Shown: positions 1 through 64,000 of the stretch, piece by piece
Layout: each line of letters begins with the position of its first letter
Position numbering within the stretch: the stretch's first letter is position 1
Source of the DNA: Alkalimarinus sediminis
GTDB lineage: Bacteria; Pseudomonadota; Gammaproteobacteria; Pseudomonadales; Oleiphilaceae
Length of the DNA stretch: 64,000 nt
Reading direction: 5' to 3'
Assembly: GCF_026427595.1 (NCBI RefSeq)
Contig: NZ_CP101527.1
Location: 4,149,001 to 4,213,000, forward strand
Translations under genes and position numbers: made by a program
Notes under the pieces: model-generated
Database searches by the model: none
What the model saw: the letters and a program-made list of their open reading frames with translations, nothing else
Told to the model about the DNA's origin: nothing

Positions 1-233
1 TCGACCACAACACCCTCTGTTTTTTGGCGAGGCTCGGGGATAACTACCACATCACCGGGCATTAAGCGACTAGGGTCTGGTCGCTTTGCTCTGAGTGAAG
101 CGTTGGCCTGATGCTCATATAATGCCTGCCAACTGGAAAGCCCATGCTGATGGGCAATGGATATTAGGCAATCCCCCGGCTGCACAGTATATGTTTTCAT
201 TTCGTTGCTTGATTTCATATTGTCAGGCTTCAT
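1..233 (-). CDS. LysM-domain protein (partial, runs off the left edge)
   Basis: The N-terminal ~77 residues of a protein are visible and the rest lies beyond base 1. Residues from MKTYTVQPGD onward form a LysM fold: YTVQPGD start, SIAHQHGL helix, and a closing LMPGDVVVIP motif. LysM modules bind peptidoglycan or act as docking domains. The start at 233 overlaps the stop of the preceding gene as ATGA, which indicates translational coupling; in-frame ATGs at 218 and 200 are alternatives, the last directly preceding the LysM core. No signal peptide is seen, so the protein may be cytoplasmic. Stand-alone LysM proteins beside proteins like its partner occur in type VI secretion and contractile-injection loci; that placement is inference. 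Confidence 0.75.
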   Translation of the reverse strand, partial: MKPDNMKSSNEMKTYTVQPGDCLISIAHQHGLSSWQALYEHQANASLRAKRPDPSRLMPGDVVVIPEPRQKTEGVVV

Positions 234-1696
234 ATTGCCGGGCTCCATAAGTCCTGATCAAAGTCGGGAAAGGTAATGCGCAACGAATCCAATGATTGAA
301 CAGACATTTCGGCCTCTCCTTGCTCATCCAGTATGCCTTGAGCCACAGTGCCTCGCGCCCCTATCACATCAAAACGAGCATTGCTAACAGGCACCCCCTG
401 TTCATCATGAAGGCTGACATGCAGTGTTTGCAGCACCTTGACGGGCGATAGGTAGACCGAGGCTATTTTTTTCTCGCTCTCCATCCCTTGAGAATCACGG
501 CCTTTCATTCGCACCACTGAGCTTTCCAAACTATCAATATCACCCTGCTCAACACCAAATGCCTGCTGGCTTGAATAATGACTTATGGCGTCAACAGAGG
601 TAGTTTTCTGAATGAGCAGATCAGTATTTGCCTCTAAAGACTCAATAACATCCCATGTCCATTGGCTCGCGCTAAATACAACCCGAACCCCCTTTCGCCC
701 CAACTGATATTCGTTTTCAAGTTTATAAGGCACCCATACACTGTTAAGCCAATGCCCTTCCGCAGTTCGTTCAGCGTCGGCGGGATGAAGGCCAAAACGA
801 TATTGGCTGCGATACCAGGATACTCTTACATCCCGCATTGCGCTGTTTGACTTGACCTCCAGCTCACGCCATAACTGGCCTTTCCAGAAAATATACATCC
901 AGCCATCCCGCAAAATTTCAGCATCATGCTTATCTCGTAGCTCCGAGCAATACCTAAGTGGTTTAATGGGGATAAGCAGGTGGTCCCACTCTGCTTTGTT
1001 AGCCGTACGCAAGCACGGTGTAGCGGCTTTAATCAATGGCAACACCATTGGAGATGGAGGGCCACTCATGGTGATGGCAAGACCTATTTTTCTCGGGTTC
1101 GGCCCTAAATGAGAGAATGTTACCAGGCTGCGATAGGGGATTTGATGATCGTTGTCTGCTGCCAACCGTTGTTTATACTCTTGTTGGTAGGCATTGATAT
1201 GGAGCATTTGTTTTCGGGTTAAATCACGGCCCGCTACTTCAACCACCAGTTTACGGGTTAACACCTCAGATTTAATGGAGGGGGAACGTGATGGCGAAGT
1301 ACTAACTCCGCCGAGGGACTTACCAGCACGCGAAGCAGAAGCAGCCTGAAGGTTGTTCAGATTTTTTGCGGCCGCCTCTTTGTCTAATGGACGACTATCA
1401 CTAGGTGCTTTCATCCAGGATTTAACCTCACCCGGCTTTGCAAGGTCGGCGGGTAGAACGACGGTTAGAAGGTTATCTTCAAGCTGCTGCTTAATGTCCG
1501 AAATTTGCTCTCGTGCGTGAAAACAGGATGATAGCTGGGCTGCGGCATGGGGATTATACTGCACAACACCCTCAGCAAATATTTCGGCCAGGTATTGGCC
1601 TTGTGCAAAGCCAATGACCTCACCTGCATTGGTCAGATCGAAACCCGGAGGGTAAATATCGTAGGTTGTTTGTTGTATAACAACACGTGTTTTCAT
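230..1696 (-). CDS. Uncharacterised 488-aa protein, possibly type VI secretion or injection-system associated
   Basis: I do not recognise the family with certainty. The central part (about residues 215-335), with PIKPLRYCSELRDKH followed by LRDGWMYIFWKGQLWREL, resembles the N-terminal region of VasX-like and related type VI effectors (rise of a strand-rich domain with RDGW/YVF-type motif). The last ~80 residues look like a carboxypeptidase-regulatory or Ig-like beta domain (HVSLHDEQGVPVSNARFDV). Residues 95-155 are low-complexity and probably a linker. No signal peptide or membrane segment is apparent. The start at 1696 is chosen because a perfect AGGAGG (1703-1708) lies 6 bases upstream; the open frame continues upstream to 1798 without such support. 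It is coupled by ATGA to the LysM gene. Function is unknown. Confidence 0.6.
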   Translation of the reverse strand: MKTRVVIQQTTYDIYPPGFDLTNAGEVIGFAQGQYLAEIFAEGVVQYNPHAAAQLSSCFHAREQISDIKQQLEDNLLTVVLPADLAKPGEVKSWMKAPSDSRPLDKEAAAKNLNNLQAASASRAGKSLGGVSTSPSRSPSIKSEVLTRKLVVEVAGRDLTRKQMLHINAYQQEYKQRLAADNDHQIPYRSLVTFSHLGPNPRKIGLAITMSGPPSPMVLPLIKAATPCLRTANKAEWDHLLIPIKPLRYCSELRDKHDAEILRDGWMYIFWKGQLWRELEVKSNSAMRDVRVSWYRSQYRFGLHPADAERTAEGHWLNSVWVPYKLENEYQLGRKGVRVVFSASQWTWDVIESLEANTDLLIQKTTSVDAISHYSSQQAFGVEQGDIDSLESSVVRMKGRDSQGMESEKKIASVYLSPVKVLQTLHVSLHDEQGVPVSNARFDVIGARGTVAQGILDEQGEAEMSVQSLDSLRITFPDFDQDLWSPAI

Positions 1697-2100
1697 TTTT
1701 GGCCTCCTGCCAGACTTTGCGCCTATCTCGTCGGCTTCCTGCCGAACGTCTGATGCTTCAAAAACTGCTAAATTGGGAAGTGCTACAAGAACCAGCACTG
1801 GCGCAATTATATTACAACGAGTGAAGAATAGGCCAATTTATTTGCCGATGATTTAACCATCAGCATTTAATGCCAGAGCCGTAAGTGGAGCAAGACTAAC
1901 TACCTCTCTACAGACCATATTGTATAAGTTAAGGGTTAAAACCTTGGGGCGAAAAGAGCGGCTTATTAGTCGCTCTTTATGCTTACAGATCAAATATAAT
2001 ACACACGTACCATATTTGGTAAAAACACTTTGCTTATTCACCCGCTGTTGGATTAACCTCGCCGCTACGTTTTATTTACTGTAACAGCAGGGCTCGATCC
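1697..2100. other. Intergenic region between divergent genes, with one orphan hairpin
   Basis: About 400 bases separate the minus-strand 488-aa gene from the plus-strand amidohydrolase, so promoters for both must lie here. A short open frame on the minus strand (1853-2041) has no recognisable product and I do not call it. The one clear structure is a hairpin at 1952-1978, listed separately. Confidence 0.5.
1952..1978 (-). terminator. Orphan terminator-like hairpin
   Basis: Arms AAAGAGCG (1953-1960) and CGCTCTTT (1971-1978) pair perfectly around a 10-base loop. Read on the minus strand the stem is followed by TTTT, as in a Rho-independent terminator. No annotated gene ends here, so it might close an unannotated small RNA transcribed leftward from about 2020-2080, or be a fortuitous hairpin. 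Confidence 0.35.
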
Positions 2101-3579
2101 ATGACGTTAAACATACACAACTTATTAAAGCTAAAGGCTATTTGCTTACTTTTATTAAGTGCTTTAATTAGCACAAGTTGCGCTCTTTTTTCTACAGCAC
2201 CTCCACTAGCGATCAAAAACGGTACCTCTTCAGTCATCATTCTACAAAATGCAGACGTTTTTAGCGGCAACCCTGATGACCCTGTAAGCGAAAACCACAG
2301 CATTCTTATTCGTAATGGCAACATCGAACGAATCAGTTCAGAAGATATCATTTTAGATGGTGCAACCGTCATTGATAGCACGGGGAAAATGATTATTCCA
2401 GGGCTAATTGATATGCATGTTCATACTCATGGGCCAGGTACACCTATGTGGAAGATGCGAGTGCCTGATGACACATTAGTTGACCGAAATTTATCTGCAT
2501 TTTTGTATTCAGGTGTCACTACTGTTTTTGATATGGGTGCGCCTATCAATGACATCCAAAAGACAGTTAAGCGAGTTACAGAAGAAGATAAGGTGAACCC
2601 ACGAGTTTTCTATGCAGGTCCTATGATCAGCAAGCGTGATGGGCACCCCGCTTATATGATGAAAGAGTCATTTCCCTGGCCCGCTTCAAGCTTAGCAGTC
2701 AGCCAGCTTGTCGGCTCTGTCGATGATGCAGAGGATATCATCGGGTATATAGATGAGAACAAGTCGAAAGGCTCTTCGATGACTAAAATTGTAATTGATC
2801 AAATCCCATTGGGCATCCCCTCTCTTTCAACAGAAGAAGCTGCCGTTGCAGTTGAACACTCAAAGAAACTAGGACTCAAAGTCGGTGCTCATATTGGCTC
2901 TGAGGCAGACCTCATTACCGGCATGGATGCGGGCGTTGATTATTTTGTTCACGGCGTTTACCGCTCCAGCATATCTGATAAAACAATTGAACGAATGAAA
3001 TCGGCCAATGTGACGATGGCACCAACACTGGTAGTATTTAATCAGATGGATCGATTATTTCAGCGAGAGCTCAGCTTTGGCACCATGGACAAAGAGATTC
3101 TTGAAACAGACTTATTGGCATCTTACAACAACCCTCCTTCTGACTTAAAAATAGAAGACCAAAAAGCTGAAATTCAGAACTATGTACATGAATTAAACGT
3201 ATTTAAAGACCAAAAGTTTAACAACATAAAGCGTATGAAAGCCGCTGGCATCAGAATTTTAGCAGCCTCTGATTCGCCTAATGTAGGTAATGTTGCGGGT
3301 TCATCATTGCACGATGAACTGCAAATGCTGGTTGAGAAGTGTGGATTTACCCCTATCGAGGCGATTGCTGCAGCGACTTACTTATCTGGCCGATACCTTG
3401 AGGAGTTAAACCTGACTCAAGGTTTAGGATATATAACAGAAGGGGCAAAAGCCGATTTACTCATACTCGATGGGGACTTCCGGGATGACATTAATAACAC
3501 CCGGAAGATCTCAATGGTCATAGCGGACGGTAAGTTAGTTGAGCGCGATTTAAGCACCGTTAAGCACTCGCCAAACTAA
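2101..3579 (+). CDS. Secreted or lipoprotein amidohydrolase family protein
   Basis: Metal-dependent hydrolase of the amidohydrolase superfamily (imidazolonepropionase/prolidase-like group). Motifs seen in order: GLIDMHVHTH with the HxH metal pair H106/H108, a candidate bridging lysine in MTKIVIDQ, histidines in VGAHIG and YFVHGVY, and the catalytic aspartate in AASDSPN. A GAKADLLILDGD segment near the C terminus closes the composite beta domain. The N terminus has a hydrophobic segment (residues 10-24) ending in STSC, so export, perhaps as a lipoprotein with an imperfect lipobox, is likely. The substrate cannot be read from sequence. It stands alone on the plus strand and converges with the PLD gene 23 bases downstream. 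Confidence 0.85.
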   Translation: MTLNIHNLLKLKAICLLLLSALISTSCALFSTAPPLAIKNGTSSVIILQNADVFSGNPDDPVSENHSILIRNGNIERISSEDIILDGATVIDSTGKMIIPGLIDMHVHTHGPGTPMWKMRVPDDTLVDRNLSAFLYSGVTTVFDMGAPINDIQKTVKRVTEEDKVNPRVFYAGPMISKRDGHPAYMMKESFPWPASSLAVSQLVGSVDDAEDIIGYIDENKSKGSSMTKIVIDQIPLGIPSLSTEEAAVAVEHSKKLGLKVGAHIGSEADLITGMDAGVDYFVHGVYRSSISDKTIERMKSANVTMAPTLVVFNQMDRLFQRELSFGTMDKEILETDLLASYNNPPSDLKIEDQKAEIQNYVHELNVFKDQKFNNIKRMKAAGIRILAASDSPNVGNVAGSSLHDELQMLVEKCGFTPIEAIAAATYLSGRYLEELNLTQGLGYITEGAKADLLILDGDFRDDINNTRKISMVIADGKLVERDLSTVKHSPN

Positions 3580-3612
3580 TAAACCTAACCAAACTAATAA
3601 ACCTAACCAAAC
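3571..3612. repeat. 18-bp tandem repeat, 2.3 copies, between convergent stop codons
   Basis: The unit CCAAACTAATAAACCTAA occurs at 3571-3588 and 3589-3606, followed by a partial CCAAAC. It contains the TAA stop of the amidohydrolase and abuts the TAG stop of the PLD gene. It looks like a recent slippage or duplication event. Confidence 0.8.
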
Positions 3613-4286
3613 AGTGACCAAAGCGCCTCGAACTTGCGCTGAAACTCATCAACAATGGCAACTTCACCATTGACCACAATGTTCTCCTGATTATAGCGAG
3701 ATGCACTGCGGGTCCAGTTGAAGCTGCCATTGAGCAAGATAGCGTTATCAAACACCGCAAATTTATGGTGCATATGATTGGGGCTTCTATCCATTCTAAG
3801 TTTAACGCCTTTACTCGCTAGCTCATCAACATCGCTGCCTAAATCATTTGATTTGTCATTATCGGTAATAATCCGAACCTTAATACCCCGCTGGTGAGCC
3901 TTATAGATCGCTTCACTCAGGGTGTCGTCGGATATCGTGAATACGCAGATATCAATCGATTGTTTAGCTTGATGGCACAAATCGATAATTTTACGACGAC
4001 ACTCGTCACCAGGGCTAAAGTGAGCCGAGCTTTCAATTGTGTTTTCAAGCGCACCGCTATCAAGGGTTTTAACCACTTGTTCCAGCCACTTAATCACCTT
4101 AAAGGTTTGGCTTGGGTCTTCATCAATGCATTCTCGCACCCAATCAAACCCTTTATTTCTAAGAAAACGACGCTCATCTTTTGATAAAGACGGCGCTAGC
4201 GCTCTTAGCTCTACCTTTTCATCATTGCTCAACTTTACATCATCTAGCGTCGCGCGGAGCTGAGTTTCTAGTGCCTTTAGTCTCAT
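3603..4286 (-). CDS. Phospholipase D-like nuclease domain protein
   Basis: A 227-residue protein with one PLD/Nuc-type HKD motif in its C-terminal half: H173, K175 and D180 (HHKFAVFD), then G187, S188 and N190 (GSFN). Enzymes with a single HKD motif (bacterial Nuc, mitochondrial PLD6) dimerise to form the active site and cleave nucleic-acid or lipid phosphodiesters. The N-terminal ~90 residues are charged and helical with no family recognised. No signal peptide is seen, so a cytoplasmic nuclease or nuclease-like role is more likely than the periplasmic Nuc. The gene begins 31 bases after hipA on the same strand, suggesting co-transcription with hipBA. An AGGA lies about 9 bases before the ATG. 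Confidence 0.85.
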   Translation of the reverse strand: MRLKALETQLRATLDDVKLSNDEKVELRALAPSLSKDERRFLRNKGFDWVRECIDEDPSQTFKVIKWLEQVVKTLDSGALENTIESSAHFSPGDECRRKIIDLCHQAKQSIDICVFTISDDTLSEAIYKAHQRGIKVRIITDNDKSNDLGSDVDELASKGVKLRMDRSPNHMHHKFAVFDNAILLNGSFNWTRSASRYNQENIVVNGEVAIVDEFQRKFEALWSLFG

Positions 4287-4317
4287 TTCTGACGTCCTAT
4301 TTTAGGTTTTCTATTGA

Positions 4318-5553
4318 TTAGGTGTCATCTAATAATGACTGCGCCATGAGTGTCGCCATCACTTGAGCAATCGGTGAGAACGCTTCATGTTCTTGTGCTA
4401 ACTCGTTTACTAGCGACAAGGTTACTTTGCTAGCTTGTTCTACCTCTTTAACGGCCTGGTTAATATTTTTATTATTTAACCCACAATGCTGCACCGCAAA
4501 ACGTTGAAGCACCTTCCACTTTGGCCACCGTTTTGACCCCGTAAGACTAAGTGCCATGGTGTCAGAAGGGATATAGGGCACTGTACTAACAATATCAAAA
4601 ATGGGGGCTAATTGACGCCTAACAGAAGGCAGTTCTCCCGATTTATAAGATTGTAAGCTAGGGTAGATAACACCGATGTTTTTTAAGTGCGCATCACCAT
4701 TACGAACCATGATATTGATTAGCGTTAGTTTAAAGAAATCATACAAGGCTTGCTGTTGATCTTCGGGTGACACAAACTGTCGAATGGTGTTTGCACAAGA
4801 CTCCAAACTGGCGTCATACTTTTCACGAGTGCCTTTACCTTGGAGCACACAAAAGTCCTCAAAACCTAAGGCGTTGCCGGTTTCGTCTAAATCAAACCGT
4901 TTGCTGACAAGCAACTTCCCATTATCACTCAAGTAAAACTCTGGTACCTGTAACCCTGCATTCCGAGCCAGAGTTAAGCAAACAAATTCATTACAACCTA
5001 GCTCTGGATATTCAGGCCCCCAACTCTTAACGATATAAGACTGAAAGGGAAGGGTTGCCTTGCTTGTGATGTTGATCTGTTGCTCAGCGGGGATTTCGTC
5101 CGTCACACTTAACAGTACTTTAGGTTGTACGCCCGCAACCCCTGAACAAGTAGCAAAACGCCCTAATAACTGCTCAAACAATGACACATCAGTACTAGCA
5201 AGCAATGTCTTCAAATCCGGTAAAGTATCTTTGTTTTCTGGAAGAGGCTGACCCGCTATTGTATAGGCGATACGGCCAATTTGATTTGACCCTAACAGAG
5301 CCAACATCGATAGATCATTACTGCCATATTGTTTGGCGGTAGCTCTCTCAATTGCCTGCCTAAGATGCCCTTCTGGCAGATTCATTTGAAAGACAGGGTG
5401 CAAGCTCGGTTGGTTATAACTTTCAATGCGCACCGGCATCGTTAAAGACAAGGCCTCTTCGGTATCCAGCCCATAACTAAATATATGCTTCTCTTGCTCT
5501 TTTTGTAGCTGCCCCACTTCATGCGAGTTTACATAAACATCAACACTGGCCAT
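4318..5553 (-). CDS. hipA: HipA family serine/threonine-protein kinase toxin
   Basis: Kinase toxin of a HipBA type II toxin-antitoxin pair. The N-terminal HipA domain (residues ~1-110) is followed by the kinase core: GVAGVQPKVLLS (residues 138-149, the nucleotide-binding loop), an ATP-contacting lysine in YIVKSW (K176), CNEFVCLTLAR, LLVSKRFD, and the catalytic loop RNGDAHLKN with D287 and N292. IFDIVSTVPY supplies the metal-binding aspartate. At 411 residues it is close to the E. coli length (440). E. coli HipA phosphorylates glutamyl-tRNA synthetase and induces persistence; whether this homologue shares the target is unknown. Its ATG overlaps the hipB stop by one base (TAATG), so the pair is translationally coupled. 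Confidence 0.95.
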   Translation of the reverse strand: MASVDVYVNSHEVGQLQKEQEKHIFSYGLDTEEALSLTMPVRIESYNQPSLHPVFQMNLPEGHLRQAIERATAKQYGSNDLSMLALLGSNQIGRIAYTIAGQPLPENKDTLPDLKTLLASTDVSLFEQLLGRFATCSGVAGVQPKVLLSVTDEIPAEQQINITSKATLPFQSYIVKSWGPEYPELGCNEFVCLTLARNAGLQVPEFYLSDNGKLLVSKRFDLDETGNALGFEDFCVLQGKGTREKYDASLESCANTIRQFVSPEDQQQALYDFFKLTLINIMVRNGDAHLKNIGVIYPSLQSYKSGELPSVRRQLAPIFDIVSTVPYIPSDTMALSLTGSKRWPKWKVLQRFAVQHCGLNNKNINQAVKEVEQASKVTLSLVNELAQEHEAFSPIAQVMATLMAQSLLDDT

Positions 5554-5807
5554 TAACGATCCTTTTGAGATTGCAGCTGTTCTAAAGTGGGTAATCCAAT
5601 ATCGGCCAACACAAGCGACTTGCCTAGTAAGCCCAATACTCGCTGAACCTTACGAATGCCTATATCTGAATAGTCATTTCTCTCCAATGACCCTATGGTG
5701 GTCCTATCCAAGCCAGACAATTCAGCTAGCCGTTTCTGACTCCATCCCTTTTGCTTTCGTAAGGTTTGTATCTGCTCACCCATCTGATCAAATGCATTCA
5801 TTGGCAT
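5553..5807 (-). CDS. hipB: HipB-like antitoxin, XRE-family repressor
   Basis: Small DNA-binding antitoxin with an XRE/HTH_3 fold: LRKQKGWSQKRLAELSGLDRTTIGSLERN is the typical helix-turn-helix run, followed by DIGIRKVQRVLGLLGKSLVL, as in HipB. By homology it neutralises HipA and autorepresses the operon. I use the ATG at 5807 (84 aa); a TTG at 5816 and an ATG at 5801 are possible and no Shine-Dalgarno decides among them. Two matching operators lie directly upstream (5841-5898). Confidence 0.9.
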   Translation of the reverse strand: MPMNAFDQMGEQIQTLRKQKGWSQKRLAELSGLDRTTIGSLERNDYSDIGIRKVQRVLGLLGKSLVLADIGLPTLEQLQSQKDR

Positions 5808-5840
5808 CACTATCAATAATAAACATTTTCGACTTCATTT

Positions 5841-5858
5841 TGATGAATATAGCCATCA
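5841..5858. promoter_or_regulatory. Putative HipB operator O1
   Basis: TGATGAATATAGCCATCA: perfect 5-bp inverted arms TGATG/CATCA around 8 bases. The architecture equals the E. coli HipB operator (TATCC-N8-GGATA) with different arm bases. It lies 34 bp upstream of the hipB start. Confidence 0.65.
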
Positions 5859-5880
5859 TATTAAGAATAATCAATATTTA

Positions 5881-5898
5881 TGATGCTTATATTCATCA
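5881..5898. promoter_or_regulatory. Putative HipB operator O2
   Basis: TGATGCTTATATTCATCA: same TGATG-N8-CATCA pattern, exactly 40 bp from O1, placing both on nearly the same helical face. The two sites are also near-inverted copies of each other over 19 bp. O2 ends 8 bases before the stop codon of the rhomboid gene. Confidence 0.65.
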
Positions 5899-5905
5899 CA
5901 ACCAA

Positions 5906-6469
5906 CTACCTCTTTCTCTTAAAAATCTTCCAAGTAGACAGCCAAGCGGCCAACACACCCGATATGGCTCCAAAAAAATGAGCTTCAAATGAGATGGATG
6001 AGTCCTGTGGGAGTACGCCATAGATCATGCCGCCATACAAAAATACCACGACCAGTGCGATAAAAATGTTGAGTGGGCGTCTATCAAACCATGCAAGCGC
6101 GATACTCAGACTCCAAAGACCAAATATCCACCCGCTGGCACCAATATGCATGGCAGGCCGACCGAACAGCCAAACCAGAATACCAGTCAAGGTAACAATA
6201 AATAAGCTGCTCCAGACATAGAGCCGCACTGTTCTCAGCAAACAAAGCCAACTGAATATCGCCAACCCGATCAAGTTATTAATCAGGTGAGTGAGATTGC
6301 CATGCAGTAGTGGCGAACTATAGATATAAGGCAGGCTATTTGGATCACGAGGGAGTATCCCAAACTGATTCAAATGCCCACCTAAACCCATGTTAATCAC
6401 ATGTACCAAGCTCAATACACCACATACGGTTAAGACAATTTTAAAGCGTTGCCAAAAGGCTCTAATCAC
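5906..6469 (-). CDS. Rhomboid family intramembrane serine protease
   Basis: A 187-residue membrane protein with about six transmembrane helices and rhomboid hallmarks: HGNLTHLINN (H56, H61, N65), the catalytic serine in GASG (S112), and the catalytic histidine in FEAHFFGAISG (H164). It resembles the compact bacterial GlpG core without a cytoplasmic extension. It would cleave single-pass membrane proteins inside the lipid bilayer; the substrate is unknown. The GTG start at 6469 overlaps the stop of the giant ATPase gene by four bases (GTGA), so it is translationally coupled to that gene and probably belongs to the PspA/flotillin envelope-stress unit rather than to hipBA downstream. Confidence 0.92.
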   Translation of the reverse strand: MIRAFWQRFKIVLTVCGVLSLVHVINMGLGGHLNQFGILPRDPNSLPYIYSSPLLHGNLTHLINNLIGLAIFSWLCLLRTVRLYVWSSLFIVTLTGILVWLFGRPAMHIGASGWIFGLWSLSIALAWFDRRPLNIFIALVVVFLYGGMIYGVLPQDSSISFEAHFFGAISGVLAAWLSTWKIFKRKR

Positions 6470-9400
6470 TCTTTAGAGCCTTTACCGCCAGGACCTTTAC
6501 TAACGGGGCCATTACGACCTCCTGATAGTTCAGATTCAAGCTGCCTGAGTTGCGTCGATATTTCGGCCATTTTTTCATGGGTTCGAAGATCAATATCAAT
6601 CTTCTTATCCATGGTTCTAACTAACGGAAAGATGCTATTTTCCATGGTGTTAGCCAGTACACGCAGCACTTTATCAAGACCAGGAACCGGTTGATTAACA
6701 ACTTCTACTTTTGGCACTGGCAACGTTTTACTTTCTACTGACTTTTGCTCTTGCACAACGTCATAACCAGCCGAGAGAACATCGCCAATGCGATTCAACG
6801 AGCTATTGATAACATCAAGCTGCTGCGTGGTTCTATCACCCTGACGATTATCTGAGTCAATGTCGCGGCTAGTAACATTATCTGCAACATCACCTAACTG
6901 TTTTATACTATCGACAAGGTCAACTAATTGAGCCACTACTTTGCCACCGACATCGGTATCATCTCCACCCATGGCCTTATTGCGGGTAAAGTCTTTCTTA
7001 ATCTGCTGCCAGCGCTGCTGCTCTTCGTCGGTCATATTACCGCGAAGTTCGGCCAGCTTTAGCAAGTTCTCTTCGGCACCACTGGTAAGTAGTTGAGACT
7101 CACCCAAGTAGTGATCAGAGATCATCTGCATCAGTTCGTCTTCGTTCATCACCGATGATACTTTTTCGGCCATCTTGTTCATGTTCCGGTAACTTCCTTG
7201 GAGCTTGAACGACGGTTCGGTTCGATAGCTATCGTCTTGTGCGGCTGAGGCAATATATTGTTGGTTAACTTTTAAGATAATTTCTTGAATCGTAAACAGT
7301 TTCTGCAATACACCAGAAATTTCGTTAACTTCAGCACCACTATATTGATGACTCAAATCGGTGGTTGCTATATTTTCACCTTGCGCCAGCTTCACCAACT
7401 TGTAGATATCACTCATCTCTCGTGTCGCCAAAGGCGCTAATACCGGGTTAGAGGTTAAGCTGTTTTCAATGTAACTCAGCGCAAACTGCTCATCCATACC
7501 ACCCAGAATATCGCCAAGGTTGTAGATATCGGCTCGGTTGGCCAACATATCAGGCACCTTAAAGGCTTCACCAGATTCAGTATAAGGGTTACCCGCCATC
7601 ACTACACAGAACTTCTTACCACGCATGTCATAGGTTTTGGTTTTACCTTTCCAGATACCTTCGATGCGACGAGTACCATCACAAAGCGAGATAAATTTCT
7701 GCAAGAACTCAGGGTGCGTATGCTGAATATCATCGAGATAGAGCATGACATTGTTACCCATCTCTAAGCCTAGATTGAGCTTCTCCAACTCTTGTCTTGC
7801 CGTGGCATTGGGTGCTTGCTCAGGGTCTAAAGACAATACATCATGCCCTAGGGAGGGACAGTTGATCTTCATAAAGATCAAGCCTAGCCGGCTAGCGACA
7901 TACTCCATCAAGGTTGTTTTACCATAGCCAGGAGGCGAGATCATCATCAGTAAGCCCATCAGGTCGGTACGTTTATTCTCTCCCACCGTCCCCATCTGCT
8001 TCGCCAAATTGTCACCAATTAGTGGCAAGTATGATTCGTTAATCAACCGGTTACGCACAAACGAGCTGAGAGGTTTAGGTTTGAAAGTGTCTAACCTTAA
8101 CGCTTCACGCTCTTCATCAATTATCGACTGACGCAGCGTCAAGTAGTCATGGTAGCCTTTAACAACACGTTGCTGATGGTCATCGAGTCGCTGAAAGAAC
8201 TCATCTAACGCAAATGATAATTGCTGATTTTCAATACGTGGGTGGTCACCTAATAATCCGTTGACCGTGAGTTCTACGTCGACCTCTGTAGGTCTGCGCT
8301 CTATTCGACCATCTGCATTAACCAGGGCAATAGCTTCCGGAATATAACGAACCAAGTGATCCAGACTCTTACCCTCTGCTAGCGCTGTCAACCATGAAGC
8401 ACTCAAATGCCAACGTTCAGCAACCTGTCCTTTAAGCTTTTCCAGTGAAGACTGATACTTACGCCACGAGACATCATCCAGTGTGCGCTTGAGTTCATCT
8501 ACCAGAGATTGCGCATATTTACTGGATATAAAGTCGACTTGGTCACGGCTTAATTCTGCAATCAGGTACTCTGCTGCACGCTCAATATCACGCTCAGTCA
8601 CACTAATGGGGTGTAACTCTATAAAGAGACGAATCGCTTGTGCGGCTTCTTCGACTAACAGTTGAGTCGCTCGTTGATTATTAAAGATAGCCAACATGTG
8701 AGCAGCAGATTGAGCACGCTCATGCCAAGTTACTGCTTTTGCCTTTATCGATAACAAGAGCGGTGCATCATCTCGCCCAGCATGAATGGTATTAGCCCAA
8801 AATACTTGCGCCAAACCACGACATAGAGGGTCAAACCTTAATAAATCGGCACTATCCATCGCAGGAATTAACTGCTGTAACAACAACACAGCATCATGGT
8901 CATGAATACCCTTTTGATAGCCTTCTTTATAGCGCGGTACGGCAAATGTTCTAACCAATTTAAGTAGCGCGTCTGTATCTAACAGTGCCTCCCGTAATAG
9001 CTCATTACTCAACTCATGCTCTTCTTTTTCAGCCGCATTGAGTACCAATATGGCTAAGTATTCAGCCCTATATACCGATGGCGTTTCTGACTCTAAGGTC
9101 ATATCCCAATAAGGGCGCAAGTCGAGTAATTCTGTTCTTGTCAGCTCTTCAAAAAAGTCGGTGCCAGTCAGGTGAACATTCAGTTCGCCATTGCGTGGCA
9201 CAATGGTGAGATCAAGCTCTTGGGTATTCACGCTAAATTTATGGCGTGGCCCTAGCTTTATAACCTTACCACCCTCTTCATAGATATCAGTTTTATCTCT
9301 GAGTGAACGCAGTGCCTGCTCTTTAATCGACTTAAAACGTGACTCCACGTCATCTGCTTTAACTACGCTATCAAGTTCACGCAGACGTTCGACCATCTCT

Positions 9401-11886
9401 CTGGTTTTAAGAACCAAGGCATCAGAGGCAAAGTAGGTGTTTAGCTCATCAGCTTCGGTAAACTTAAGCGACCGACGTTCAATACTCGCCAGTATCCGCT
9501 CTGCCGCATCAGTAACCGATTGCGCTTTACGCTGCCGTTCATCAAGCAGTTGCTGTTTATGAGACTCGAACGACTCATAAACCTCCTCTCGCTTAGCCAT
9601 AATGTCCGAGAGGAATTGATCATATTCACTGAACTGACTTTCAAGTTCTTCGAGCTGCACCAATAATCGTGACAACTGCTCATCACATCGTTCAGGGGTA
9701 TTAGCCATTCCTAACGCATTGGTGATGCTCTGAGAAAACAGTTTAAATTGCGCCCCAAACTGAGCAATCGCCTCTTCGGAACCCAAACTCTTCTGTTTGT
9801 GGCGAGCGGTTGCCTTACTCTGATTAAGTTTTGAATAGACTTCGGAGATGGAGTCAATAATGCGAGTACGCACCGTTGCATCATCTACTTTAAGACTAGC
9901 CATCAATTCAGATAGCAGGTCTAAACCCGAAGCGGTTGATTCAATGGTCTCGATTAGCGGTGTTAGTGACGCAATGGTCTCAGCTTGATCAACCTCTTTA
10001 TTCAGCTCATCGATCTTATCCAAATAGGGGGTTAATGCCTCCTCATTAGACAAGAAAGTAACGGTCTGCTCACTCAGTTGAGATTGCGATTCTACTAATT
10101 GCTGATCTAGAGTATCGATGCACTCAAGATCAATATAACGAAGTTCTTTAATAGTCGCTAAGTGTCCGCGCTGATGACGCAGTCGATCAAGTGCTTGAAC
10201 ATACTCTTCAGCAATCTCCCAATTTTCAGGGCGAATAGAGAGCAGAATATCATCTTGAGCCGCTTCAGCTTCAGCCATCGATTGCTGTGACTGTCGGCGA
10301 ATACTCTCTACTTTTTCAAACTCATCAATCACCAACTCAGATGTCTGAGTGATCTCTTTCAGTATCGATTCAACAGAAGGTTGTTCTGATATCTGATCTG
10401 ATGGATGGTAGTCTGCTACCCAATAGTGAGCGTCGAATATCTTGGCGGCCGATTTGCTAAGCTCTTCATATACTTTCGAAGAAACCGACTGATTATCGAT
10501 TAAACGGCACACGCTATAGAGGTCCGAAACCCCTCTTACCAATGCTGCATTACCAATGCGACCAAAAAACGACTGGCTCACCTCTGCTTTGCTGGCAAAT
10601 TCCTGGCTGACAAACGGCGTCTGCCAGATCTGCATAGGATGAATGCGAGTGGGTTCGCTTTCTGCCGAAAACACGACTAACTTACCCGCTTCAGACAACG
10701 CATAACCATGACAATAAATTGGATTTTGCAGCTCTTTACTAATGAGGTTGTAGGCAAATAGCCCGACTAAACCCTCTTCAGGTTCATAAAAAACATACAG
10801 CACATCTTCGCCATTGGGCGAACGAATCATGCGTTTAAACTTTAGACCACCACTTTCGCTGTTAACACTCTCTTGCTCAAAGGTTTTATATTCACCGGTC
10901 TGCAAATAATAACCACCCGGGAATATCACCCCATGATCTTCAGGCAACTGAACACAAGACTGACCAATGGCATCAATGCGAAGCACTTCTTCGGTCATCG
11001 TGTTAAAAATCAGGTATCGCCAGTTTTCTTCTCGATAGGGCTTTATTTTGAGCAGGATTAATCCGCCGAGTTCTGCATAAAAATAGTCAGCATCATCGAG
11101 CGATTGGGTTTCGTCTTCTACTGGCTCTCGGTAGATACCTAAGCCGTCTTCAGTGTTATTTTCGATCTTGATGGTTAAATCACCACCTACAGTTTCAACA
11201 AACACTTTATCGAGGATGTTAATATGAGGATGACGACCATGGACTGAATCTTCACGAGTGGTGCTGATCCACTCAAAATCATAAGCAGGCGGCAATTGAA
11301 TATCCCGCTCACCACGGCTATCGATGTATTGAACATCTTTACCATCGGCAGAGACAGACCAACGGAAGACACGAAGGTCTTCCAGCCGCTCTCCAATTTG
11401 GAAACCCGCCAACAATTTTCCGTTCTTAACACTCAGCTCGACTAAGCGAGTATGTTTGTAATAACGATAAAGTTCTTCAAAGTCACTTACGAACGATGCT
11501 TGAGACAAAAAGCTAGACCCTGAATCTGCGGGCTCTAGATCATAGTTCTCGCCTTCACTTTTAAGATGAAAAAGAGAGAATACGTCTTCAATTTTGGTCT
11601 CTTTTTTAAGTCCCAAAAAAACGTTATAACCAAACAACAAATAATCGCCGACCTGTACCATATCACGAGCGACACTGTTGTTTTCAGTACGTACACGCAC
11701 CCGAGAGACCACACTCATATCTGAGCTACCAAACTCTTCGAGTCTGGATTCATTTAAGGTACGGGTGAGTTGATTGAGCGTTTTACCTTGCTCGGAAAGA
11801 CGCTTACGAATAACTTCATAAGCACCACCGGCTGCAACTGCATTTTCGACATTGCTGTCGCCAGTAGACTGGTTCTGCTGCACCAT
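6466..11886 (-). CDS. Giant AAA+ ATPase of the DUF3686 / DNA repair ATPase family
   Basis: An 1806-residue cytoplasmic protein. The first ~480 residues are beta-rich (DUF3686-like), followed by a long charged, coiled-coil region (about 490-900), a helical middle part, and one AAA+ module. Walker A is GYGKTT near residue 1320, Walker B MLYLDDIQ near 1380, and the sensor-1-like AGNPYT lies about 45 residues later. The C terminus (after ~1700) is again coiled coil. The family name comes from similarity to SMC/Rad50-like coiled coils; a role in DNA repair is not demonstrated. Homologues recur beside PspA, YqiJ and flotillin genes, so an envelope-stress or membrane-remodelling role is a reasonable inference. 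An AAAGGA precedes the ATG. Confidence 0.85.
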   Translation of the reverse strand: MVQQNQSTGDSNVENAVAAGGAYEVIRKRLSEQGKTLNQLTRTLNESRLEEFGSSDMSVVSRVRVRTENNSVARDMVQVGDYLLFGYNVFLGLKKETKIEDVFSLFHLKSEGENYDLEPADSGSSFLSQASFVSDFEELYRYYKHTRLVELSVKNGKLLAGFQIGERLEDLRVFRWSVSADGKDVQYIDSRGERDIQLPPAYDFEWISTTREDSVHGRHPHINILDKVFVETVGGDLTIKIENNTEDGLGIYREPVEDETQSLDDADYFYAELGGLILLKIKPYREENWRYLIFNTMTEEVLRIDAIGQSCVQLPEDHGVIFPGGYYLQTGEYKTFEQESVNSESGGLKFKRMIRSPNGEDVLYVFYEPEEGLVGLFAYNLISKELQNPIYCHGYALSEAGKLVVFSAESEPTRIHPMQIWQTPFVSQEFASKAEVSQSFFGRIGNAALVRGVSDLYSVCRLIDNQSVSSKVYEELSKSAAKIFDAHYWVADYHPSDQISEQPSVESILKEITQTSELVIDEFEKVESIRRQSQQSMAEAEAAQDDILLSIRPENWEIAEEYVQALDRLRHQRGHLATIKELRYIDLECIDTLDQQLVESQSQLSEQTVTFLSNEEALTPYLDKIDELNKEVDQAETIASLTPLIETIESTASGLDLLSELMASLKVDDATVRTRIIDSISEVYSKLNQSKATARHKQKSLGSEEAIAQFGAQFKLFSQSITNALGMANTPERCDEQLSRLLVQLEELESQFSEYDQFLSDIMAKREEVYESFESHKQQLLDERQRKAQSVTDAAERILASIERRSLKFTEADELNTYFASDALVLKTREMVERLRELDSVVKADDVESRFKSIKEQALRSLRDKTDIYEEGGKVIKLGPRHKFSVNTQELDLTIVPRNGELNVHLTGTDFFEELTRTELLDLRPYWDMTLESETPSVYRAEYLAILVLNAAEKEEHELSNELLREALLDTDALLKLVRTFAVPRYKEGYQKGIHDHDAVLLLQQLIPAMDSADLLRFDPLCRGLAQVFWANTIHAGRDDAPLLLSIKAKAVTWHERAQSAAHMLAIFNNQRATQLLVEEAAQAIRLFIELHPISVTERDIERAAEYLIAELSRDQVDFISSKYAQSLVDELKRTLDDVSWRKYQSSLEKLKGQVAERWHLSASWLTALAEGKSLDHLVRYIPEAIALVNADGRIERRPTEVDVELTVNGLLGDHPRIENQQLSFALDEFFQRLDDHQQRVVKGYHDYLTLRQSIIDEEREALRLDTFKPKPLSSFVRNRLINESYLPLIGDNLAKQMGTVGENKRTDLMGLLMMISPPGYGKTTLMEYVASRLGLIFMKINCPSLGHDVLSLDPEQAPNATARQELEKLNLGLEMGNNVMLYLDDIQHTHPEFLQKFISLCDGTRRIEGIWKGKTKTYDMRGKKFCVVMAGNPYTESGEAFKVPDMLANRADIYNLGDILGGMDEQFALSYIENSLTSNPVLAPLATREMSDIYKLVKLAQGENIATTDLSHQYSGAEVNEISGVLQKLFTIQEIILKVNQQYIASAAQDDSYRTEPSFKLQGSYRNMNKMAEKVSSVMNEDELMQMISDHYLGESQLLTSGAEENLLKLAELRGNMTDEEQQRWQQIKKDFTRNKAMGGDDTDVGGKVVAQLVDLVDSIKQLGDVADNVTSRDIDSDNRQGDRTTQQLDVINSSLNRIGDVLSAGYDVVQEQKSVESKTLPVPKVEVVNQPVPGLDKVLRVLANTMENSIFPLVRTMDKKIDIDLRTHEKMAEISTQLRQLESELSGGRNGPVSKGPGGKGSKE

Positions 11887-11973
11887 CTTTCGATCCTTTC
11901 ACATGGGGTGGGTGTGCCCACCAGAGAAATACATCAAAGCTTAAAGGCGGGACAATATCGGTAAAGATATGGC

Positions 11974-12080
11974 CGTCATCCCTGCGAAGGCGGGAATCCA
12001 TCATTCGGTGCTCTATTCTCTTCGCCTACGCAAAAATGACATTAGAGAGAGCTATGGATCCCCGCCTTCGCGGGGATGAC
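11974..12080. repeat. Palindromic repeat, family A copy 1
   Basis: The left arm (11974-12001, containing CTGCGAAGGCGGGAATCCAT) and right arm (12054-12080, ATGGATCCCCGCCTTCGCGG) are inverted copies around a ~50-bp middle. It lies between the flotillin and giant ATPase genes, where it could act as an mRNA stabiliser, attenuator or protein-binding site. A second copy is at 35381-35453. Similar GTCATTCCCGCGAAGG elements are dispersed in many proteobacterial genomes. Confidence 0.85.
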
Positions 12081-12123
12081 ATGCGGTTAAGCTACTTGGC
12101 TTTGAGATGAATATTGCGAGTAC

Positions 12124-14070
12124 TTAACTCTCTTCTTTAGCCGATGTACCTTTACCTTGTCCATCCATCACTTTTGCTAGCAACGCGTTAACCGTGCTGC
12201 TCTTGGTCGATAGTCCATCAATCGCTTTACCAAGTGACAATGACTTCGCAAAAGTATCAAAGAAGTGCTCTTCACCACCCACAATATCGATTTTCGCTTT
12301 CTGTAGCGCTGTAGACAGTACTTCCGCATTATCTTTAGCGATATCTTTACCTGCCTCAATAGAGGCAATCGCTTCTTTAAAGGCGGTTTCAAGACTCATT
12401 CGGAACTCTTCATGATCACGCGCTTTATCGCTCATCGAGCCCATTGCGTCAAACTTCTCAACTAACCCGTCAGCCTCTGCTTTAAACTGCTCTCGAGTGA
12501 CTTCAGCACCTGCCATACCAACTTCTTTCTGAGCTTTCGCTTCTGAGCTACCTTTGGCGGCAATTACTTCTGCGTCAGCCAAACCAGTCTCACGCAATGC
12601 TTTGCCTTCCGCTTCTCCTTTCGCTGCTACCACTGCGGCCTCTGCAAAGCCTTCTTTTTCAAGTGCATCCGCTTTCGCTTCTTGTACCTTCGCTTCAGCT
12701 AGACCAATGGCGGCTTCTTCAGCTTGAATACCTTCTGCCAACTTCTTCTTAGCATCCGCTTCTTTCGCTGATGCCTCAAGATTAGCCTGAGCCATAATGG
12801 TGATTTCTGACGCTTTATGTTTAGCTGACAGGTCTTCAGCTTCTGCCGCTTTAACCTGCTTCACTTTCTCTTCATCAGCCTGAGCTTCAGCTGCTAATAC
12901 CTGAACCTGCTTAGAGCGATCGGCCTCAGATACTTCGCGAACTTCTTTAATACGCTCTTCTTCGATAGCAACGGTTTTATCCACCACTACACGCTCACGA
13001 ATCACATTGGCGATCTCTTTCTTCTCAACTTCAACCGCTTTTTCAGCTTCAATTTTTTGCAGCTCAACTTCACGCTCGCGAGAGACAATTTCAAGATCTC
13101 TTGCGCGGATCACTTTCTCTTGTTCAATGGCAACCGCGCGCTGACGATTTTGTTCAGCGACTTCAATTTCACGCTGCTGGTTTTCAGTCTGTACAGCAAG
13201 GTCTTGCTCTACCTGAATACGTGTCGCTTCAGATTTTTTGCGCTCTTCTTCCTGAACCTTCAAGGTTTCAGCTTCTTCACGAGCGCGAATAGTCGCTACT
13301 TCACGCTCTTGCTTGGCTTCTGCATCAGCCTGTTGGCGCTCTAGCTCTAGCATGGCTTCGCGGGTTTCTACATTCTTTTTCTTAATCGCTAGCGCTTCGT
13401 TTTGCTCGAGATCATTAGTAATTACATTCTGGTTAGCGGTTAGCTCAGTAATCTTCTTGATACCTTCTGAGTCCAAAATGTTATTAGCATCCAGTGCCGA
13501 CTTAGGCGTTTGCTCCAGGTAATCAATGGCAACGTCTTCCAGTACATATCCGTTAAGGTCATCACCAATGACTTCAATGATTTTTTCACGGAACTGCAAG
13601 CGATTCTCAAACAGCTGCACAAACTCAATCTGCTTACCCACCGTCTTTAAGGCTTCCGAGAATTTAGCTGCAAATAGGTCATACACCGCTTCTTTATCAG
13701 ACGCACGATCTGCACCAATAGACTTGGCAACACGTAACACATCATCTGCGGTTTCGTTAACACGTAAATAGAATGCAACGGTTATATCTGCTCGCATATT
13801 ATCTAGGCAGATCAAACCATCCTTACCTCGACGATCCACTTCAAGCGTGATCAGCGAGATTTTCATCAACTCTTTTTTGTAAATAATGGGATAAACCAAC
13901 GCACCCGTAAAATGAACTTTGGGCTTTGAGGTCATGTCGTTGACGATTAGCGCTGTTCCCTGCGCGACTTTGATATAAAAGGCTTTAAATAACGCAGCAA
14001 GCCCCATAAGGATTGCGAAAAATATACCGATACCGACAGCGATAGGCATTAAGACAGACAAATCAGCCAT
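12124..14070 (-). CDS. Flotillin-like SPFH-domain protein (YqiK family)
   Basis: A 648-residue membrane scaffold. A transmembrane helix (residues ~6-32) is followed by an SPFH/Band 7 domain (about 33-220, IKVAQGTALIVND start), then a very long Glu/Ala/Lys-rich coiled coil (about 225-490, many ERE and AEA repeats) and a C-terminal helical region (FDAMGSMSDKARDHEEF). This is the bacterial flotillin/YqiK layout, which organises membrane microdomains. It sits between the YqiJ-like gene and the giant ATPase gene on the same strand. A GGAG lies 9 bases before the ATG. A repeat element at 14169-14260 lies upstream of the gene. Confidence 0.92.
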   Translation of the reverse strand: MADLSVLMPIAVGIGIFFAILMGLAALFKAFYIKVAQGTALIVNDMTSKPKVHFTGALVYPIIYKKELMKISLITLEVDRRGKDGLICLDNMRADITVAFYLRVNETADDVLRVAKSIGADRASDKEAVYDLFAAKFSEALKTVGKQIEFVQLFENRLQFREKIIEVIGDDLNGYVLEDVAIDYLEQTPKSALDANNILDSEGIKKITELTANQNVITNDLEQNEALAIKKKNVETREAMLELERQQADAEAKQEREVATIRAREEAETLKVQEEERKKSEATRIQVEQDLAVQTENQQREIEVAEQNRQRAVAIEQEKVIRARDLEIVSREREVELQKIEAEKAVEVEKKEIANVIRERVVVDKTVAIEEERIKEVREVSEADRSKQVQVLAAEAQADEEKVKQVKAAEAEDLSAKHKASEITIMAQANLEASAKEADAKKKLAEGIQAEEAAIGLAEAKVQEAKADALEKEGFAEAAVVAAKGEAEGKALRETGLADAEVIAAKGSSEAKAQKEVGMAGAEVTREQFKAEADGLVEKFDAMGSMSDKARDHEEFRMSLETAFKEAIASIEAGKDIAKDNAEVLSTALQKAKIDIVGGEEHFFDTFAKSLSLGKAIDGLSTKSSTVNALLAKVMDGQGKGTSAKEES

Positions 14071-14168
14071 TTAAATTACTCCATTCTCTTTAAATTTTTT
14101 GTGTGGTGCTAATTGATAAAACCCGATTTTTTGAGGGAACTTGTTTGAAGGTATCTAAAACCACATCT

Positions 14169-14260
14169 GATAGGGTGTGCTTGCGCACCATAAATATGCT
14201 ATCCGAAGGACCTAACAAATATATCCAAAAGTTCCATTTGGTGCGCAAGCGCACCCTATA
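14169..14260. repeat. Palindromic repeat, family B copy 1
   Basis: Two inverted arms, each itself palindromic: TAGGGTGTGCTTGCGCACC at the left and GGTGCGCAAGCGCACCCTA at the right, with ~45 bp between. It matches the copies at 45284-45362 and 57403-57495. This is a BIME/REP-like or MITE-like element. Confidence 0.85.
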
Positions 14261-14281
14261 ACCTAAAAACCAAAAATATGT

Positions 14282-14968
14282 TCAATTCAAGAACTCCTTT
14301 TCTGATATAACACGATAAACATTTTCAACCTCCTTGTACTCCAATAACACCACTCGATCACCTTTGTTGAATACTTCATCGCCGGTCGATCGCGCCTTAA
14401 ATATAAGTCCTGCTCCACCATCAGCAAGAAACACTTCTCCAAAACTACTGTTCACCTTAGAGCTACGCACAATGGCTGTTTGGCCCAGTACTTCTTTCAC
14501 GGTATTCTGACTCGCTTTTTTAAAAAATGGTCGAATAGGCTTAATCACGATAGCGGTTAGCATAACGGCCACATAGAGTGTTCCAAGCAATACCGGCAAC
14601 CCAGCCAGGTAACGCAATAGGCCATCAGGAACCAACCCGAAAAAGAAATGAACAATAAAATAACAAGTAAACCAGCCAAACAAAGCGATAAACGAAACGA
14701 TGATCGTCACCGGTACACCATATAGACCTAACTTAAGCATTAAGCCTGCTAGCACATCCGGTGTACTCAAATCTGTTTGGTTTACCCCTAGGCGACCATC
14801 AGGGTCTGGAATGTCAAAGTCCAACACATCCAGATCGATAAAACCTAGCACAGCTACTAGCCAGTAAAGTAAACAAATAACCAAAAAGAAGGTAAAAATT
14901 GCTGTCGGGAAAGACGCAATATTCTGATAGAACGGATCCATCTTGTCACTCAGCAGTATTGCAAACAT
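14282..14968 (-). CDS. YqiJ-like membrane protein with NfeD/OB-fold C terminus
   Basis: A 228-residue protein with an N-terminal hydrophobic helix (residues ~20-42), a further helical pair (about 82-112 and 122-145), and a C-terminal soluble domain from about residue 155 (LGQTAIVRSSKVNSSFGEV ... KGDRVVLLEY) of the small OB-fold type seen in NfeD and YqiJ. YqiJ proteins are genetic partners of YqiK-type flotillins, and that gene is next in the operon. A strong AGGGAGGT 6 bases before the ATG fixes the start. Confidence 0.85.
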   Translation of the reverse strand: MFAILLSDKMDPFYQNIASFPTAIFTFFLVICLLYWLVAVLGFIDLDVLDFDIPDPDGRLGVNQTDLSTPDVLAGLMLKLGLYGVPVTIIVSFIALFGWFTCYFIVHFFFGLVPDGLLRYLAGLPVLLGTLYVAVMLTAIVIKPIRPFFKKASQNTVKEVLGQTAIVRSSKVNSSFGEVFLADGGAGLIFKARSTGDEVFNKGDRVVLLEYKEVENVYRVISEKEFLN

Positions 14969-15065
14969 CGTCTACCTCCCTGTGGTCTTGCGAGTCGCTG
15001 ATTCTTAAGCGGGCAATTGTATAAAACAACTGCCCTTATCAACAACAGGTTGTATGAGTAATTGT

Positions 15066-15755
15066 TTATGATTTACTCTTTTTTAGTCGAGCCAATACAT
15101 CATCAGCCTGCTTTTCACCAGATGTAATGCCTGCTTGCTGGAGTTTCTCTTGTAGTGAACTATCGTGATTTTCAACACTCAGCTCACTGGCAGCATCCAT
15201 CTTTGCAGCATTTAAAGACTGTTTTTCTTTGATGCGTTCTAACGAGTCCATCGCGGTTCTCATTCTAGAGTTTGAGCCGGAATGGCGTTCTGCCACGGCT
15301 TTTTGTGCTTGTTGCACGCTATCGGTAGCTTTCACCGTATCAACCTGCTGCTTAAGGCGCTTAATATTGGCTTCCGCCACTTTGGTAGCAGATTTAAGTT
15401 TTGCTGCATTATCAGCAAAAGCTTTAGCAGTCTCTTGTTCAGTCACTAGCTGATTTTCAAAGTCAGCAATTTTTTGTGCGACTTCATGAGCTAAGGCGTC
15501 ATCACCTTTTTCGAGAGCTTTAAGGGCATACCCTTCATACTCTTCGATATCACGCTTCAGCTTTGCCATATTTTCTTCAGCAACTTTCTGACGTGCAATA
15601 ATAGCAACCAAACTCTCTTTTGATTTTTTTAGCTCTTCAGATGCATCACGAACTTCCTGATCAAGAATACGCAATGCTTGGCTGTCAACAACTGCTTCAC
15701 CGGCTTCATTTACACCGCCTCGCAGAGCGGTCATCATTTTTGCCCAAATATTCAT
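15066..15755 (-). CDS. PspA/IM30 family envelope-stress protein
   Basis: A 229-residue, almost wholly alpha-helical coiled-coil protein of the PspA/IM30/Vipp1 (ESCRT-III-like) family: MNIWAKMMTALRGGVNEAGEAVVDSQALRILDQEVRDA opens helix 1, then a long charged hairpin. Such proteins polymerise on stressed membranes. Closest in context to YjfJ, the PspA paralogue beside yjfI in E. coli. I take the ATG at 15755, which follows AGAGGTG by 5 bases; the GTG at 15764 is part of that ribosome-binding region. No PspB, PspC or PspF gene is nearby, so control is probably through the YjfI-like protein. Confidence 0.92.
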   Translation of the reverse strand: MNIWAKMMTALRGGVNEAGEAVVDSQALRILDQEVRDASEELKKSKESLVAIIARQKVAEENMAKLKRDIEEYEGYALKALEKGDDALAHEVAQKIADFENQLVTEQETAKAFADNAAKLKSATKVAEANIKRLKQQVDTVKATDSVQQAQKAVAERHSGSNSRMRTAMDSLERIKEKQSLNAAKMDAASELSVENHDSSLQEKLQQAGITSGEKQADDVLARLKKSKS

Positions 15756-15819
15756 TTGATCCACCTCTATTTAAATCGATTACCCGTCCGCCCCCATAAA
15801 TTCGGGGGCATTATAGTTA

Positions 15820-16455
15820 TTAATTTGACTCAACTCTTAAAAACTCACTATAGGCTTCTGTTGCCTGAATCACATTTGTGGCTAAGACTTCTATTTCAAA
15901 CACTACGTTTGAAATCAAAGATGTTGAGCTCAAAGCGCCAAACATGTGGTAGTAATCTTCATCTTCTTGCATGCTATCGAGACTAATAGTCGAAAGTGGA
16001 AAGTATTTATGTGTTCGCAATATTGCATCATTGAAAGCCGTTACATCTGTCACAACAGACTGAGGCCACAACACTGCTTCTACGATTATCTGTTCGCCCA
16101 CCACAGTTAAAAATACCGGCAAATCACCAAACTCTTTCATCACAACATATAAAGAAGGCTCTACCCCTTCGATAAGCTCAACAGTCGCACGACCACTTTC
16201 AATTAGCGCTTCTGCTTCCAATGCTTTCATAAGTGTCTGTGTTGTCCATAAACCTGCAGACTCATTGGTGTTATTAGTCATAACGTCTCCTACATTAATC
16301 CATGTTGATATATCTGGATTACGCAACTGTTTTTCTACCAACGCTAATCGTTTGGCATTTTCAGGCCTAATCCAAACTTCCTTCTTAACCAACCCCTGTT
16401 CTCGCAAGCGTCGCCTAAATTCCCTTTGATAATGTGCTGATGATTTTTTGTTCAT
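15820..16455 (-). CDS. YjfI-like protein (DUF2170) with a possible ribbon-helix-helix N terminus
   Basis: A 211-residue protein. The N-terminal ~50 residues are basic, and KKEVWIRPENAKRLALVEKQL looks like the strand-helix start of a ribbon-helix-helix DNA-binding domain. The remainder matches the DUF2170/YjfI type, an acidic alpha/beta domain (LPVFLTVVGEQIIVEAVLWP). It is the first gene of the pspA-yqiJ-flotillin-ATPase unit, 64 bases before pspA. The start at 16455 is preferred; the open frame extends to 16557, but that segment is only the translation of three palindromes (repeated HVI), and these are better read as operators. Autoregulation is inferred. Confidence 0.8.
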   Translation of the reverse strand: MNKKSSAHYQREFRRRLREQGLVKKEVWIRPENAKRLALVEKQLRNPDISTWINVGDVMTNNTNESAGLWTTQTLMKALEAEALIESGRATVELIEGVEPSLYVVMKEFGDLPVFLTVVGEQIIVEAVLWPQSVVTDVTAFNDAILRTHKYFPLSTISLDSMQEDEDYYHMFGALSSTSLISNVVFEIEVLATNVIQATEAYSEFLRVESN

Positions 16456-16470
16456 AGAGACCACTATAGC

Positions 16471-16528
16471 TATTACATGTAATATCGTCAAATAAATTAC
16501 ATGTGATAAATAAAATATTACATGTAAT
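16471..16528. promoter_or_regulatory. Three tandem ATTACATGTAAT palindromes upstream of the yjfI-pspA operon
   Basis: Copies at 16472-16483 (ATTACATGTAAT; the flanks extend it to a 14-bp perfect palindrome), 16496-16507 (ATTACATGTGAT, one mismatch) and 16517-16528 (perfect). Their starts are 24 and 21 bp apart, roughly two helical turns, so a dimeric regulator could bind them cooperatively on one face. They end 16 bases before the yjfI ATG. The likely ligand is the YjfI-like protein itself, but this is inference. Confidence 0.75.
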
Positions 16529-16616
16529 CCAAGTAAGTATATTTCGCCCCACAACAAACATAGGCTGCAGAACCAGTTAGATATAAGTGCGACAGGAGAA
16601 AGGCGGTATTAAATAG

Positions 16617-16645
16617 CAAAAAGCCCCGCAATTAGCGAGGCCTTT
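16617..16645 (-). terminator. Rho-independent terminator of the PEP-CTERM gene
   Basis: On the minus strand GCCTCGC pairs with GCGGGGC (one G-U) across a short TAATT loop and is followed by TTTTT. It lies 29 bases after the stop codon. Confidence 0.8.
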
Positions 16646-16673
16646 AGTAGTTGTATATCAACTAATTGATTGG

Positions 16674-17324
16674 TTAGCTTTTAGCTCTGCGTCTAGCAAT
16701 AGCAAGTCCAACAAGACCCAAGCTCAACAAAGCCAAACTTCCAGACTCAGGGACACTGCTAGCAACTGCGTTATAAGACATGTCCATATAACGAACACCT
16801 GACGGATCATTGTTTGAGTGGAAGCTAATACCACTAAACAAACCAAAACCTCCAAATGAGTACTTATTGTAGCCGTAGCTGTAAACCTGAGTAATTGAGT
16901 TTACAATTGCACCCATGCTGTCAAAAAAGTCGACTTGCACAGAGCTACCATTCACAGAACTACCCATTACCAACTCAAAGCTATCAGCAGCACTATCAAG
17001 CAAGACAGACAAAGGGGCTAAATTTCCAGGCTGAGGTAAAATTGAGTTACCTGAGTTACAACCAACACAAGACGGGTTCCAGTAATTTACAGTAAGTGAG
17101 CCGCTTGGAGCCAGAGATAGAGGTCCTGTAGGGTTACCTGACAACACATTTCCAGAGACACTTTGACCTGCAAATGAGGTTGCAAAGCTAGCACCTGGAG
17201 CAACAATCGAAGTACCGGTAGCTGCACCGCTAAGGTCAATATCAATTACTGCTGCTTGAGATGCCGCTGCAAAAATACTCGCACAAAACAAAATACTTAT
17301 TTTAGATACAACTTTTGAAAACAT
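16674..17324 (-). CDS. PEP-CTERM sorting domain protein
   Basis: A 216-residue exported protein. The signal peptide ends near SQAAVIDIDLSG (cleavage after ~residue 24). The middle is Gly/Ser/Asn-rich with one CVGCNSGN pair of cysteines. The C terminus is a classical exosortase sorting tail: VPESGSLALLSLGLVGLA followed by ARRRAKS, with PES in place of PEP. Such proteins are processed by EpsH/XrtA-type exosortases and displayed with exopolysaccharide; no exosortase gene is in the window, so it must be elsewhere in the genome. It is monocistronic, with its own terminator. Confidence 0.9.
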   Translation of the reverse strand: MFSKVVSKISILFCASIFAAASQAAVIDIDLSGAATGTSIVAPGASFATSFAGQSVSGNVLSGNPTGPLSLAPSGSLTVNYWNPSCVGCNSGNSILPQPGNLAPLSVLLDSAADSFELVMGSSVNGSSVQVDFFDSMGAIVNSITQVYSYGYNKYSFGGFGLFSGISFHSNNDPSGVRYMDMSYNAVASSVPESGSLALLSLGLVGLAIARRRAKS

Positions 17325-17637
17325 AACGAAATCCTTTTTATCTATTATACACAGTTAGTCGAATACCACTTAAAACAATTTTCATTCCAAAACAATAATA
17401 TTCATAAAAATCAACAAGATTGAAAACAAGAAACGAAAAGCAGGAATAATTACAATGTAAACATGCAATAAAAGCTGACACTAAATTCCTTATTTGTTAG
17501 CAAGCATTACCATTGGTTTATAGTGACCTCTTCAAACACAAGAAAAAAGCCAAAATAAAACAACAATTAGTAAGCATTGCTAATATAAAGCTATAAGACT
17601 GGCGGCTAACGAACAAAAAGTGTAAAAAAACACTACA
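17325..17637. other. Intergenic region, A+T-rich
   Basis: About 310 bases between two minus-strand genes. Apart from a weak hairpin at 17614-17634 and the presumed promoter of the PEP-CTERM gene I see nothing definable here. Confidence 0.4.
17614..17634 (-). terminator. Weak terminator candidate after the methyltransferase gene
   Basis: On the minus strand AGTGT pairs with ACACT around a T-rich loop and is followed by TTTTT. The stem is only 5 bp. Confidence 0.35.
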
Positions 17638-18837
17638 CTAGCCAAACCGGTTGACCCTACAGGCATCAATCAAAAAGTTACGAGGCGTTAACGAGGCAGG
17701 GCAAAACTGAACCAGTTTACAACTGTATCCTCTCTCTTCTAAATACATCACTCGGTCCAACACCAGCCAACATTCAAGAGCGCGTCTAAAGGTCATACGT
17801 ACTAACTCATAACGAGAGTACTCAAAAAAACGTTGATCACCCTTGGCTTCATAATGCTCAAAATTCACTCCGCCTGGCAGTATTATCTGCTTTACCTTTG
17901 CCACATGCAGACAAAAGTGACGAAAATCCAAATCTAACATCTTCACCGACAGTGAAGGAACCGGAAGGTATTCATCTACACCTCTAACATCGCGCTGTAG
18001 CAGGTCAAACCCTAGCCGCCACCGCTGCAGTTGCTTTCGTTTGATGCGCTCTCGCTCTGCGGCAGTATTACTCTGCCTAACCGCACTTCGAAGATCCTCT
18101 TCATCGAGTTGCAGCTTGCTAGCCTTAGCGGTCGTAGATAGTGGCTGATAGGTGGCACTTTTGTTAAAGCGATGATAGCAGCAAGGTGAAAGCGTTATGC
18201 GCTTCACTCGCTTGTCGATGCAGGCACTCAGCAGGCTCACATGCAAACCACCACAAGCATGGAGGGCGATAGCATGTTGCTGGTCATTCAGTTTGTGCCT
18301 TGCCTCGGCACTCAAAACATCACACCGCTCTACTCGTGCATCACTGTTCATGCGAAGCGCTAAATGATTAGCTTGTTCAACTAAATTGGCATTAATTTCC
18401 AACCCAATAACCGGTACTTTATATTGCTCAGCCAAATAGCGCCCTAGATGCAACTTACCAGAGCACCATTCAATCAACGGGTTTGTCACTTCACCAGTCG
18501 CCGCCGCAAACGCCTCGATTTGCTCTACCTTTCTTCCTGGTACATCTCGCTGCCACGCATACGACCTTTCAACTGATGTTTTATTTTCAGATAAAGGTAG
18601 CTGAATAAGTGAATAGATCTCTTGAGCAACAGGGAAGTAAGGCGCGATCTGCTGACATAAAAGATTATCATCGCCTTGCAGACGATCTACATCTTCGCCT
18701 GATAAGGTCAACAACCAATCTTGCAGTTTGGGGTATTGTGCTAGCCAATGGGGTTTTGGTGTAGAAAAAGGAGAGACTCGCCAAATATCGGCATAATCTA
18801 TGAGTATTTGGTTGAGCTGGCGAAAGACGTTTTGCAT
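17638..18837 (-). CDS. SAM-dependent methyltransferase-like protein
   Basis: A 399-residue protein with a class I methyltransferase core in its middle: IEWCSGKLHLGRYLA (motif I, about residues 138-152), VIGLEINANLVEQA, then CDVL and ALHACGGLH (motif IV region), and ITLSPCCYHRF. The WCSGKGHLG/LHACGDLH pattern is that of the Methyltransf_32 group (GSTCD and RRNAD1 relatives), some members of which act on tRNA or rRNA. The C-terminal ~150 residues are basic and may bind nucleic acid. The substrate is unknown. It is a single gene between terminators, separate from its neighbours. Confidence 0.8.
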   Translation of the reverse strand: MQNVFRQLNQILIDYADIWRVSPFSTPKPHWLAQYPKLQDWLLTLSGEDVDRLQGDDNLLCQQIAPYFPVAQEIYSLIQLPLSENKTSVERSYAWQRDVPGRKVEQIEAFAAATGEVTNPLIEWCSGKLHLGRYLAEQYKVPVIGLEINANLVEQANHLALRMNSDARVERCDVLSAEARHKLNDQQHAIALHACGGLHVSLLSACIDKRVKRITLSPCCYHRFNKSATYQPLSTTAKASKLQLDEEDLRSAVRQSNTAAERERIKRKQLQRWRLGFDLLQRDVRGVDEYLPVPSLSVKMLDLDFRHFCLHVAKVKQIILPGGVNFEHYEAKGDQRFFEYSRYELVRMTFRRALECWLVLDRVMYLEERGYSCKLVQFCPASLTPRNFLIDACRVNRFG

Positions 18838-18893
18838 GACGCCATCATAATAGCTAGCAATTACTACCGTCTACTTCTTTAATGCTTTCTAAC

Positions 18894-18929
18894 CGAAAAG
18901 GGGCAGGCCAGCTCAAGAGGCTGGCCTGC
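18894..18929 (-). terminator. Rho-independent terminator of the dihaem cytochrome gene
   Basis: Perfect 10-bp stem GCAGGCCAGC/GCTGGCCTGC (18903-18912 with 18920-18929), 7-base loop, followed on the minus strand by CCCTTTTC. Confidence 0.85.
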
Positions 18930-18963
18930 AGTTCGCGCTTCTTATCGTCGCTTTTTAAAAATG

Positions 18964-20229
18964 CTAAGGTGTACAACTCGCCGCTGGCAGATTGTTAATC
19001 CAAGCTCTCAGTAAAGAAACACCCTCTGCATGCACAGTACTCCGCCCTAACTCAGGCATACGGTGACGTTGATCAGTAGTACTTACACGGAACAATAAGT
19101 AAGAGCTATCTGGAGCTTGAGGTATAACATCATTCGGATAATCTTGATGGCCCCCTGCGACAGGCGTCTTACACACGCCAAACTTACCCGGATTTTCTTC
19201 AACTGGCCGATTGTACTCTACCTGTAAACCACTACCACCAGCTGGCCCTGCATAATTTGGCTCCGGCAAGGTATATTCTGAACGATGGCAATGTGCGCAG
19301 TTAATATCAAGATATGCCTTGGCAGTATCCATCAATTGATCTGTCGTCAGTGCATTAATGTTAGTGGTATCAGTAAATATCGGTGCTTTAGATACTGCAG
19401 CCATATTGGCAGGCAAGTTGGCTAGAATACCTTTTTGCTCCCAGTAGGCTAACTGATTGGCAATGGTGTCACCGTAGTCATAATCTTTGTTCAAGAATCG
19501 AGCTTTTGGCCCTATCGGTTTAAAGATTGCACCACGAGTATCATCAGCCCCCTGCAATAACGGCACAACAGAGTGGCAAGAGGTGCAAGACGTCGCTTTT
19601 GGTACGCTATAAGTAAAGGTTAAGTCCGCCCCGTTGTGGTTAGTCGTCATATCTGGAATTGTCTTACCTGCTATTGCTAAGACCGCATCTCGCTTGGTCT
19701 CCCAATAGTAAGGTCTAGCTACCCACCCTGTTTCACGGCGAATAAGCAGACGCGTTTCTATTAAACGTTCCTTCCCATCTCGAAATGATGTGTTTTCGGG
19801 CATTGCAAAGGTTTTAACTAAAACAGAACCAACAGGAAACTCCAAAACTTCATGCTCTGAGTAGTTAACAACCTTGCCTTCAGGGATGAAGATATAACGA
19901 TACTTGGTTGCATAATCGGTAAATAACGCCGTCGAAAGATCATATGGGACCCCTCCACTATTCGGGTTGCTAGTTGGGTCTCGTTTATCTGCAAACAGGT
20001 TATAGTCTGATAGCTTTTCGCAGTTTTCAGTCATTAGGGCGGCCCAGTTAACGCCGTCAACAGCGGCATTACAATCACCCTGAACTACTGGGGGCGTACT
20101 ACCACCGCCTCCAGTACCGCCACTATCTTCACCATCATCTATCGAAATATTACAGCCAGATAAGGCTAACAGGCTCGCAAGTGTGGCGATCACCTTAAAT
20201 ACTGAGTGCTGTGATTTATTTGTTTTCAT
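18964..20229 (-). CDS. SO2930 family dihaem c-type cytochrome lipoprotein
   Basis: A 421-residue exported lipoprotein: signal peptide with lipobox LSGC (MKTNKSQHSVFKVIA ... LALSGCN), a Gly-rich linker, then a protein with two covalent haem sites, CTSCH (around residue 215) and CAHCH (around residue 310). The layout and the following beta-helix partner match the SO2930 family, whose members are always paired with a parallel beta-helix protein; the role of the pair is not established but may be periplasmic oxidation of a carbohydrate or similar compound. I start at 20229 (AGAGAG ~7 bases upstream) rather than a TTG at 20247. It is the distal gene of the AraC-beta-helix-cytochrome group. Confidence 0.9.
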   Translation of the reverse strand: MKTNKSQHSVFKVIATLASLLALSGCNISIDDGEDSGGTGGGGSTPPVVQGDCNAAVDGVNWAALMTENCEKLSDYNLFADKRDPTSNPNSGGVPYDLSTALFTDYATKYRYIFIPEGKVVNYSEHEVLEFPVGSVLVKTFAMPENTSFRDGKERLIETRLLIRRETGWVARPYYWETKRDAVLAIAGKTIPDMTTNHNGADLTFTYSVPKATSCTSCHSVVPLLQGADDTRGAIFKPIGPKARFLNKDYDYGDTIANQLAYWEQKGILANLPANMAAVSKAPIFTDTTNINALTTDQLMDTAKAYLDINCAHCHRSEYTLPEPNYAGPAGGSGLQVEYNRPVEENPGKFGVCKTPVAGGHQDYPNDVIPQAPDSSYLLFRVSTTDQRHRMPELGRSTVHAEGVSLLRAWINNLPAASCTP

Positions 20230-20294
20230 GGATAACTCTCTTTTCAATACAGGTTAATCAATACGAGGCACGTTTCGTCAAGCTATGAGCGAGT

Positions 20295-20319
20295 CGTAGC
20301 AGACCATTAGCCTGCTACG
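20295..20319. other. Hairpin between the beta-helix and cytochrome genes
   Basis: CGTAGCAG (20295-20302) pairs with CTGCTACG (20312-20319). No T-run follows on either strand, so it is more likely an mRNA-stability or processing element than a terminator. Confidence 0.45.
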
Positions 20320-20352
20320 CACACTTTTTAGTTAGTTGATGTTACGAATGCC

Positions 20353-21990
20353 TTACAGAGAACATGCCTGTTCTGCTAAGTCATCTCCGGTACAGCCATA
20401 AGCGCGCCCTTTAAAGGTAACCTCGGCTGGTGGTAAACGGTTTTGCACGCAGTTTAAGTAGGTATGATTCACCATTTGATCTATAAGCAGTGTTGGCACT
20501 GGCTCTGTGCCACCGGCATTCCAGTTTGCTGGGTCAGCAGGGTTTGTGCCGTAAACGAGCCCGGTGTTTACATCGTCATAAGAAGGCGCTGGATTACCGT
20601 TGATATTGTTGTTGGCGCAAATATTATCGCTGACACCATACGGGTCGTAATTAACACCATCCGCTGCGGCAGTAGGGCCTACTAGTGCGTTAAACCCGCC
20701 AATGGCACCGGCGTTTGCCAACAACTCGCCAATTCCGTCATAAATGATGGCTGGAAATACCTGTGGGGTTCCTTTGGCGTTGGCTCCTAACTGGTAACCA
20801 TTAATAACATCGGTTAATAACGCCCCTCTAGGATTACCGCCATTTCTAGCAATCAAGTTATCATGCATATAGATATTTTTAACGAGGGGGCTCCAACCAT
20901 TAGCCATGGTACTGCCATAATTTGTCGGATAGTTAGCTACATCTGGGTCAGCTAAAAAGTATGAGGCGAGCTCAATAGCAGAGGTTTCATTATCAGTCAG
21001 ATTGTTGTTATAGATTTCAACATCGCTGACTGCAAAAATCAGCACCCCAGTGCCAGGAGGAGCAATACCCACGGCACCACTACCGACGTTATCAGCATTG
21101 TTTGCATAGGCATCGTTACTAAAAATTCGAACGTTGCCACCATAACCCTGCTCAAGGCCAGGCAGGTCAAACGCCAAGATACCCGCTGCGTTACCAACGG
21201 CTAAATTGTTGTACACATCTGCCATGGTAGAGTTTTCAATTTCAATACCCGCAACATTGTTTTTAGCGGTATTGTCGCGTACCACGATATTGTTCGATTG
21301 ACCCACATAGATACCCGCATCGGCAGAGCCATACGCATAGTTGTGTTCCATTAAAATGTTTTGGCTTTGCAGTGGATACAAGCCATATGCGCCATTATTA
21401 GCTTCGAGCGGACCTTCCCACACAGTAGCGGTATAGGCAATATGAATACCGTTAGCGCCCACAACTTTAATGCCGTTTTTGTTTGCTTCATAAACACCAA
21501 AATCGCGAATTGTAATGTCGTTTCCGCCTTCAAACCGAAACGCATCATCGCCAGTAGCGCCAAGGAAGTTGAGCTTTGTTTCATTGATGCCATAACCAGT
21601 TAACGTCACGCCATTAGTTGCAGCCACCGTAATAGTCTCTGATACAGTAAACGTTCCCTGAGGCATTACTACAACGGCATCATCAGCCACCTCAAACAAT
21701 GCCAGTAGTAACTGGTTGGTAATGTCATCACCGTCTTTAGCATCAGGCGCAACATAGATCGCATCTGCTGGAAATACAAAACCTGAAGTAGAGACTTTGC
21801 TTGGATCAGCTACCGGCACTTCAACATTACCGCCCCCTGTTCCAGTACCGGCATTAACAACGGCATCTGTCACCTTATCGACATCATCATCGTTTATTTT
21901 TATTTTACAGCCGCTTAATAGAATAGAGCTCGAAATAGCAGCGCAAAGGAGCGCTTTTCGCAATGGTGTTGCGGGTTGGGAGGTGTTCAT
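20353..21990 (-). CDS. Parallel beta-helix repeat lipoprotein
   Basis: A 545-residue exported protein with lipobox LLSGC (residues ~24-28), then a Gly/Val linker and a right-handed parallel beta-helix from about residue 70 to 400: successive coils such as GVTLTGYGINETKL, NGIKVVGANGIHIAYT, NILMEHNYAYGSADAGIYVGQ and NIVVRDNTAKNNVAGIEIEN. Such folds bind or cleave polysaccharides (pectate-lyase-like). The C-terminal part carries several cysteines (SDNICANN, LNCVQNR, YGCTGDD, EQACSL), which may form disulfides. It is paired with the dihaem cytochrome 123 bases downstream. A GGAG lies 8 bases before the ATG. Confidence 0.9.
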   Translation of the reverse strand: MNTSQPATPLRKALLCAAISSSILLSGCKIKINDDDVDKVTDAVVNAGTGTGGGNVEVPVADPSKVSTSGFVFPADAIYVAPDAKDGDDITNQLLLALFEVADDAVVVMPQGTFTVSETITVAATNGVTLTGYGINETKLNFLGATGDDAFRFEGGNDITIRDFGVYEANKNGIKVVGANGIHIAYTATVWEGPLEANNGAYGLYPLQSQNILMEHNYAYGSADAGIYVGQSNNIVVRDNTAKNNVAGIEIENSTMADVYNNLAVGNAAGILAFDLPGLEQGYGGNVRIFSNDAYANNADNVGSGAVGIAPPGTGVLIFAVSDVEIYNNNLTDNETSAIELASYFLADPDVANYPTNYGSTMANGWSPLVKNIYMHDNLIARNGGNPRGALLTDVINGYQLGANAKGTPQVFPAIIYDGIGELLANAGAIGGFNALVGPTAAADGVNYDPYGVSDNICANNNINGNPAPSYDDVNTGLVYGTNPADPANWNAGGTEPVPTLLIDQMVNHTYLNCVQNRLPPAEVTFKGRAYGCTGDDLAEQACSL

Positions 21991-22286
21991 TGATCTTACT
22001 CCAAATAGTCTTATTGTTTTTGTTTTCTAGTTATCAAAGTTGCGACTTGACTTAGATCAAGTGACAACAATGCAACACAGTAAAAAGCAACTCAGGAGAA
22101 GGCTCAATGAAAGCCGATGTGCAGAACTAAAATATCACTAAGCAAATTTTAGAATGAAGCTAAGCAAAACATTAAATCACACTATGCAATTAATATAGAT
22201 AACTGAAATATATAGAATTATTTATCAATAAAAGGGGGGCATAATAATACCTTTAACCAACATGAGTGTCGGCTAAAGCAGTGAAC
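21991..22286. other. Upstream region of the beta-helix/cytochrome pair
   Basis: About 300 A+T-rich bases, presumably holding the promoter controlled by the neighbouring AraC-type regulator. I could not identify the operator or a confident -35/-10 pair. Confidence 0.35.
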
Positions 22287-23402
22287 TCAGTCACACTTTG
22301 ACTGCTCATCTTGCAGGCGAGACTGTCGATAGGCTGTCGGGGTTTGCGCTAGAATTTCTTTAAATGCTCGATTAAATGAGCTCAAGGTTCGGTAACCGAC
22401 ATCCAGTGCGATATTGAGAATTGGCGTTTCAGGCTCCGCAACAAGTCGTCGGCCTGCTTCTGCGATGCGCAACTGATTAATGTAATCATTAAAGTTACGA
22501 TAACCTAGCGTTTGGTTAATCAGTGCACGGGTTTTATATTCGGGCAAGTCAATTTTTTCAGACAGCTTACTCAACGTTAGTTTTTCTGTTCGATAAAAGC
22601 CTTCATCCATCAATTTGTGTAGCTTTCTACTTTCACTATCATAGACCTGTTCGGACTGACCTGTAACTGTAGCGGTTTCCTCCTCTTCCGTGTTAGCAAT
22701 ATCATGATTAGCCTCTACTGGAATAGAGAGACCGAGTAACACCCCTTTTCGACCCTTTAATAGAAGGCTTGCTACCACTAGGGTTACAATGCTCACCACA
22801 GCAGGTAGGCAAAGAGTGGAGTAATGGCCGGTATTAAGAGAGATGGTTATCCACAGCGCTGCGATGCCAACGATTACTAGCAGAGCCCCTCGGAGTTTTC
22901 GTCTGGACTCCACCAAATCATCAGACCAATTAGCAATAACAATCCACATGCCGTGCAAGATAACTGCATACTCAGCATAAGTGGGGATCCTCCACCCCCA
23001 GTAGTGTATCGCTCCAGATAACTCATCATTGGCACCCAAAGGGCGAGTCAAAGCAGGAAGAATAAAGCTATACAGAGCTAAACCACCCCAGATAGTGAAC
23101 AAACGAGGACGATGGGCAAACGCTAACTGACAGAGCAACCAGAATAATGCAGGTAACATCGTCATGATATCAGATGTGACCGTTCGCCACTCTGGTGCAA
23201 TCACGCCATTCAATAAGAAGGCACTAGTCGCGAAAAGTAAAGCCAGAAATACTCTGGCAACCGCAAGATGCCCGAAATCTCGAGCAACAATAAGAAACAT
23301 AACGGCTACACAGCCGAGGCTAAAGCCTGTCAGCAATAACAAACCTACTCCCCTTTTTTTATTTTGTTGAGGTTTAGCCGTTATTGTTGACGCACAAGTC
23401 AT
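22287..23402 (-). CDS. AraC family regulator with membrane-spanning N terminus
   Basis: A 371-residue protein: six to seven hydrophobic helices over the first ~215 residues, a charged linker (EANHDIANTEEEETATV), then a C-terminal double helix-turn-helix of the AraC type (LSKLSEKIDLPEYKTRALINQTLGYRNFNDYINQLR and ILNIALDVGYRTLSSFNRAFKEILAQTPTAYR). Membrane-anchored AraC proteins of this plan probably sense an envelope or extracellular signal. It precedes the beta-helix/cytochrome genes on the same strand and is their likely activator. ATG at 23402 is used; TTG at 23411 is an alternative. It starts 29 bases after the diguanylate cyclase stop. Confidence 0.9.
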   Translation of the reverse strand: MTCASTITAKPQQNKKRGVGLLLLTGFSLGCVAVMFLIVARDFGHLAVARVFLALLFATSAFLLNGVIAPEWRTVTSDIMTMLPALFWLLCQLAFAHRPRLFTIWGGLALYSFILPALTRPLGANDELSGAIHYWGWRIPTYAEYAVILHGMWIVIANWSDDLVESRRKLRGALLVIVGIAALWITISLNTGHYSTLCLPAVVSIVTLVVASLLLKGRKGVLLGLSIPVEANHDIANTEEEETATVTGQSEQVYDSESRKLHKLMDEGFYRTEKLTLSKLSEKIDLPEYKTRALINQTLGYRNFNDYINQLRIAEAGRRLVAEPETPILNIALDVGYRTLSSFNRAFKEILAQTPTAYRQSRLQDEQSKCD

Positions 23403-23431
23403 TTTTAGCAAGCCATTAATATAATTAGGCT

Positions 23432-24619
23432 TTAAGTTGAAGATTGGGTCTCAGAAGCTTCGTTATATCTCACAATACAGTTCCTACCACTCTTTTTTGC
23501 CTTATATAGAGCCTCATCTGCATAGTGCAGCATCTGCTCTGCTGAAACCGAATAGTCATCCATATTACAAAATAAACCGATACTACCTGTAATATTTAGT
23601 GAAGGGCTACCTGTTATATCAATCGTTAACCCCTCTAAATGCTGCCGGCAACGCTCTGCTAAATGATGAGCGCCTTCAAAGTCGGTATCAGGCAACACCA
23701 CTAAAAACTCCTCGCCCCCATAGCGCCCAACATAGTCGTTTTGTCTTACACTGGCTTTCAGCACCTTGGCGGTTTCAATTAACACTTGGTCCCCTGCTGG
23801 ATGACCCCAAGTATCATTGATCTTTTTAAAGTGGTCTAAATCCACCAGTAACAACGAAAACGATATTCCATGTCGACGACTACGCTCATGCTCTCGAGCA
23901 AGGCTAGAGAGTATACTTCTTCGGTTACTCAGTTGAGTCAATGGGTCGGTCAGACTCAACTGCCGAATTTCATCTTCCCGCTGCCTCCATCGACTCAAAA
24001 CATGATACGCAAATACAGTTAAAACAATCAGGTGAGGCGCAGTAAAATAGTACATCGTCTCCAACCAAAAATGACTGAGTGAGCCATCTGCCTCTTGTAT
24101 ATTTTGTACCACTGGAGCATAAGGCATATCACCAAATGTGGTGCCATAAGAGATTAACCAGTGCCCAGCTAATGAAATAACAAAGGCCAATATCACAGCA
24201 CGCCGATTAAACAAGATAAAGCCCACTACCGGAGCACCTGCTATCACCACACCTGTCGCAATAGACAGGGTCCCAATGGCATAAGCACCATAAAGCAGCG
24301 TAAGGGCAAAGTATTGTGTGGCGAGATATTCGTGAAACTCGCTATCGGGGTAGCGCTTGCGCAACCAGAGCACAAGACCGAAAAACGAAATTGAGAGCAT
24401 AAGGATACAATTTAAGTGAGTCTTATACTCATTTATAAAGTCTAAATTGACATAATGTTGGTTGGTTTCAGGGGCATAAGGCGATAGTTGATAGTACGCC
24501 CATAAAAAGTACTGTGTATGAACAATTAAGGTAAAACATAACAGCAAGGCGGCCTTTGTCCCAGCGCTCCACTCTAACGGGTTGCTGTATTCTCGCAATA
24601 ATGTTTTCAGTTTGACCAT
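23432..24619 (-). CDS. Membrane-bound diguanylate cyclase (GGDEF domain)
   Basis: A 395-residue enzyme that makes cyclic di-GMP. The N-terminal ~200 residues carry about six transmembrane helices with no known sensor family recognised. The C-terminal GGDEF domain (about 220-385) has LTDPLTQLSNRR, LLLVDLDHFKKINDTWGH, and the active GGEEF motif near residue 300. An RxxD inhibitory site (RQND) lies exactly five residues before GGEEF, so product inhibition is likely. The start at 24619 follows GGAG by 6 bases; the frame extends 16 codons upstream without such a site. Confidence 0.93.
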   Translation of the reverse strand: MVKLKTLLREYSNPLEWSAGTKAALLLCFTLIVHTQYFLWAYYQLSPYAPETNQHYVNLDFINEYKTHLNCILMLSISFFGLVLWLRKRYPDSEFHEYLATQYFALTLLYGAYAIGTLSIATGVVIAGAPVVGFILFNRRAVILAFVISLAGHWLISYGTTFGDMPYAPVVQNIQEADGSLSHFWLETMYYFTAPHLIVLTVFAYHVLSRWRQREDEIRQLSLTDPLTQLSNRRSILSSLAREHERSRRHGISFSLLLVDLDHFKKINDTWGHPAGDQVLIETAKVLKASVRQNDYVGRYGGEEFLVVLPDTDFEGAHHLAERCRQHLEGLTIDITGSPSLNITGSIGLFCNMDDYSVSAEQMLHYADEALYKAKKSGRNCIVRYNEASETQSST

Positions 24620-24691
24620 TTTATACTCCGAATACACTAAGCGTATCAGACGTCGGGATAGAGACAAGGAAAGCTTCGATGCTTTAACAGT

Positions 24692-24721
24692 ATTTAACGC
24701 TTCAACATTTAACGCTTCAAC
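24692..24721. repeat. 15-bp perfect tandem duplication
   Basis: ATTTAACGCTTCAAC occurs twice head to tail (24692-24706 and 24707-24721) in the intergenic region before the B12 regulon. It has no obvious function. Confidence 0.8.
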
Positions 24722-24811
24722 ATAATAATGCCAGAGAACGATTGCTTGCAGGTCAAAAAGAGACTTTATCAGCTATCAAACAATGTTTAGCGGTTAAAAA
24801 CATACATTCGA

Positions 24812-24839
24812 TTGACAAATCACCACTCTCTGTTAGCAT
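24812..24839 (+). promoter_or_regulatory. Candidate sigma-70 promoter of the cobalamin regulon
   Basis: A perfect -35 hexamer TTGACA (24812-24817) lies 16 bases before TAGCAT (24834-24839, four of six matches to TATAAT). It is placed so that transcription would start just before the riboswitch. Confidence 0.55.
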
Positions 24840-24849
24840 TTGTCAGCTA

Positions 24850-24990
24850 TAGAGGTCTTGCTTCATTCGATTCAGAGTCAGCAAGTTAAATGGGAAGTAG
24901 GTCCGCATAGTTATTTTGGCTATCGCAATTCCTACACTGCCCCCGCAACGGTAGGTGACTGTTCAGTCACGAGTCCGATACCAGCCCCTT
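24850..24990 (+). promoter_or_regulatory. Cobalamin (B12) riboswitch
   Basis: The conserved B12-box core is present: CTGCCCCCGCAACGGTAGG at 24937-24955, preceded by the GGGAAGTAGGTCCGC segment and followed by GAGTCCGATACCAGCCC (24971-24987). These match the class I cobalamin riboswitch consensus for adenosylcobalamin. It lies ~100 bases before cbtB; a small GTGC/GCAC hairpin (25063-25076) sits just before the ribosome-binding site TAAGGA, consistent with control of cobalt uptake and the downstream biosynthesis genes. Confidence 0.93.
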
Positions 24991-25090
24991 AAAACAACAT
25001 TCTGTATATAAGAAGTCACTCACTTCGATTTTATACCGTTTGCTTTAATACTCCTTATAACTGTGCGGGTGAGCACTAAGGAAAAACATT

Positions 25091-25297
25091 ATGAATACTC
25101 ATGTTTCAGGCCCACAAACGCCTGCTAATCAAGCTGCGGCCAAAGCTGCATCTTTAACAGCCTCTAAACGATCTCAAATCTTTGCTGCTGCCTTTCTCGG
25201 GTTAACTATTGTATTTGCTGTTGGCTTATTGCCGATGGATGCTGCTCACAATGCTGCGCACGATACACGTCATAGCGCTGCGTTTCCTTGTCACTAA
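25091..25297 (+). CDS. cbtB: CbtB, small cobalt transporter subunit
   Basis: A 68-residue protein with one transmembrane helix (residues ~30-48, IFAAAFLGLTIVFAVGLLP) and a C-terminal histidine-rich tail (HNAAHDTRHSAAFPCH), the family signature thought to bind cobalt. CbtB is found with CbtA downstream of B12 riboswitches in many proteobacteria. It is the first gene after the riboswitch. Confidence 0.93.
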   Translation: MNTHVSGPQTPANQAAAKAASLTASKRSQIFAAAFLGLTIVFAVGLLPMDAAHNAAHDTRHSAAFPCH

Positions 25298-25355
25298 GGC
25301 AACCTACACGCTAACCAAATTGCTCTAAACACGTTTACACAATTCGAGAATTGAC

Positions 25356-26222
25356 ATGTTTTTTAGAAATATTGTATTTGCTGCAGTAGCGGCAGGCCTC
25401 TTTGCGGGCATCATTCTTGGTACACTACAACACTTTCAAGTTACGCCTATCATATTAGGCGCTGAACTCTATGAAGTAGCTGAAGAGACAACGCTATCGA
25501 CCAGTATATCAACATCCGACTCCGCGATGGCCCATGACCATAGCAACCCTGAGCACCACACCCCTGAGAATATTAGTGGTCACTTTGAAGCACTAAAGCA
25601 TGATGCATCAACATCTGCTGCAACCGATGCTCATATTCAAGAACATCAAGGGCACTCACATGACCCTGAAGCATGGAGCCCGGAGGATGGAGCAGAGAGA
25701 ACCTTTTTCACCTTTCTATCAACTACCTTAATGGCGATCGGTTTTGCTCTCATCATCATTAGCGGCATGTCGTTATCGGGTAAAGATTCGATTAAAGCAG
25801 GCGTTCTGTGGGGATTAGCTGGGTACGCCGCCTTTTTTCTTGCACCAGCATTAGGTTTGCCACCCGAAATACCTGGCATGGAAGCAGCCGCACTTGAAGG
25901 TCGTCAAAGCTGGTGGTTGTTAGCGGTTACGTTCACCGCATTAGGGCTAGGAGTGCTCGCGTTCGGTAAAGGTGCATTTAGGTGGGGCGGACTATTGATT
26001 GTCGCAACCCCTCAAATTTTAGGCGCACCTCAGCCAGAAATGCATGGTTTCGCACACCCGGATGCCAGTGCAGTTGCGGCCCTAGAGGCCTTGGTTGATC
26101 AATTTGTAATGACCACAACCATCGTAAACGGTGTATTCTGGATATGTTTGGGGTTATTGTGTGGTGTCGCCATCAACACACTATTCAAATTACCCAACGA
26201 AGAATCCACTAGCGCTGCGTAA
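25356..26222 (+). CDS. cbtA: CbtA, cobalt transporter subunit
   Basis: A 288-residue integral membrane protein with about five helices: N-terminal RNIVFAAVAAGLFAGIILG, then a histidine-rich periplasmic or loop segment (about residues 50-110, many HxH pairs such as HDHSNPEHH and HQGHSHD), then TFLSTTLMAIGFALIIISG and three further helices. CbtAB is a predicted B12-controlled cobalt uptake system. It starts 58 bases after cbtB and is clearly in the same unit. Confidence 0.93.
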   Translation: MFFRNIVFAAVAAGLFAGIILGTLQHFQVTPIILGAELYEVAEETTLSTSISTSDSAMAHDHSNPEHHTPENISGHFEALKHDASTSAATDAHIQEHQGHSHDPEAWSPEDGAERTFFTFLSTTLMAIGFALIIISGMSLSGKDSIKAGVLWGLAGYAAFFLAPALGLPPEIPGMEAAALEGRQSWWLLAVTFTALGLGVLAFGKGAFRWGGLLIVATPQILGAPQPEMHGFAHPDASAVAALEALVDQFVMTTTIVNGVFWICLGLLCGVAINTLFKLPNEESTSAA

Positions 26223-26250
26223 ATGTAGTCTGAATAAAAGGCTCTGTTCA

Positions 26251-28152
26251 ATGAAATCTTACCACTACCCATTTTGTGCTGTTGTCGGCCAACGTGCCTT
26301 AAAGCAAGCACTGATATTGTCTGCAATAGATCCGAAGTTGGGTGGTGTACTGATTAGCGGCCCGAGGGGAATGGGCAAGACTACACTGGCAAGAGGCCTT
26401 GGCGACTTGTTAAGTGAGCACTCGCTTACTCATTCAAGCAGACCATTTGTAACGCTACCTCTCGGTGCAACAGAAGAGAAACTCATAGGCTCGCTCGATA
26501 TAGAACGAGTATTGGCTAACGGCGAAGTCGCATTTTCTCCCGGAATTCTGGCCAGAGCTCACAATGGTATTCTCTATGTAGACGAAGTGAATTTGCTGCC
26601 TGATCACTTAGTAGACCTGCTGTTAGACGTCGCTGCCAGTGGCGTTAACCATGTCGAGCGTGACGGCATCAGCCAAGAGCATGATAGTCAGTTTGTGCTG
26701 GTCGGAACCATGAACCCCGATGAAGGCGATTTACGGCCACAGCTATTAGACCGGTTTGGTTTATTTGTTGATATTAACGAGCAACTTAGCCCTCAAGAGC
26801 GGGTTGAAGCCGTTCATAAACGTTTAGCATTTGACGACAACCCAGTGTTGTTTATCGAAAGCGTCGCTGAGCAGCAGTTGAAACTGCACAATGAACTGGT
26901 ATGCGCACAAACCCTGTTGCCAGACGTTATTATTGCAGAAGAAGAACAGCTAAAAATAGCAGAAATATGTGCAGCATCTGGTGCTGAAGGCTTAAGGGCC
27001 GATATTACCTTACAACGAGCGGCAAAAGCAGAAGCGGCTTGGCACGGTGAAACTCGAGTCAGCCTTGCGCATATTTCGGCGGTAGAAGAGTTTGTACTGG
27101 CGCATCGTCGCAAGACCTTGTCCCCTCAACCACCTGCGCCGCAACCACCCAAAGATCAATCACCACAACGAGAAAACAATCACTCTCGGCCTCAACAGGA
27201 CAAAAGTGCGTATGCCGATAGAGGCTCTCGTTTCACCAAACCGCGCGCCCAAGGCAGTAGTAACAGCAGCACAGATAATAATGAGAGTGACGGTCAGTGG
27301 GGCGCAATGACAACAACCGCCATGGCAACGATGGAGCGGCGAACCGTCAATTTAGACAAAATCAATGACCATCATCGTGCCGCGAACTCCAGAGTCGTCA
27401 GCGGTCAAAAGGGGTCAGGCCAAGCAACACTGGCACCTCATTCGGTCGGCCAATTCAGCCAAATTGAGCAAACGTCTAAAATATCCTGGGTGCCTACCCT
27501 AACTGACGCGAGCAACATTCGAAAGCTGCGAATCTCCGATACAGGTTCGGCCAAACTTAGTCGTTTGCATTACTTGAGACCACAGCAGAAACCGGGTCAA
27601 TTAAACCTGGTATTGATCGATAGCTCAGCATCAACCAGTAGCCATCATGCTTTGGGGAAATCAAAAGGGGTTGTAGCAGGGCTCTCTCACCAAAGTTATC
27701 TTGATCGCCAAGAGTTGGCCATCATTGAGTTTGGCAATAATCAGGTCTCTACTCGGCTACACCCTCAGCGAGCACCCAAGGTCATTGAACCCATATTAGA
27801 CAGCATTAAACTAGGTGGCGGCACGCCACTACGAAAGGCACTACTACAAGCCAAAGAACTATTGTTAAAAACAAAGGCTCGCACGCCTGATAAAAGCCTC
27901 TGTCTATATCTATTAACCGATGGTCGATCGAACGATGATCTTTCAGGGTTATCTTCAATACACGTCAAAACAGGCGCCAGGATTGTTGTGATCGATACAG
28001 AGCAACAGGCGATTAGGCTGGGCAGGTGCCATAATATTGCGGCGCAATTAAACGGCGAATACGTTCATATTGACGACCTACCCACTGACCTGGCTACAAA
28101 GCCACATCAATCAACGTCTGAGCGCCCTCTGCTTAAAGGAGCTTCATCGTGA
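26251..28152 (+). CDS. Fused ChlI/ChlD-type ATPase and VWA protein, likely cobaltochelatase partner of CobN
   Basis: A 633-residue AAA+ protein like magnesium-chelatase ChlI joined to a ChlD-like VWA domain. Walker A GPRGMGKTT is at residues 37-45, Walker B LYVDE ends at E112, and GTMNPDEGDLRPQLLDRFG is the chelatase signature. A Pro/Gln/Ser-rich linker (about 290-390) leads to a VWA domain with MIDAS motif DSSAS (D457-S461), GGGTPL and LLTDGRSND. In bacteria lacking CobS and CobT such proteins are thought to drive CobN. I start at 26251; the frame upstream runs through cbtA in another frame. Its TGA overlaps the next gene as GTGA. Confidence 0.88.
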   Translation: MKSYHYPFCAVVGQRALKQALILSAIDPKLGGVLISGPRGMGKTTLARGLGDLLSEHSLTHSSRPFVTLPLGATEEKLIGSLDIERVLANGEVAFSPGILARAHNGILYVDEVNLLPDHLVDLLLDVAASGVNHVERDGISQEHDSQFVLVGTMNPDEGDLRPQLLDRFGLFVDINEQLSPQERVEAVHKRLAFDDNPVLFIESVAEQQLKLHNELVCAQTLLPDVIIAEEEQLKIAEICAASGAEGLRADITLQRAAKAEAAWHGETRVSLAHISAVEEFVLAHRRKTLSPQPPAPQPPKDQSPQRENNHSRPQQDKSAYADRGSRFTKPRAQGSSNSSTDNNESDGQWGAMTTTAMATMERRTVNLDKINDHHRAANSRVVSGQKGSGQATLAPHSVGQFSQIEQTSKISWVPTLTDASNIRKLRISDTGSAKLSRLHYLRPQQKPGQLNLVLIDSSASTSSHHALGKSKGVVAGLSHQSYLDRQELAIIEFGNNQVSTRLHPQRAPKVIEPILDSIKLGGGTPLRKALLQAKELLLKTKARTPDKSLCLYLLTDGRSNDDLSGLSSIHVKTGARIVVIDTEQQAIRLGRCHNIAAQLNGEYVHIDDLPTDLATKPHQSTSERPLLKGASS

Positions 28153-28781
28153 GCAGCCATAACGAACAACACTCTGCCGTAAATGCCTCAGAGCAAGCCA
28201 AGCACCAAGCCCGCAAAGCCAAGAAGAAAGCCGTGGTTGATGAACGAATCGCCAAAGCGACAGAGGAACGTGGCGTACTGATTCTGATGAAGGGCAACGG
28301 TAAAGGCAAAAGCAGTTCAGCCTTCGGCACTATGGCTCGCGCATTGGGGCACGACCAGAAAGCGGGTGTTATTCAATTTATCAAAGGTCGTCGCCACACC
28401 GGCGAGTTTTTGTTTTTTAAAGATCACCCACAGGTTGATTTTCATGTCATGGGGCATGGCTTTACATGGGAAACCCAAGACAAATCAAAAGATATTGAGG
28501 CTGCCCAAGCCGCTTGGAAGCAAGCCGAAATACTCCTAAACGACCCCAGTTATAACATCTTGATATTTGATGAAATGAGCTACATGTTCAAATACGAGTA
28601 CCTGGATATTGAACCGGTTGTTACGGCATTAAAGAACCGCCCGGCTCACCAAAATGTAATCATCACAGGGCGCACGATGCATCGAGATCTACAAGATATT
28701 GCAGATACCATAAGCGTCATACAAGATGAAAAACATGCATTTCGTCAGGGCGTGAAAGCGCAAATCGGGATTGAGTGGTAA
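28149..28781 (+). CDS. cobO: Corrinoid adenosyltransferase (CobO/BtuR type)
   Basis: A 210-residue enzyme that transfers the adenosyl group of ATP to the cobalt of corrinoids. It has the P-loop GNGKGKSSSAFG (about residues 48-59), GVIQFIKGRRHTGEF, NILIFDEMSYMFKYEYLD (acidic metal-binding motif) and VIITGR, all typical of CobA/CobO/BtuR. The N-terminal ~45 residues are a charged helical extension. The GTG start is coupled by GTGA to the chelatase subunit gene. Confidence 0.95.
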   Translation: MSSHNEQHSAVNASEQAKHQARKAKKKAVVDERIAKATEERGVLILMKGNGKGKSSSAFGTMARALGHDQKAGVIQFIKGRRHTGEFLFFKDHPQVDFHVMGHGFTWETQDKSKDIEAAQAAWKQAEILLNDPSYNILIFDEMSYMFKYEYLDIEPVVTALKNRPAHQNVIITGRTMHRDLQDIADTISVIQDEKHAFRQGVKAQIGIEW

Positions 28782-28783
28782 AC

Positions 28784-30193
28784 ATGTTTAGACCTGAACA
28801 AACTAGCACTCCAGATGCCCGTACCTCCGATCAATCGGGGGAAGGCCTGGTCACAAAAGTAAGTAAGGATGCCACGCTCTGCCCTGCGCTATTTATCAGT
28901 GCTACTGCCTCAGGACAAGGCAAAACGACCATTACAGCAGGCCTTGCTCGTTATCATCGTAATCAAGGTCGTAAGGTTCGTGTATTTAAAACCGGCCCCG
29001 ATTACCTAGACCCTCTCATTCTTGAACAAGCAGCCGGTAGCCCAGCAGAACAGTTAGACCTCTGGATGGTAGGCAAAAAGCGCTGTCGACATTTTCTCTA
29101 TCAAGCTGCTCAAGAAGCAGATCTTATTTTAATTGAAGGGGTCATGGGGCTTTATGACGGCGACCCCAGCGGGGCTGATCTAGCCGAGTACTTTGGCATT
29201 CCAGTCGTTGCTATTATTAGCGCTCCGACCATGGCTCAAACCGTGGGGGCGATAGCGCTTGGCTTGCGCCAATACCGCCCTTCACTGCCATTCGCGGGTA
29301 TCATTGCCAATTCACTAGGTAGCGACCGTCATGGAGAGTTAATCAAAGAGAGCATGCCAGAGACTATTCCTCTGTTAGGCTGCCTAAAAAAGCAAGATGC
29401 ACTGATACTGCCGCAGCGTCATTTGGGGCTTGTTCGTCCTCATGAGTTAGAAGGCTACGATGATAAACTCAATCATATCGCCGATATAATCGAGTCAGCA
29501 GGATTAAACACACTACCTGCACCGGTTAAATTTTTCGACGAAGATGAAGAGCAAGACAGCCACGATGCAGAAAATCATTCAAACTCATTAGCTGGCGTTA
29601 AGATCGGTATTGCCCGGGATGAAGCGTTTAGTTTTATCTATCCTGCTAACCTAAAGCTGTTGAAACGTTTAGGGGCAGAGTTACACTTTTTCTCGCCGTG
29701 CTCAGATCAAACACTGCCCGAGGTTGATAGCTTATGGCTTCCTGGAGGCTATCCTGAACTGCACCTTGAAACACTCAGCAAAAATTTACCGATGAGACAG
29801 GCAATCAGGTCATTTTACCAACAAGGTCACAAGATACTCGCTGAATGTGGAGGGATGCTCTACGCCCAGCAGTCAATTATTACGCTTGATCAACAAGAGT
29901 GGCCGATGGCAGGGCTTATCCCCGGTATTGGTGTAATGCGTACCAAAGGGGGCTGTCAGGGCATGCAGAGCGCAGCACTGCCTGAGGGAGAGCTACGAGG
30001 TCACGCTCATCATCGTAGTAAAAGTGAAGAGACACTACCTGCAATTGCATTTGGTAAGCGAATTAAACACCCTGCCCCCGGTGAACCCGTGGTAAGAAGC
30101 AAAGGCTTAACCGCCTCTTACCTTCATTTTTACTTTCCCTCTAATCAAGCCGCGACCATTCGCTTGTTCCACCCCGATGAGGTACTCAGTTGA
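28784..30193 (+). CDS. cobB: Cobyrinate a,c-diamide synthase, copy 1
   Basis: A 469-residue CobB/CbiA enzyme that amidates side chains a and c of (hydrogeno)cobyrinate using glutamine and ATP. The N-terminal ATPase half has SATASGQGKTTITAGL (P-loop) and VFKTGPDYLDP; the C-terminal glutamine amidotransferase half has the nucleophile cysteine in ILAECGGMLYA and the YLHFYFPSN histidine motif. I use the ATG at 28784; a GTG at 28775 overlaps cobO and is possible. It ends only 12 bases from the stop codon of a second cobB on the opposite strand. Spot counts give ~40-50% G+C, like its plus-strand neighbours. Confidence 0.92.
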   Translation: MFRPEQTSTPDARTSDQSGEGLVTKVSKDATLCPALFISATASGQGKTTITAGLARYHRNQGRKVRVFKTGPDYLDPLILEQAAGSPAEQLDLWMVGKKRCRHFLYQAAQEADLILIEGVMGLYDGDPSGADLAEYFGIPVVAIISAPTMAQTVGAIALGLRQYRPSLPFAGIIANSLGSDRHGELIKESMPETIPLLGCLKKQDALILPQRHLGLVRPHELEGYDDKLNHIADIIESAGLNTLPAPVKFFDEDEEQDSHDAENHSNSLAGVKIGIARDEAFSFIYPANLKLLKRLGAELHFFSPCSDQTLPEVDSLWLPGGYPELHLETLSKNLPMRQAIRSFYQQGHKILAECGGMLYAQQSIITLDQQEWPMAGLIPGIGVMRTKGGCQGMQSAALPEGELRGHAHHRSKSEETLPAIAFGKRIKHPAPGEPVVRSKGLTASYLHFYFPSNQAATIRLFHPDEVLS

Positions 30194-30205
30194 TGAAGGA
30201 TAGTG

Positions 30206-31633
30206 TTAATGAACGCTGATTTTATGGGAACCAAAAAATCGAGCCACGGCTTCTCGGTTAGAGGGGAAGTAGGCGTGGAAATAAGAACAGCGAATCGAGC
30301 CGACTTGAAACAACGCTTCACCTCGACCCTGGTCCCGCTGTCGGATTCCATAAGCAATGGGTTCGAGCGTTTTATCTCCGTTGACCTCACCACCGATCGA
30401 CATTTCAGAGTGGTGGAAGGTGTGGCCACGCATCTCTCCTTCGGGCCAGCGCAGCGATTGCAAACCAAGCCCTTGAAATCGGGTTCTCATCTGGGCCTTT
30501 CCGGGGATAAAACCACACATAGCGATCGCGGACTCATCAACCGTCACCAGCTCATCAAGCAAAAAGAGCATGCCACCACATTCAGCAAGCACGGGTGTGT
30601 TATTGTCGATCAATGTTTTAAGAGTCATTTGCGTGAGTCGGCAACGACTCAGTTGATCCGCGAACAGCTCGGGATATCCACCGGGCAACCAAACCCCCTC
30701 ACAATCGGGGACCGCTTCGTTTTCGAGGGGCGAAAAGAAACACAGTTCAGCCCCCAAGGAGCTCAGCAGGTCAAGATTAGCCTGATAGATAAAGCCAAAA
30801 GCATTGTCTCTAGCGATGGCGATACGCTTACCGGCCAAAGGCTCAGGCAGCGTGAGCGCACCTACACAAGGGTTGTTGATGTTCGAGCTAGTCGGCTTGG
30901 GCAATCTAAAACTGATCGGCTCAGGCAAACGCTCGATGCCTGCAGAGATACCGCTATCCAGCAGAACCTCAACGGCGTCATCAAGCCACTGATCAAGACT
31001 GGCCAGCTCGCCCGCTTGAACCAAGCCCAAATGCCGCTCGGGAAGCACCAGCCTTTTATCTCTGGGGATGCCAGCAATAAGGGGGACTCGAGCCGGGGTC
31101 CCTTGCCTGATCAACTGAAAGTGATGGGGGCTACCAATACCATTGGCAATCACACCACCAAAAGGCAAATCGTGCTGAAAGCTTTGCAACCCGTGAGCAA
31201 TCGCTCCGAATGTTTGCGCGATACCTTTGGCGTCAATCACCACCACGACGGGCACACCCAGCAATCTAGCCAAATCAGCACTGGTATTTCTCGCTTGGCC
31301 ATCGAACAACCCCATGGCACACTCAATAATGATCAAATCATTATGGCTAGCGGCATGGTGCAACATACATCGAATATCAAACTCACCGGTCATCCACAAG
31401 TCGAGATTAAACACCGCCTGACCCGAGGCACACTCATGAATCATCGGGTCGAGAAAGTCAGGGCCGGTCTTAAAAACCTGCACTCTGCGATCTTTATTCC
31501 GATGCAGTCGAGCCAGCAATGCGGTCAACGTCGTTTTGCCATGCCCCGACCCGGGAGAGGCGATCATCAAAACAGGACACAAAGCGTCCTCAATAGATTG
31601 GGTGCTCTCAATAATGTTGGGATCGCCACTCAT
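30206..31633 (-). CDS. Cobyrinate a,c-diamide synthase, copy 2 (antisense within the B12 regulon)
   Basis: A 475-residue second CobB/CbiA-type protein, homologous over its whole length to copy 1 but clearly divergent. It keeps the P-loop (SPGSGHGKTTLTALLARLH), VFKTGPDFLDP, the amidotransferase cysteine in VLAECGGMLF and the YFHAYFPSN motif, so it looks active. It lies on the minus strand between cobB copy 1 and the cobalt transporter gene, convergent with the former and divergent from the latter. Sampled 60-base blocks give 52-60% G+C against 40-50% for copy 1, which suggests a separate origin. A long plus-strand open frame over the same interval is its shadow. Confidence 0.92.
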   Translation of the reverse strand: MSGDPNIIESTQSIEDALCPVLMIASPGSGHGKTTLTALLARLHRNKDRRVQVFKTGPDFLDPMIHECASGQAVFNLDLWMTGEFDIRCMLHHAASHNDLIIIECAMGLFDGQARNTSADLARLLGVPVVVVIDAKGIAQTFGAIAHGLQSFQHDLPFGGVIANGIGSPHHFQLIRQGTPARVPLIAGIPRDKRLVLPERHLGLVQAGELASLDQWLDDAVEVLLDSGISAGIERLPEPISFRLPKPTSSNINNPCVGALTLPEPLAGKRIAIARDNAFGFIYQANLDLLSSLGAELCFFSPLENEAVPDCEGVWLPGGYPELFADQLSRCRLTQMTLKTLIDNNTPVLAECGGMLFLLDELVTVDESAIAMCGFIPGKAQMRTRFQGLGLQSLRWPEGEMRGHTFHHSEMSIGGEVNGDKTLEPIAYGIRQRDQGRGEALFQVGSIRCSYFHAYFPSNREAVARFFGSHKISVH

Positions 31634-31728
31634 ACGCTAAACTCTATGCTCATTGAATCTTGTTCAGGGCGCAGTATAAGCGAAACCATTAATAAATCCG
31701 AAAAAACCATTAAGTAGAGACATTTAAC

Positions 31729-32406
31729 ATGATTGATTTATCTATTATCGCGCTATTAAGCACTGGATTAGGCTTAGGCTTGCTACACGCTTTTGACGCA
31801 GACCATATTATGGCCGTTTCGACACTCTCGAGTAAGCGACCCAGTATGAAACAGTCGATGAAGTTTTGCGTACAGTGGGCGTTAGGTCATGGTGGTGTGC
31901 TAGTGGCACTTGGCCTGCTAATTTTCGCCTTGGGCGTTCAAGTTCCTGAAAGCTTATCGCTTTGGGCTGAAAGAGCAGTAGGCTTTATGTTAATAGGGCT
32001 AGGGGCTTGGTTACTATACAGCCTTTGGAATCAGTCAGTTCGCATACACGTGCACCAACACGGCGATGTCACACACGCTCACTTAACCAAAGATAAAGAT
32101 AACAAGCACAATCACACACCCATATTAGTCGGTATCACACATGGTTTAGCCGGTAGCGCACCTGTATTGGCATTGATTCCTGCGGTGAGTCAGGGCCGCG
32201 TTGATGTAGCCATCGGATACATTGTTTTATTCTCTTTGGGCGTCATGCTCAGCATGTTTTTGTTTGGCGCATCACTGGGCGGAGCTCAGAAATGGCTTCA
32301 AAGTAAAAGCAATCTACTATTCAACCTCAGTCGAGGGAGTGTTGCCTGCCTATCGATGGTATTGGGCGGCATGTGGATCGCTGAAAGCTTCGCACCTGTA
32401 GCTTAA
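31729..32406 (+). CDS. NiCoT-type cobalt/nickel transporter
   Basis: A 225-residue membrane protein with about six helices. The signature HAFDADH (H-x4-DH, residues 20-26) in the first helix region is the metal-selective motif of NiCoT-related transporters. A histidine-rich cytoplasmic or loop segment (HVHQHGDVTHAH, then HNH) follows the third helix. With cbtAB this gives the regulon two cobalt-uptake systems. Its promoter must lie in the 95 bases between it and the divergent cobB copy 2, unless it depends on read-through from the riboswitch-controlled part. Confidence 0.85.
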   Translation: MIDLSIIALLSTGLGLGLLHAFDADHIMAVSTLSSKRPSMKQSMKFCVQWALGHGGVLVALGLLIFALGVQVPESLSLWAERAVGFMLIGLGAWLLYSLWNQSVRIHVHQHGDVTHAHLTKDKDNKHNHTPILVGITHGLAGSAPVLALIPAVSQGRVDVAIGYIVLFSLGVMLSMFLFGASLGGAQKWLQSKSNLLFNLSRGSVACLSMVLGGMWIAESFAPVA

Positions 32407-32412
32407 AGACCC

Positions 32413-33540
32413 ATGCGTGAAGAGTCGCCAGAAGCCAAGCGTCCTTTACGCAGCGGTTACACCACAGGCGCCTGCGCCACAGCCACAAGCTTGGCAGCGG
32501 CTCGTTTGTTACTCGAAGGTCTGGTCACCAAAACCTGCACCATAACGCTACCCCGTGGTCAGCATGTTGAGTTTTCATTAACTGACTGCCACCTGCAATC
32601 ACCACGGGTCGCTTTTGCCTCCACTATCAAGGATGCAGGTGATGATCCAGATGTTACACACGGGGCTACGGTGTTTGCAGAAGTGGCATTACATGATGAA
32701 GCAGGCGTTAGCTTCTATGCAGCACCAGGCGTAGGGACTGTAACCCGAGACGGTTTATCGATTAATAAAGGTGAAGCGGCGATCAATCCGGTACCAAGGC
32801 AGATGATGCGATCACACCTCGAGCAATTGGCGCAAAGTTGTCACTATAAAGGTGGTTTTAAGGTTCATATCGGCATCAAGAATGGCGAACAAATTGCCAC
32901 CAAAACGATGAATCCAAGATTAGGCATTGTAGGTGGGCTATCGATTTTGGGCACTACGGGTATTGTGCGCCCATTTTCATGCTCTGCTTATATCGCCTCT
33001 ATCCAACAGGGTATAGATGTCGCCTATAAAAATGGACTACAACACATTGCAGCTTGTACTGGCTCCACCAGTGAAGCACGAGCACAAAAAGAGTATCAGC
33101 TTCCAGAAATGGGCTTAATAGAGATGGGCGACTTTGTCGGTGCGGTTCTTAAACATATCAAACACGCGCCGGTTGCCAAACTCTCATTAATAGGAGGGTT
33201 TGGTAAATTCAGCAAACTCGCCAACGGACATATGGATCTGCACAGTCGCTCATCAAGTATCGACCTTGACGAACTAGCCAGTAAGGCAGTCATAGCAGGG
33301 GCTAACAGTGAGCTGTGTGAGCAGATCAAACAAGCAAACACTAGCTTACAAGCACTGAAACTGTGCCAACAACATAACGTCCCGCTCGGCAATATTGTTT
33401 GCGAACAGGCTCGAGCGGTAGCTGCCGCAGTTATTCCCACGTCCGTTGCTGTAGAAGTATGGGCGGTTAACAAACAAGGTGATGTAGTGGGTCACGCAGA
33501 TTGGTGTCATGGAAAGCGCCCACGGAGGCTAAAAGGGTGA
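32413..33540 (+). CDS. cbiD: Cobalt-precorrin-5B C1-methyltransferase
   Basis: A 375-residue CbiD protein: opening [18 protein letters not shown] motif, [41 protein letters not shown] and [20 protein letters not shown] are all family landmarks. It methylates C-1 after ring contraction in the cobalt-early pathway. It follows the transporter gene by 6 bases and overlaps cbiJ by GTGA. Confidence 0.96.
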
Positions 33541-34307
33541 ACGTACTATTGCTAGGGGGGACGCGAGATGCCATCAATATCGCACACTCGCTATTGGCAC
33601 TTAATGAGTCTGGCGAACCGCAGATAGCACTTACTTACAGCATTGCCGGAATTGTCAGACAGCCAACGATTAACTGCTCAATTCATAGCGGGGGGTTTAG
33701 TCAATATTCGACCGATAAAACGGGCAACCATAGTCAACAAGGCATGAAGCAATTTATCCTGCAACAAAATATCGAGAAGGTTATTGATGCGACTCACCCT
33801 TTTGCGGTGACTATTAGTTCAAGTGCAGCAGCTGTATGCGAACAACTAGCGATACCCTTATTTAAATATGTTCGCCCACCGTGGCAGGCAACAGAGCAGG
33901 ATAACTGGATTAACGTGAGCAGTTGGGCTGAAGCAAAACAAGCCATTAACTCATTTAAACGCCCACTGATAACGATTGGACGAGTCGCAAGCGATGACCT
34001 TGATAGCATTCCAAAGCACCAGTTCTGGACTATTCGGTCTGCTGTTGAAGAGAGTCAGGCTCAAGACCAATACAGCCTGCTAAAAGCCATCGGCCCCTTT
34101 GCAGAAGCAGAAGAGTTAGAGCTATTACAAAACCACCATATTGACGTTGTGGTATGCAAAAACAGCGGGGGTAGCGCAGTGGATGGAAAGCTTAGGGCAG
34201 CACGAAAACTAAGCCTTCCCGTTATCATGATAAATAGGCCTGAAACGGGCAGCTGCAACCACAACCTTTATGACAATGAATACAAACTTATCAAAGCGAT
34301 TTGTTGA
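33537..34307 (+). CDS. cbiJ: Cobalt-precorrin-6A reductase (CbiJ/CobK)
   Basis: A 256-residue NAD(P)H-dependent reductase of the corrin ring. It begins with the nucleotide-binding [16 protein letters not shown], and shows [16 protein letters not shown] (substrate-binding motif), [15 protein letters not shown] and the C-terminal [15 protein letters not shown]. The GTG start at 33537 overlaps the cbiD stop codon; the frame extends 12 codons further upstream inside cbiD but the coupled start fits the N-terminal strand. Confidence 0.94.
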
Positions 34308-34357
34308 CTAACAAACGCTTATACACCAACACAGAACACATACTGACCGAGAGAACT

Positions 34358-35326
34358 ATGACCGACAATCAAAAACCAGCACTATTAGTAGTAGGACACG
34401 GATCAAGAGATGTTGACGCCGTAGCAGAATTTCACCGGCTTGCGGAGCATTTTCAGGAGAAGTACCCCGACAGACTCTGTGCCACCGGCTTTCTTGAATT
34501 TGCACGCCCCGTAATTGCTGAAGGAGTAGATAAGTTAGTCGCACAAGGGGCCACTAAAATCACCGCTATTCCTGGTATGTTAATGGCCGCAGGTCACGCA
34601 AAAAATGATATCCCTAGCGAGTTAAATACGTTGCAAGCTGAAATCGAAGGCATCGACATCACCTATGGTACACACCTCGGTGTTCACGCCAACATGGTGC
34701 GCGCATCTGCCGCTCGCATTGAAGAAGCAGAAGCTAAATTAATCGAAAAGTTTGGTGACGACTATGACCGAAAAGACACACTGTTAGTGGTAGTCGGTCG
34801 GGGTGCATCAGATAGCGATGCCAACTCAAACATCAGCAAAATTACTCGTATGCTTGAAGAAGGCATGGGCTTTGGCTGGGCAATCACCTGTTTTAGTGGT
34901 GTTACTTCACCGTTGGTTGATGAAGCTCTCGAGCGCGCACATGGACTAGGTTATAAGAAAGTGATCGTATTCCCCTACTTTATGTTCACTGGTCGATTGG
35001 TGAAAAAGATCTATGAATGGGCTGATGATTACCAAGCCAAGTACCCAGACGTGACGGTGGTTAATGCGCCCTACTTAAATGATCATCCATTAGTTCTTGA
35101 AACATTTATGGAGAAGATGGAAGAAGCAGAGAACGGCACTGGTAATATGAACTGCCAAATGTGTCAGTATCGTGTGCAGATATTAGGTAGCGAACATAAA
35201 GTGGGCGCCCCTCAAGAAGGTCATCACCACCACGTGAGAGGTTCTGGTACCGACGCCGATCACGGGCATAGTCATGATCACCATCACGGACATAGCCACA
35301 GTCATGATCACCACGACCATAAGTAA
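34358..35326 (+). CDS. cbiX: Sirohydrochlorin cobaltochelatase with histidine-rich tail
   Basis: A 322-residue CbiX of the long, two-domain type. The N-terminal domain has LLVVGHGSRD with the metal-binding histidine and AGHAKNDIP; the second domain begins at LLVVVGRGASDSDANS, where the equivalent histidine is arginine. A short cysteine pair (NCQMCQYR) and a C-terminal tail of ~35 residues packed with His-Asp pairs (HHHHVRGSG ... HDHHDHK) follow. Early cobalt insertion into sirohydrochlorin is the defining step of the anaerobic B12 route. A GAGAG lies before the ATG at 34358. Confidence 0.94.
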   Translation: MTDNQKPALLVVGHGSRDVDAVAEFHRLAEHFQEKYPDRLCATGFLEFARPVIAEGVDKLVAQGATKITAIPGMLMAAGHAKNDIPSELNTLQAEIEGIDITYGTHLGVHANMVRASAARIEEAEAKLIEKFGDDYDRKDTLLVVVGRGASDSDANSNISKITRMLEEGMGFGWAITCFSGVTSPLVDEALERAHGLGYKKVIVFPYFMFTGRLVKKIYEWADDYQAKYPDVTVVNAPYLNDHPLVLETFMEKMEEAENGTGNMNCQMCQYRVQILGSEHKVGAPQEGHHHHVRGSGTDADHGHSHDHHHGHSHSHDHHDHK

Positions 35327-35380
35327 CGACTAAGACGCACATAGACCAAGAACTCAGAGACACTAAAACCTAGACTGTTT

Positions 35381-35453
35381 GTCACCCCCGCGAAGGCTGG
35401 GGTCCATTGTTTAAAACAGCGTTACTATGGATTCCCGCCTTCGCGGGAATGAC
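35381..35453. repeat. Palindromic repeat, family A copy 2
   Basis: Inverted arms at 35381-35407 and 35427-35453 (the right arm contains CCCGCCTTCGCGGGAATGAC) match the element at 11974-12080. It sits between cbiX and cbiC, inside the cobalamin transcription unit. Confidence 0.85.
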
Positions 35454-35517
35454 GGTGACTTGAGAGTGATATACACGTCAATATCAACAACGCTTAACGA
35501 CTGTAACACCCAAAGCT

Positions 35518-36171
35518 ATGGCAAAAACTAAACCCTATCATTACGAAAAAGACCCTCATGCCATCGAGGTCGAGTCATTCCGCCAAATACGGGCCCTCAC
35601 TAACCTGAGTGCCCTCACCGCTGATGAAGCCCAAGTGGCTATGCGATTGATACATACTTGCGGTGACCCTTCACTCATCGACGATATCTTTCTTTCTGAG
35701 CATGCGGTGTCATCCGGGTTAAAGGCAGCCGTCAATAAGTCGCTTGTGCTTTGCGATGTTGAAATGGTTAAACAGGGCTTAACCCGACGATTTCAAGAGA
35801 GTCAGGTACTCTGTTTTTTAAATGATGAACGCGTACCTGAGTTGGCCAAAGCTAAAGGCGAAACTCGCTCGATGGCGGCATTAGAGCTATGGCAACCCCA
35901 CTTAAAAGACAGTGTTGTTATCATTGGCAATGCCCCAACTGCCCTGTTTCGCCTGCTAGAGATGATTGCAGCAGGCGCAGACAAACCCGCACTAATTATC
36001 GGGATGCCCGTGGGTTTTGTAGGCGCAGCTGAGTCAAAAGAAGCGCTCATTGAAGCAACCGATACAATGAATCTAAATGTGATGTCTCTGAAAGGCAGAA
36101 GAGGCGGTAGTGCTCTATCTGCCAGTGCCTGGAATGCTTGTTTAAGACTATCGCGAGGCGTTCGGTTCTGA
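35518..36171 (+). CDS. cbiC: Cobalt-precorrin-8 methylmutase (CbiC/CobH)
   Basis: A 217-residue enzyme that moves the methyl group from C-11 to C-12. The catalytic histidine is in RLIHTCGD (H46); GLKAAVNKSLVLCDVEMVKQGL, VIIGNAPTALFRLLE and GMPVGFVGAAESKEAL are characteristic. The stop shares its last base with the ATG of cbiET (TGATG). Confidence 0.96.
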   Translation: MAKTKPYHYEKDPHAIEVESFRQIRALTNLSALTADEAQVAMRLIHTCGDPSLIDDIFLSEHAVSSGLKAAVNKSLVLCDVEMVKQGLTRRFQESQVLCFLNDERVPELAKAKGETRSMAALELWQPHLKDSVVIIGNAPTALFRLLEMIAAGADKPALIIGMPVGFVGAAESKEALIEATDTMNLNVMSLKGRRGGSALSASAWNACLRLSRGVRF

Positions 36172-37457
36172 TGAGTACTCTTTCTCACGTGCAGTGGACA
36201 GGTCAGCCCATTCAGGTGGTTGGCCTTGGCGTCGGCTCAGACAATGGGCCTCAATTAGGGTATTCAGCGCAAGCCGCGTTGGCGGAAGCCGACTGGATTA
36301 TAGGCGCGCCACACCAACTTGAGAAAGTCGCTCGCTTTAACACTCAAGCCAACAAGATCACCTACCCTTCTCCATTCTCCGCCTTGTCAGAATGGCTGCT
36401 AGCACACCAACAGCAACGTATTGTGTTATTAGCCTCTGGCGACCCACTCTACTACGGGTTAGGAGACTGGCTGGTAAGAACCGTTGGTCGAGAACAACTG
36501 ATATTCCACGCCAATATTTCCAGCGTTCAGGCCGCCTTTCACCAGTTAGGGCTACCATGGCAAGATGCAGAAACCATAAGCCTGCATGGTAGACCCTTAG
36601 TAAATATCCGTGCCCGCATACAACCTAACCGCTTGTATGCGGTACTCACCGACCAGCACAGCCACCCCGCAGCCATTGCCAACGAGCTAGTCGAATGCCG
36701 GTTTGAACAATCAACACTGTGGGTCTGTGAAGACTTAGGCGGTCCAGAAGAGCAAATTAGATCTTTCCAAGTCAAAGACCCTGCGCTCACCACTGCGACC
36801 TTCAACCCACTGCATGTCACTATTATTCAATGCCAAGGCAGCGGTGGCATACTGCCTACATTCCCAGGTATTGCTGATGAGTTATTTGAGACAGGGAAAG
36901 AGCCCGGCAAAGGATTAATTACCAAAAAAGAAGTGCGAATAGCGATACTTTCTCAGCTCGCACCAAAGGCCGGTGATATAGGTTGGGATATAGGCGCCGG
37001 TTGCGGTAGTGTGGCAATTGAGTGGGCACGCTGGAACCCGTTTGGCAAGGTCTTCGCCATTGAAAACCATGCAGAACGACTCGCCTATTGCGGCATCAAC
37101 CAAGCCAAATTTGGCGTCGTAAACAACCTTAACATCATGGCAGGGACAGCACCTGAAGCCTGTGATGAACTACCCGACCCTGATGCAGTGTTTATTGGGG
37201 GTAGCGGAGGCCAGCTCCATCATATTTTAGACATCACACTCAAACGACTTAAACCCTCAGGCCGAATTGTCGCCTCGGCCGTCACAGAAACCACCAAAGC
37301 AGCGCTCATACAGTATGCTGAGAACCTGCCTGACTCAATAACAGTAGAGTGGTCGCAAATCGCCCTTTCTCGCGGAGGGTCTATTGCCAACCAGTTAGTC
37401 ATGCGCCCACAACTGCCCGTTACACTGCTAACACTCACAAAGGGAGAAGACGATTGA
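36171..37457 (+). CDS. cobL: Fused precorrin methyltransferase/decarboxylase CbiE-CbiT (CobL type)
   Basis: A 428-residue fusion. The N-terminal CbiE half (residues ~1-215: GLGVGSDNGPQLGY, IIGAPHQLEKVA, ASGDPLYYGLGDWL) methylates C-5; the C-terminal CbiT half (~240-425: GDIGWDIGAGCGSVAIEWAR, DAVFIGGSGGQL) methylates C-15 and decarboxylates the C-12 acetate. Fusion as in CobL is usual in proteobacteria. The frame extends 11 codons upstream, but the ATG at 36171 is coupled to the cbiC stop. Confidence 0.95.
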   Translation: MSTLSHVQWTGQPIQVVGLGVGSDNGPQLGYSAQAALAEADWIIGAPHQLEKVARFNTQANKITYPSPFSALSEWLLAHQQQRIVLLASGDPLYYGLGDWLVRTVGREQLIFHANISSVQAAFHQLGLPWQDAETISLHGRPLVNIRARIQPNRLYAVLTDQHSHPAAIANELVECRFEQSTLWVCEDLGGPEEQIRSFQVKDPALTTATFNPLHVTIIQCQGSGGILPTFPGIADELFETGKEPGKGLITKKEVRIAILSQLAPKAGDIGWDIGAGCGSVAIEWARWNPFGKVFAIENHAERLAYCGINQAKFGVVNNLNIMAGTAPEACDELPDPDAVFIGGSGGQLHHILDITLKRLKPSGRIVASAVTETTKAALIQYAENLPDSITVEWSQIALSRGGSIANQLVMRPQLPVTLLTLTKGEDD

Positions 37458-38206
37458 CCCCTGTGAATAACCACCCCGCAGCAGGCACCTTTTACGGCGT
37501 CGGCGTCGGCCCCGGCGACCCTGAATTAATAACACTTAAAGCAGCAAAACTGATAAGCCGCTGTGACGTTATCTGCTACCTCTGCAACGATGCAGATAGT
37601 GACCGACCCGGTCGCTCTCAATCAAAAGATATCGCGCAAGACGTGATAAACGACAGAGCCAGCAAAGCAATTGAGATCGCCATCCCCATGCCCTACAGCC
37701 GAGATCGAACGGCTGCCAACAAAGCATATGATCAAGGGGCAAAGGCGATTAAGTCAGCCCTTGAACAAGGCCAATCGGTAGTATTTCTCTGCGAAGGTGA
37801 CCCGCTATTTTTCGGCTCATATGCCTACCTGCAAGAGCGACTGTGTGAAGCATTCACCTGCCTATCCATTCCTGGTATCAGCTCACCGAATGCAGCCAGT
37901 GCAGTAGCAGGCATACCACTCACCATGCAGAAAGAAAACTACGCTGTACTCTCAGGCCGCCTGAGTGACGAAAAGATACTCAACCACCTCAGAGAGTTCG
38001 ATAGTTTAGTGCTAATGAAAGTCGGGCAGTCCAGACCACGACTGCTAGCCCTGCTAAAGGAAAGCGGCCGCATTCATGAAACCGTCTACGTCGAATACGC
38101 CACACGAGAGCAGCAGAAAATTGTTTATGATGTAACGACGCTAGGCCATGAAGCAGGGCCTTACTTTTCACTGTTTATTATTACTCGTCATCAAAGGAAT
38201 GTATGA
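37454..38206 (+). CDS. cbiL: Precorrin-2 C20-methyltransferase (CbiL/CobI)
   Basis: A 250-residue SAM-dependent methylase of the tetrapyrrole-methylase fold: GVGVGPGDPELITLKAAKLI, VVFLCEGDPLFFGSYAYL and SIPGISSPNAASAVAGIPL. I choose the TTG at 37454, which overlaps the cobL stop (TTGA) and follows AGGGAG by 7 bases; a GTG three codons later is possible. Its own stop overlaps the ATG of the RhuM-Fic gene (ATGA). Confidence 0.94.
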   Translation: MTPVNNHPAAGTFYGVGVGPGDPELITLKAAKLISRCDVICYLCNDADSDRPGRSQSKDIAQDVINDRASKAIEIAIPMPYSRDRTAANKAYDQGAKAIKSALEQGQSVVFLCEGDPLFFGSYAYLQERLCEAFTCLSIPGISSPNAASAVAGIPLTMQKENYAVLSGRLSDEKILNHLREFDSLVLMKVGQSRPRLLALLKESGRIHETVYVEYATREQQKIVYDVTTLGHEAGPYFSLFIITRHQRNV

Positions 38207-39183
38207 TGGAAAACGAAAAAAACTTAGTGATATACCAAGCAGAAAATGGAGCAATAGAGCTTCAAGCAGATTTAACTGACGAAACTGTCTGGGTTACCCA
38301 AAAGCAACTATCAGATATTTTTGATGTCAATGTCAGAACAGTCAGTGAACACATAAAAAATATACTTAAAACCAAAGAATTAGAAGAGAATTCAGTTATC
38401 CGGAAATTCCGGATAACTGCCACTGATGGTAAATCATACAACACAAATCACTATAATCTTGATATGGTTATTTCTGTTGGCTATAGGGTTAACTCAAAAA
38501 CAGCCACTCAATTCAGAAAATGGGCCACCCAAACCCTCAAAGAGCATATCACTAAAGGCTATACCATCAACCCAACACGTATCAGTAAAAATTATGATGC
38601 GTTTATGCAAGCCGTTGATGATATTCAAAAACTCGCCAGTGCTCAGTCACAACTACAAAGTGAAAACGTGTTAGCGCTAGTCAAAAGCTTTGCTAACACA
38701 TGGTTTTCGCTTGAGTCCTATGACGAAGATAAACTGCCTCAAACAGGCCTAACTTCAAAAGATATATCAATTGAAGCACAGCATTTAGCGGTTGCCGTAA
38801 CCCAGCTAAAAAATACACTGATAGATAAAAAGCAAGCAACACCACTATTTGCCCAAGAGAAGCGAGAAGGCGCACTTGCTGGAATATTGGGCTCTGTTTT
38901 TCAGACTGTATTTGGTCAGGATGCCTACCCCACCATAGAAGAAAAAGCGGCTCATTTGCTTTACTTTATTGTCAAAAACCACCCGTTCAATGACGGGAAT
39001 AAACGGACAGCTGCCTTCTCATTTATATGGTTTTTACAGAAAGCAGGTCTTGAGTTTGAATCTAAAATAACACCGGAGGCCTTAACGGCAATAACGCTTC
39101 TAATTGCTGAAAGTAAGCCTGAAAGTAAAGATCGAATGATCGGTTTAGTTATTTTATTGCTTACAGGTGAACCTATTGAGTAA
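38203..39183 (+). CDS. RhuM-Fic/Doc fusion protein wedged into the cobalamin operon
   Basis: A 326-residue protein unrelated to B12 synthesis. Residues ~1-125 are a RhuM-type domain (TVWVTQKQLSDIFDVNVRTVSEHIKN and YNLDMVISVGYRVNSKTATQFRKWA); the C-terminal half is a Fic/Doc domain with HPFNDGNKRTAA (motif histidine H260). The lysine after GN, as in Doc, suggests a phosphotransferase-like rather than a canonical AMPylating motif. It overlaps cbiL by ATGA and cbiG by 8 bases. Sampled 60-base blocks are ~35-37% G+C against ~52% in cbiL and cbiG, so it was probably acquired horizontally. The RhuM-Fic family is known, but its function is not, and I see no antitoxin partner. Confidence 0.9.
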   Translation: MMENEKNLVIYQAENGAIELQADLTDETVWVTQKQLSDIFDVNVRTVSEHIKNILKTKELEENSVIRKFRITATDGKSYNTNHYNLDMVISVGYRVNSKTATQFRKWATQTLKEHITKGYTINPTRISKNYDAFMQAVDDIQKLASAQSQLQSENVLALVKSFANTWFSLESYDEDKLPQTGLTSKDISIEAQHLAVAVTQLKNTLIDKKQATPLFAQEKREGALAGILGSVFQTVFGQDAYPTIEEKAAHLLYFIVKNHPFNDGNKRTAAFSFIWFLQKAGLEFESKITPEALTAITLLIAESKPESKDRMIGLVILLLTGEPIE

Positions 39184-39958
39184 GTCGAACAACAGCACCA
39201 TCATCAGCCTAACCGACAATGGCCAGCAGCTAGCCTCTCGCTTAATTAAGCTAGGTGTAGCCACTCGCCACAAGCACAAACCAAAACCATTTGCTGAACA
39301 GGTGCAATCGCTGTTTAGCAGTGGCGAGCGGCTGATCTTAATCTGTGCGACAGGTATTGCCATAAGAACATTGGCGCCAGTCTTGGCGGATAAATATACC
39401 GACCCGGCGGTATTGGTGCTTGATGAGCATGGACGGTTTGTTATTCCTCTTTTGTCTGGGCACGAAGGTGGTGCTAATGAATGGGCCCGAGAAGTGGCCT
39501 CTGTTATTGAGGCTCAACTGGTGATTACCAGTGCACAAACCTATTTAAAGCCAACATACATCGCCGGCATGGGGTGTGAGAGACACTGCCCAAAGCGGGT
39601 GCTAAGGCAACTGCTTGAAGAGACGTTGCATCAATCTAACCTGACTGTTAACGACCTTAGCGGCATTGCCAGCATCGATGTAAAGCACGATGAAGTAGGA
39701 CTGATTGAATTAGCCACTGAACTGAAACTGCCGTTTCACACCTACAGTGCAAACATTTTAAGAACCGTTGAAGATCAACTCACCCAAAAATCAGAGATTG
39801 TCTTCAAAGAAGTGGGCTGTTATGGCGTTGCGGAGGCCGCTGCGTTAGTGGATGCAGATAATATGGCCCGTGATAACGCCATCAAACCCGAACTATTAAT
39901 ACCAAAACATAAAAACAGACAGGCGACTTGTGCAGTTGCCCGAATATACCAAAGCTGA
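39176..39958 (+). CDS. cbiG: Cobalt-precorrin-5A hydrolase, compact CbiG
   Basis: A 260-residue CbiG that opens the C-20 extruded ring as acetaldehyde. The N-terminal half has LILICATGIAIRTLAPVLADKYTDPAVLVLDE and LLSGHEGGANEWA; the C-terminal domain starts at YIAGMGCERHCP and ends with YGVAEAAAL. It is shorter than the ~350-residue Salmonella enzyme, lacking much of the middle linker. I take the TTG at 39176, with AGGTGA 6 bases upstream, inside the end of the RhuM-Fic gene; GTG at 39167 is an alternative. Confidence 0.9.
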   Translation: MSKSNNSTIISLTDNGQQLASRLIKLGVATRHKHKPKPFAEQVQSLFSSGERLILICATGIAIRTLAPVLADKYTDPAVLVLDEHGRFVIPLLSGHEGGANEWAREVASVIEAQLVITSAQTYLKPTYIAGMGCERHCPKRVLRQLLEETLHQSNLTVNDLSGIASIDVKHDEVGLIELATELKLPFHTYSANILRTVEDQLTQKSEIVFKEVGCYGVAEAAALVDADNMARDNAIKPELLIPKHKNRQATCAVARIYQS

Positions 39959-39965
39959 GAACAAC

Positions 39966-40790
39966 ATGAGTAAATTGTACGTTATCGGGACCGGCCCTGG
40001 GGGGCTTGAATACCTACCCCCTATAGCCAGAAAAGCCATAGAAGAGAGTGACCAGTTAGTTGCTTATGGTCTATATCTTGACCTTTTAGGCGACCTCATT
40101 ACAGGCAAAACCCGCCATGATCGACCACTCGGTGAAGAGATTGAGCGTGCAAGACTGGCCTTGCAACTTGCTGCCAAAGGTGAAAATACCGCACTCATCT
40201 CTAGTGGTGATATCGGTATTTTTGCCATGGCAACATTAGTGTTTGAACTATTAGATAAAGAGCCAGAGGCGGGTTGGGAAAAGGTTGATATCGAAGTGGT
40301 ACCCGGCATTTCTGCCATGCAAGCCGCTGCCAGCAAAATTGGCGCCCCCCTTGGCCATGACTTCTGTGCGATTTCACTGTCAGACCTGCTAACCCCTTGG
40401 GAAACCATCGAAGCCCGCTTAAATGCCGCCGGGCAAGGTGATTTTGTCATCTCATTCTACAATCCGGTTTCAATCAAACGGGACTGGCAGTTAGCTAAAG
40501 CAAAAGAGATCTTGCTGCAGTATCGCCCCGCGACGACCCCGGTGATTATTGGCCGCAACCTCACCCGACAAGATGAAAAAATCACCGTCACTACGTTAGC
40601 AGAACTCGACCCCACACAAGTCGATATGCTCACCTTAGTGATGATCGGTAACAGCGACAGTCGCCATATTACCGTTGAAGACGGCGAAGCCAAACGTGAC
40701 TGGGTGTATACCCCACGAGGTTATTCGAAAAAAATCACATTCGCTAAACCAAGTCTTGAGCGCCAACCTGACGAGGCCATTAACTCATGA
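39966..40790 (+). CDS. cobJ: Precorrin-3B C17-methyltransferase (CbiH/CobJ)
   Basis: A 274-residue tetrapyrrole methylase: KLYVIGTGPGGLEYLPPIARKAIEESDQLVAYGLYLDLL, ALISSGDIGIFAMA, VPGISAMQAAASKIGAPLGHDF and VISFYNPVSIKRDWQL are diagnostic. It performs C-17 methylation with ring contraction. The ATG at 39966 is 7 bases after the cbiG stop; the stop overlaps the next gene by ATGA. Confidence 0.95.
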   Translation: MSKLYVIGTGPGGLEYLPPIARKAIEESDQLVAYGLYLDLLGDLITGKTRHDRPLGEEIERARLALQLAAKGENTALISSGDIGIFAMATLVFELLDKEPEAGWEKVDIEVVPGISAMQAAASKIGAPLGHDFCAISLSDLLTPWETIEARLNAAGQGDFVISFYNPVSIKRDWQLAKAKEILLQYRPATTPVIIGRNLTRQDEKITVTTLAELDPTQVDMLTLVMIGNSDSRHITVEDGEAKRDWVYTPRGYSKKITFAKPSLERQPDEAINS

Positions 40791-41584
40791 GTGTATTTTT
40801 TGTCGGGGCTGGGCCTGGTGACCCAGAACTCATTACCGTTAAAGCACTACGAATCATCCAGCAAAGCCCTGTTATTCTTTACGCCGGATCATTAGTGCCT
40901 GAAGAGATATTGGCGGATGCTCGTGAAGATGCATTAGTCATCGACACCGCATCACTTAACCTTGAAGAGATCATTGATCTTATTCAGCAGGCTCATGCCA
41001 AAGGTCAAGATGTAGCTCGTGTTCACTCTGGTGACCCGTCTATTTATGGCGCGACCGGTGAGCAGATGCGTCGTTTGGATCAGCTTGAAATCCCTTACCA
41101 AACCGTGCCCGGTGTAACCGCTACCAGCGCTTCTGCCGCCTGGCTCAACAAAGAGCTGACGCTTTCAGGTATTACCCAAACGGTGATCATGACCCGCTAC
41201 GCAGGAAAGACACCAATGCCCGAGCGTGAGAATCTAAAATCTCTCGCTCAGCATGGCGCGACGCTAGCTATTCACTTAGGCGTCACCCGCATTCACAAGA
41301 TTGTGGAAGACCTGATTCCGTTTTATGGCGAAGACTGCCCGGTTGCGGTCTGTTATCGCACCAGTTGGCCTGATGCAGACAAGATTACCGCCACCTTAGG
41401 CACTATCGTGGATAAAGTGAGAGAGAAGAAATTCACCCGTACCTCGCTAATTTTAGTCGGTCATGTACTCGACCCTGAGAATTTTGATGACTCGTTTTTA
41501 TATAGCGAAGATCAAGCTCATGTCTACCGACCCAAAGTGAAACCATCAGTGCCTAGAAAAGTAAAACGACCAGAAGTCGAATAA
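40787..41584 (+). CDS. cobM: Precorrin-4 C11-methyltransferase (CbiF/CobM)
   Basis: A 265-residue tetrapyrrole methylase: FFVGAGPGDPELITVKALRI, ILYAGSLVPEEIL, VARVHSGDPSIYGATGEQMRRL and VPGVTATSASAAWLNKELTL. It methylates C-11. The basic C-terminal tail (~20 residues) is an extension of the family core. It is the last gene before a REP-like repeat and cobW. Confidence 0.95.
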   Translation: MSVFFVGAGPGDPELITVKALRIIQQSPVILYAGSLVPEEILADAREDALVIDTASLNLEEIIDLIQQAHAKGQDVARVHSGDPSIYGATGEQMRRLDQLEIPYQTVPGVTATSASAAWLNKELTLSGITQTVIMTRYAGKTPMPERENLKSLAQHGATLAIHLGVTRIHKIVEDLIPFYGEDCPVAVCYRTSWPDADKITATLGTIVDKVREKKFTRTSLILVGHVLDPENFDDSFLYSEDQAHVYRPKVKPSVPRKVKRPEVE

Positions 41585-41598
41585 GACATCGAAATAAT

Positions 41599-41681
41599 GT
41601 AGGAGCGGCTCTTAGCCGCGATAATTCCAGCACCGTAAGGTGCGTTCGCCAACATAATCGCGTCAAAGTGGCGCTCCTACA
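41599..41681. repeat. REP/BIME-like palindromic element between cobM and cobW
   Basis: The left arm GTAGGAGCGGCTCTTAGCCG (from 41600) and right arm ending GGCGCTCCTAC (to 41680) are inverted copies, with a smaller GCACC/GGTGC hairpin between. GTAGGAGCGGC-type REPs are frequent in pseudomonads and relatives. Family C in this window, one copy seen. Confidence 0.8.
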
Positions 41682-41708
41682 ATAAACACGCATTTACAGG
41701 ATATGATC

Positions 41709-42794
41709 ATGCAACTTAACAAAATCCCCGCCACTGTTGTCACCGGTTTTTTAGGCAGTGGTAAAACCACCCTGCTCTCAAACATCCTAAAGCAAGCCAA
41801 TGGCAAGCGCATTGCCGTTATCGTTAACGAGTTTGGCGAGCTGGACATCGACGCTGACTTGCTTCGAAGCTGCCCGCTAGAGTGCGAAGATGAAGCTACA
41901 CCAGAGTCATCAAACAACGGTGAGAACGGTGTTTACGAACTCGCCAATGGTTGTATTTGCTGTACGGTTGAAGAAGAATTTTTGCCCGTCATGAAAGAGC
42001 TGGTTGCGCGCCGCGATGATATCGATCACATACTCATTGAAACGTCTGGTTTGGCATTACCAAAGCCATTGGTACAAGCGTTTAACTGGCCAGAAATCAA
42101 AGCACACTGCACCGTTGACTCGGTAATTACCGTGATAGATGGCCCGGCTGTCGCCGATGGTCGATTTGCACATAACCCTGATCAGGTTGAGCAGCAACGT
42201 AAAGCCGATGAGAGTCTTGACCATGACCCAAGCTTGCAGGAGCTATTGGAAGATCAACTCAGCTCTGCGGATCTGATTGTCGTCAGTAAAAACGACCTGC
42301 TAGACGAAGCCACTCGTAAATCTGTCGATAACACCGTTCGCGGTCGTGTGCCTGAAGAAGTGAAGATCATCCATGTCAGCGATGGTGAAATCGCATCGGA
42401 GCTGATTATGGGGTTGGAGTCTGCTACCGAAGACCGGATCGGTCACGTGCATACCCATCACGACCACCACCATGATCATGGTCATCACCATAAACATGCA
42501 CATGATGACTTTGACTCTGTATCGCTACAATTAGGCAGTGTCGATAGCGATAAACTCATTGCCATTATTAAAGAACTAATCGCAGAGCACACCATCTTTA
42601 GAGCCAAAGGCTTCGCTTCTGTCGCAGATAAACCCATGCGCCAAGTGATTCAGGGCGTTGGCCAACGGATCGAAAGCTATTTTGATCGTTTATGGCAGCA
42701 CGATGAAGAACGCTCAAGCCGCATCGTACTGATTGGGAAAGGGCTCGACGAAGCGTTGCTATTGTCTGCATTGAAGCAAGCTGAGATCTCATAA
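41709..42794 (+). CDS. cobW: CobW family metallochaperone GTPase
   Basis: A 361-residue G3E-family GTPase. Walker A GFLGSGKTT is at residues 13-21; the metal-binding CxCC motif GCICC at 81-85; VDSVITVIDG, then SKNDL (guanine specificity) near residue 195. A histidine cluster (HTHHDHHHDHGHHHKHAHDD) precedes the C-terminal CobW_C domain. It is proposed to deliver cobalt to CobN or load the corrin pathway. The ATG at 41709 has AGGA 7 bases upstream; the ATG at 41703 is too close to it. Confidence 0.92.
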   Translation: MQLNKIPATVVTGFLGSGKTTLLSNILKQANGKRIAVIVNEFGELDIDADLLRSCPLECEDEATPESSNNGENGVYELANGCICCTVEEEFLPVMKELVARRDDIDHILIETSGLALPKPLVQAFNWPEIKAHCTVDSVITVIDGPAVADGRFAHNPDQVEQQRKADESLDHDPSLQELLEDQLSSADLIVVSKNDLLDEATRKSVDNTVRGRVPEEVKIIHVSDGEIASELIMGLESATEDRIGHVHTHHDHHHDHGHHHKHAHDDFDSVSLQLGSVDSDKLIAIIKELIAEHTIFRAKGFASVADKPMRQVIQGVGQRIESYFDRLWQHDEERSSRIVLIGKGLDEALLLSALKQAEIS

Positions 42795-42797
42795 ACC

Positions 42798-45700
42798 ATG
42801 CACCTGCTAGCCGCAAAACCCGGAGGATTCTCCGACGATGAAGGGATTATCGATCTGCAGCAAACCGCTGCAGACATCGTCATTCTAGCCGCTCAGGATA
42901 GTACGCTATCAATGCTGGCACAGTGTGCTGAGTCATTACCTGAAGGCTACCCGAGTATTCGGCTGGCAAATTTTGTTAATCTCACCAAACCAGCCGCCTT
43001 TGACCTCTATGCTCATAGAGTGCTGGAGCACGCCCAATTTATTGTGGTTTCGCTATTGGGGGGGAAAGCCTACCTCCCCTACGGCGTTGAACAGCTGCAA
43101 AAGATCTGTCGCAGCACTGGTGCGCAATTAGCAATTGTGCCGGGGGACGACCAACCCGATGAAGAACTATTTGCCGCCAGCACGCTACCCAGAGACGATC
43201 TTATTCGTCTCTGGCGATACTTGCGAGAAGGCGGCATTCGTAACACCGAGAACGCTTATCGTTTTATCCAACAAACCTACTTTAAAGCATCCATAAACCC
43301 CAACGAAAGGTTAATCGCCTACGAAGAGCCACGCCCATTACCTCGAACCCTGATTTACTGCCCTCACCGGCATGAGCAGTCATTTCAAGAGTGGCAACAA
43401 CGGGTCGCACAACGTCGCGAGCAGGCTGAGCATGCAATCCCCACGGCGGTATTACTGTTCTATCGCAGCCATCTACAAGCCGGTAACACTCAGGCATTTT
43501 CAGCCTTTATTGAGCAACTAGAGCAAAACGGCCTCGCAGTATTACCCATTGCGACAGCATCATTAAAAGAGCCAGAGTGCAAAGCATTAGTCGATCAACT
43601 CTCGCAAAAAAGCGACTGCCGTGTTTTTCTCAACACCACAGCCTTTTCAATTCGTTCAGCGACGACTGATGAAAGTGGAGAGCAAGGTTTTATAGGCAAC
43701 GCTCACCTTAGCTCACAGCCAGATTTACTAGAACCTGACTCGCTATTTGCAGTCAACGCTCCGGTCCTTCAAGTCATTCTCGCGGCTAACAGTGAAGAGG
43801 ACTGGCAAGAACATAGCCAAGGCCTAAGGTCACGGGATATCGCCATGAATATCGCGTTACCTGAAATGGATGGCCGCATTATTTCGAGAGCTATTAGCTT
43901 TAAAAGCGAAATAGACCGCAGTGATCGAACCGAATACAGCCAGGTGGGCTATCAATTACAACCTGATCGAGCTGAATTTGTGGCTGAACTGGCCGCCCGC
44001 TGGGCCTCGCTTTCAATCAAGCCAAACGCTGAGAAACGAATCGCACTGATTCTGGCTAACTACCCCACCCGCGATGGCCGTATAGGCAATGGCGTAGGAC
44101 TCGATACGCCCGCCTCGACCATTGAAATCATAAACGCTATGGGCCAAGCGGGTTACCCCATTGAAGGTATCCCCGAAACAGGCAACGCCTTAATTCAGGA
44201 ACTACTCGGTAACGTCACCAATGACCTAGACAGCGTAGACTTACGGCCCTGCCAACAAAGCCTTTCTATAGATGAATATCAACACCATTTCGCAACGTTG
44301 CCCGAAGCGTGTCAACAAGCCGTATTAGAGCGGTGGGGGTCACCGGATCAAGACCCTAAACACCGCTCTGGCCGCATCATGATTGCAGGCATTCGGCTAG
44401 GCGAAACCTTCGTCGGCATTCAACCTGCTCGTGGCTTTAATGTCGATGTTGCTGCTAACTACCACGATCCAGACCTCGTGCCCCCGCATAGTTATCTGGC
44501 GTTTTATTTCTGGCTCAGGCATAGCTATCAGGTCGATGCGTTTATTCATATCGGTAAACATGGCAACCTTGAATGGTTACCCGGTAAAGGCCTAGCACTG
44601 AGTAATCGTTGTTGGCCCGAAATAGCCCTTGGACCTATGCCGCACCTGTATCCGTTTATCGTTAATGATCCCGGTGAAGGTGCACAGGCAAAACGACGCA
44701 GCCAAGCCGTCGTACTCGATCATCTGATGCCCCCCATGACGAGGGCAGAAACCTATGGCGAACTACAAGAGCTGGAGCAATGGGTTGATGAACTGTATCA
44801 AGCGATGGGCGTTGACCCTCGGAGAGAAGCGCTACTCAGAAGCAAAATTCTAGACCTGATTAACCGTACAAACTTATTGGCAGAACTCAATTTAAAAGGC
44901 GACGAAGTCAATGATGAAAATGCCGTACTAAACGAACTGGACGCCTATTTATGTGATCTCAAAGAAGCCCAGATTCGGGACGGGCTGCATACCTACGGCG
45001 TAAAACCCAGCGGTGAACAACGAACGGACACCCTGGTCGCACTCACTCGACTACCACGAGGAGAGCAACGAGTTGAAGATGCCAGCATTCTCAACTGTTT
45101 GGTTAAAGACCTATCTCTCACCCTTGAGTGTCATGCAGACAGTCCGCTGTTTGACCCACTTAAATTTGACGCCCAGACCTCTTGGCAAGGTCCAAAACCC
45201 GAGATTCTCTACGATATAGAACCCAGCCCATGGCGAACCCATGCCGATACCCGAGAACGGTTGGAACTATTGGCAAAAGAACTTATAGGGTGCGCTTGCG
45301 CACCGATACCTGACATCAAACACACATTAACCGAAGACAACGGTGCACAAGCGCACCCTATGATGAGCCATTTTCCGTGTACTCATGCGCTTTTTCAACA
45401 TATCAAAAAGGTCATCGCGCCCGCCTTTGATGGCAGTGCGCCCGAAGAGCTACGACAGCTACTAAACGGCCTTGAGGGTGGTTTTGTCCCTCCCGGTGCC
45501 AGTGGCGCCCCAACGCGAGGCAGGCTCGACGTACTCCCTACAGGACGAAATTTTTACTCAGTCGATAGCCGCAGCATCCCCACGCCTGCTGCTTGGGAGT
45601 TAGGGCAAGCCTCTGCAGAACAACTGGTCATGCGCCACCTGCAAGAGCATGGTGATTATCCTAAAACCCTTGGGCTATCAGTTTGGGGAACGGCAACCAT

Positions 45701-46748
45701 GCGTACAGGCGGTGATGATATTGCCCAAGCGTTTGCATTAATGGGTATCAAGCCGGTTTGGGCTGCGGGTTCAAATCGCGTCACTGACTTTGAAATTATC
45801 CCCAACTTCTTGTTTAACCGACCACGCGTTGATGTGACCTTACGGGTATCCGGTTTCTTCCGTGACGCCTTTCCTAATGTTATGAAGCTCTATGACGCTG
45901 CCGTAAACGCACTGGCGGAGCATCAAGAACCTGGGAATACCAACACCATTAAACAGCGTATCGAGAGTGATATTGAACAATTAACTCAAAACGGCCTGTC
46001 CCCCGAACAAGCAAAGCAGCAGGCACGATGGCGGGTATTCGGCTCTAAACCCGGCGCTTACGGTGCAGGTCTACAAGGCCTGATAGATGAACGCTGCTGG
46101 GATACCCCCGACGACCTCGCTGAAGCCTATATAAACTGGGGTGGTTACGCCTATGGCCAAAACGAACAAGGTACTCAAGCCTTCGAAACCTTCGAGCATC
46201 GCTTAGGGCAGTTAGAAGCCGTGGTTCAAAATCAGGATAATCGCGAGCACGATCTCTTAGACTCCGATGACTACTATCAATTTCAAGGCGGTATGACCAA
46301 CGCGGTAAGAGTGATCTCTGGCGAAACCCCTGCGGTTTATCACGGCGACCACTCAAACCCTGCAGCTCCGCAGATAAAAACACTACAAGAAGAACTCAAC
46401 CGAGTGATCCGGTCTAGAGTTATCAACCCAAAGTGGATAGCCGGTATGCAACGTCATGGCTACAAGGGCGCATTTGAAATGGCCGCCACCGTCGACTACC
46501 TCTTTGCATACGACGCCACCACCGACATGATTTCAGATTATCAGTATGAAATGGTGGCCGATAATTATCTATTTGAAGAGAAAAACCGCGAGTTTCTAGA
46601 AAACAATAACCCAAAAGCGATGCAAGAGATGGCAGAACGAATGATGGAGGCGATTCAACGAGGGTTGTGGGACGAGCCCGGTGATTACGCTAATCTATTA
46701 GAAAGTCTACTGTTAGACATTGAGGATAAACTAGAACAGGGAATGTAG
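42798..46748 (+). CDS. cobN: Cobaltochelatase subunit CobN
   Basis: A 1316-residue CobN, close to the usual ~1250-1300, related to ChlH/BchH. It inserts cobalt into hydrogenobyrinic acid a,c-diamide in the late-insertion route, with an ATPase partner (here presumably the product at 26251-28152). Landmarks: LANYPTRDGRIGNGVGLDTPAS, HIGKHGNLEWLPGKGLALS (metal and substrate region), VNDPGEGAQAKRR, GNVDV-like RDAFPNVMKLYDAAV, and the C-terminal WKGAFEMAATVDY-like segment. Residues ~829-855 are encoded by a palindromic repeat element inserted in frame (45284-45362). It starts 3 bases after cobW. Confidence 0.95.
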   Translation: MHLLAAKPGGFSDDEGIIDLQQTAADIVILAAQDSTLSMLAQCAESLPEGYPSIRLANFVNLTKPAAFDLYAHRVLEHAQFIVVSLLGGKAYLPYGVEQLQKICRSTGAQLAIVPGDDQPDEELFAASTLPRDDLIRLWRYLREGGIRNTENAYRFIQQTYFKASINPNERLIAYEEPRPLPRTLIYCPHRHEQSFQEWQQRVAQRREQAEHAIPTAVLLFYRSHLQAGNTQAFSAFIEQLEQNGLAVLPIATASLKEPECKALVDQLSQKSDCRVFLNTTAFSIRSATTDESGEQGFIGNAHLSSQPDLLEPDSLFAVNAPVLQVILAANSEEDWQEHSQGLRSRDIAMNIALPEMDGRIISRAISFKSEIDRSDRTEYSQVGYQLQPDRAEFVAELAARWASLSIKPNAEKRIALILANYPTRDGRIGNGVGLDTPASTIEIINAMGQAGYPIEGIPETGNALIQELLGNVTNDLDSVDLRPCQQSLSIDEYQHHFATLPEACQQAVLERWGSPDQDPKHRSGRIMIAGIRLGETFVGIQPARGFNVDVAANYHDPDLVPPHSYLAFYFWLRHSYQVDAFIHIGKHGNLEWLPGKGLALSNRCWPEIALGPMPHLYPFIVNDPGEGAQAKRRSQAVVLDHLMPPMTRAETYGELQELEQWVDELYQAMGVDPRREALLRSKILDLINRTNLLAELNLKGDEVNDENAVLNELDAYLCDLKEAQIRDGLHTYGVKPSGEQRTDTLVALTRLPRGEQRVEDASILNCLVKDLSLTLECHADSPLFDPLKFDAQTSWQGPKPEILYDIEPSPWRTHADTRERLELLAKELIGCACAPIPDIKHTLTEDNGAQAHPMMSHFPCTHALFQHIKKVIAPAFDGSAPEELRQLLNGLEGGFVPPGASGAPTRGRLDVLPTGRNFYSVDSRSIPTPAAWELGQASAEQLVMRHLQEHGDYPKTLGLSVWGTATMRTGGDDIAQAFALMGIKPVWAAGSNRVTDFEIIPNFLFNRPRVDVTLRVSGFFRDAFPNVMKLYDAAVNALAEHQEPGNTNTIKQRIESDIEQLTQNGLSPEQAKQQARWRVFGSKPGAYGAGLQGLIDERCWDTPDDLAEAYINWGGYAYGQNEQGTQAFETFEHRLGQLEAVVQNQDNREHDLLDSDDYYQFQGGMTNAVRVISGETPAVYHGDHSNPAAPQIKTLQEELNRVIRSRVINPKWIAGMQRHGYKGAFEMAATVDYLFAYDATTDMISDYQYEMVADNYLFEEKNREFLENNNPKAMQEMAERMMEAIQRGLWDEPGDYANLLESLLLDIEDKLEQGM
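45284..45362. repeat. Palindromic repeat, family B copy 2, inside the cobN reading frame
   Basis: Left arm TATAGGGTGCGCTTGCGCAC (from 45284) and right arm GGTGCACAAGCGCACCCTAT (to 45361) match the intergenic copies at 14169 and 57403. Within cobN it encodes about 26 residues (IGCACAPIPDIKH ... NGAQAHPM) without breaking the frame. Confidence 0.85.
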
Positions 46749-46771
46749 CTTTGATGCAGTGAGGAACGAGC

Positions 46772-46815
46772 GGAATCAGGGAGAATTTAACTATAGTCGG
46801 TTGCTCCTCGATTCC
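46772..46815. other. Hairpin candidate downstream of cobN
   Basis: GGAATCAGGGAG (46772-46783) pairs with CTCCTCGATTCC (46804-46815) at 10 of 12 positions. There is no T-run, so a terminator is doubtful; it may mark the end of the cobalamin unit. Confidence 0.3.
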
Positions 46816-46869
46816 ATTCACCCTCCTGCCAACAAAACTACAGGGTCTCATCTAAATGACCTAAGTAGC

Positions 46870-47169
46870 CTACAGCTGAGGGCAACCCTTAATCGTCAAC
46901 GCAATGTTCGTTGCATCTTTAACATTTTGATAATAAGAATCAGATGCCTGAACCGCAGCACTAGCCATTTCACCATATTCAACGTTAATCATCTTACCTA
47001 GGTTAGTTAACGTATCTACGGAAGTTCTATCGGCATCATAAGCCGAAAAAGCGCCTTGTATCTGTTCACAGGATGCAGTGATGCCATTAGTCGCCATACT
47101 TGATAGTTGGCCCGATGTTTGGCAACCTGTTAGAGAGATAAAAGCCAGTAAAAGTAATTTTTTATTCAT
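46870..47169 (-). CDS. Small putative lipoprotein
   Basis: A 99-residue protein with a signal peptide and lipobox LTGC (MNKKLLLLAFISLTGCQT), so the mature protein is ~84 residues. Two further cysteines (SCEQI, GCPQL) could form a disulfide. The rest is helical and Ala/Ser/Asp-rich with no family I recognise. It is transcribed toward cobN and diverges from mltF. The ATG at 47169 is preferred over a start four codons upstream. Confidence 0.7.
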   Translation of the reverse strand: MNKKLLLLAFISLTGCQTSGQLSSMATNGITASCEQIQGAFSAYDADRTSVDTLTNLGKMINVEYGEMASAAVQASDSYYQNVKDATNIALTIKGCPQL

Positions 47170-47293
47170 ATTAAGTCTCAAAAGTTAGAAGGGGTTGTAT
47201 GGAGCCATTCTAATAAGTTGTAGCATTAAATGTAACCAAAAGTTAACGGTGTCGTTTGGCATTAACCAAAAGACATTGAGGAGCGCCTCTTAA

Positions 47294-48814
47294 GTGGTCA
47301 TTAAATCTAAGCACACAACAATACTATTTAGCCTGACACTTGGCCTAATGGTCGCTTTTCTCATCAACAAATACGATATCTTACACACAGAAACCACACA
47401 AAATGTCACTTCCGAGATCTATCCTCAAGAACCAGCATTTACCGGAATAACCCCACCAGTCATTCGAATAAACTCGATACTAAAAAGAGGTACTTTAAGG
47501 GTCGCCACCCGCAATGCACCCACGACCTATTACCATGGACCTTTAGGCCCCAAAGGATTTGAGTATGACCTGGTCAAAGATTTTGCCGACTACCTGGGTG
47601 TAGATCTAGAAATCGTTCTCTACGATAACATTGCCGATATCCTCGCTGCGGTCAATTCAGAGGACGTTGATTTAGCGGCAGCCGGAATCACCCAAACCCG
47701 AGAGCGTCAACAATCGTACCTTTTTGGCCCTTCCTATCAAGATATAAAACAGCAGGTGATCTGTAATCGTAAGAATGGCGCACCAAAATCAATAGCCGAC
47801 CTCGTGAACCGCGACATACACGTCATATCACAAAGTAGCTATGTAGAAAGACTAAAAGAGTTAGCCAAGGAGACGCCTGAGCTGTCATGGACGGAGCATC
47901 ACTCCGTTTCTACTGAAGAGTTAATTCATGATGTTGCCGATGGCCATATTGAGTGCGTTGTAAGTGACTCAAATATTGTGAAGTTAAACCAACGATATTT
48001 CCCCAATATCAAAACAGGAGTCGCAATTACAGAAACTCAGCCTCTGGCATGGGTGCTAAGCCAACAGTCAGCCACACTAAAACAAGTCATTAACGACTGG
48101 TTTACACAATATCGCGAGCTTGGTCTTCTTGCCTCTCTTAAACAACACTACTATCAATACGTGCCGATTTTTGATTATGTCGATATCAGAGCGTTTCACC
48201 GCAGAATTGATGCCAGACTACCCAAATATAAGCCCTATTTCGAGCAAGCTGCAGACAAACACCAATTAGATTGGTTATTACTTGCTGCGCAATCCTACCA
48301 AGAGTCTCACTGGAACCCTAAAGCTAAAAGCCCAACAGGTGTACGAGGCATGATGATGCTCACGTTACCCACCGCAAGGCAGGTGGGAGTCAAAAGCAGA
48401 CTCGATGCTAAACAAAGTATTGATGGTGGTGCTAAATATATGTCATCGTTAATTGGGCGACTTCCTAAAGACATTCCTGAACACAGCCGTATTTGGTTTG
48501 GACTCGCCGCCTATAATGTCGGTATGGGTCATCTATATGACGCACGAAACCTTGCAAGCAAACTGGGTAAAGACCCAAATAGTTGGCACGATATGCAAGA
48601 AGTCTTGCCTCTACTCGCCAACAAAAAGTATTACACCAGGCTACGTTATGGCTACGCCAGAGGTTATGAGCCTGTCGAGTATGTAAAACGTGTTCGCCAT
48701 TACCGGGATATATTAGATAAAAAAGTGCAAAAACAAGAACAACTAGAAAAAGAAGAACAATTAAAAAAAGACGAGCAATTAGCAGCGGAAATTTCCAGCG
48801 CTAACACTCCATAA
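47294..48814 (+). CDS. mltF: Membrane-bound lytic murein transglycosylase F
   Basis: A 506-residue enzyme with an N-terminal membrane anchor (residues ~9-24), a periplasmic binding-protein domain (about 58-280, RGTLRVATRNAPTTYYHG) that tunes activity, and a lytic transglycosylase (SLT) domain with the catalytic glutamate in SYQESHW (E337), SPTGVRGMMMLTLPTA and AAYNVGMGHL. It cleaves peptidoglycan to 1,6-anhydro products. The C-terminal tail is Lys/Glu/Gln-rich (KVQKQEQLEKEEQ). GTG start with AGGAG about 10 bases upstream. Confidence 0.94.
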   Translation: MVIKSKHTTILFSLTLGLMVAFLINKYDILHTETTQNVTSEIYPQEPAFTGITPPVIRINSILKRGTLRVATRNAPTTYYHGPLGPKGFEYDLVKDFADYLGVDLEIVLYDNIADILAAVNSEDVDLAAAGITQTRERQQSYLFGPSYQDIKQQVICNRKNGAPKSIADLVNRDIHVISQSSYVERLKELAKETPELSWTEHHSVSTEELIHDVADGHIECVVSDSNIVKLNQRYFPNIKTGVAITETQPLAWVLSQQSATLKQVINDWFTQYRELGLLASLKQHYYQYVPIFDYVDIRAFHRRIDARLPKYKPYFEQAADKHQLDWLLLAAQSYQESHWNPKAKSPTGVRGMMMLTLPTARQVGVKSRLDAKQSIDGGAKYMSSLIGRLPKDIPEHSRIWFGLAAYNVGMGHLYDARNLASKLGKDPNSWHDMQEVLPLLANKKYYTRLRYGYARGYEPVEYVKRVRHYRDILDKKVQKQEQLEKEEQLKKDEQLAAEISSANTP

Positions 48815-48988
48815 TAGAGAGATTAACAGGCCGTTGATTCATATATTCACTAGGTTAACGTCAAGATAAATAGGTAGATAAACACCTACGGTATAACCTG
48901 AGTGGAATGCTGACCATTTCACAATCCCCCTCATTAACGAGTACATTTGTAAGCTGAGTCACTCAAAAACAAAATTGATATCTGTTAT

Positions 48989-49007
48989 GATTGAGAGATT
49001 ATCAATC
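48989..49007. promoter_or_regulatory. Possible operator before the desaturase gene
   Basis: GATTGA-N7-TCAATC, a 6-bp perfect inverted repeat 32 bases before the ATG, overlapping a likely promoter. The regulator is unknown. Confidence 0.35.
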
Positions 49008-49039
49008 AACATTGCTCGCATAGTGTGTCGGAATAGGTT

Positions 49040-50158
49040 ATGAAAAAGCCCAATATTATTTGGATTAATGTACTGATTTTTTCTATTACTGCATTGGTCG
49101 CATTAATCGGTGTACCTTGGTATGGGATGGTTCATGGCTATGATAGCTACCATTTACTAGCGACCGTACTATGTATTGGTTACTGCGGTATGTCGATCAC
49201 AGCAGGCTACCATCGCCTGTGGTCTCACCATGCATATGAAGCCAACATTATCATTCGAATTATCTACGCAATAGGTGGTGCATTCGCGTTGCAGAATAGT
49301 GCCCTGCACTGGTCGTCCGATCACCGAATCCACCACCGCTATGTTGATAACAACGAAAAAGACCCTTACTCGGCTAAAAAAGGATTTTGGTATTCTCATA
49401 TCGGCTGGATGTTGAGAGATTATCAACGCGAACGCTACGATGATTACTCCAATGTTCCAGACTTAAAACGTGACCCTATTGTAATGTGGCAGCACCGCAA
49501 TTATAAGTGGCTAGCTGCAGCGACAAATTTCGGAATCCCCCTTGCTATCGGCTTCTGGCATGGTGATGTATGGGGTATGTTATTAACTGTAGGCGTGTTG
49601 CGCTTGGTTATTTCTCACCATGTTACGTTCTTTATCAACTCTCTGGCACACTTGTGGGGACGACAGCCGTACAGCGATAAAAGTACCGCTAAAGACAACG
49701 CACTTATTGCTTACTTTACCTTCGGAGAGGGTTATCACAACTATCATCACAGCTTCCAATTTGATTATCGTAACGGCATTCGTTGGTGGCAATTTGACCC
49801 CACTAAATGGCTTATTTGGAGCTTAAATAAAGTAGGACTGGCAAAGAATTTACGCACCTGTGGTAATGATCGAATCGAAAAAGCGAAAGCTCAAATGCTA
49901 CTGAAAAAAGCCAATGAGGGACTAAGTAAACTGCCCAACGCAGACGAAATAAGAGACATGCTACACACTGAATATGAGCACTTAGTTGAACATATAAACC
50001 AAGCCTATGAAGCAAAAAAAGCATGGCTAGAGATGAAGAGAAACGACTTAATCGAAGCATATGATAAATCAGAGGCAATGAAGCAATACAAAGAAATTAA
50101 GTCGAACCTGCAAGAACAACGTGAAAAGTGGAATAGCTTAATAACCCAATACGCTTAA
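49040..50158 (+). CDS. Acyl-CoA/acyl-lipid delta-9-type fatty acid desaturase
   Basis: A 372-residue membrane di-iron enzyme. All three histidine boxes are present: HRLWSH (around residue 58), HRIHHR (around 94), and HNYHH in GEGYHNYHHSF (around 234). Four transmembrane helices are visible around them. The last ~90 residues (after CGNDRIEKAKAQ) form a charged helical tail with coiled-coil character beyond the catalytic core, longer than in many bacterial homologues. It would introduce a double bond into saturated acyl chains, adjusting membrane fluidity. Confidence 0.92.
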   Translation: MKKPNIIWINVLIFSITALVALIGVPWYGMVHGYDSYHLLATVLCIGYCGMSITAGYHRLWSHHAYEANIIIRIIYAIGGAFALQNSALHWSSDHRIHHRYVDNNEKDPYSAKKGFWYSHIGWMLRDYQRERYDDYSNVPDLKRDPIVMWQHRNYKWLAAATNFGIPLAIGFWHGDVWGMLLTVGVLRLVISHHVTFFINSLAHLWGRQPYSDKSTAKDNALIAYFTFGEGYHNYHHSFQFDYRNGIRWWQFDPTKWLIWSLNKVGLAKNLRTCGNDRIEKAKAQMLLKKANEGLSKLPNADEIRDMLHTEYEHLVEHINQAYEAKKAWLEMKRNDLIEAYDKSEAMKQYKEIKSNLQEQREKWNSLITQYA

Positions 50159-50164
50159 CGTTCA

Positions 50165-50192
50165 TTTATGGGTGTTAATATACACCCATAAA
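50165..50192. terminator. Perfect 11-bp hairpin after the desaturase gene
   Basis: TTTATGGGTGT (50165-50175) pairs with ACACCCATAAA (50182-50192). There is no strong T-run after it, so termination efficiency is uncertain, but it lies 6 bases after the stop codon. Confidence 0.55.
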
Positions 50193-50252
50193 ATGTTTCT
50201 GATATACTACCGCAATATTTTTACCAAGATGCTTATCTTTAACAAGGATGTT

Positions 50253-50504
50253 ATGAAAAGCAAAGAAGTCTCCGTATCCCGTCCCCGCGTATCAGCCTTT
50301 CTGTATGGGGTTGACCGAGTGTTTATTATCTCGGGAATCAGCTCAGTCATAGCTGTATGGTTTGTCTGGCACTTTATATTTGATCTTGTCTTGCAGGTTA
50401 TTCTTGGAATGACTGCTTTAGTACTTTGGATTAAAAATATTCAGCTCAAACGACACCTCAATAAGCTTGAAAGTAGAACCAGTGTTCTCTTAGATAATAC
50501 GTAA
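50253..50504 (+). CDS. Small two-helix membrane protein
   Basis: An 83-residue protein with two transmembrane helices (about residues 18-38 and 43-60: VFIISGISSVIAVWFVW and LVLQVILGMTALVLWI) and basic tails. No family is recognised. The ATG at 50253 follows AAGGA by 5-6 bases; the frame extends upstream through the desaturase terminator hairpin and that part is unlikely to be translated. Confidence 0.6.
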   Translation: MKSKEVSVSRPRVSAFLYGVDRVFIISGISSVIAVWFVWHFIFDLVLQVILGMTALVLWIKNIQLKRHLNKLESRTSVLLDNT

Positions 50505-50569
50505 CCTCAAATGGGCATGAAGCCCGAATCGTTGTGCTACACAACGAAAACGCAAAAAAAGGATTTAAA

Positions 50570-51268
50570 ATGAAAATGATCTCCACCATAAAGTACCTCT
50601 TTGGCTCCATTGGTTTAGCGATGTTAGTAGGCATGCTGTTTATTTACCAAAGTAACCAGTCATTCCTGGCAACAGCTCATACTGCAGAGGGGACCATTAT
50701 CGATTTTGTTCGCTCCCGCTCAGAGAACTCCACTACCTATGCTCCGGTTATTGCCTTTTACGCCCAAGATGGTGAAGAGACTATATTCACTTCCTCTAGC
50801 TTTAGCAGCCCAGGTAAGTACAGTATAAATGAGAAGGTTGAGTTACTTTATCAACCAGCAAACCCTATTGATGCAAAAATAAACAGCTTTTTCTCGCTAT
50901 GGGGCGGCTGTATGATTGTTGGCATATTAGGGTCTAGCTTCTTTTCGGTAGGCTTGATCATTACGCTTGTTGGTCGTTCAAAAAAGAAGAGAATAAACGA
51001 CTTAAAAAACAATGGCACCCCCATCGAAACAACCTTCCAAAGTGTTGAGATTAATGGCTCGCTCGTCGTTAACGGCAGCAGCCCTTATCAGATCCACACA
51101 CAATGGACCAACCCAGAAAATGCCAAGCTACATATATTCAAGAGTGAGAATATTTGGTTTGACCCTAGCAACCATATTAAAAACGATAAAATAACGGTTT
51201 TAATCGATAGAAATAACCCTAAGAAGTATTATGTTGATACTTCATTTTTACCTGAGGTAGCCGCTTAG
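50570..51268 (+). CDS. DUF3592-type membrane protein
   Basis: A 232-residue protein with an N-terminal helix (about residues 9-28), an extracytoplasmic beta domain (TAEGTIIDFVRSRSENSTTYAPVIAF ... KVELLYQPANPIDAKIN), a second helix pair region (WGGCMIVGILGSSFFSVGLIITLV), and a further beta domain ending KITVLIDRNNPKKYYVD. This VxYdPxNP-like repeat around a helix is the DUF3592 pattern, of unknown function. An AAAGGA 6 bases before the ATG at 50570 sets the start. Confidence 0.8.
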   Translation: MKMISTIKYLFGSIGLAMLVGMLFIYQSNQSFLATAHTAEGTIIDFVRSRSENSTTYAPVIAFYAQDGEETIFTSSSFSSPGKYSINEKVELLYQPANPIDAKINSFFSLWGGCMIVGILGSSFFSVGLIITLVGRSKKKRINDLKNNGTPIETTFQSVEINGSLVVNGSSPYQIHTQWTNPENAKLHIFKSENIWFDPSNHIKNDKITVLIDRNNPKKYYVDTSFLPEVAA

Positions 51269-51592
51269 AATACAGTGTTAGCGGGACGAAAAGCACTAGC
51301 AGAGTAATCCCGCCCAACAACGTACTTATTTTATTATCTAGTAAATTATTATAGAATGCCCCGCTATTTTTTATATTTTGATTAAGGTAAAGCGCTTTGC
51401 AAATAATCTGTCGTAGCGCGCTCCCCTCCTTAAAAGTCACCTGCTCTCCCGTGATGCCTCAATACTAAAACACTAGGCAATAGGGCTGTGCTAGTTATGA
51501 CTTATAAACAAATACTTATTCTATAACTGAGAGACTAGGGCTGCTGTCCCAGCTGAAATAGCGTTGTTTCTAATTACATCACAAGGTTTTCT
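51269..51592. other. Intergenic region before the SulP gene
   Basis: About 320 A+T-rich bases. The promoter of the SulP-Usp pair is presumably here, but I cannot pick a confident one, and I see no strong terminator or repeat. Confidence 0.35.
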
Positions 51593-53080
51593 ATGCTTGA
51601 AAAAATCAAACTCGACTGGCTCTCTAATATAAGGGGAGACTTACTTGCAGGGACAGTTGTTGCTCTGGCGCTCATTCCCGAGGCGATCGCATTCTCTATT
51701 ATTGCAGGGGTTGATCCTAAAGTAGGACTATATGCCTCTTTCTGTATCGCTGTCATCATCTCTGTAGTGGGTGGCCGACCCGGCATGATTTCTGCCGCAA
51801 CAGGCGCTATGGCACTCCTTATGGTTACACTGGTAAAAGAGCATGGCCTCCAATACCTCCTTGCAGCCACGTTATTAACAGGGGTTTTCCAAATCCTCGC
51901 GGGTTATTTAAAGCTCGGCAGCTTAATGCGGTTTGTATCTCGCTCTGTTGTCACGGGGTTTGTAAACGCCCTTGCCATCCTTATATTTATGGCTCAATTA
52001 CCCGAATTAACCAATGTTACCTGGCATGTATATGCAATGACAGCCGCTGGTTTAGGAATTATCTACCTATTCCCTTATATTCCTAAGATTGGAAAAACCA
52101 TCCCATCACCTTTAGTCTGTATTGTTACTTTAACCGCTGTCGCCATATATATGGGACTTGATATTCGTACCGTCGGTGATATGGGGCAACTTCCTGACAC
52201 CTTACCTATATTTTTATGGCCTGATGTACCTCTAAATCTCGATACTTTATTGATTATATTGCCTTATTCGATCGGCCTGGCTGTAGTTGGTTTACTTGAA
52301 TCTATGATGACAGCCACCATCGTTGATGACTTAACAGATACCAAGAGCGACAAAAATAAAGAGTGTCGCGGTCAAGGCATTGCAAACATCGGTGCTGGTC
52401 TAATGGGCGGTATGGCAGGCTGTGCGATGATTGGTCAATCGATCATCAATGTAAAATCTGGCGGTAGAGGAAGACTTTCGACTTTCACCGCAGGTACTTT
52501 GCTCATCATCATGGTTGTTTTTATGGATGAGTGGATAAAGCAAATACCGATGGCTGCACTCGTTGCAGTTATGATCATGGTTTCGATTGGAACCTTCTCT
52601 TGGAGCTCTATTACAGATTTAAAGAAACACCCGATATCAACCAATATCGTTATGATCTCGACTGTCGTCGTGGTTGTAGCTACCCACAACTTAGCACTTG
52701 GTGTTTTAGTAGGCGTACTGTTAGCGACATTGTTCTTTGCCAACAAGATTGGCCGTTTTATGGTAGTAAAATCAGAACAATCCAACGAAGATGTGCGCAC
52801 TTATGAGGTAGTAGGCCAAGTATTCTTTGCTTCATCTGAACAATTTATCGAGTCATTCGACTTTAAAGAAGTGGTAGATAAAGTCATTATTGATCTTACT
52901 CATGCTCATTTTTGGGATATTACTGCAGTATCATCTCTTGATAAGGTCGTGATTAAGTTCCGTCGGGAAGGCGCTGAAGTCGAGGTAATCGGCATGTCAC
53001 AAGCGACTGAAACCATTGTTGATAAATTTGGCGCTCACAACGACCCCAAAGAAGTCGAAAAGCTAATGGCCGGACACTAA
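51593..53080 (+). CDS. SulP (SLC26) family anion transporter with STAS domain
   Basis: A 495-residue transporter with 12-14 transmembrane helices. The opening DLLAGTVVALALIPEAIAFSIIAGVDPKVGLYASF and GRPGMISAATGAMALLMV are SulP signatures; a C-terminal STAS domain (about residues 405-490, VIIDLTHAHFWDITAVSSLDKVV) lies in the cytoplasm. Family members carry sulfate, bicarbonate or dicarboxylates; the sequence alone does not decide. A universal stress protein gene follows 10 bases later, a pairing frequent with SulP genes. Confidence 0.9.
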   Translation: MLEKIKLDWLSNIRGDLLAGTVVALALIPEAIAFSIIAGVDPKVGLYASFCIAVIISVVGGRPGMISAATGAMALLMVTLVKEHGLQYLLAATLLTGVFQILAGYLKLGSLMRFVSRSVVTGFVNALAILIFMAQLPELTNVTWHVYAMTAAGLGIIYLFPYIPKIGKTIPSPLVCIVTLTAVAIYMGLDIRTVGDMGQLPDTLPIFLWPDVPLNLDTLLIILPYSIGLAVVGLLESMMTATIVDDLTDTKSDKNKECRGQGIANIGAGLMGGMAGCAMIGQSIINVKSGGRGRLSTFTAGTLLIIMVVFMDEWIKQIPMAALVAVMIMVSIGTFSWSSITDLKKHPISTNIVMISTVVVVVATHNLALGVLVGVLLATLFFANKIGRFMVVKSEQSNEDVRTYEVVGQVFFASSEQFIESFDFKEVVDKVIIDLTHAHFWDITAVSSLDKVVIKFRREGAEVEVIGMSQATETIVDKFGAHNDPKEVEKLMAGH

Positions 53081-53090
53081 GGAGATAATA

Positions 53091-53942
53091 ATGAATAAGA
53101 TCATAACATGTGTAGATGGCTCGGCTTATTCTGACGCTGTTTGTAATGCTGGTATATGGGCCGCCAATAAGCTCAAGAAGCCTATTTTATTTTTACATGC
53201 CATTGAAAAGGGAAACGCTCCTAGTACAGACAACTTAAGTGGAGCCATCGGATTAGGTGCTCGCTCTTCATTACTAAAAGAGATGTCTGCACTCGATCAG
53301 CAGAGAAACAAACTAGCCCTAGAAGTTGGCAAAGAACTACTTGCTCACGCTGTTGAGCTGGCCGAACAGAATGGCTGCGAGGACATTGAAAAAACGCAAC
53401 GACATAGTGACATAGTAGAGGCTATCTGTGATCTTGAATCAGACGCTCGCTTTTTAGTCATTGGACGCTCAGGTGAAAGTCACGGGGAAAACTTTAAAGC
53501 GATTGGCTCTCATATAGAGCAAGTCATTCGACAAGTACATACGCCCATTCTTATTGCCAATCAAGATTTCAAAGCGCCTCAGAACTTTATGTTTGCCTAT
53601 GATGGCCGAGAAACCGCTGACAAAGCCGTTAAGCGGATTATTGATGGCGGGTTGCTCCATAACTTAACCTGCCACCTCGTCACTGTTAAGAACAATCAGA
53701 AAGACTTATTGGATAAGTTTAAGCGCACAGAAGCCATGCTTAAAGAGAGTGGCTTTGACGTTAAATCTAGCTTCTTAGAAGGCAATATTTTTAACTCATT
53801 GATGGACTACAAAACCAAAAACAACGTAGAAATGCTGGTTATGGGTGCTTTCTCTCACTCGAAGATCGCGCAAGCATTTTTGGGTAGTAATACACTTAAG
53901 ATGATAGAAAAAGTTCATCTGCCATTAGTGGTTTTGCGTTAA
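53091..53942 (+). CDS. Universal stress protein, tandem UspA domains
   Basis: A 283-residue cytoplasmic protein with two Usp folds (about 1-155 and 160-283). The first has IITCVDGSAYSDAVCNAGIWAA, DARFLVIGRSGESHGENFKAIGSHIEQVIR and PILIANQ; the second starts at FMFAYDGRETADKAVKR and ends with MLVMGAFSHSKIAQAFLGSNTLKMIEKVHLPLVVLR, whose G-x2-G-x9-GS-like ATP-binding pattern is present. An AGGAGATAAT precedes the ATG. Co-transcription with the SulP gene suggests it modulates the transporter. Confidence 0.92.
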   Translation: MNKIITCVDGSAYSDAVCNAGIWAANKLKKPILFLHAIEKGNAPSTDNLSGAIGLGARSSLLKEMSALDQQRNKLALEVGKELLAHAVELAEQNGCEDIEKTQRHSDIVEAICDLESDARFLVIGRSGESHGENFKAIGSHIEQVIRQVHTPILIANQDFKAPQNFMFAYDGRETADKAVKRIIDGGLLHNLTCHLVTVKNNQKDLLDKFKRTEAMLKESGFDVKSSFLEGNIFNSLMDYKTKNNVEMLVMGAFSHSKIAQAFLGSNTLKMIEKVHLPLVVLR

Positions 53943-53952
53943 TAACAGATAA

Positions 53953-53976
53953 GAGCTCCTACCTTTGTCGGAGCTC
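53953..53976. terminator. Hairpin between convergent usp and binding-protein genes
   Basis: GAGCTCC (53953-53959) and GGAGCTC (53970-53976) form a perfect 7-bp stem overlapping the stop codon of the minus-strand gene. T-runs are weak on both sides; it is a plausible bidirectional terminator. Confidence 0.5.
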
Positions 53977-54750
53977 AAACCCCAGTTTTAGAGCCTTATC
54001 CATATAGCCATCATCAACCATCTCTCTAATGACCTTTGCGAGAGCATTACGCAGTGCTGGTGTATTGCATTTTGATTTATGTGAGAGAGTTAAATAAAGC
54101 CCTTCACTACTCACCGGCGGAGACAAAGGCATTATATTATCGGAAACTCCCATTTGAGACGCATAGAAAATACCTGGGTTTTTCTCATAAAGTACGTAGT
54201 CGACTCGCTTTAAGCTAAGCATACCAAATGCTTGCTTTAGGCTAGGAACATATTCAATGTTTAGTTGCTTCGATGAGAAATCATCAAATTCTTGACCGAA
54301 GCTATTGTGGATGACCGTCACACCTAACTTACCAACGAGATCTTGCTTTTCGCGATAGTTAAAACTTTTTTCTCTATGTTGCCAAACAACGCTATTTGTA
54401 CTCAAAAAAGGGGGATGAACATAATTCATCCATTGACTCCGGGGAGTGGTATAAAATGCGCCTGCAATCATATCTATACGCCCAGACTTAACTTTTTCTT
54501 GAGCTCTAGACCAAGCGCCTACATGTTTTAGGCTGATAGTCAGGTCTAGTCGAGCCCCTATTTCTGCAATAATGAAAGCGATCGCACCCTGTAGTTGGTT
54601 GTTATTGCCTTTTTCGTACCATAGGTAAGGTGGGTATTCGGAGTTTCCCGTCGCACTAAGCTCTCTGCATTCGCTTGCATTTATAGCTGGCGCCGAACTA
54701 AAAAAGATTAACGTAATTAAAAAAGTGCTTACGACACCACAACGAGCCAT
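53959..54750 (-). CDS. Solitary periplasmic solute-binding protein (SBP family 3-like)
   Basis: A 263-residue exported protein: signal peptide ending around SAPAINA (about residue 25), then an amino-acid-type binding fold: YPPYLWYEKGNNNQLQGAIAFIIAEIGARLDL, VKSGRIDMIAGAFYTTPRSQWMNYVHPPF, and LVGKLGVTVIHNSFGQEFDDF. No permease or ATPase gene is adjacent, so it may feed an orphan transporter or serve as a sensor-type binding protein. It converges with the usp gene. Confidence 0.85.
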   Translation of the reverse strand: MARCGVVSTFLITLIFFSSAPAINASECRELSATGNSEYPPYLWYEKGNNNQLQGAIAFIIAEIGARLDLTISLKHVGAWSRAQEKVKSGRIDMIAGAFYTTPRSQWMNYVHPPFLSTNSVVWQHREKSFNYREKQDLVGKLGVTVIHNSFGQEFDDFSSKQLNIEYVPSLKQAFGMLSLKRVDYVLYEKNPGIFYASQMGVSDNIMPLSPPVSSEGLYLTLSHKSKCNTPALRNALAKVIREMVDDGYMDKALKLGFELRQR

Positions 54751-55477
54751 TATCTAGTAACTCCAAAGCATTTGACTGATTCTTTGTTTTGACTTTTCTG
54801 ACCTGAAAACTTGAAAATTAGTGCTTACCTCCACAGAGGGTATCCATCTAAATATAGTTTAGATTGTCACTATTTCCATGCTCTACCTTATCAAAGTAGA
54901 GCCGTTCTCAAAGCATACGACTCATTGTCGCCGAACATATTGTAATTGCTATACGGTTCAACAATGAAAATTAACAAACATGCTTTCAATATCACACTAC
55001 GATATTTAAATACCAAAAGTATCTCTATGGACTATGGTGCAATGTGCTAATTACTGGGTTGTCTTGATTTGACTTGGTCATGAGGTGTTAGCTATGGAGA
55101 TTTTAGATATGGGGCAGTTAGCGGTCATTATTTACTGACGTGTAAGTTCAATCTACCAATCTAAAGTAAACAGCACTAAACGTCTGCTGCTCGCCTATTT
55201 GGGAATGACAGCGAGCATGAGACATAAGCAGCGTCAAAAGTATCACTGAGTACTCTTGTTAAGTTATTGATAGACTCTCAGAAACGCAAGTTTTAGGTCA
55301 ATGCCTAGCCCTTTACCTAAAGACCAAAATGGCTGCTGTCTTTAGCTCAAAAACCAGCATTGACTTAAAGTTCGTTATAGCTGTTTGCCCCTATCTAGAC
55401 CAAACATCTGAACTGCGGTTATACGGACTTTAACGATCTTCACTGTGATATAAGTTGCAGCCTTGGAGGCTGCCGGC
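54751..55477. other. Gene-free stretch bordering attTn7, probably decayed DNA
   Basis: About 730 bases without any convincing open frame. It contains a nested hairpin (55291-55373) and a short GCAGCC/GGCTGC palindrome (55457-55473), and ends at the inner side of the Tn7-like end. It may be the eroded interior of a Tn7-type element, but no transposition gene fragment is recognisable. Confidence 0.45.
55291..55373. other. Nested inverted repeats, possible structured RNA or repeat element
   Basis: Outer arms GTCAATGC (55297-55304) and GCATTGAC (55357-55364) enclose inner arms CTAAAGAC (55317-55324) and GTCTTTAG (55338-55345). The outer stem can be extended imperfectly outward (TTTTAG with CTTAAAG). 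The order outer-inner-inner-outer is that of one long hairpin with an internal loop. Confidence 0.5.
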
Positions 55478-55529
55478 GGAAAAGTTAACAACTATATTGT
55501 TTTATTAACATCTTTATTGTCCACCGACA
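55478..55529 (-). mobile_element. Right end of a Tn7-like transposon at attTn7 (remnant)
   Basis: Read on the minus strand from 55529, the sequence starts TGTCGGTGGACAATAAAG, which agrees with the Tn7 right terminus (TGTGGGCGGACAATAAAG, from memory) at 16 of 18 positions. Two direct repeats of the pattern ACAATA[A/T]AG[A/T]TGTTAA, 14 of 16 identical, start at 55520 and 55500, exactly 20 bp apart, like tandem TnsB-binding sites. The terminus lies 24 bp beyond the glmS stop codon, the characteristic Tn7 insertion distance and orientation (right end toward glmS). No tnsABCDE genes are in the window. Confidence 0.75.
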
Positions 55530-55590
55530 GCACATAGGTAAGTTAGTACTCACCTACTCCACAGTTACTGATTTTGCTAGATTTCTCGGT
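55530..55590 (-). other. attTn7 target: 3' end of glmS and adjoining bases
   Basis: The last codons of glmS ([10 protein letters not shown]) and the ~25 bases after the stop are the known recognition and insertion region of Tn7 TnsD. In this genome it appears to have been used, since a Tn7-like terminus starts at 55529. If so the 5-bp target duplicate next to the end would be GCACA (55530-55534). Confidence 0.7.
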
Positions 55591-57386
55591 TGATCTACAT
55601 CTGTTCCTTTGATTAAAGCAACATGATAACTCAGTAGCTGTAGCGGTACGGTATATAGAATTGGAGCTACGATCTTATCGCACTGAGGTACATCTAATAC
55701 CTTCATGGTCTCGTCGCTTTTAAAGTGTGCACCGCTATCTGCAAACACATACATCAAGCCACCCCGTGCTCTAACCTCTTCTACATTGGAATGTAGTTTT
55801 TCCAATAGTTCATTGTTAGGTGCGACTACGATAACCGGCATATCAGCATCAATAAGTGCCAATGGGCCATGTTTTAGCTCGCCTGCTGCATAGGCTTCGG
55901 CGTGGATGTAAGAGATCTCTTTAAGCTTCAGAGCCCCTTCCATAGCGATAGGGTACTGATCACCGCGACCTAAAAATAGGCTATGGTGCTTATCGGCAAA
56001 ATCTTCAGCAAGCGCTTTGATCTCATCATCCATATTGAGTGCTTGTTCAATTTTAGCAGGTAATGACAATAAAGCAGTGACGATATTGGCTTCGGTCTCT
56101 TCGTCCATACTATTGTATTTACCGATAGCCGCAACCAACAATAACAAGCCGGTTAACTGCACCGTAAACGCCTTGGTTGAAGCTACGCCAATCTCAGCCC
56201 CAGCGTTCATCATATACGCAAGGTCGGATTCACGAACCATAGACGAGCCAGGTACATTACATATCGTTAGACTGGATTTAAAACCAAGCTCTTTTGCTAG
56301 TCTTAATGCCGCTAATGTGTCAGCTGTTTCACCCGACTGAGAGATAGTTACCAGCAATGAGTTTGGATGAACCACAGGTTTGCGATAACGGAACTCGGAT
56401 GCTATTTCAACATTACATGAAATACCGGCAATATCTTCAAACCAGTATCGTGCGGTCATACCTGCGTTATAACTGGTACCGCAAGCGATAATCTGAACAT
56501 GTTTTATCTCTTTTAGAATATCTTCTGCGTTAGCACCAAAGGTTTCAGCTGAAATTTTACCTGCAGAAATTCGGTCTTTTAAGGTGTTTTTCAGGGCTAT
56601 TGGCTGTTCATAGATCTCTTTTAGCATGTAGTGCTTGAAAGGTCCTTTGTCACCCGCATCATGCGATATATCAGACTCTTTGATCTGTCGCTCTACCTGC
56701 TTGCCACTTTCATCATAGATTATCACGCCATGTCTGGTCAGTTCTGCAATATCGCCCTCTTCCAGAAATGCAAAGTTGCGAGTAACAGGTAGCAAGGCCA
56801 ATTGGTCGGAAGCAAGAAAGTTTTCACCAATCCCGTACCCTATAACCAGTGGACTTCCCGAACGAGCCGCAATTAAACGACCTGGGTCGGTTTTATCCAT
56901 CACAACAGCACCGTAAGCACCTTCTAACTGCTTAATAGTTGCCTGAAATGCCGCTAATAATGTGTCATGGCGCGTCAACTCAAAGTGAACGAGGTGAACG
57001 ATTACTTCGGTATCTGTATCTGATGTAAACTCATACCCTTGTTTTACTAGCATCTCACGCAATACATGGTGGTTTTCTATAATACCGTTATGAACCACAG
57101 CAATACGATCACCCGAAGTATGTGGGTGGGCGTTTAGTTCATTAGGCTCTCCATGTGTTGCCCATCGGGTATGTGCTATACCTGTACCACCTGCACAGGG
57201 CGTTTGCTCAAGCGCATCTGCCAATGATTGAACTTTACCGACTCGTCGTACACGATTGAAATCGCCATCTTTAGTTAACAGTGCGACTCCGGCAGAGTCA
57301 TAGCCTCGATATTCGAGCCTTTTAAGTCCTTCTACAAGAATTTCCGCTACATCCCTTTGTGCCACAGCACCTACGATTCCACACAT
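55554..57386 (-). CDS. glmS: Glutamine-fructose-6-phosphate aminotransferase (isomerising)
   Basis: A 610-residue enzyme making glucosamine-6-phosphate for peptidoglycan and LPS. It begins MCGIVGA with the catalytic Cys2 exposed after Met removal; the amidotransferase half (1-240) has [11 protein letters not shown] and HNGIIENH, and the isomerase half has two SIS domains ([51 protein letters not shown]) and ends [13 protein letters not shown]. Length and motifs are normal. It follows glmU on the same strand with a palindromic repeat in between. Confidence 0.98.
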
Positions 57387-57402
57387 TTTTTACTGTTCCT
57401 AA

Positions 57403-57495
57403 TATAGGGTGCGCTTGCGCACCATTTAATTCTATACACCAAATTATGAGCTTCGGTTAGCTCATACATGGTTTGGTGCGCTAGCGCACCCTATA
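57403..57495. repeat. Palindromic repeat, family B copy 3, between glmU and glmS
   Basis: Left arm TATAGGGTGCGCTTGCGCAC (from 57403) and right arm GGTGCGCTAGCGCACCCTAT (57475-57494) flank ~50 bp, which itself contains GAGCT/AGCTC. Same family as 14169-14260 and the copy in cobN. On the glmUS transcript it would form a large hairpin and could influence relative expression. Confidence 0.85.
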
Positions 57496-57505
57496 ACAAA
57501 TACGA

Positions 57506-58879
57506 TTATTTTTTAACTGGACGCTGCCAGTTATCCATGTTGCGTTGCTTGCCACGAGCAACCGCCAGTTGCTCAGCGTCGACTTCTTTAGTCACTGTCG
57601 ACCCCGCTCCAATGGTCGCTTTTTTGCCTATTTTTACAGGCGCAACCAATGAACTATTCGACCCAACAAAAACATCATCACCAATTTCTGTTGTGAACTT
57701 GTTTACACCATCATAATTGCAAGTAATCGTACCCGCACCAACGTTAACGTTGCTACCAAGCACTGCGTCACCTACGTAACTGAGGTGATTAATTTTACTG
57801 CCCTCACCCACAATGGCTTTCTTGGTTTCAACAAAATTGCCGACTTTAGTCTTGTTGGCAAGCTGCGTTCCTGGGCGTAGTCGAGCATAAGGACCAACAT
57901 TTGCACTTTCACCTACTACGCTATCTTCGACAATGGAGTTAGCGTGAATAGTGGTATTCGTTCCAATTTTAGCGTTTTTGATAATACAGTTCGGGCCTAT
58001 TACAACGCCTTCTGCTAACTCAACATTACCTTCAAAAACCACATTCACATCGATAAATACATCTTTACCTATAGTGACGTTTCCACGAACATCTAATCTA
58101 GCAGGGTCGATAACCGTGGCCCCTTCAGTCATCAACCTCTCTGCTTCTCTTGCTTGATACCAGCGCTCTAAAGTAGCTAATTGAACACGGTTATTGATAC
58201 CTTGAACTTCTTCTTCACAGGCTGGGTTGGCAACAGCGACTTCCATTTGATCGCCTACGGCCATCGCAATGATATCAGTAAGATAATATTCACCCTGGGC
58301 GTTCGAGTTGGATAGCTTTGGCAACCACTCTTTTAACTTAGATGCCGGGGCTGCCAGAATACCCGTATTAATTTCGCTAATTGCTAATTGCTGAGGGCTT
58401 GCGTCTTTTTGCTCTACAATCGCTTGAACAAAACCTGAAGCATCTCTTACGATACGTCCATAGCCGGAGGGGTCATCTAGGTTAACAGTCAGCAGAGCGA
58501 TACTTTTTTCACTTACATGGCTTAACAGCGCTGAAAGTGTTTCCGTATTGGTTAAAGGAACGTCACCATATAACACCAACACGTTTACATCATCAGGTAC
58601 ATTGGGCAACGCTTGTGCGACCGCATGTCCGGTACCTAGCTGCTGCTCTTGTTTAGACCAATGGATAGTATTGGAGGTGGTTATACCTTCAAACGATTGC
58701 TGAACTAACTCTGCGCCATGACCTATAACTATGTGAGTGCCTTCTGCACCTAGCTTATCTGCATTTTCAACTACATGATGCAATAATGATTTACCAGCAA
58801 GCGGGTGCAATACTTTTGGAAGGTTTGACTTCATGCGCGAGCCTTGTCCGGCTGCAAGAATAACTACATGAACACTCAT
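57506..58879 (-). CDS. glmU: Bifunctional GlcNAc-1-phosphate uridyltransferase / glucosamine-1-phosphate acetyltransferase
   Basis: A 457-residue enzyme for the last two steps to UDP-GlcNAc. The N-terminal pyrophosphorylase domain has [33 protein letters not shown] and [12 protein letters not shown]; the C-terminal left-handed beta-helix (from about residue 250) has hexapeptide repeats and the acetyltransferase core ([43 protein letters not shown]). Length is typical. It lies between atpC and glmS as in many gammaproteobacteria. Confidence 0.98.
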
Positions 58880-59058
58880 TAAGGCGTTTCCTTACTGTGT
58901 TAATTGACGGCTAAATTTTTATAAAGACATTATACGTTATAGCAGAGAAATAATCGTACCTTAGTATTTAATATATAGCTTCTTTAGAGGGAATCAGGTG
59001 GGATTTTTGTTAAAGGTTGTTAAATCAATCTGTTATTAAGTTTTTATCGGTTTTAAAC

Positions 59059-59090
59059 CAAAAAAGGGCAGCTATAAAGCCACCCTTTTC
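59059..59090 (-). terminator. Rho-independent terminator of the atp operon
   Basis: On the minus strand AAGGGTGGCT pairs with AGCTGCCCTT (two G-U pairs) over a TTAT loop and is followed by TTTTTT. It lies ~45 bases after the atpC stop codon. Confidence 0.85.
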
Positions 59091-59135
59091 TGAGATAAAT
59101 TACTGCTTAACAGCTGTGTACTAAGTACACTGCTA

Positions 59136-59558
59136 TTAACGTAATTTGCTACGCAATTGCTGAATGGTACGGAGTCTAGCTGCTGCTTCTGCAAGCTGAG
59201 CGGCTGCTTTCGAGTAATCGAAATCGCCACTTTGATTAGCGAGTGCTTTTTCAGCATCTTGCTTCGCTTCAAGAGCTGCTGCTTCATCCATATCAGCCGC
59301 ACGTTGCGCACTGTCAGACAGTATAGTCACGACATTTGGCTGAACTTCCAGATACCCTCCGGATACATAGAAGACTTCTTCTTCGCCGCCTTGCTTAATC
59401 ACTCGGATCGGGCCAGGCTTTAAAGCAGAAAGAAGAGGTGCGTGACCAGGCGCTACACCTAAATCACCTTCTAGACCTGCAGCGATAACCATCTCTACAC
59501 GACCAGAAAAAATCTCTTCTTCAGCACTTACAATATCGCAATGCACGGAAATACCCAT
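59136..59558 (-). CDS. atpC: ATP synthase F1 epsilon subunit
   Basis: A 140-residue central-stalk subunit: N-terminal beta-sandwich ([68 protein letters not shown]) and two C-terminal helices that regulate ATP hydrolysis. Last gene of the atp operon. Confidence 0.98.
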
Positions 59559-59628
59559 ATGCTATGCCTCTACTCTTATCCTCTTTATCCCTTACCCGTT
59601 ATTCATTACAGATAAGGGATAAGGACAA

Positions 59629-61026
<1,398 letters not shown>

Positions 61027-61045
61027 CTAAATTCTGTACTGCCAC

Positions 61046-61906
61046 TTATACTGCTGCTGCACCGCTAACAATCTCAGAAAGTTCCTGAGTAATCGCTGCT
61101 TGGCGTGCCTTGTTATACACTAGCTGCAGTTCGTTTATCATGTCACCTGCGTTATCAGTTGCGCTCTTCATCGCGATCATACGAGCGGCTTGCTCACATG
61201 CTGCGTTTTCAACCACACCCTGATACACCTGAGATTCTATAAAGCGAGTTAGAAGGCCATCCAATAACTGTTTGGCATCTGGCTCGTATAAGTAATCCCA
61301 GTGGTGCTTGAACTCATTTTCCTCTGCAGCTTGCAAAGGCAGAAGCTGAGATACAGTTGGCTCTTGTGTCATGGTGTTAACAAAACGGTTGTGAACGACG
61401 TATAAACGATCGATTCTACCTTCATCGTATGAGTCTAACATCACTTTAACCGAACCAATCAAATCTGCTGCTGATGGTTGGTCACCTAAGTGAGATAGAG
61501 CCGCTACAACGTTTCCGCCATAGCTTTTAAACAATGAAACCGCTTTTTGACCAATGGCACAGACGTCTATTTCGACACCCTTGTCATTCCACTCTTTCAT
61601 GTCTGCTACGGTTTTTTTGAACATGTTACTGTTCAAACCACCACAGAGACCACGATCGGTTGAAACAACAATATAACCAACACGCTTAACTTCGCGCTCT
61701 TGCAGATACAAGTGGTTGTATTCTGGGTTCGCATTCGCAAGGTGTCCGATTACGCCACGAATTCTATCTGCGTAAGGACGACCTAGACTCATACGTTCCT
61801 GAGCTTTACGCATTTTACTAGCAGCAACCATTTGCATAGCGCTGGTAATCTTTTGCGTGCTCTGAATACTTGTAATCTGATTGCGTATTTCTTTTCCGAC
61901 GGCCAT
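61046..61906 (-). CDS. atpG: ATP synthase F1 gamma subunit
   Basis: A 286-residue rotor shaft subunit: N-terminal helix [50 protein letters not shown], and the C-terminal helix [41 protein letters not shown]. Standard length and position between atpA and atpD. Confidence 0.99.
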
Positions 61907-61978
61907 ATATTTACCCTAATGGATTGACGATGCCTGCTATCATGCTTATTTACTAAACTAACAACAGGCTATTCGCAA

Positions 61979-63523
61979 TTACCAAGTCTGAGTAGCTTTA
62001 AATTTCTCAATGGCAGCTTTAAGAGCATCAGCGATTTCATTGTTGTAATCGCCTTTCTCATTGATCTTAGCCAACAAGTCCGCTTGTTCAGCGTTCATGT
62101 AAGAGATCAAAGAAGCCTCAAAATCTACCACTTTCTTCACTTCTACATCATCAAGGAAGCCTTCGTTCGCAGCATAAAGAGATACCGCCATTTCAGCGAC
62201 ACTCATTGGGCTATACTGCTTCTGCTTCATAAGCTCTGTTACACGCTGACCGTGCTCCAACTGCTTACGAGTAGCTTCATCAAGGTCAGAAGCGAACTGA
62301 GCAAAAGCTGCCAATTCACGGTACTGAGCCAATGCCAGACGAATACCACCACCTAATTTCTTGATGACTTTAGTCTGTGCGGCACCACCTACACGAGAAA
62401 CCGAGATACCTGCGTTCATCGACGGGCGAATACCCGCGTTAAACAAGCTCGATTCAAGGAAGATCTGACCATCGGTAATCGAGATTACGTTTGTGGGTAC
62501 GAATGCAGATACGTCACCAGCCTGAGTCTCGATAATTGGAAGTGCAGTCAAAGAACCTGTTTTGCCTTTAACTTCACCGTTGGTGAACTTCTCTACGTAG
62601 TCAGCGTTTACGCGTGATGCACGCTCTAGCAAACGTGAGTGCAAGTAGAAAACGTCACCTGGATATGCTTCACGACCTGGTGGACGACGTAACAATAGAG
62701 AGATTTGACGGTATGCCCAAGCTTGCTTAGTCAAGTCATCAAATACGATCAATGCGTCTTCACCACGATCACGGAAGTATTCACCCATTGTACAACCAGC
62801 ATATGGAGCCAAGAACTGCATTGCTGCAGGATCTGACGCGCCAGCGGCAACAACGATAGTGTGGTCCATTGCACCGTGCTCTTCGAGCTTACGTACAACA
62901 GCAGCGATAGAAGATTGCTTCTGACCAATCGCTACATAAACACACTTAATGCCGGTGTCTTTCTGGTTAATGATGGCGTCGATTGCAATAGCAGTCTTAC
63001 CAATCTGACGGTCACCGATGATCAACTCACGCTGACCACGACCGATTGGAACCATTGAGTCGATCGCTTTAAGACCGATCTGAACTGGCTCATCAACAGA
63101 TTGACGTTCGATTACACCTGGTGCAACTTTTTCAATTGCATCAGTAAGGTTTGTATCGATAGGACCTTTGCCATCGATAGGATTACCTAGTGTATCTACA
63201 ACGCGACCCAGAAGACCTTCACCAACAGGTACTTCAAGAATACGGCCAGTACATTTGGCTTTTTGACCTTCGGCCAAGCCATTGTAATCACCTAATACTA
63301 CGACACCTACAGAATCACGCTCTAAGTTAAGCGCCATACCGTAAACACCGTTTTCAAATTCAACCATCTCACCGTACATTACGTCGGCAAGACCATGGAC
63401 TAGAACGATACCATCAGAAACACTAACGATGGTGCCCTCATTACGGGCTTCAGAAGTAACATCGAGCTTCTCAATGCGCTTCTTGATGATTTCGCTAATC
63501 TCAGCAGGATTTAATTGCTGCAT
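61979..63523 (-). CDS. atpA: ATP synthase F1 alpha subunit
   Basis: A 514-residue subunit of the F1 hexamer: Walker [25 protein letters not shown], the [46 protein letters not shown] signature, and the C-terminal helical domain. Standard length. Confidence 0.99.
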
Positions 63524-63594
63524 GCAAATGTCCTCAAAAAAGAGTCCTTAAACCTAAGTGTATAACTTAGGCTTTTAAACCTAAGTAGTAGCGC

Positions 63595-64000
63595 CTAGGA
63601 ATTAATTGCCTCGGCCAATTTCGCAAGTTTTCCACGAACAGAACCGTCGATAACCAGATCTTCAGCTCTCATAATCACACCACCCAATAACTCTGAGTTG
63701 GTGGTTGAGCTGATATTAACTTTACGATCTAGTTTTTTAGTTAATGCTTGTGCCAGTTGCTCTTGCTGCTCTGCACTCAATTCGAATGCACTTTCAACTT
63801 CAACGTCAACAGAACGTTCCTGTTGAGCTTTGAAAAGTTCAAATAAGGCAGCAATTTCTGGTAGCAGTGTCAGTCGCTTGTTATCAGCAAGAACTGAAAT
63901 AAAGTTCTTACCTTCTTCTGACAATTTGCCATCACAAACATTTATAAACGTCTCAGCCTTCTTTTCACTAGTGAGTGAAGGGTGGTCCAACACGTTCTTC
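63595..64000 (-). CDS. atpH: ATP synthase F1 delta subunit (C-terminal part; 5' end beyond the window)
   Basis: The last ~135 of about 178 residues of the stator subunit are present: FINVCDGKLSEEGKNFISVLADNKRLTLLPEIAALFELFKAQ and the C-terminal KLDRKVNISSTTNSELLGGVIMRAEDLVIDGSVRGKLAKLAEAI. The reading frame is open to the right edge (K-N-V-L-D-H), so an internal GTG at 63993 should not be taken as the start. Confidence 0.97.
   Translation of the reverse strand, partial: KNVLDHPSLTSEKKAETFINVCDGKLSEEGKNFISVLADNKRLTLLPEIAALFELFKAQQERSVDVEVESAFELSAEQQEQLAQALTKKLDRKVNISSTTNSELLGGVIMRAEDLVIDGSVRGKLAKLAEAINS

Follow-up and report, generated by a model that had tools for sequence, protein, structure and literature searches.

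Immediately downstream of glmS in Alkalimarinus sediminis lies a sequence (55485-55529) that is very probably a stranded right end derived from a Tn7-like transposon of the glmS-targeting TnsABCDE type, the body, tns genes, and left end of which were later lost. The window, by which we mean the whole stretch of 64,000 nucleotides that was analyzed, spans positions 4149001-4213000 of a genome assembled as a single contig (G000; 4,226,946 bases). We observe the end itself, its position behind glmS, and its likeness to the right ends of relatives that bear tns genes, and we detect neither a tns gene nor a left end belonging to it. The sequence adds a further example to a known element type and is a real, fairly ordinary relic, because the tip recurs in relatives at this very position, in some cases with the genes of the element still attached.

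The glmS gene is an ORF of 610 aa on the minus strand (55554-57386), and GlmS is present in 53 of the 58 genomes searched, including our own. In Tn7, the 3′ end of this gene is the recognition site of TnsD. Past the stop codon, a spacer of 24 bp (55530-55553), in the same distance class as in relatives, leads to the right-end terminus TGTCGGTG (55522-55529, minus strand, reading inward), which is followed by two TnsB-like sites, ACAATAAAGATGTTAA (site 1; 55505-55520, minus strand) and ACAATATAGTTGTTAA (site 2; 55485-55500, minus strand). Read on the minus strand from 55529 inward, the right end is TGTCGGTGGACAATAAAG; the longer form of the sequence 24 bp past the stop codon is TGTCGGTGGACAATAAAGATGTTAATAAAACAATATAGTTGTTAACTTTT. 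The two sites are 16-mers that are identical at 14/16 positions and repeat with a 20-bp period. This base-level reading bears out the preliminary description, which had placed an end on the minus strand 24 bp past glmS, with two direct repeats of this identity and period, and had found the adjoining ~730 bp to be without genes: every ORF between 54751 and 55553 is shorter than 90 aa. A target duplication would occupy the inner 5 bp of the spacer (55530-55534); the window shows no left end and hence no left boundary at which a 5-bp duplicate could be sought. Inward of the end, a non-coding segment (55380-55484, minus strand) is homologous, by alignment, to the sequence just inside a right end without tns genes in the sister species G002, and a further non-coding stretch (54798-55379) has no significant tns similarity, its portion at 55201-55300 having an 80% copy elsewhere in the genome. 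The next ORF is a solute-binding protein gene (53959-54750, minus strand; SBP_bac_3). This gene may be either a chromosomal neighbor or the last cargo gene: it adjoins the remnant in G001, survives as a 94-bp relic in G003, and is unmatched in the G002 flank that was fetched.

To score the end, we used two profiles made entirely from relatives, with our own genome excluded: a terminus profile of 27 bases from ten ends (nine right and one left) and a site profile of 17 bases from 23 sites. The 27 bases that start at 55529 reach 34.3 bits, with the next best position in the real window at 16.4, while 30 Markov-1 shuffles of the window give a mean best score of 11.5 and a largest of 20.0. Sites 1 and 2 score 20.4 and 26.7 bits, respectively, against a mean best of 13.7 and a largest of 19.0 in the shuffles (n = 30). 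The preliminary description had named a lack of TnsB-site similarity in a profile search as grounds for refutation; the profile of the relatives picks out the window end. Looser patterns are not significant alone, whether the repeat is allowed up to three mismatches (5 matches vs. 2.8 expected) or TGTCGGNGGACAA is used (43 vs. 38.7 expected). The two sites resemble the TnsB sites of family members, a likeness in sequence that suggests TnsB would bind them. Against the Tn7 ends as we presume them to read (27 bases each), the window end matches the right end at 18/27 positions and the left end at 19/27, and a TGT terminus is presumably common to both elements; the 16/18 identity to the Tn7 right terminus given in the preliminary description likewise refers to what was taken to be the Tn7 sequence.

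The same end recurs in relatives at a nearly constant distance from glmS. A search with an 81-base query yields matches in 9 of 146 genomes, our own included. In a base-level reading of 14 glmS 3′ flanks, the terminus is present in eight (G000, G001, G004, G008, G021, G022, G031, and G044); six of these have it 24 bp from the stop codon and the remaining two 25 bp. It is not found in the other six flanks (G002, G003, G007 contig 18, G013, G032, and G036). A search of 390 genomes from the order gives at least five matches, our own included, a count that is a lower bound because few candidates per genome were scored; one of the five is a weak match in G102, at a locus without glmS in the stretch fetched. 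In the other three genomes, the end lies behind glmS: at 25 bp in G213, at 24 bp in G292, and, with a decayed terminus, ~2 bp further out in G172, while a pattern scan of genome contigs places it at 24 bp in a Paraglaciecola metagenome-assembled genome (MAG). Counting the window and ten other genomes, the distance is 24-25 bp in all of the ends in which terminus and stop codon are both clean (11/11). The exact-pattern scan returns four loci from genome contigs and none from viral contigs, and plasmids yield no match to the window end and three partial ones to the G003 end plus the start of tnsA. On contig 19 of G007 (L024), the glmS 3′ end is present a second time in decayed form and still has behind it a right end that is likewise decayed, at a distance of 28 bp to the first stop codon and 25 bp to the next. 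The glmS tail and the scar may thus have been copied or relocated as a unit.

These flanks bear on whether the likeness could be due to chance or to a native glmS 3′ region or terminator, either of which we consider practically negligible. A fold of 59 nt is possible in the stretch (z = −4.4), but 55300-55620 contains no terminator-like site, a search of 54700-55700 against Rfam is empty up to E = 5, and the profile scores stand far above those of the shuffles. The preliminary description had also raised the prospect of a conserved glmS tail and had proposed a comparison with empty-site relatives. A conserved tail does not agree with the terminus being absent from 6/14 flanks and, where present, often having tnsA directly inside it; G002 and G003 supply glmS flanks in which no terminus is found. 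A candidate palindromic element of 59 bp bounded by TGTCGGTGGA and TCCGCCGGCA was rejected, as no target duplication is apparent by eye and the pairing, also judged by eye, is not kept in G002.

The genes that follow the end in relatives identify the element family. In 5 of the 10 other genomes, tnsA and tnsB lie behind the end: G021 and G022 have TnsA-E inside the glmS-side end, intact as far as the fetched DNA goes; G008 has TnsA, TnsB, and the start of TnsC before its contig ends; and G213 and G292 have TnsA and the start of TnsB up to the end of the fetched locus. The match in distance, orientation, and repeat period to a glmS-targeted relative of Tn7, as originally proposed, is thereby corroborated by profile, by position, and by the tnsA that adjoins the same end in relatives. 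We assembled 13 end-bearing glmS 3′ ends, 12 from genomes of this order and one from the Paraglaciecola MAG. Five are intact as far as seen, six are remnants (G000, G001, G044, G031, G172, and G007 contig 19), and two are unclassed, namely G004, in which similarity to tnsA ends at residue 166, ~100 bases before the contig end, and Paraglaciecola, with 138 bases available. It is a modest surprise that remnants make up about half of the end-bearing glmS loci examined here. The remnants differ in what they retain: residues 8-159 of a 283-residue TnsA homologue in G001, residues 410-536 of TnsE in G044, a weak 25-residue TnsE match alone in G007 contig 19, and no Tns similarity at E = 1e-3 within ~1.5 kb inside the end in G172. 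In G031, the remnant is a 195-bp element with both a right and a left end directly behind glmS (L035:160-354, contig 13), flanked by CCTGC and TCTGC (4/5 alike); this is a natural mini-Tn7. Within the same genus, the G001 remnant has a right end 47/50 identical to that of the window, at an equal distance from glmS and with the same solute-binding protein gene as neighbor. It differs in its retained piece of tnsA, and inner similarity to the window is absent from beyond the end up to the promoter of the solute-binding protein gene.

Among elements that carry tns genes, the TnsA-E elements of G021 and G022 (at glmS) and of G003 (contig 4, away from glmS) have the same kind of terminus and the same 20-bp site period as the window, those of G021 and G022 also at the same place. 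They differ in having three sites, starting GTAATAAAG instead of ACAATAAAG, followed by a hairpin and tnsA-E, whereas the window has neither hairpin nor genes. Pfam assigns to the G003 set the domains expected of TnsA-E: TnsA, the Mu-type transposase C-terminal domain, TniB/TnsC, TniQ/TnsD, and TnsE. G032 carries a diverged tns set at glmS, the ends of which are missed by the profile of the relatives. By eye, the hairpin between the right end and tnsA in tns-bearing relatives (L074 ~19100-19180; L037 ~220-270) is terminator-like with a run of T, and perhaps shields tnsA from glmS read-through. Two further arrangements occur away from glmS. Contig 3 of G031 (L036:9845-9909) carries a right end in clean form whose three sites are all perfect. 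No position in the next 76 kb to the right scores more than 12.3 bits, and the TnsB search returned no close member of the family from that genome. Contig 2 of G213 (L098 ~1380-1530) has three spaced, same-orientation TnsB-like sites in a left-end-like layout.

The preliminary description had reported no tnsA-E at the site, and this holds across the searches. TnsA-family proteins number 0 in our own genome and occur in 24/146 genomes of the same search; TnsB is likewise 0 and is found in 5/13 genomes, among them G031 with only a distant homologue. Searches for the TnsC and TniQ families, run without a positive control, are empty in our genome. With ten Tns proteins as tblastn queries (A-E of G003 and G022), the window gives no match at E = 1e-3, and with E raised to 10, the best match in 53901-55529 is at E = 0.075. 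The suggested leftward scan for an inverted terminus turned up nothing convincing: no left-end-oriented site scores above 12.6 bits in the site profile across ~115 kb left of the end. In the same scan, the left sites of G003 are recovered (21.0 and 27.8 bits), and none are found for G022 in the 40 kb examined, so the sensitivity of the ~115-kb result is limited. A 15.2-bit site at G000:C1:4097375 was discarded as a left end, as it has right-end orientation and stands alone. A complete autonomous Tn7-like transposon is expected to have tns genes and an inverted left end, and we find neither.

Tn7-like islands can be long, and a left end far to the left would make the genes of the window cargo of a complete large island. 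That the left end of G022 also went unfound in 40 kb would fit such an island, but the ~115-kb scan, the lack of TnsA and TnsB hits in our genome, and synteny all speak against it. The 20-kb flank of G002 has window positions 48936-53941 beside glmS at 80% identity, with further pieces back to 7193, and that of G003 has positions 33431-50136 beside glmS, in pieces. As most of 33431-53941 thus stands beside glmS in G002 or G003, where no end is found in the glmS flank, it is not cargo. Synteny largely refutes the large island, which we regard as very improbable. Of the three origins offered in the preliminary description, an eroded or deleted element fits these data, while a distant left end with downstream genes as cargo does not.

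A different parent is suggested by related copies without tns genes. Our own genome has a second, damaged copy at 1156130, which shares 70 bp at 83% with the window, and G002 has a tns-less copy at C1:2192130, not beside glmS, which shares the end and ~105 bp inward (77/106 columns alike). The shared inner sequence of these copies indicates that the parent may have been non-autonomous, a mini-element with a short tns-less body from the start that was moved by Tns proteins in trans and whose left end has since decayed. This model is a variant of the stranded right end with another parent, such that our confidence in the two overlaps; we hold it as a tentative possibility. Consistent with it, the G002 copy has no tnsA, the inner sequence of the window is not tnsA, unlike that of G001, and G031 provides a both-ended element of 195 bp at attTn7. 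When the window is compared with G002, conservation is also higher in the sites (37/40) than in the inner columns (77/106; Fisher p = 0.012), a contrast that weakens when the terminus, decayed in G002, is included (42/48 vs. 77/106, p = 0.06) and that would suit copies that diverged while still mobile. However, there is no left end in the 730 bp or further left, such copies number only three, and no target duplications are seen. Partial matches in our own genome (L003 and L004) lack a second site by eye and were not accepted, leaving 1156130 as the sole real second copy. In a check for the empty site of this copy, the protein beside it has no match in four sister genomes at E = 1e-60, in a search run without a positive control. 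In the joined stretch of G002, a seeming site at 23516 was set aside because it falls in coding-like sequence (IS66-type by eye).

For the stranded right end, we propose that TnsD, reading the 3′ end of glmS, would have directed an element of this family to attTn7, where it came to lie 24 bp past the stop codon, the right end towards glmS. The body, tns genes, and left end would then have been lost, probably by deletion, so that what survives is the terminus with its two TnsB-like sites and possibly ~100 bp of the interior. An excerpt of one report places Tn7 insertion "about 20 bp" past the glmS stop codon (PMC2918618), and excerpts of another describe a Tn7 right end of closely spaced TnsB sites, four partially overlapping 22-bp sites in the prototype (PMC11406308). 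Relative to Tn7 and other glmS-targeting TnsABCDE elements as portrayed in such excerpts, the window shares the position after glmS, the right end turned towards glmS, and the close spacing of TnsB-like sites; it differs from Tn7 in having two such sites rather than four overlapping ones and no tns genes or left end. Among titles and abstract openings, we did not find stranded Tn7 right ends at glmS described, which is no proof of absence.

Target immunity is a described property of Tn7 (excerpt of PMC11406308), and a leftover right end may still confer it at attTn7 if incoming TnsB were to bind the sites and disarm TnsC; that the end has been kept for this purpose is quite unlikely. The window end differs at 3/46 bases from the consensus of eight relatives and also at 3/46 from the G001 end, although a search by similarity favors ends that look alike. 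The window and G001 agree at 43/46 positions of the end and at 11/24 of the adjoining 24-bp spacer (p = 1.6e-5), a contrast that a recent independent insertion explains equally well. More generally, attTn7 keeps readable scars of past visits by Tn7-like elements. Such scars can help date element turnover, mark sites that are seemingly empty but not so for mini-Tn7 tools, and offer a natural test of target immunity from a lone right end.

Several other features were seen. A palindromic repeat that is dispersed in intergenic sequence (GGTGCGCAAGCGCACCCTATA with its variants) occupies 57395-57490 of the window between glmS and glmU and is also present beside the second right-end copy (L002 1600-2140). 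Inside the cobalamin genes, a gene of 326 aa (38203-39183; RhuM/Fic-like by eye) has a related ORF at the same place in G003, and the stretch is unmatched in G001. Finally, two long ORFs of 504 and 475 aa occupy opposite strands of the same stretch (30203-31717, plus strand; 30206-31633, minus strand), and both members of this pair are also open in G001 (522 and 482 aa).
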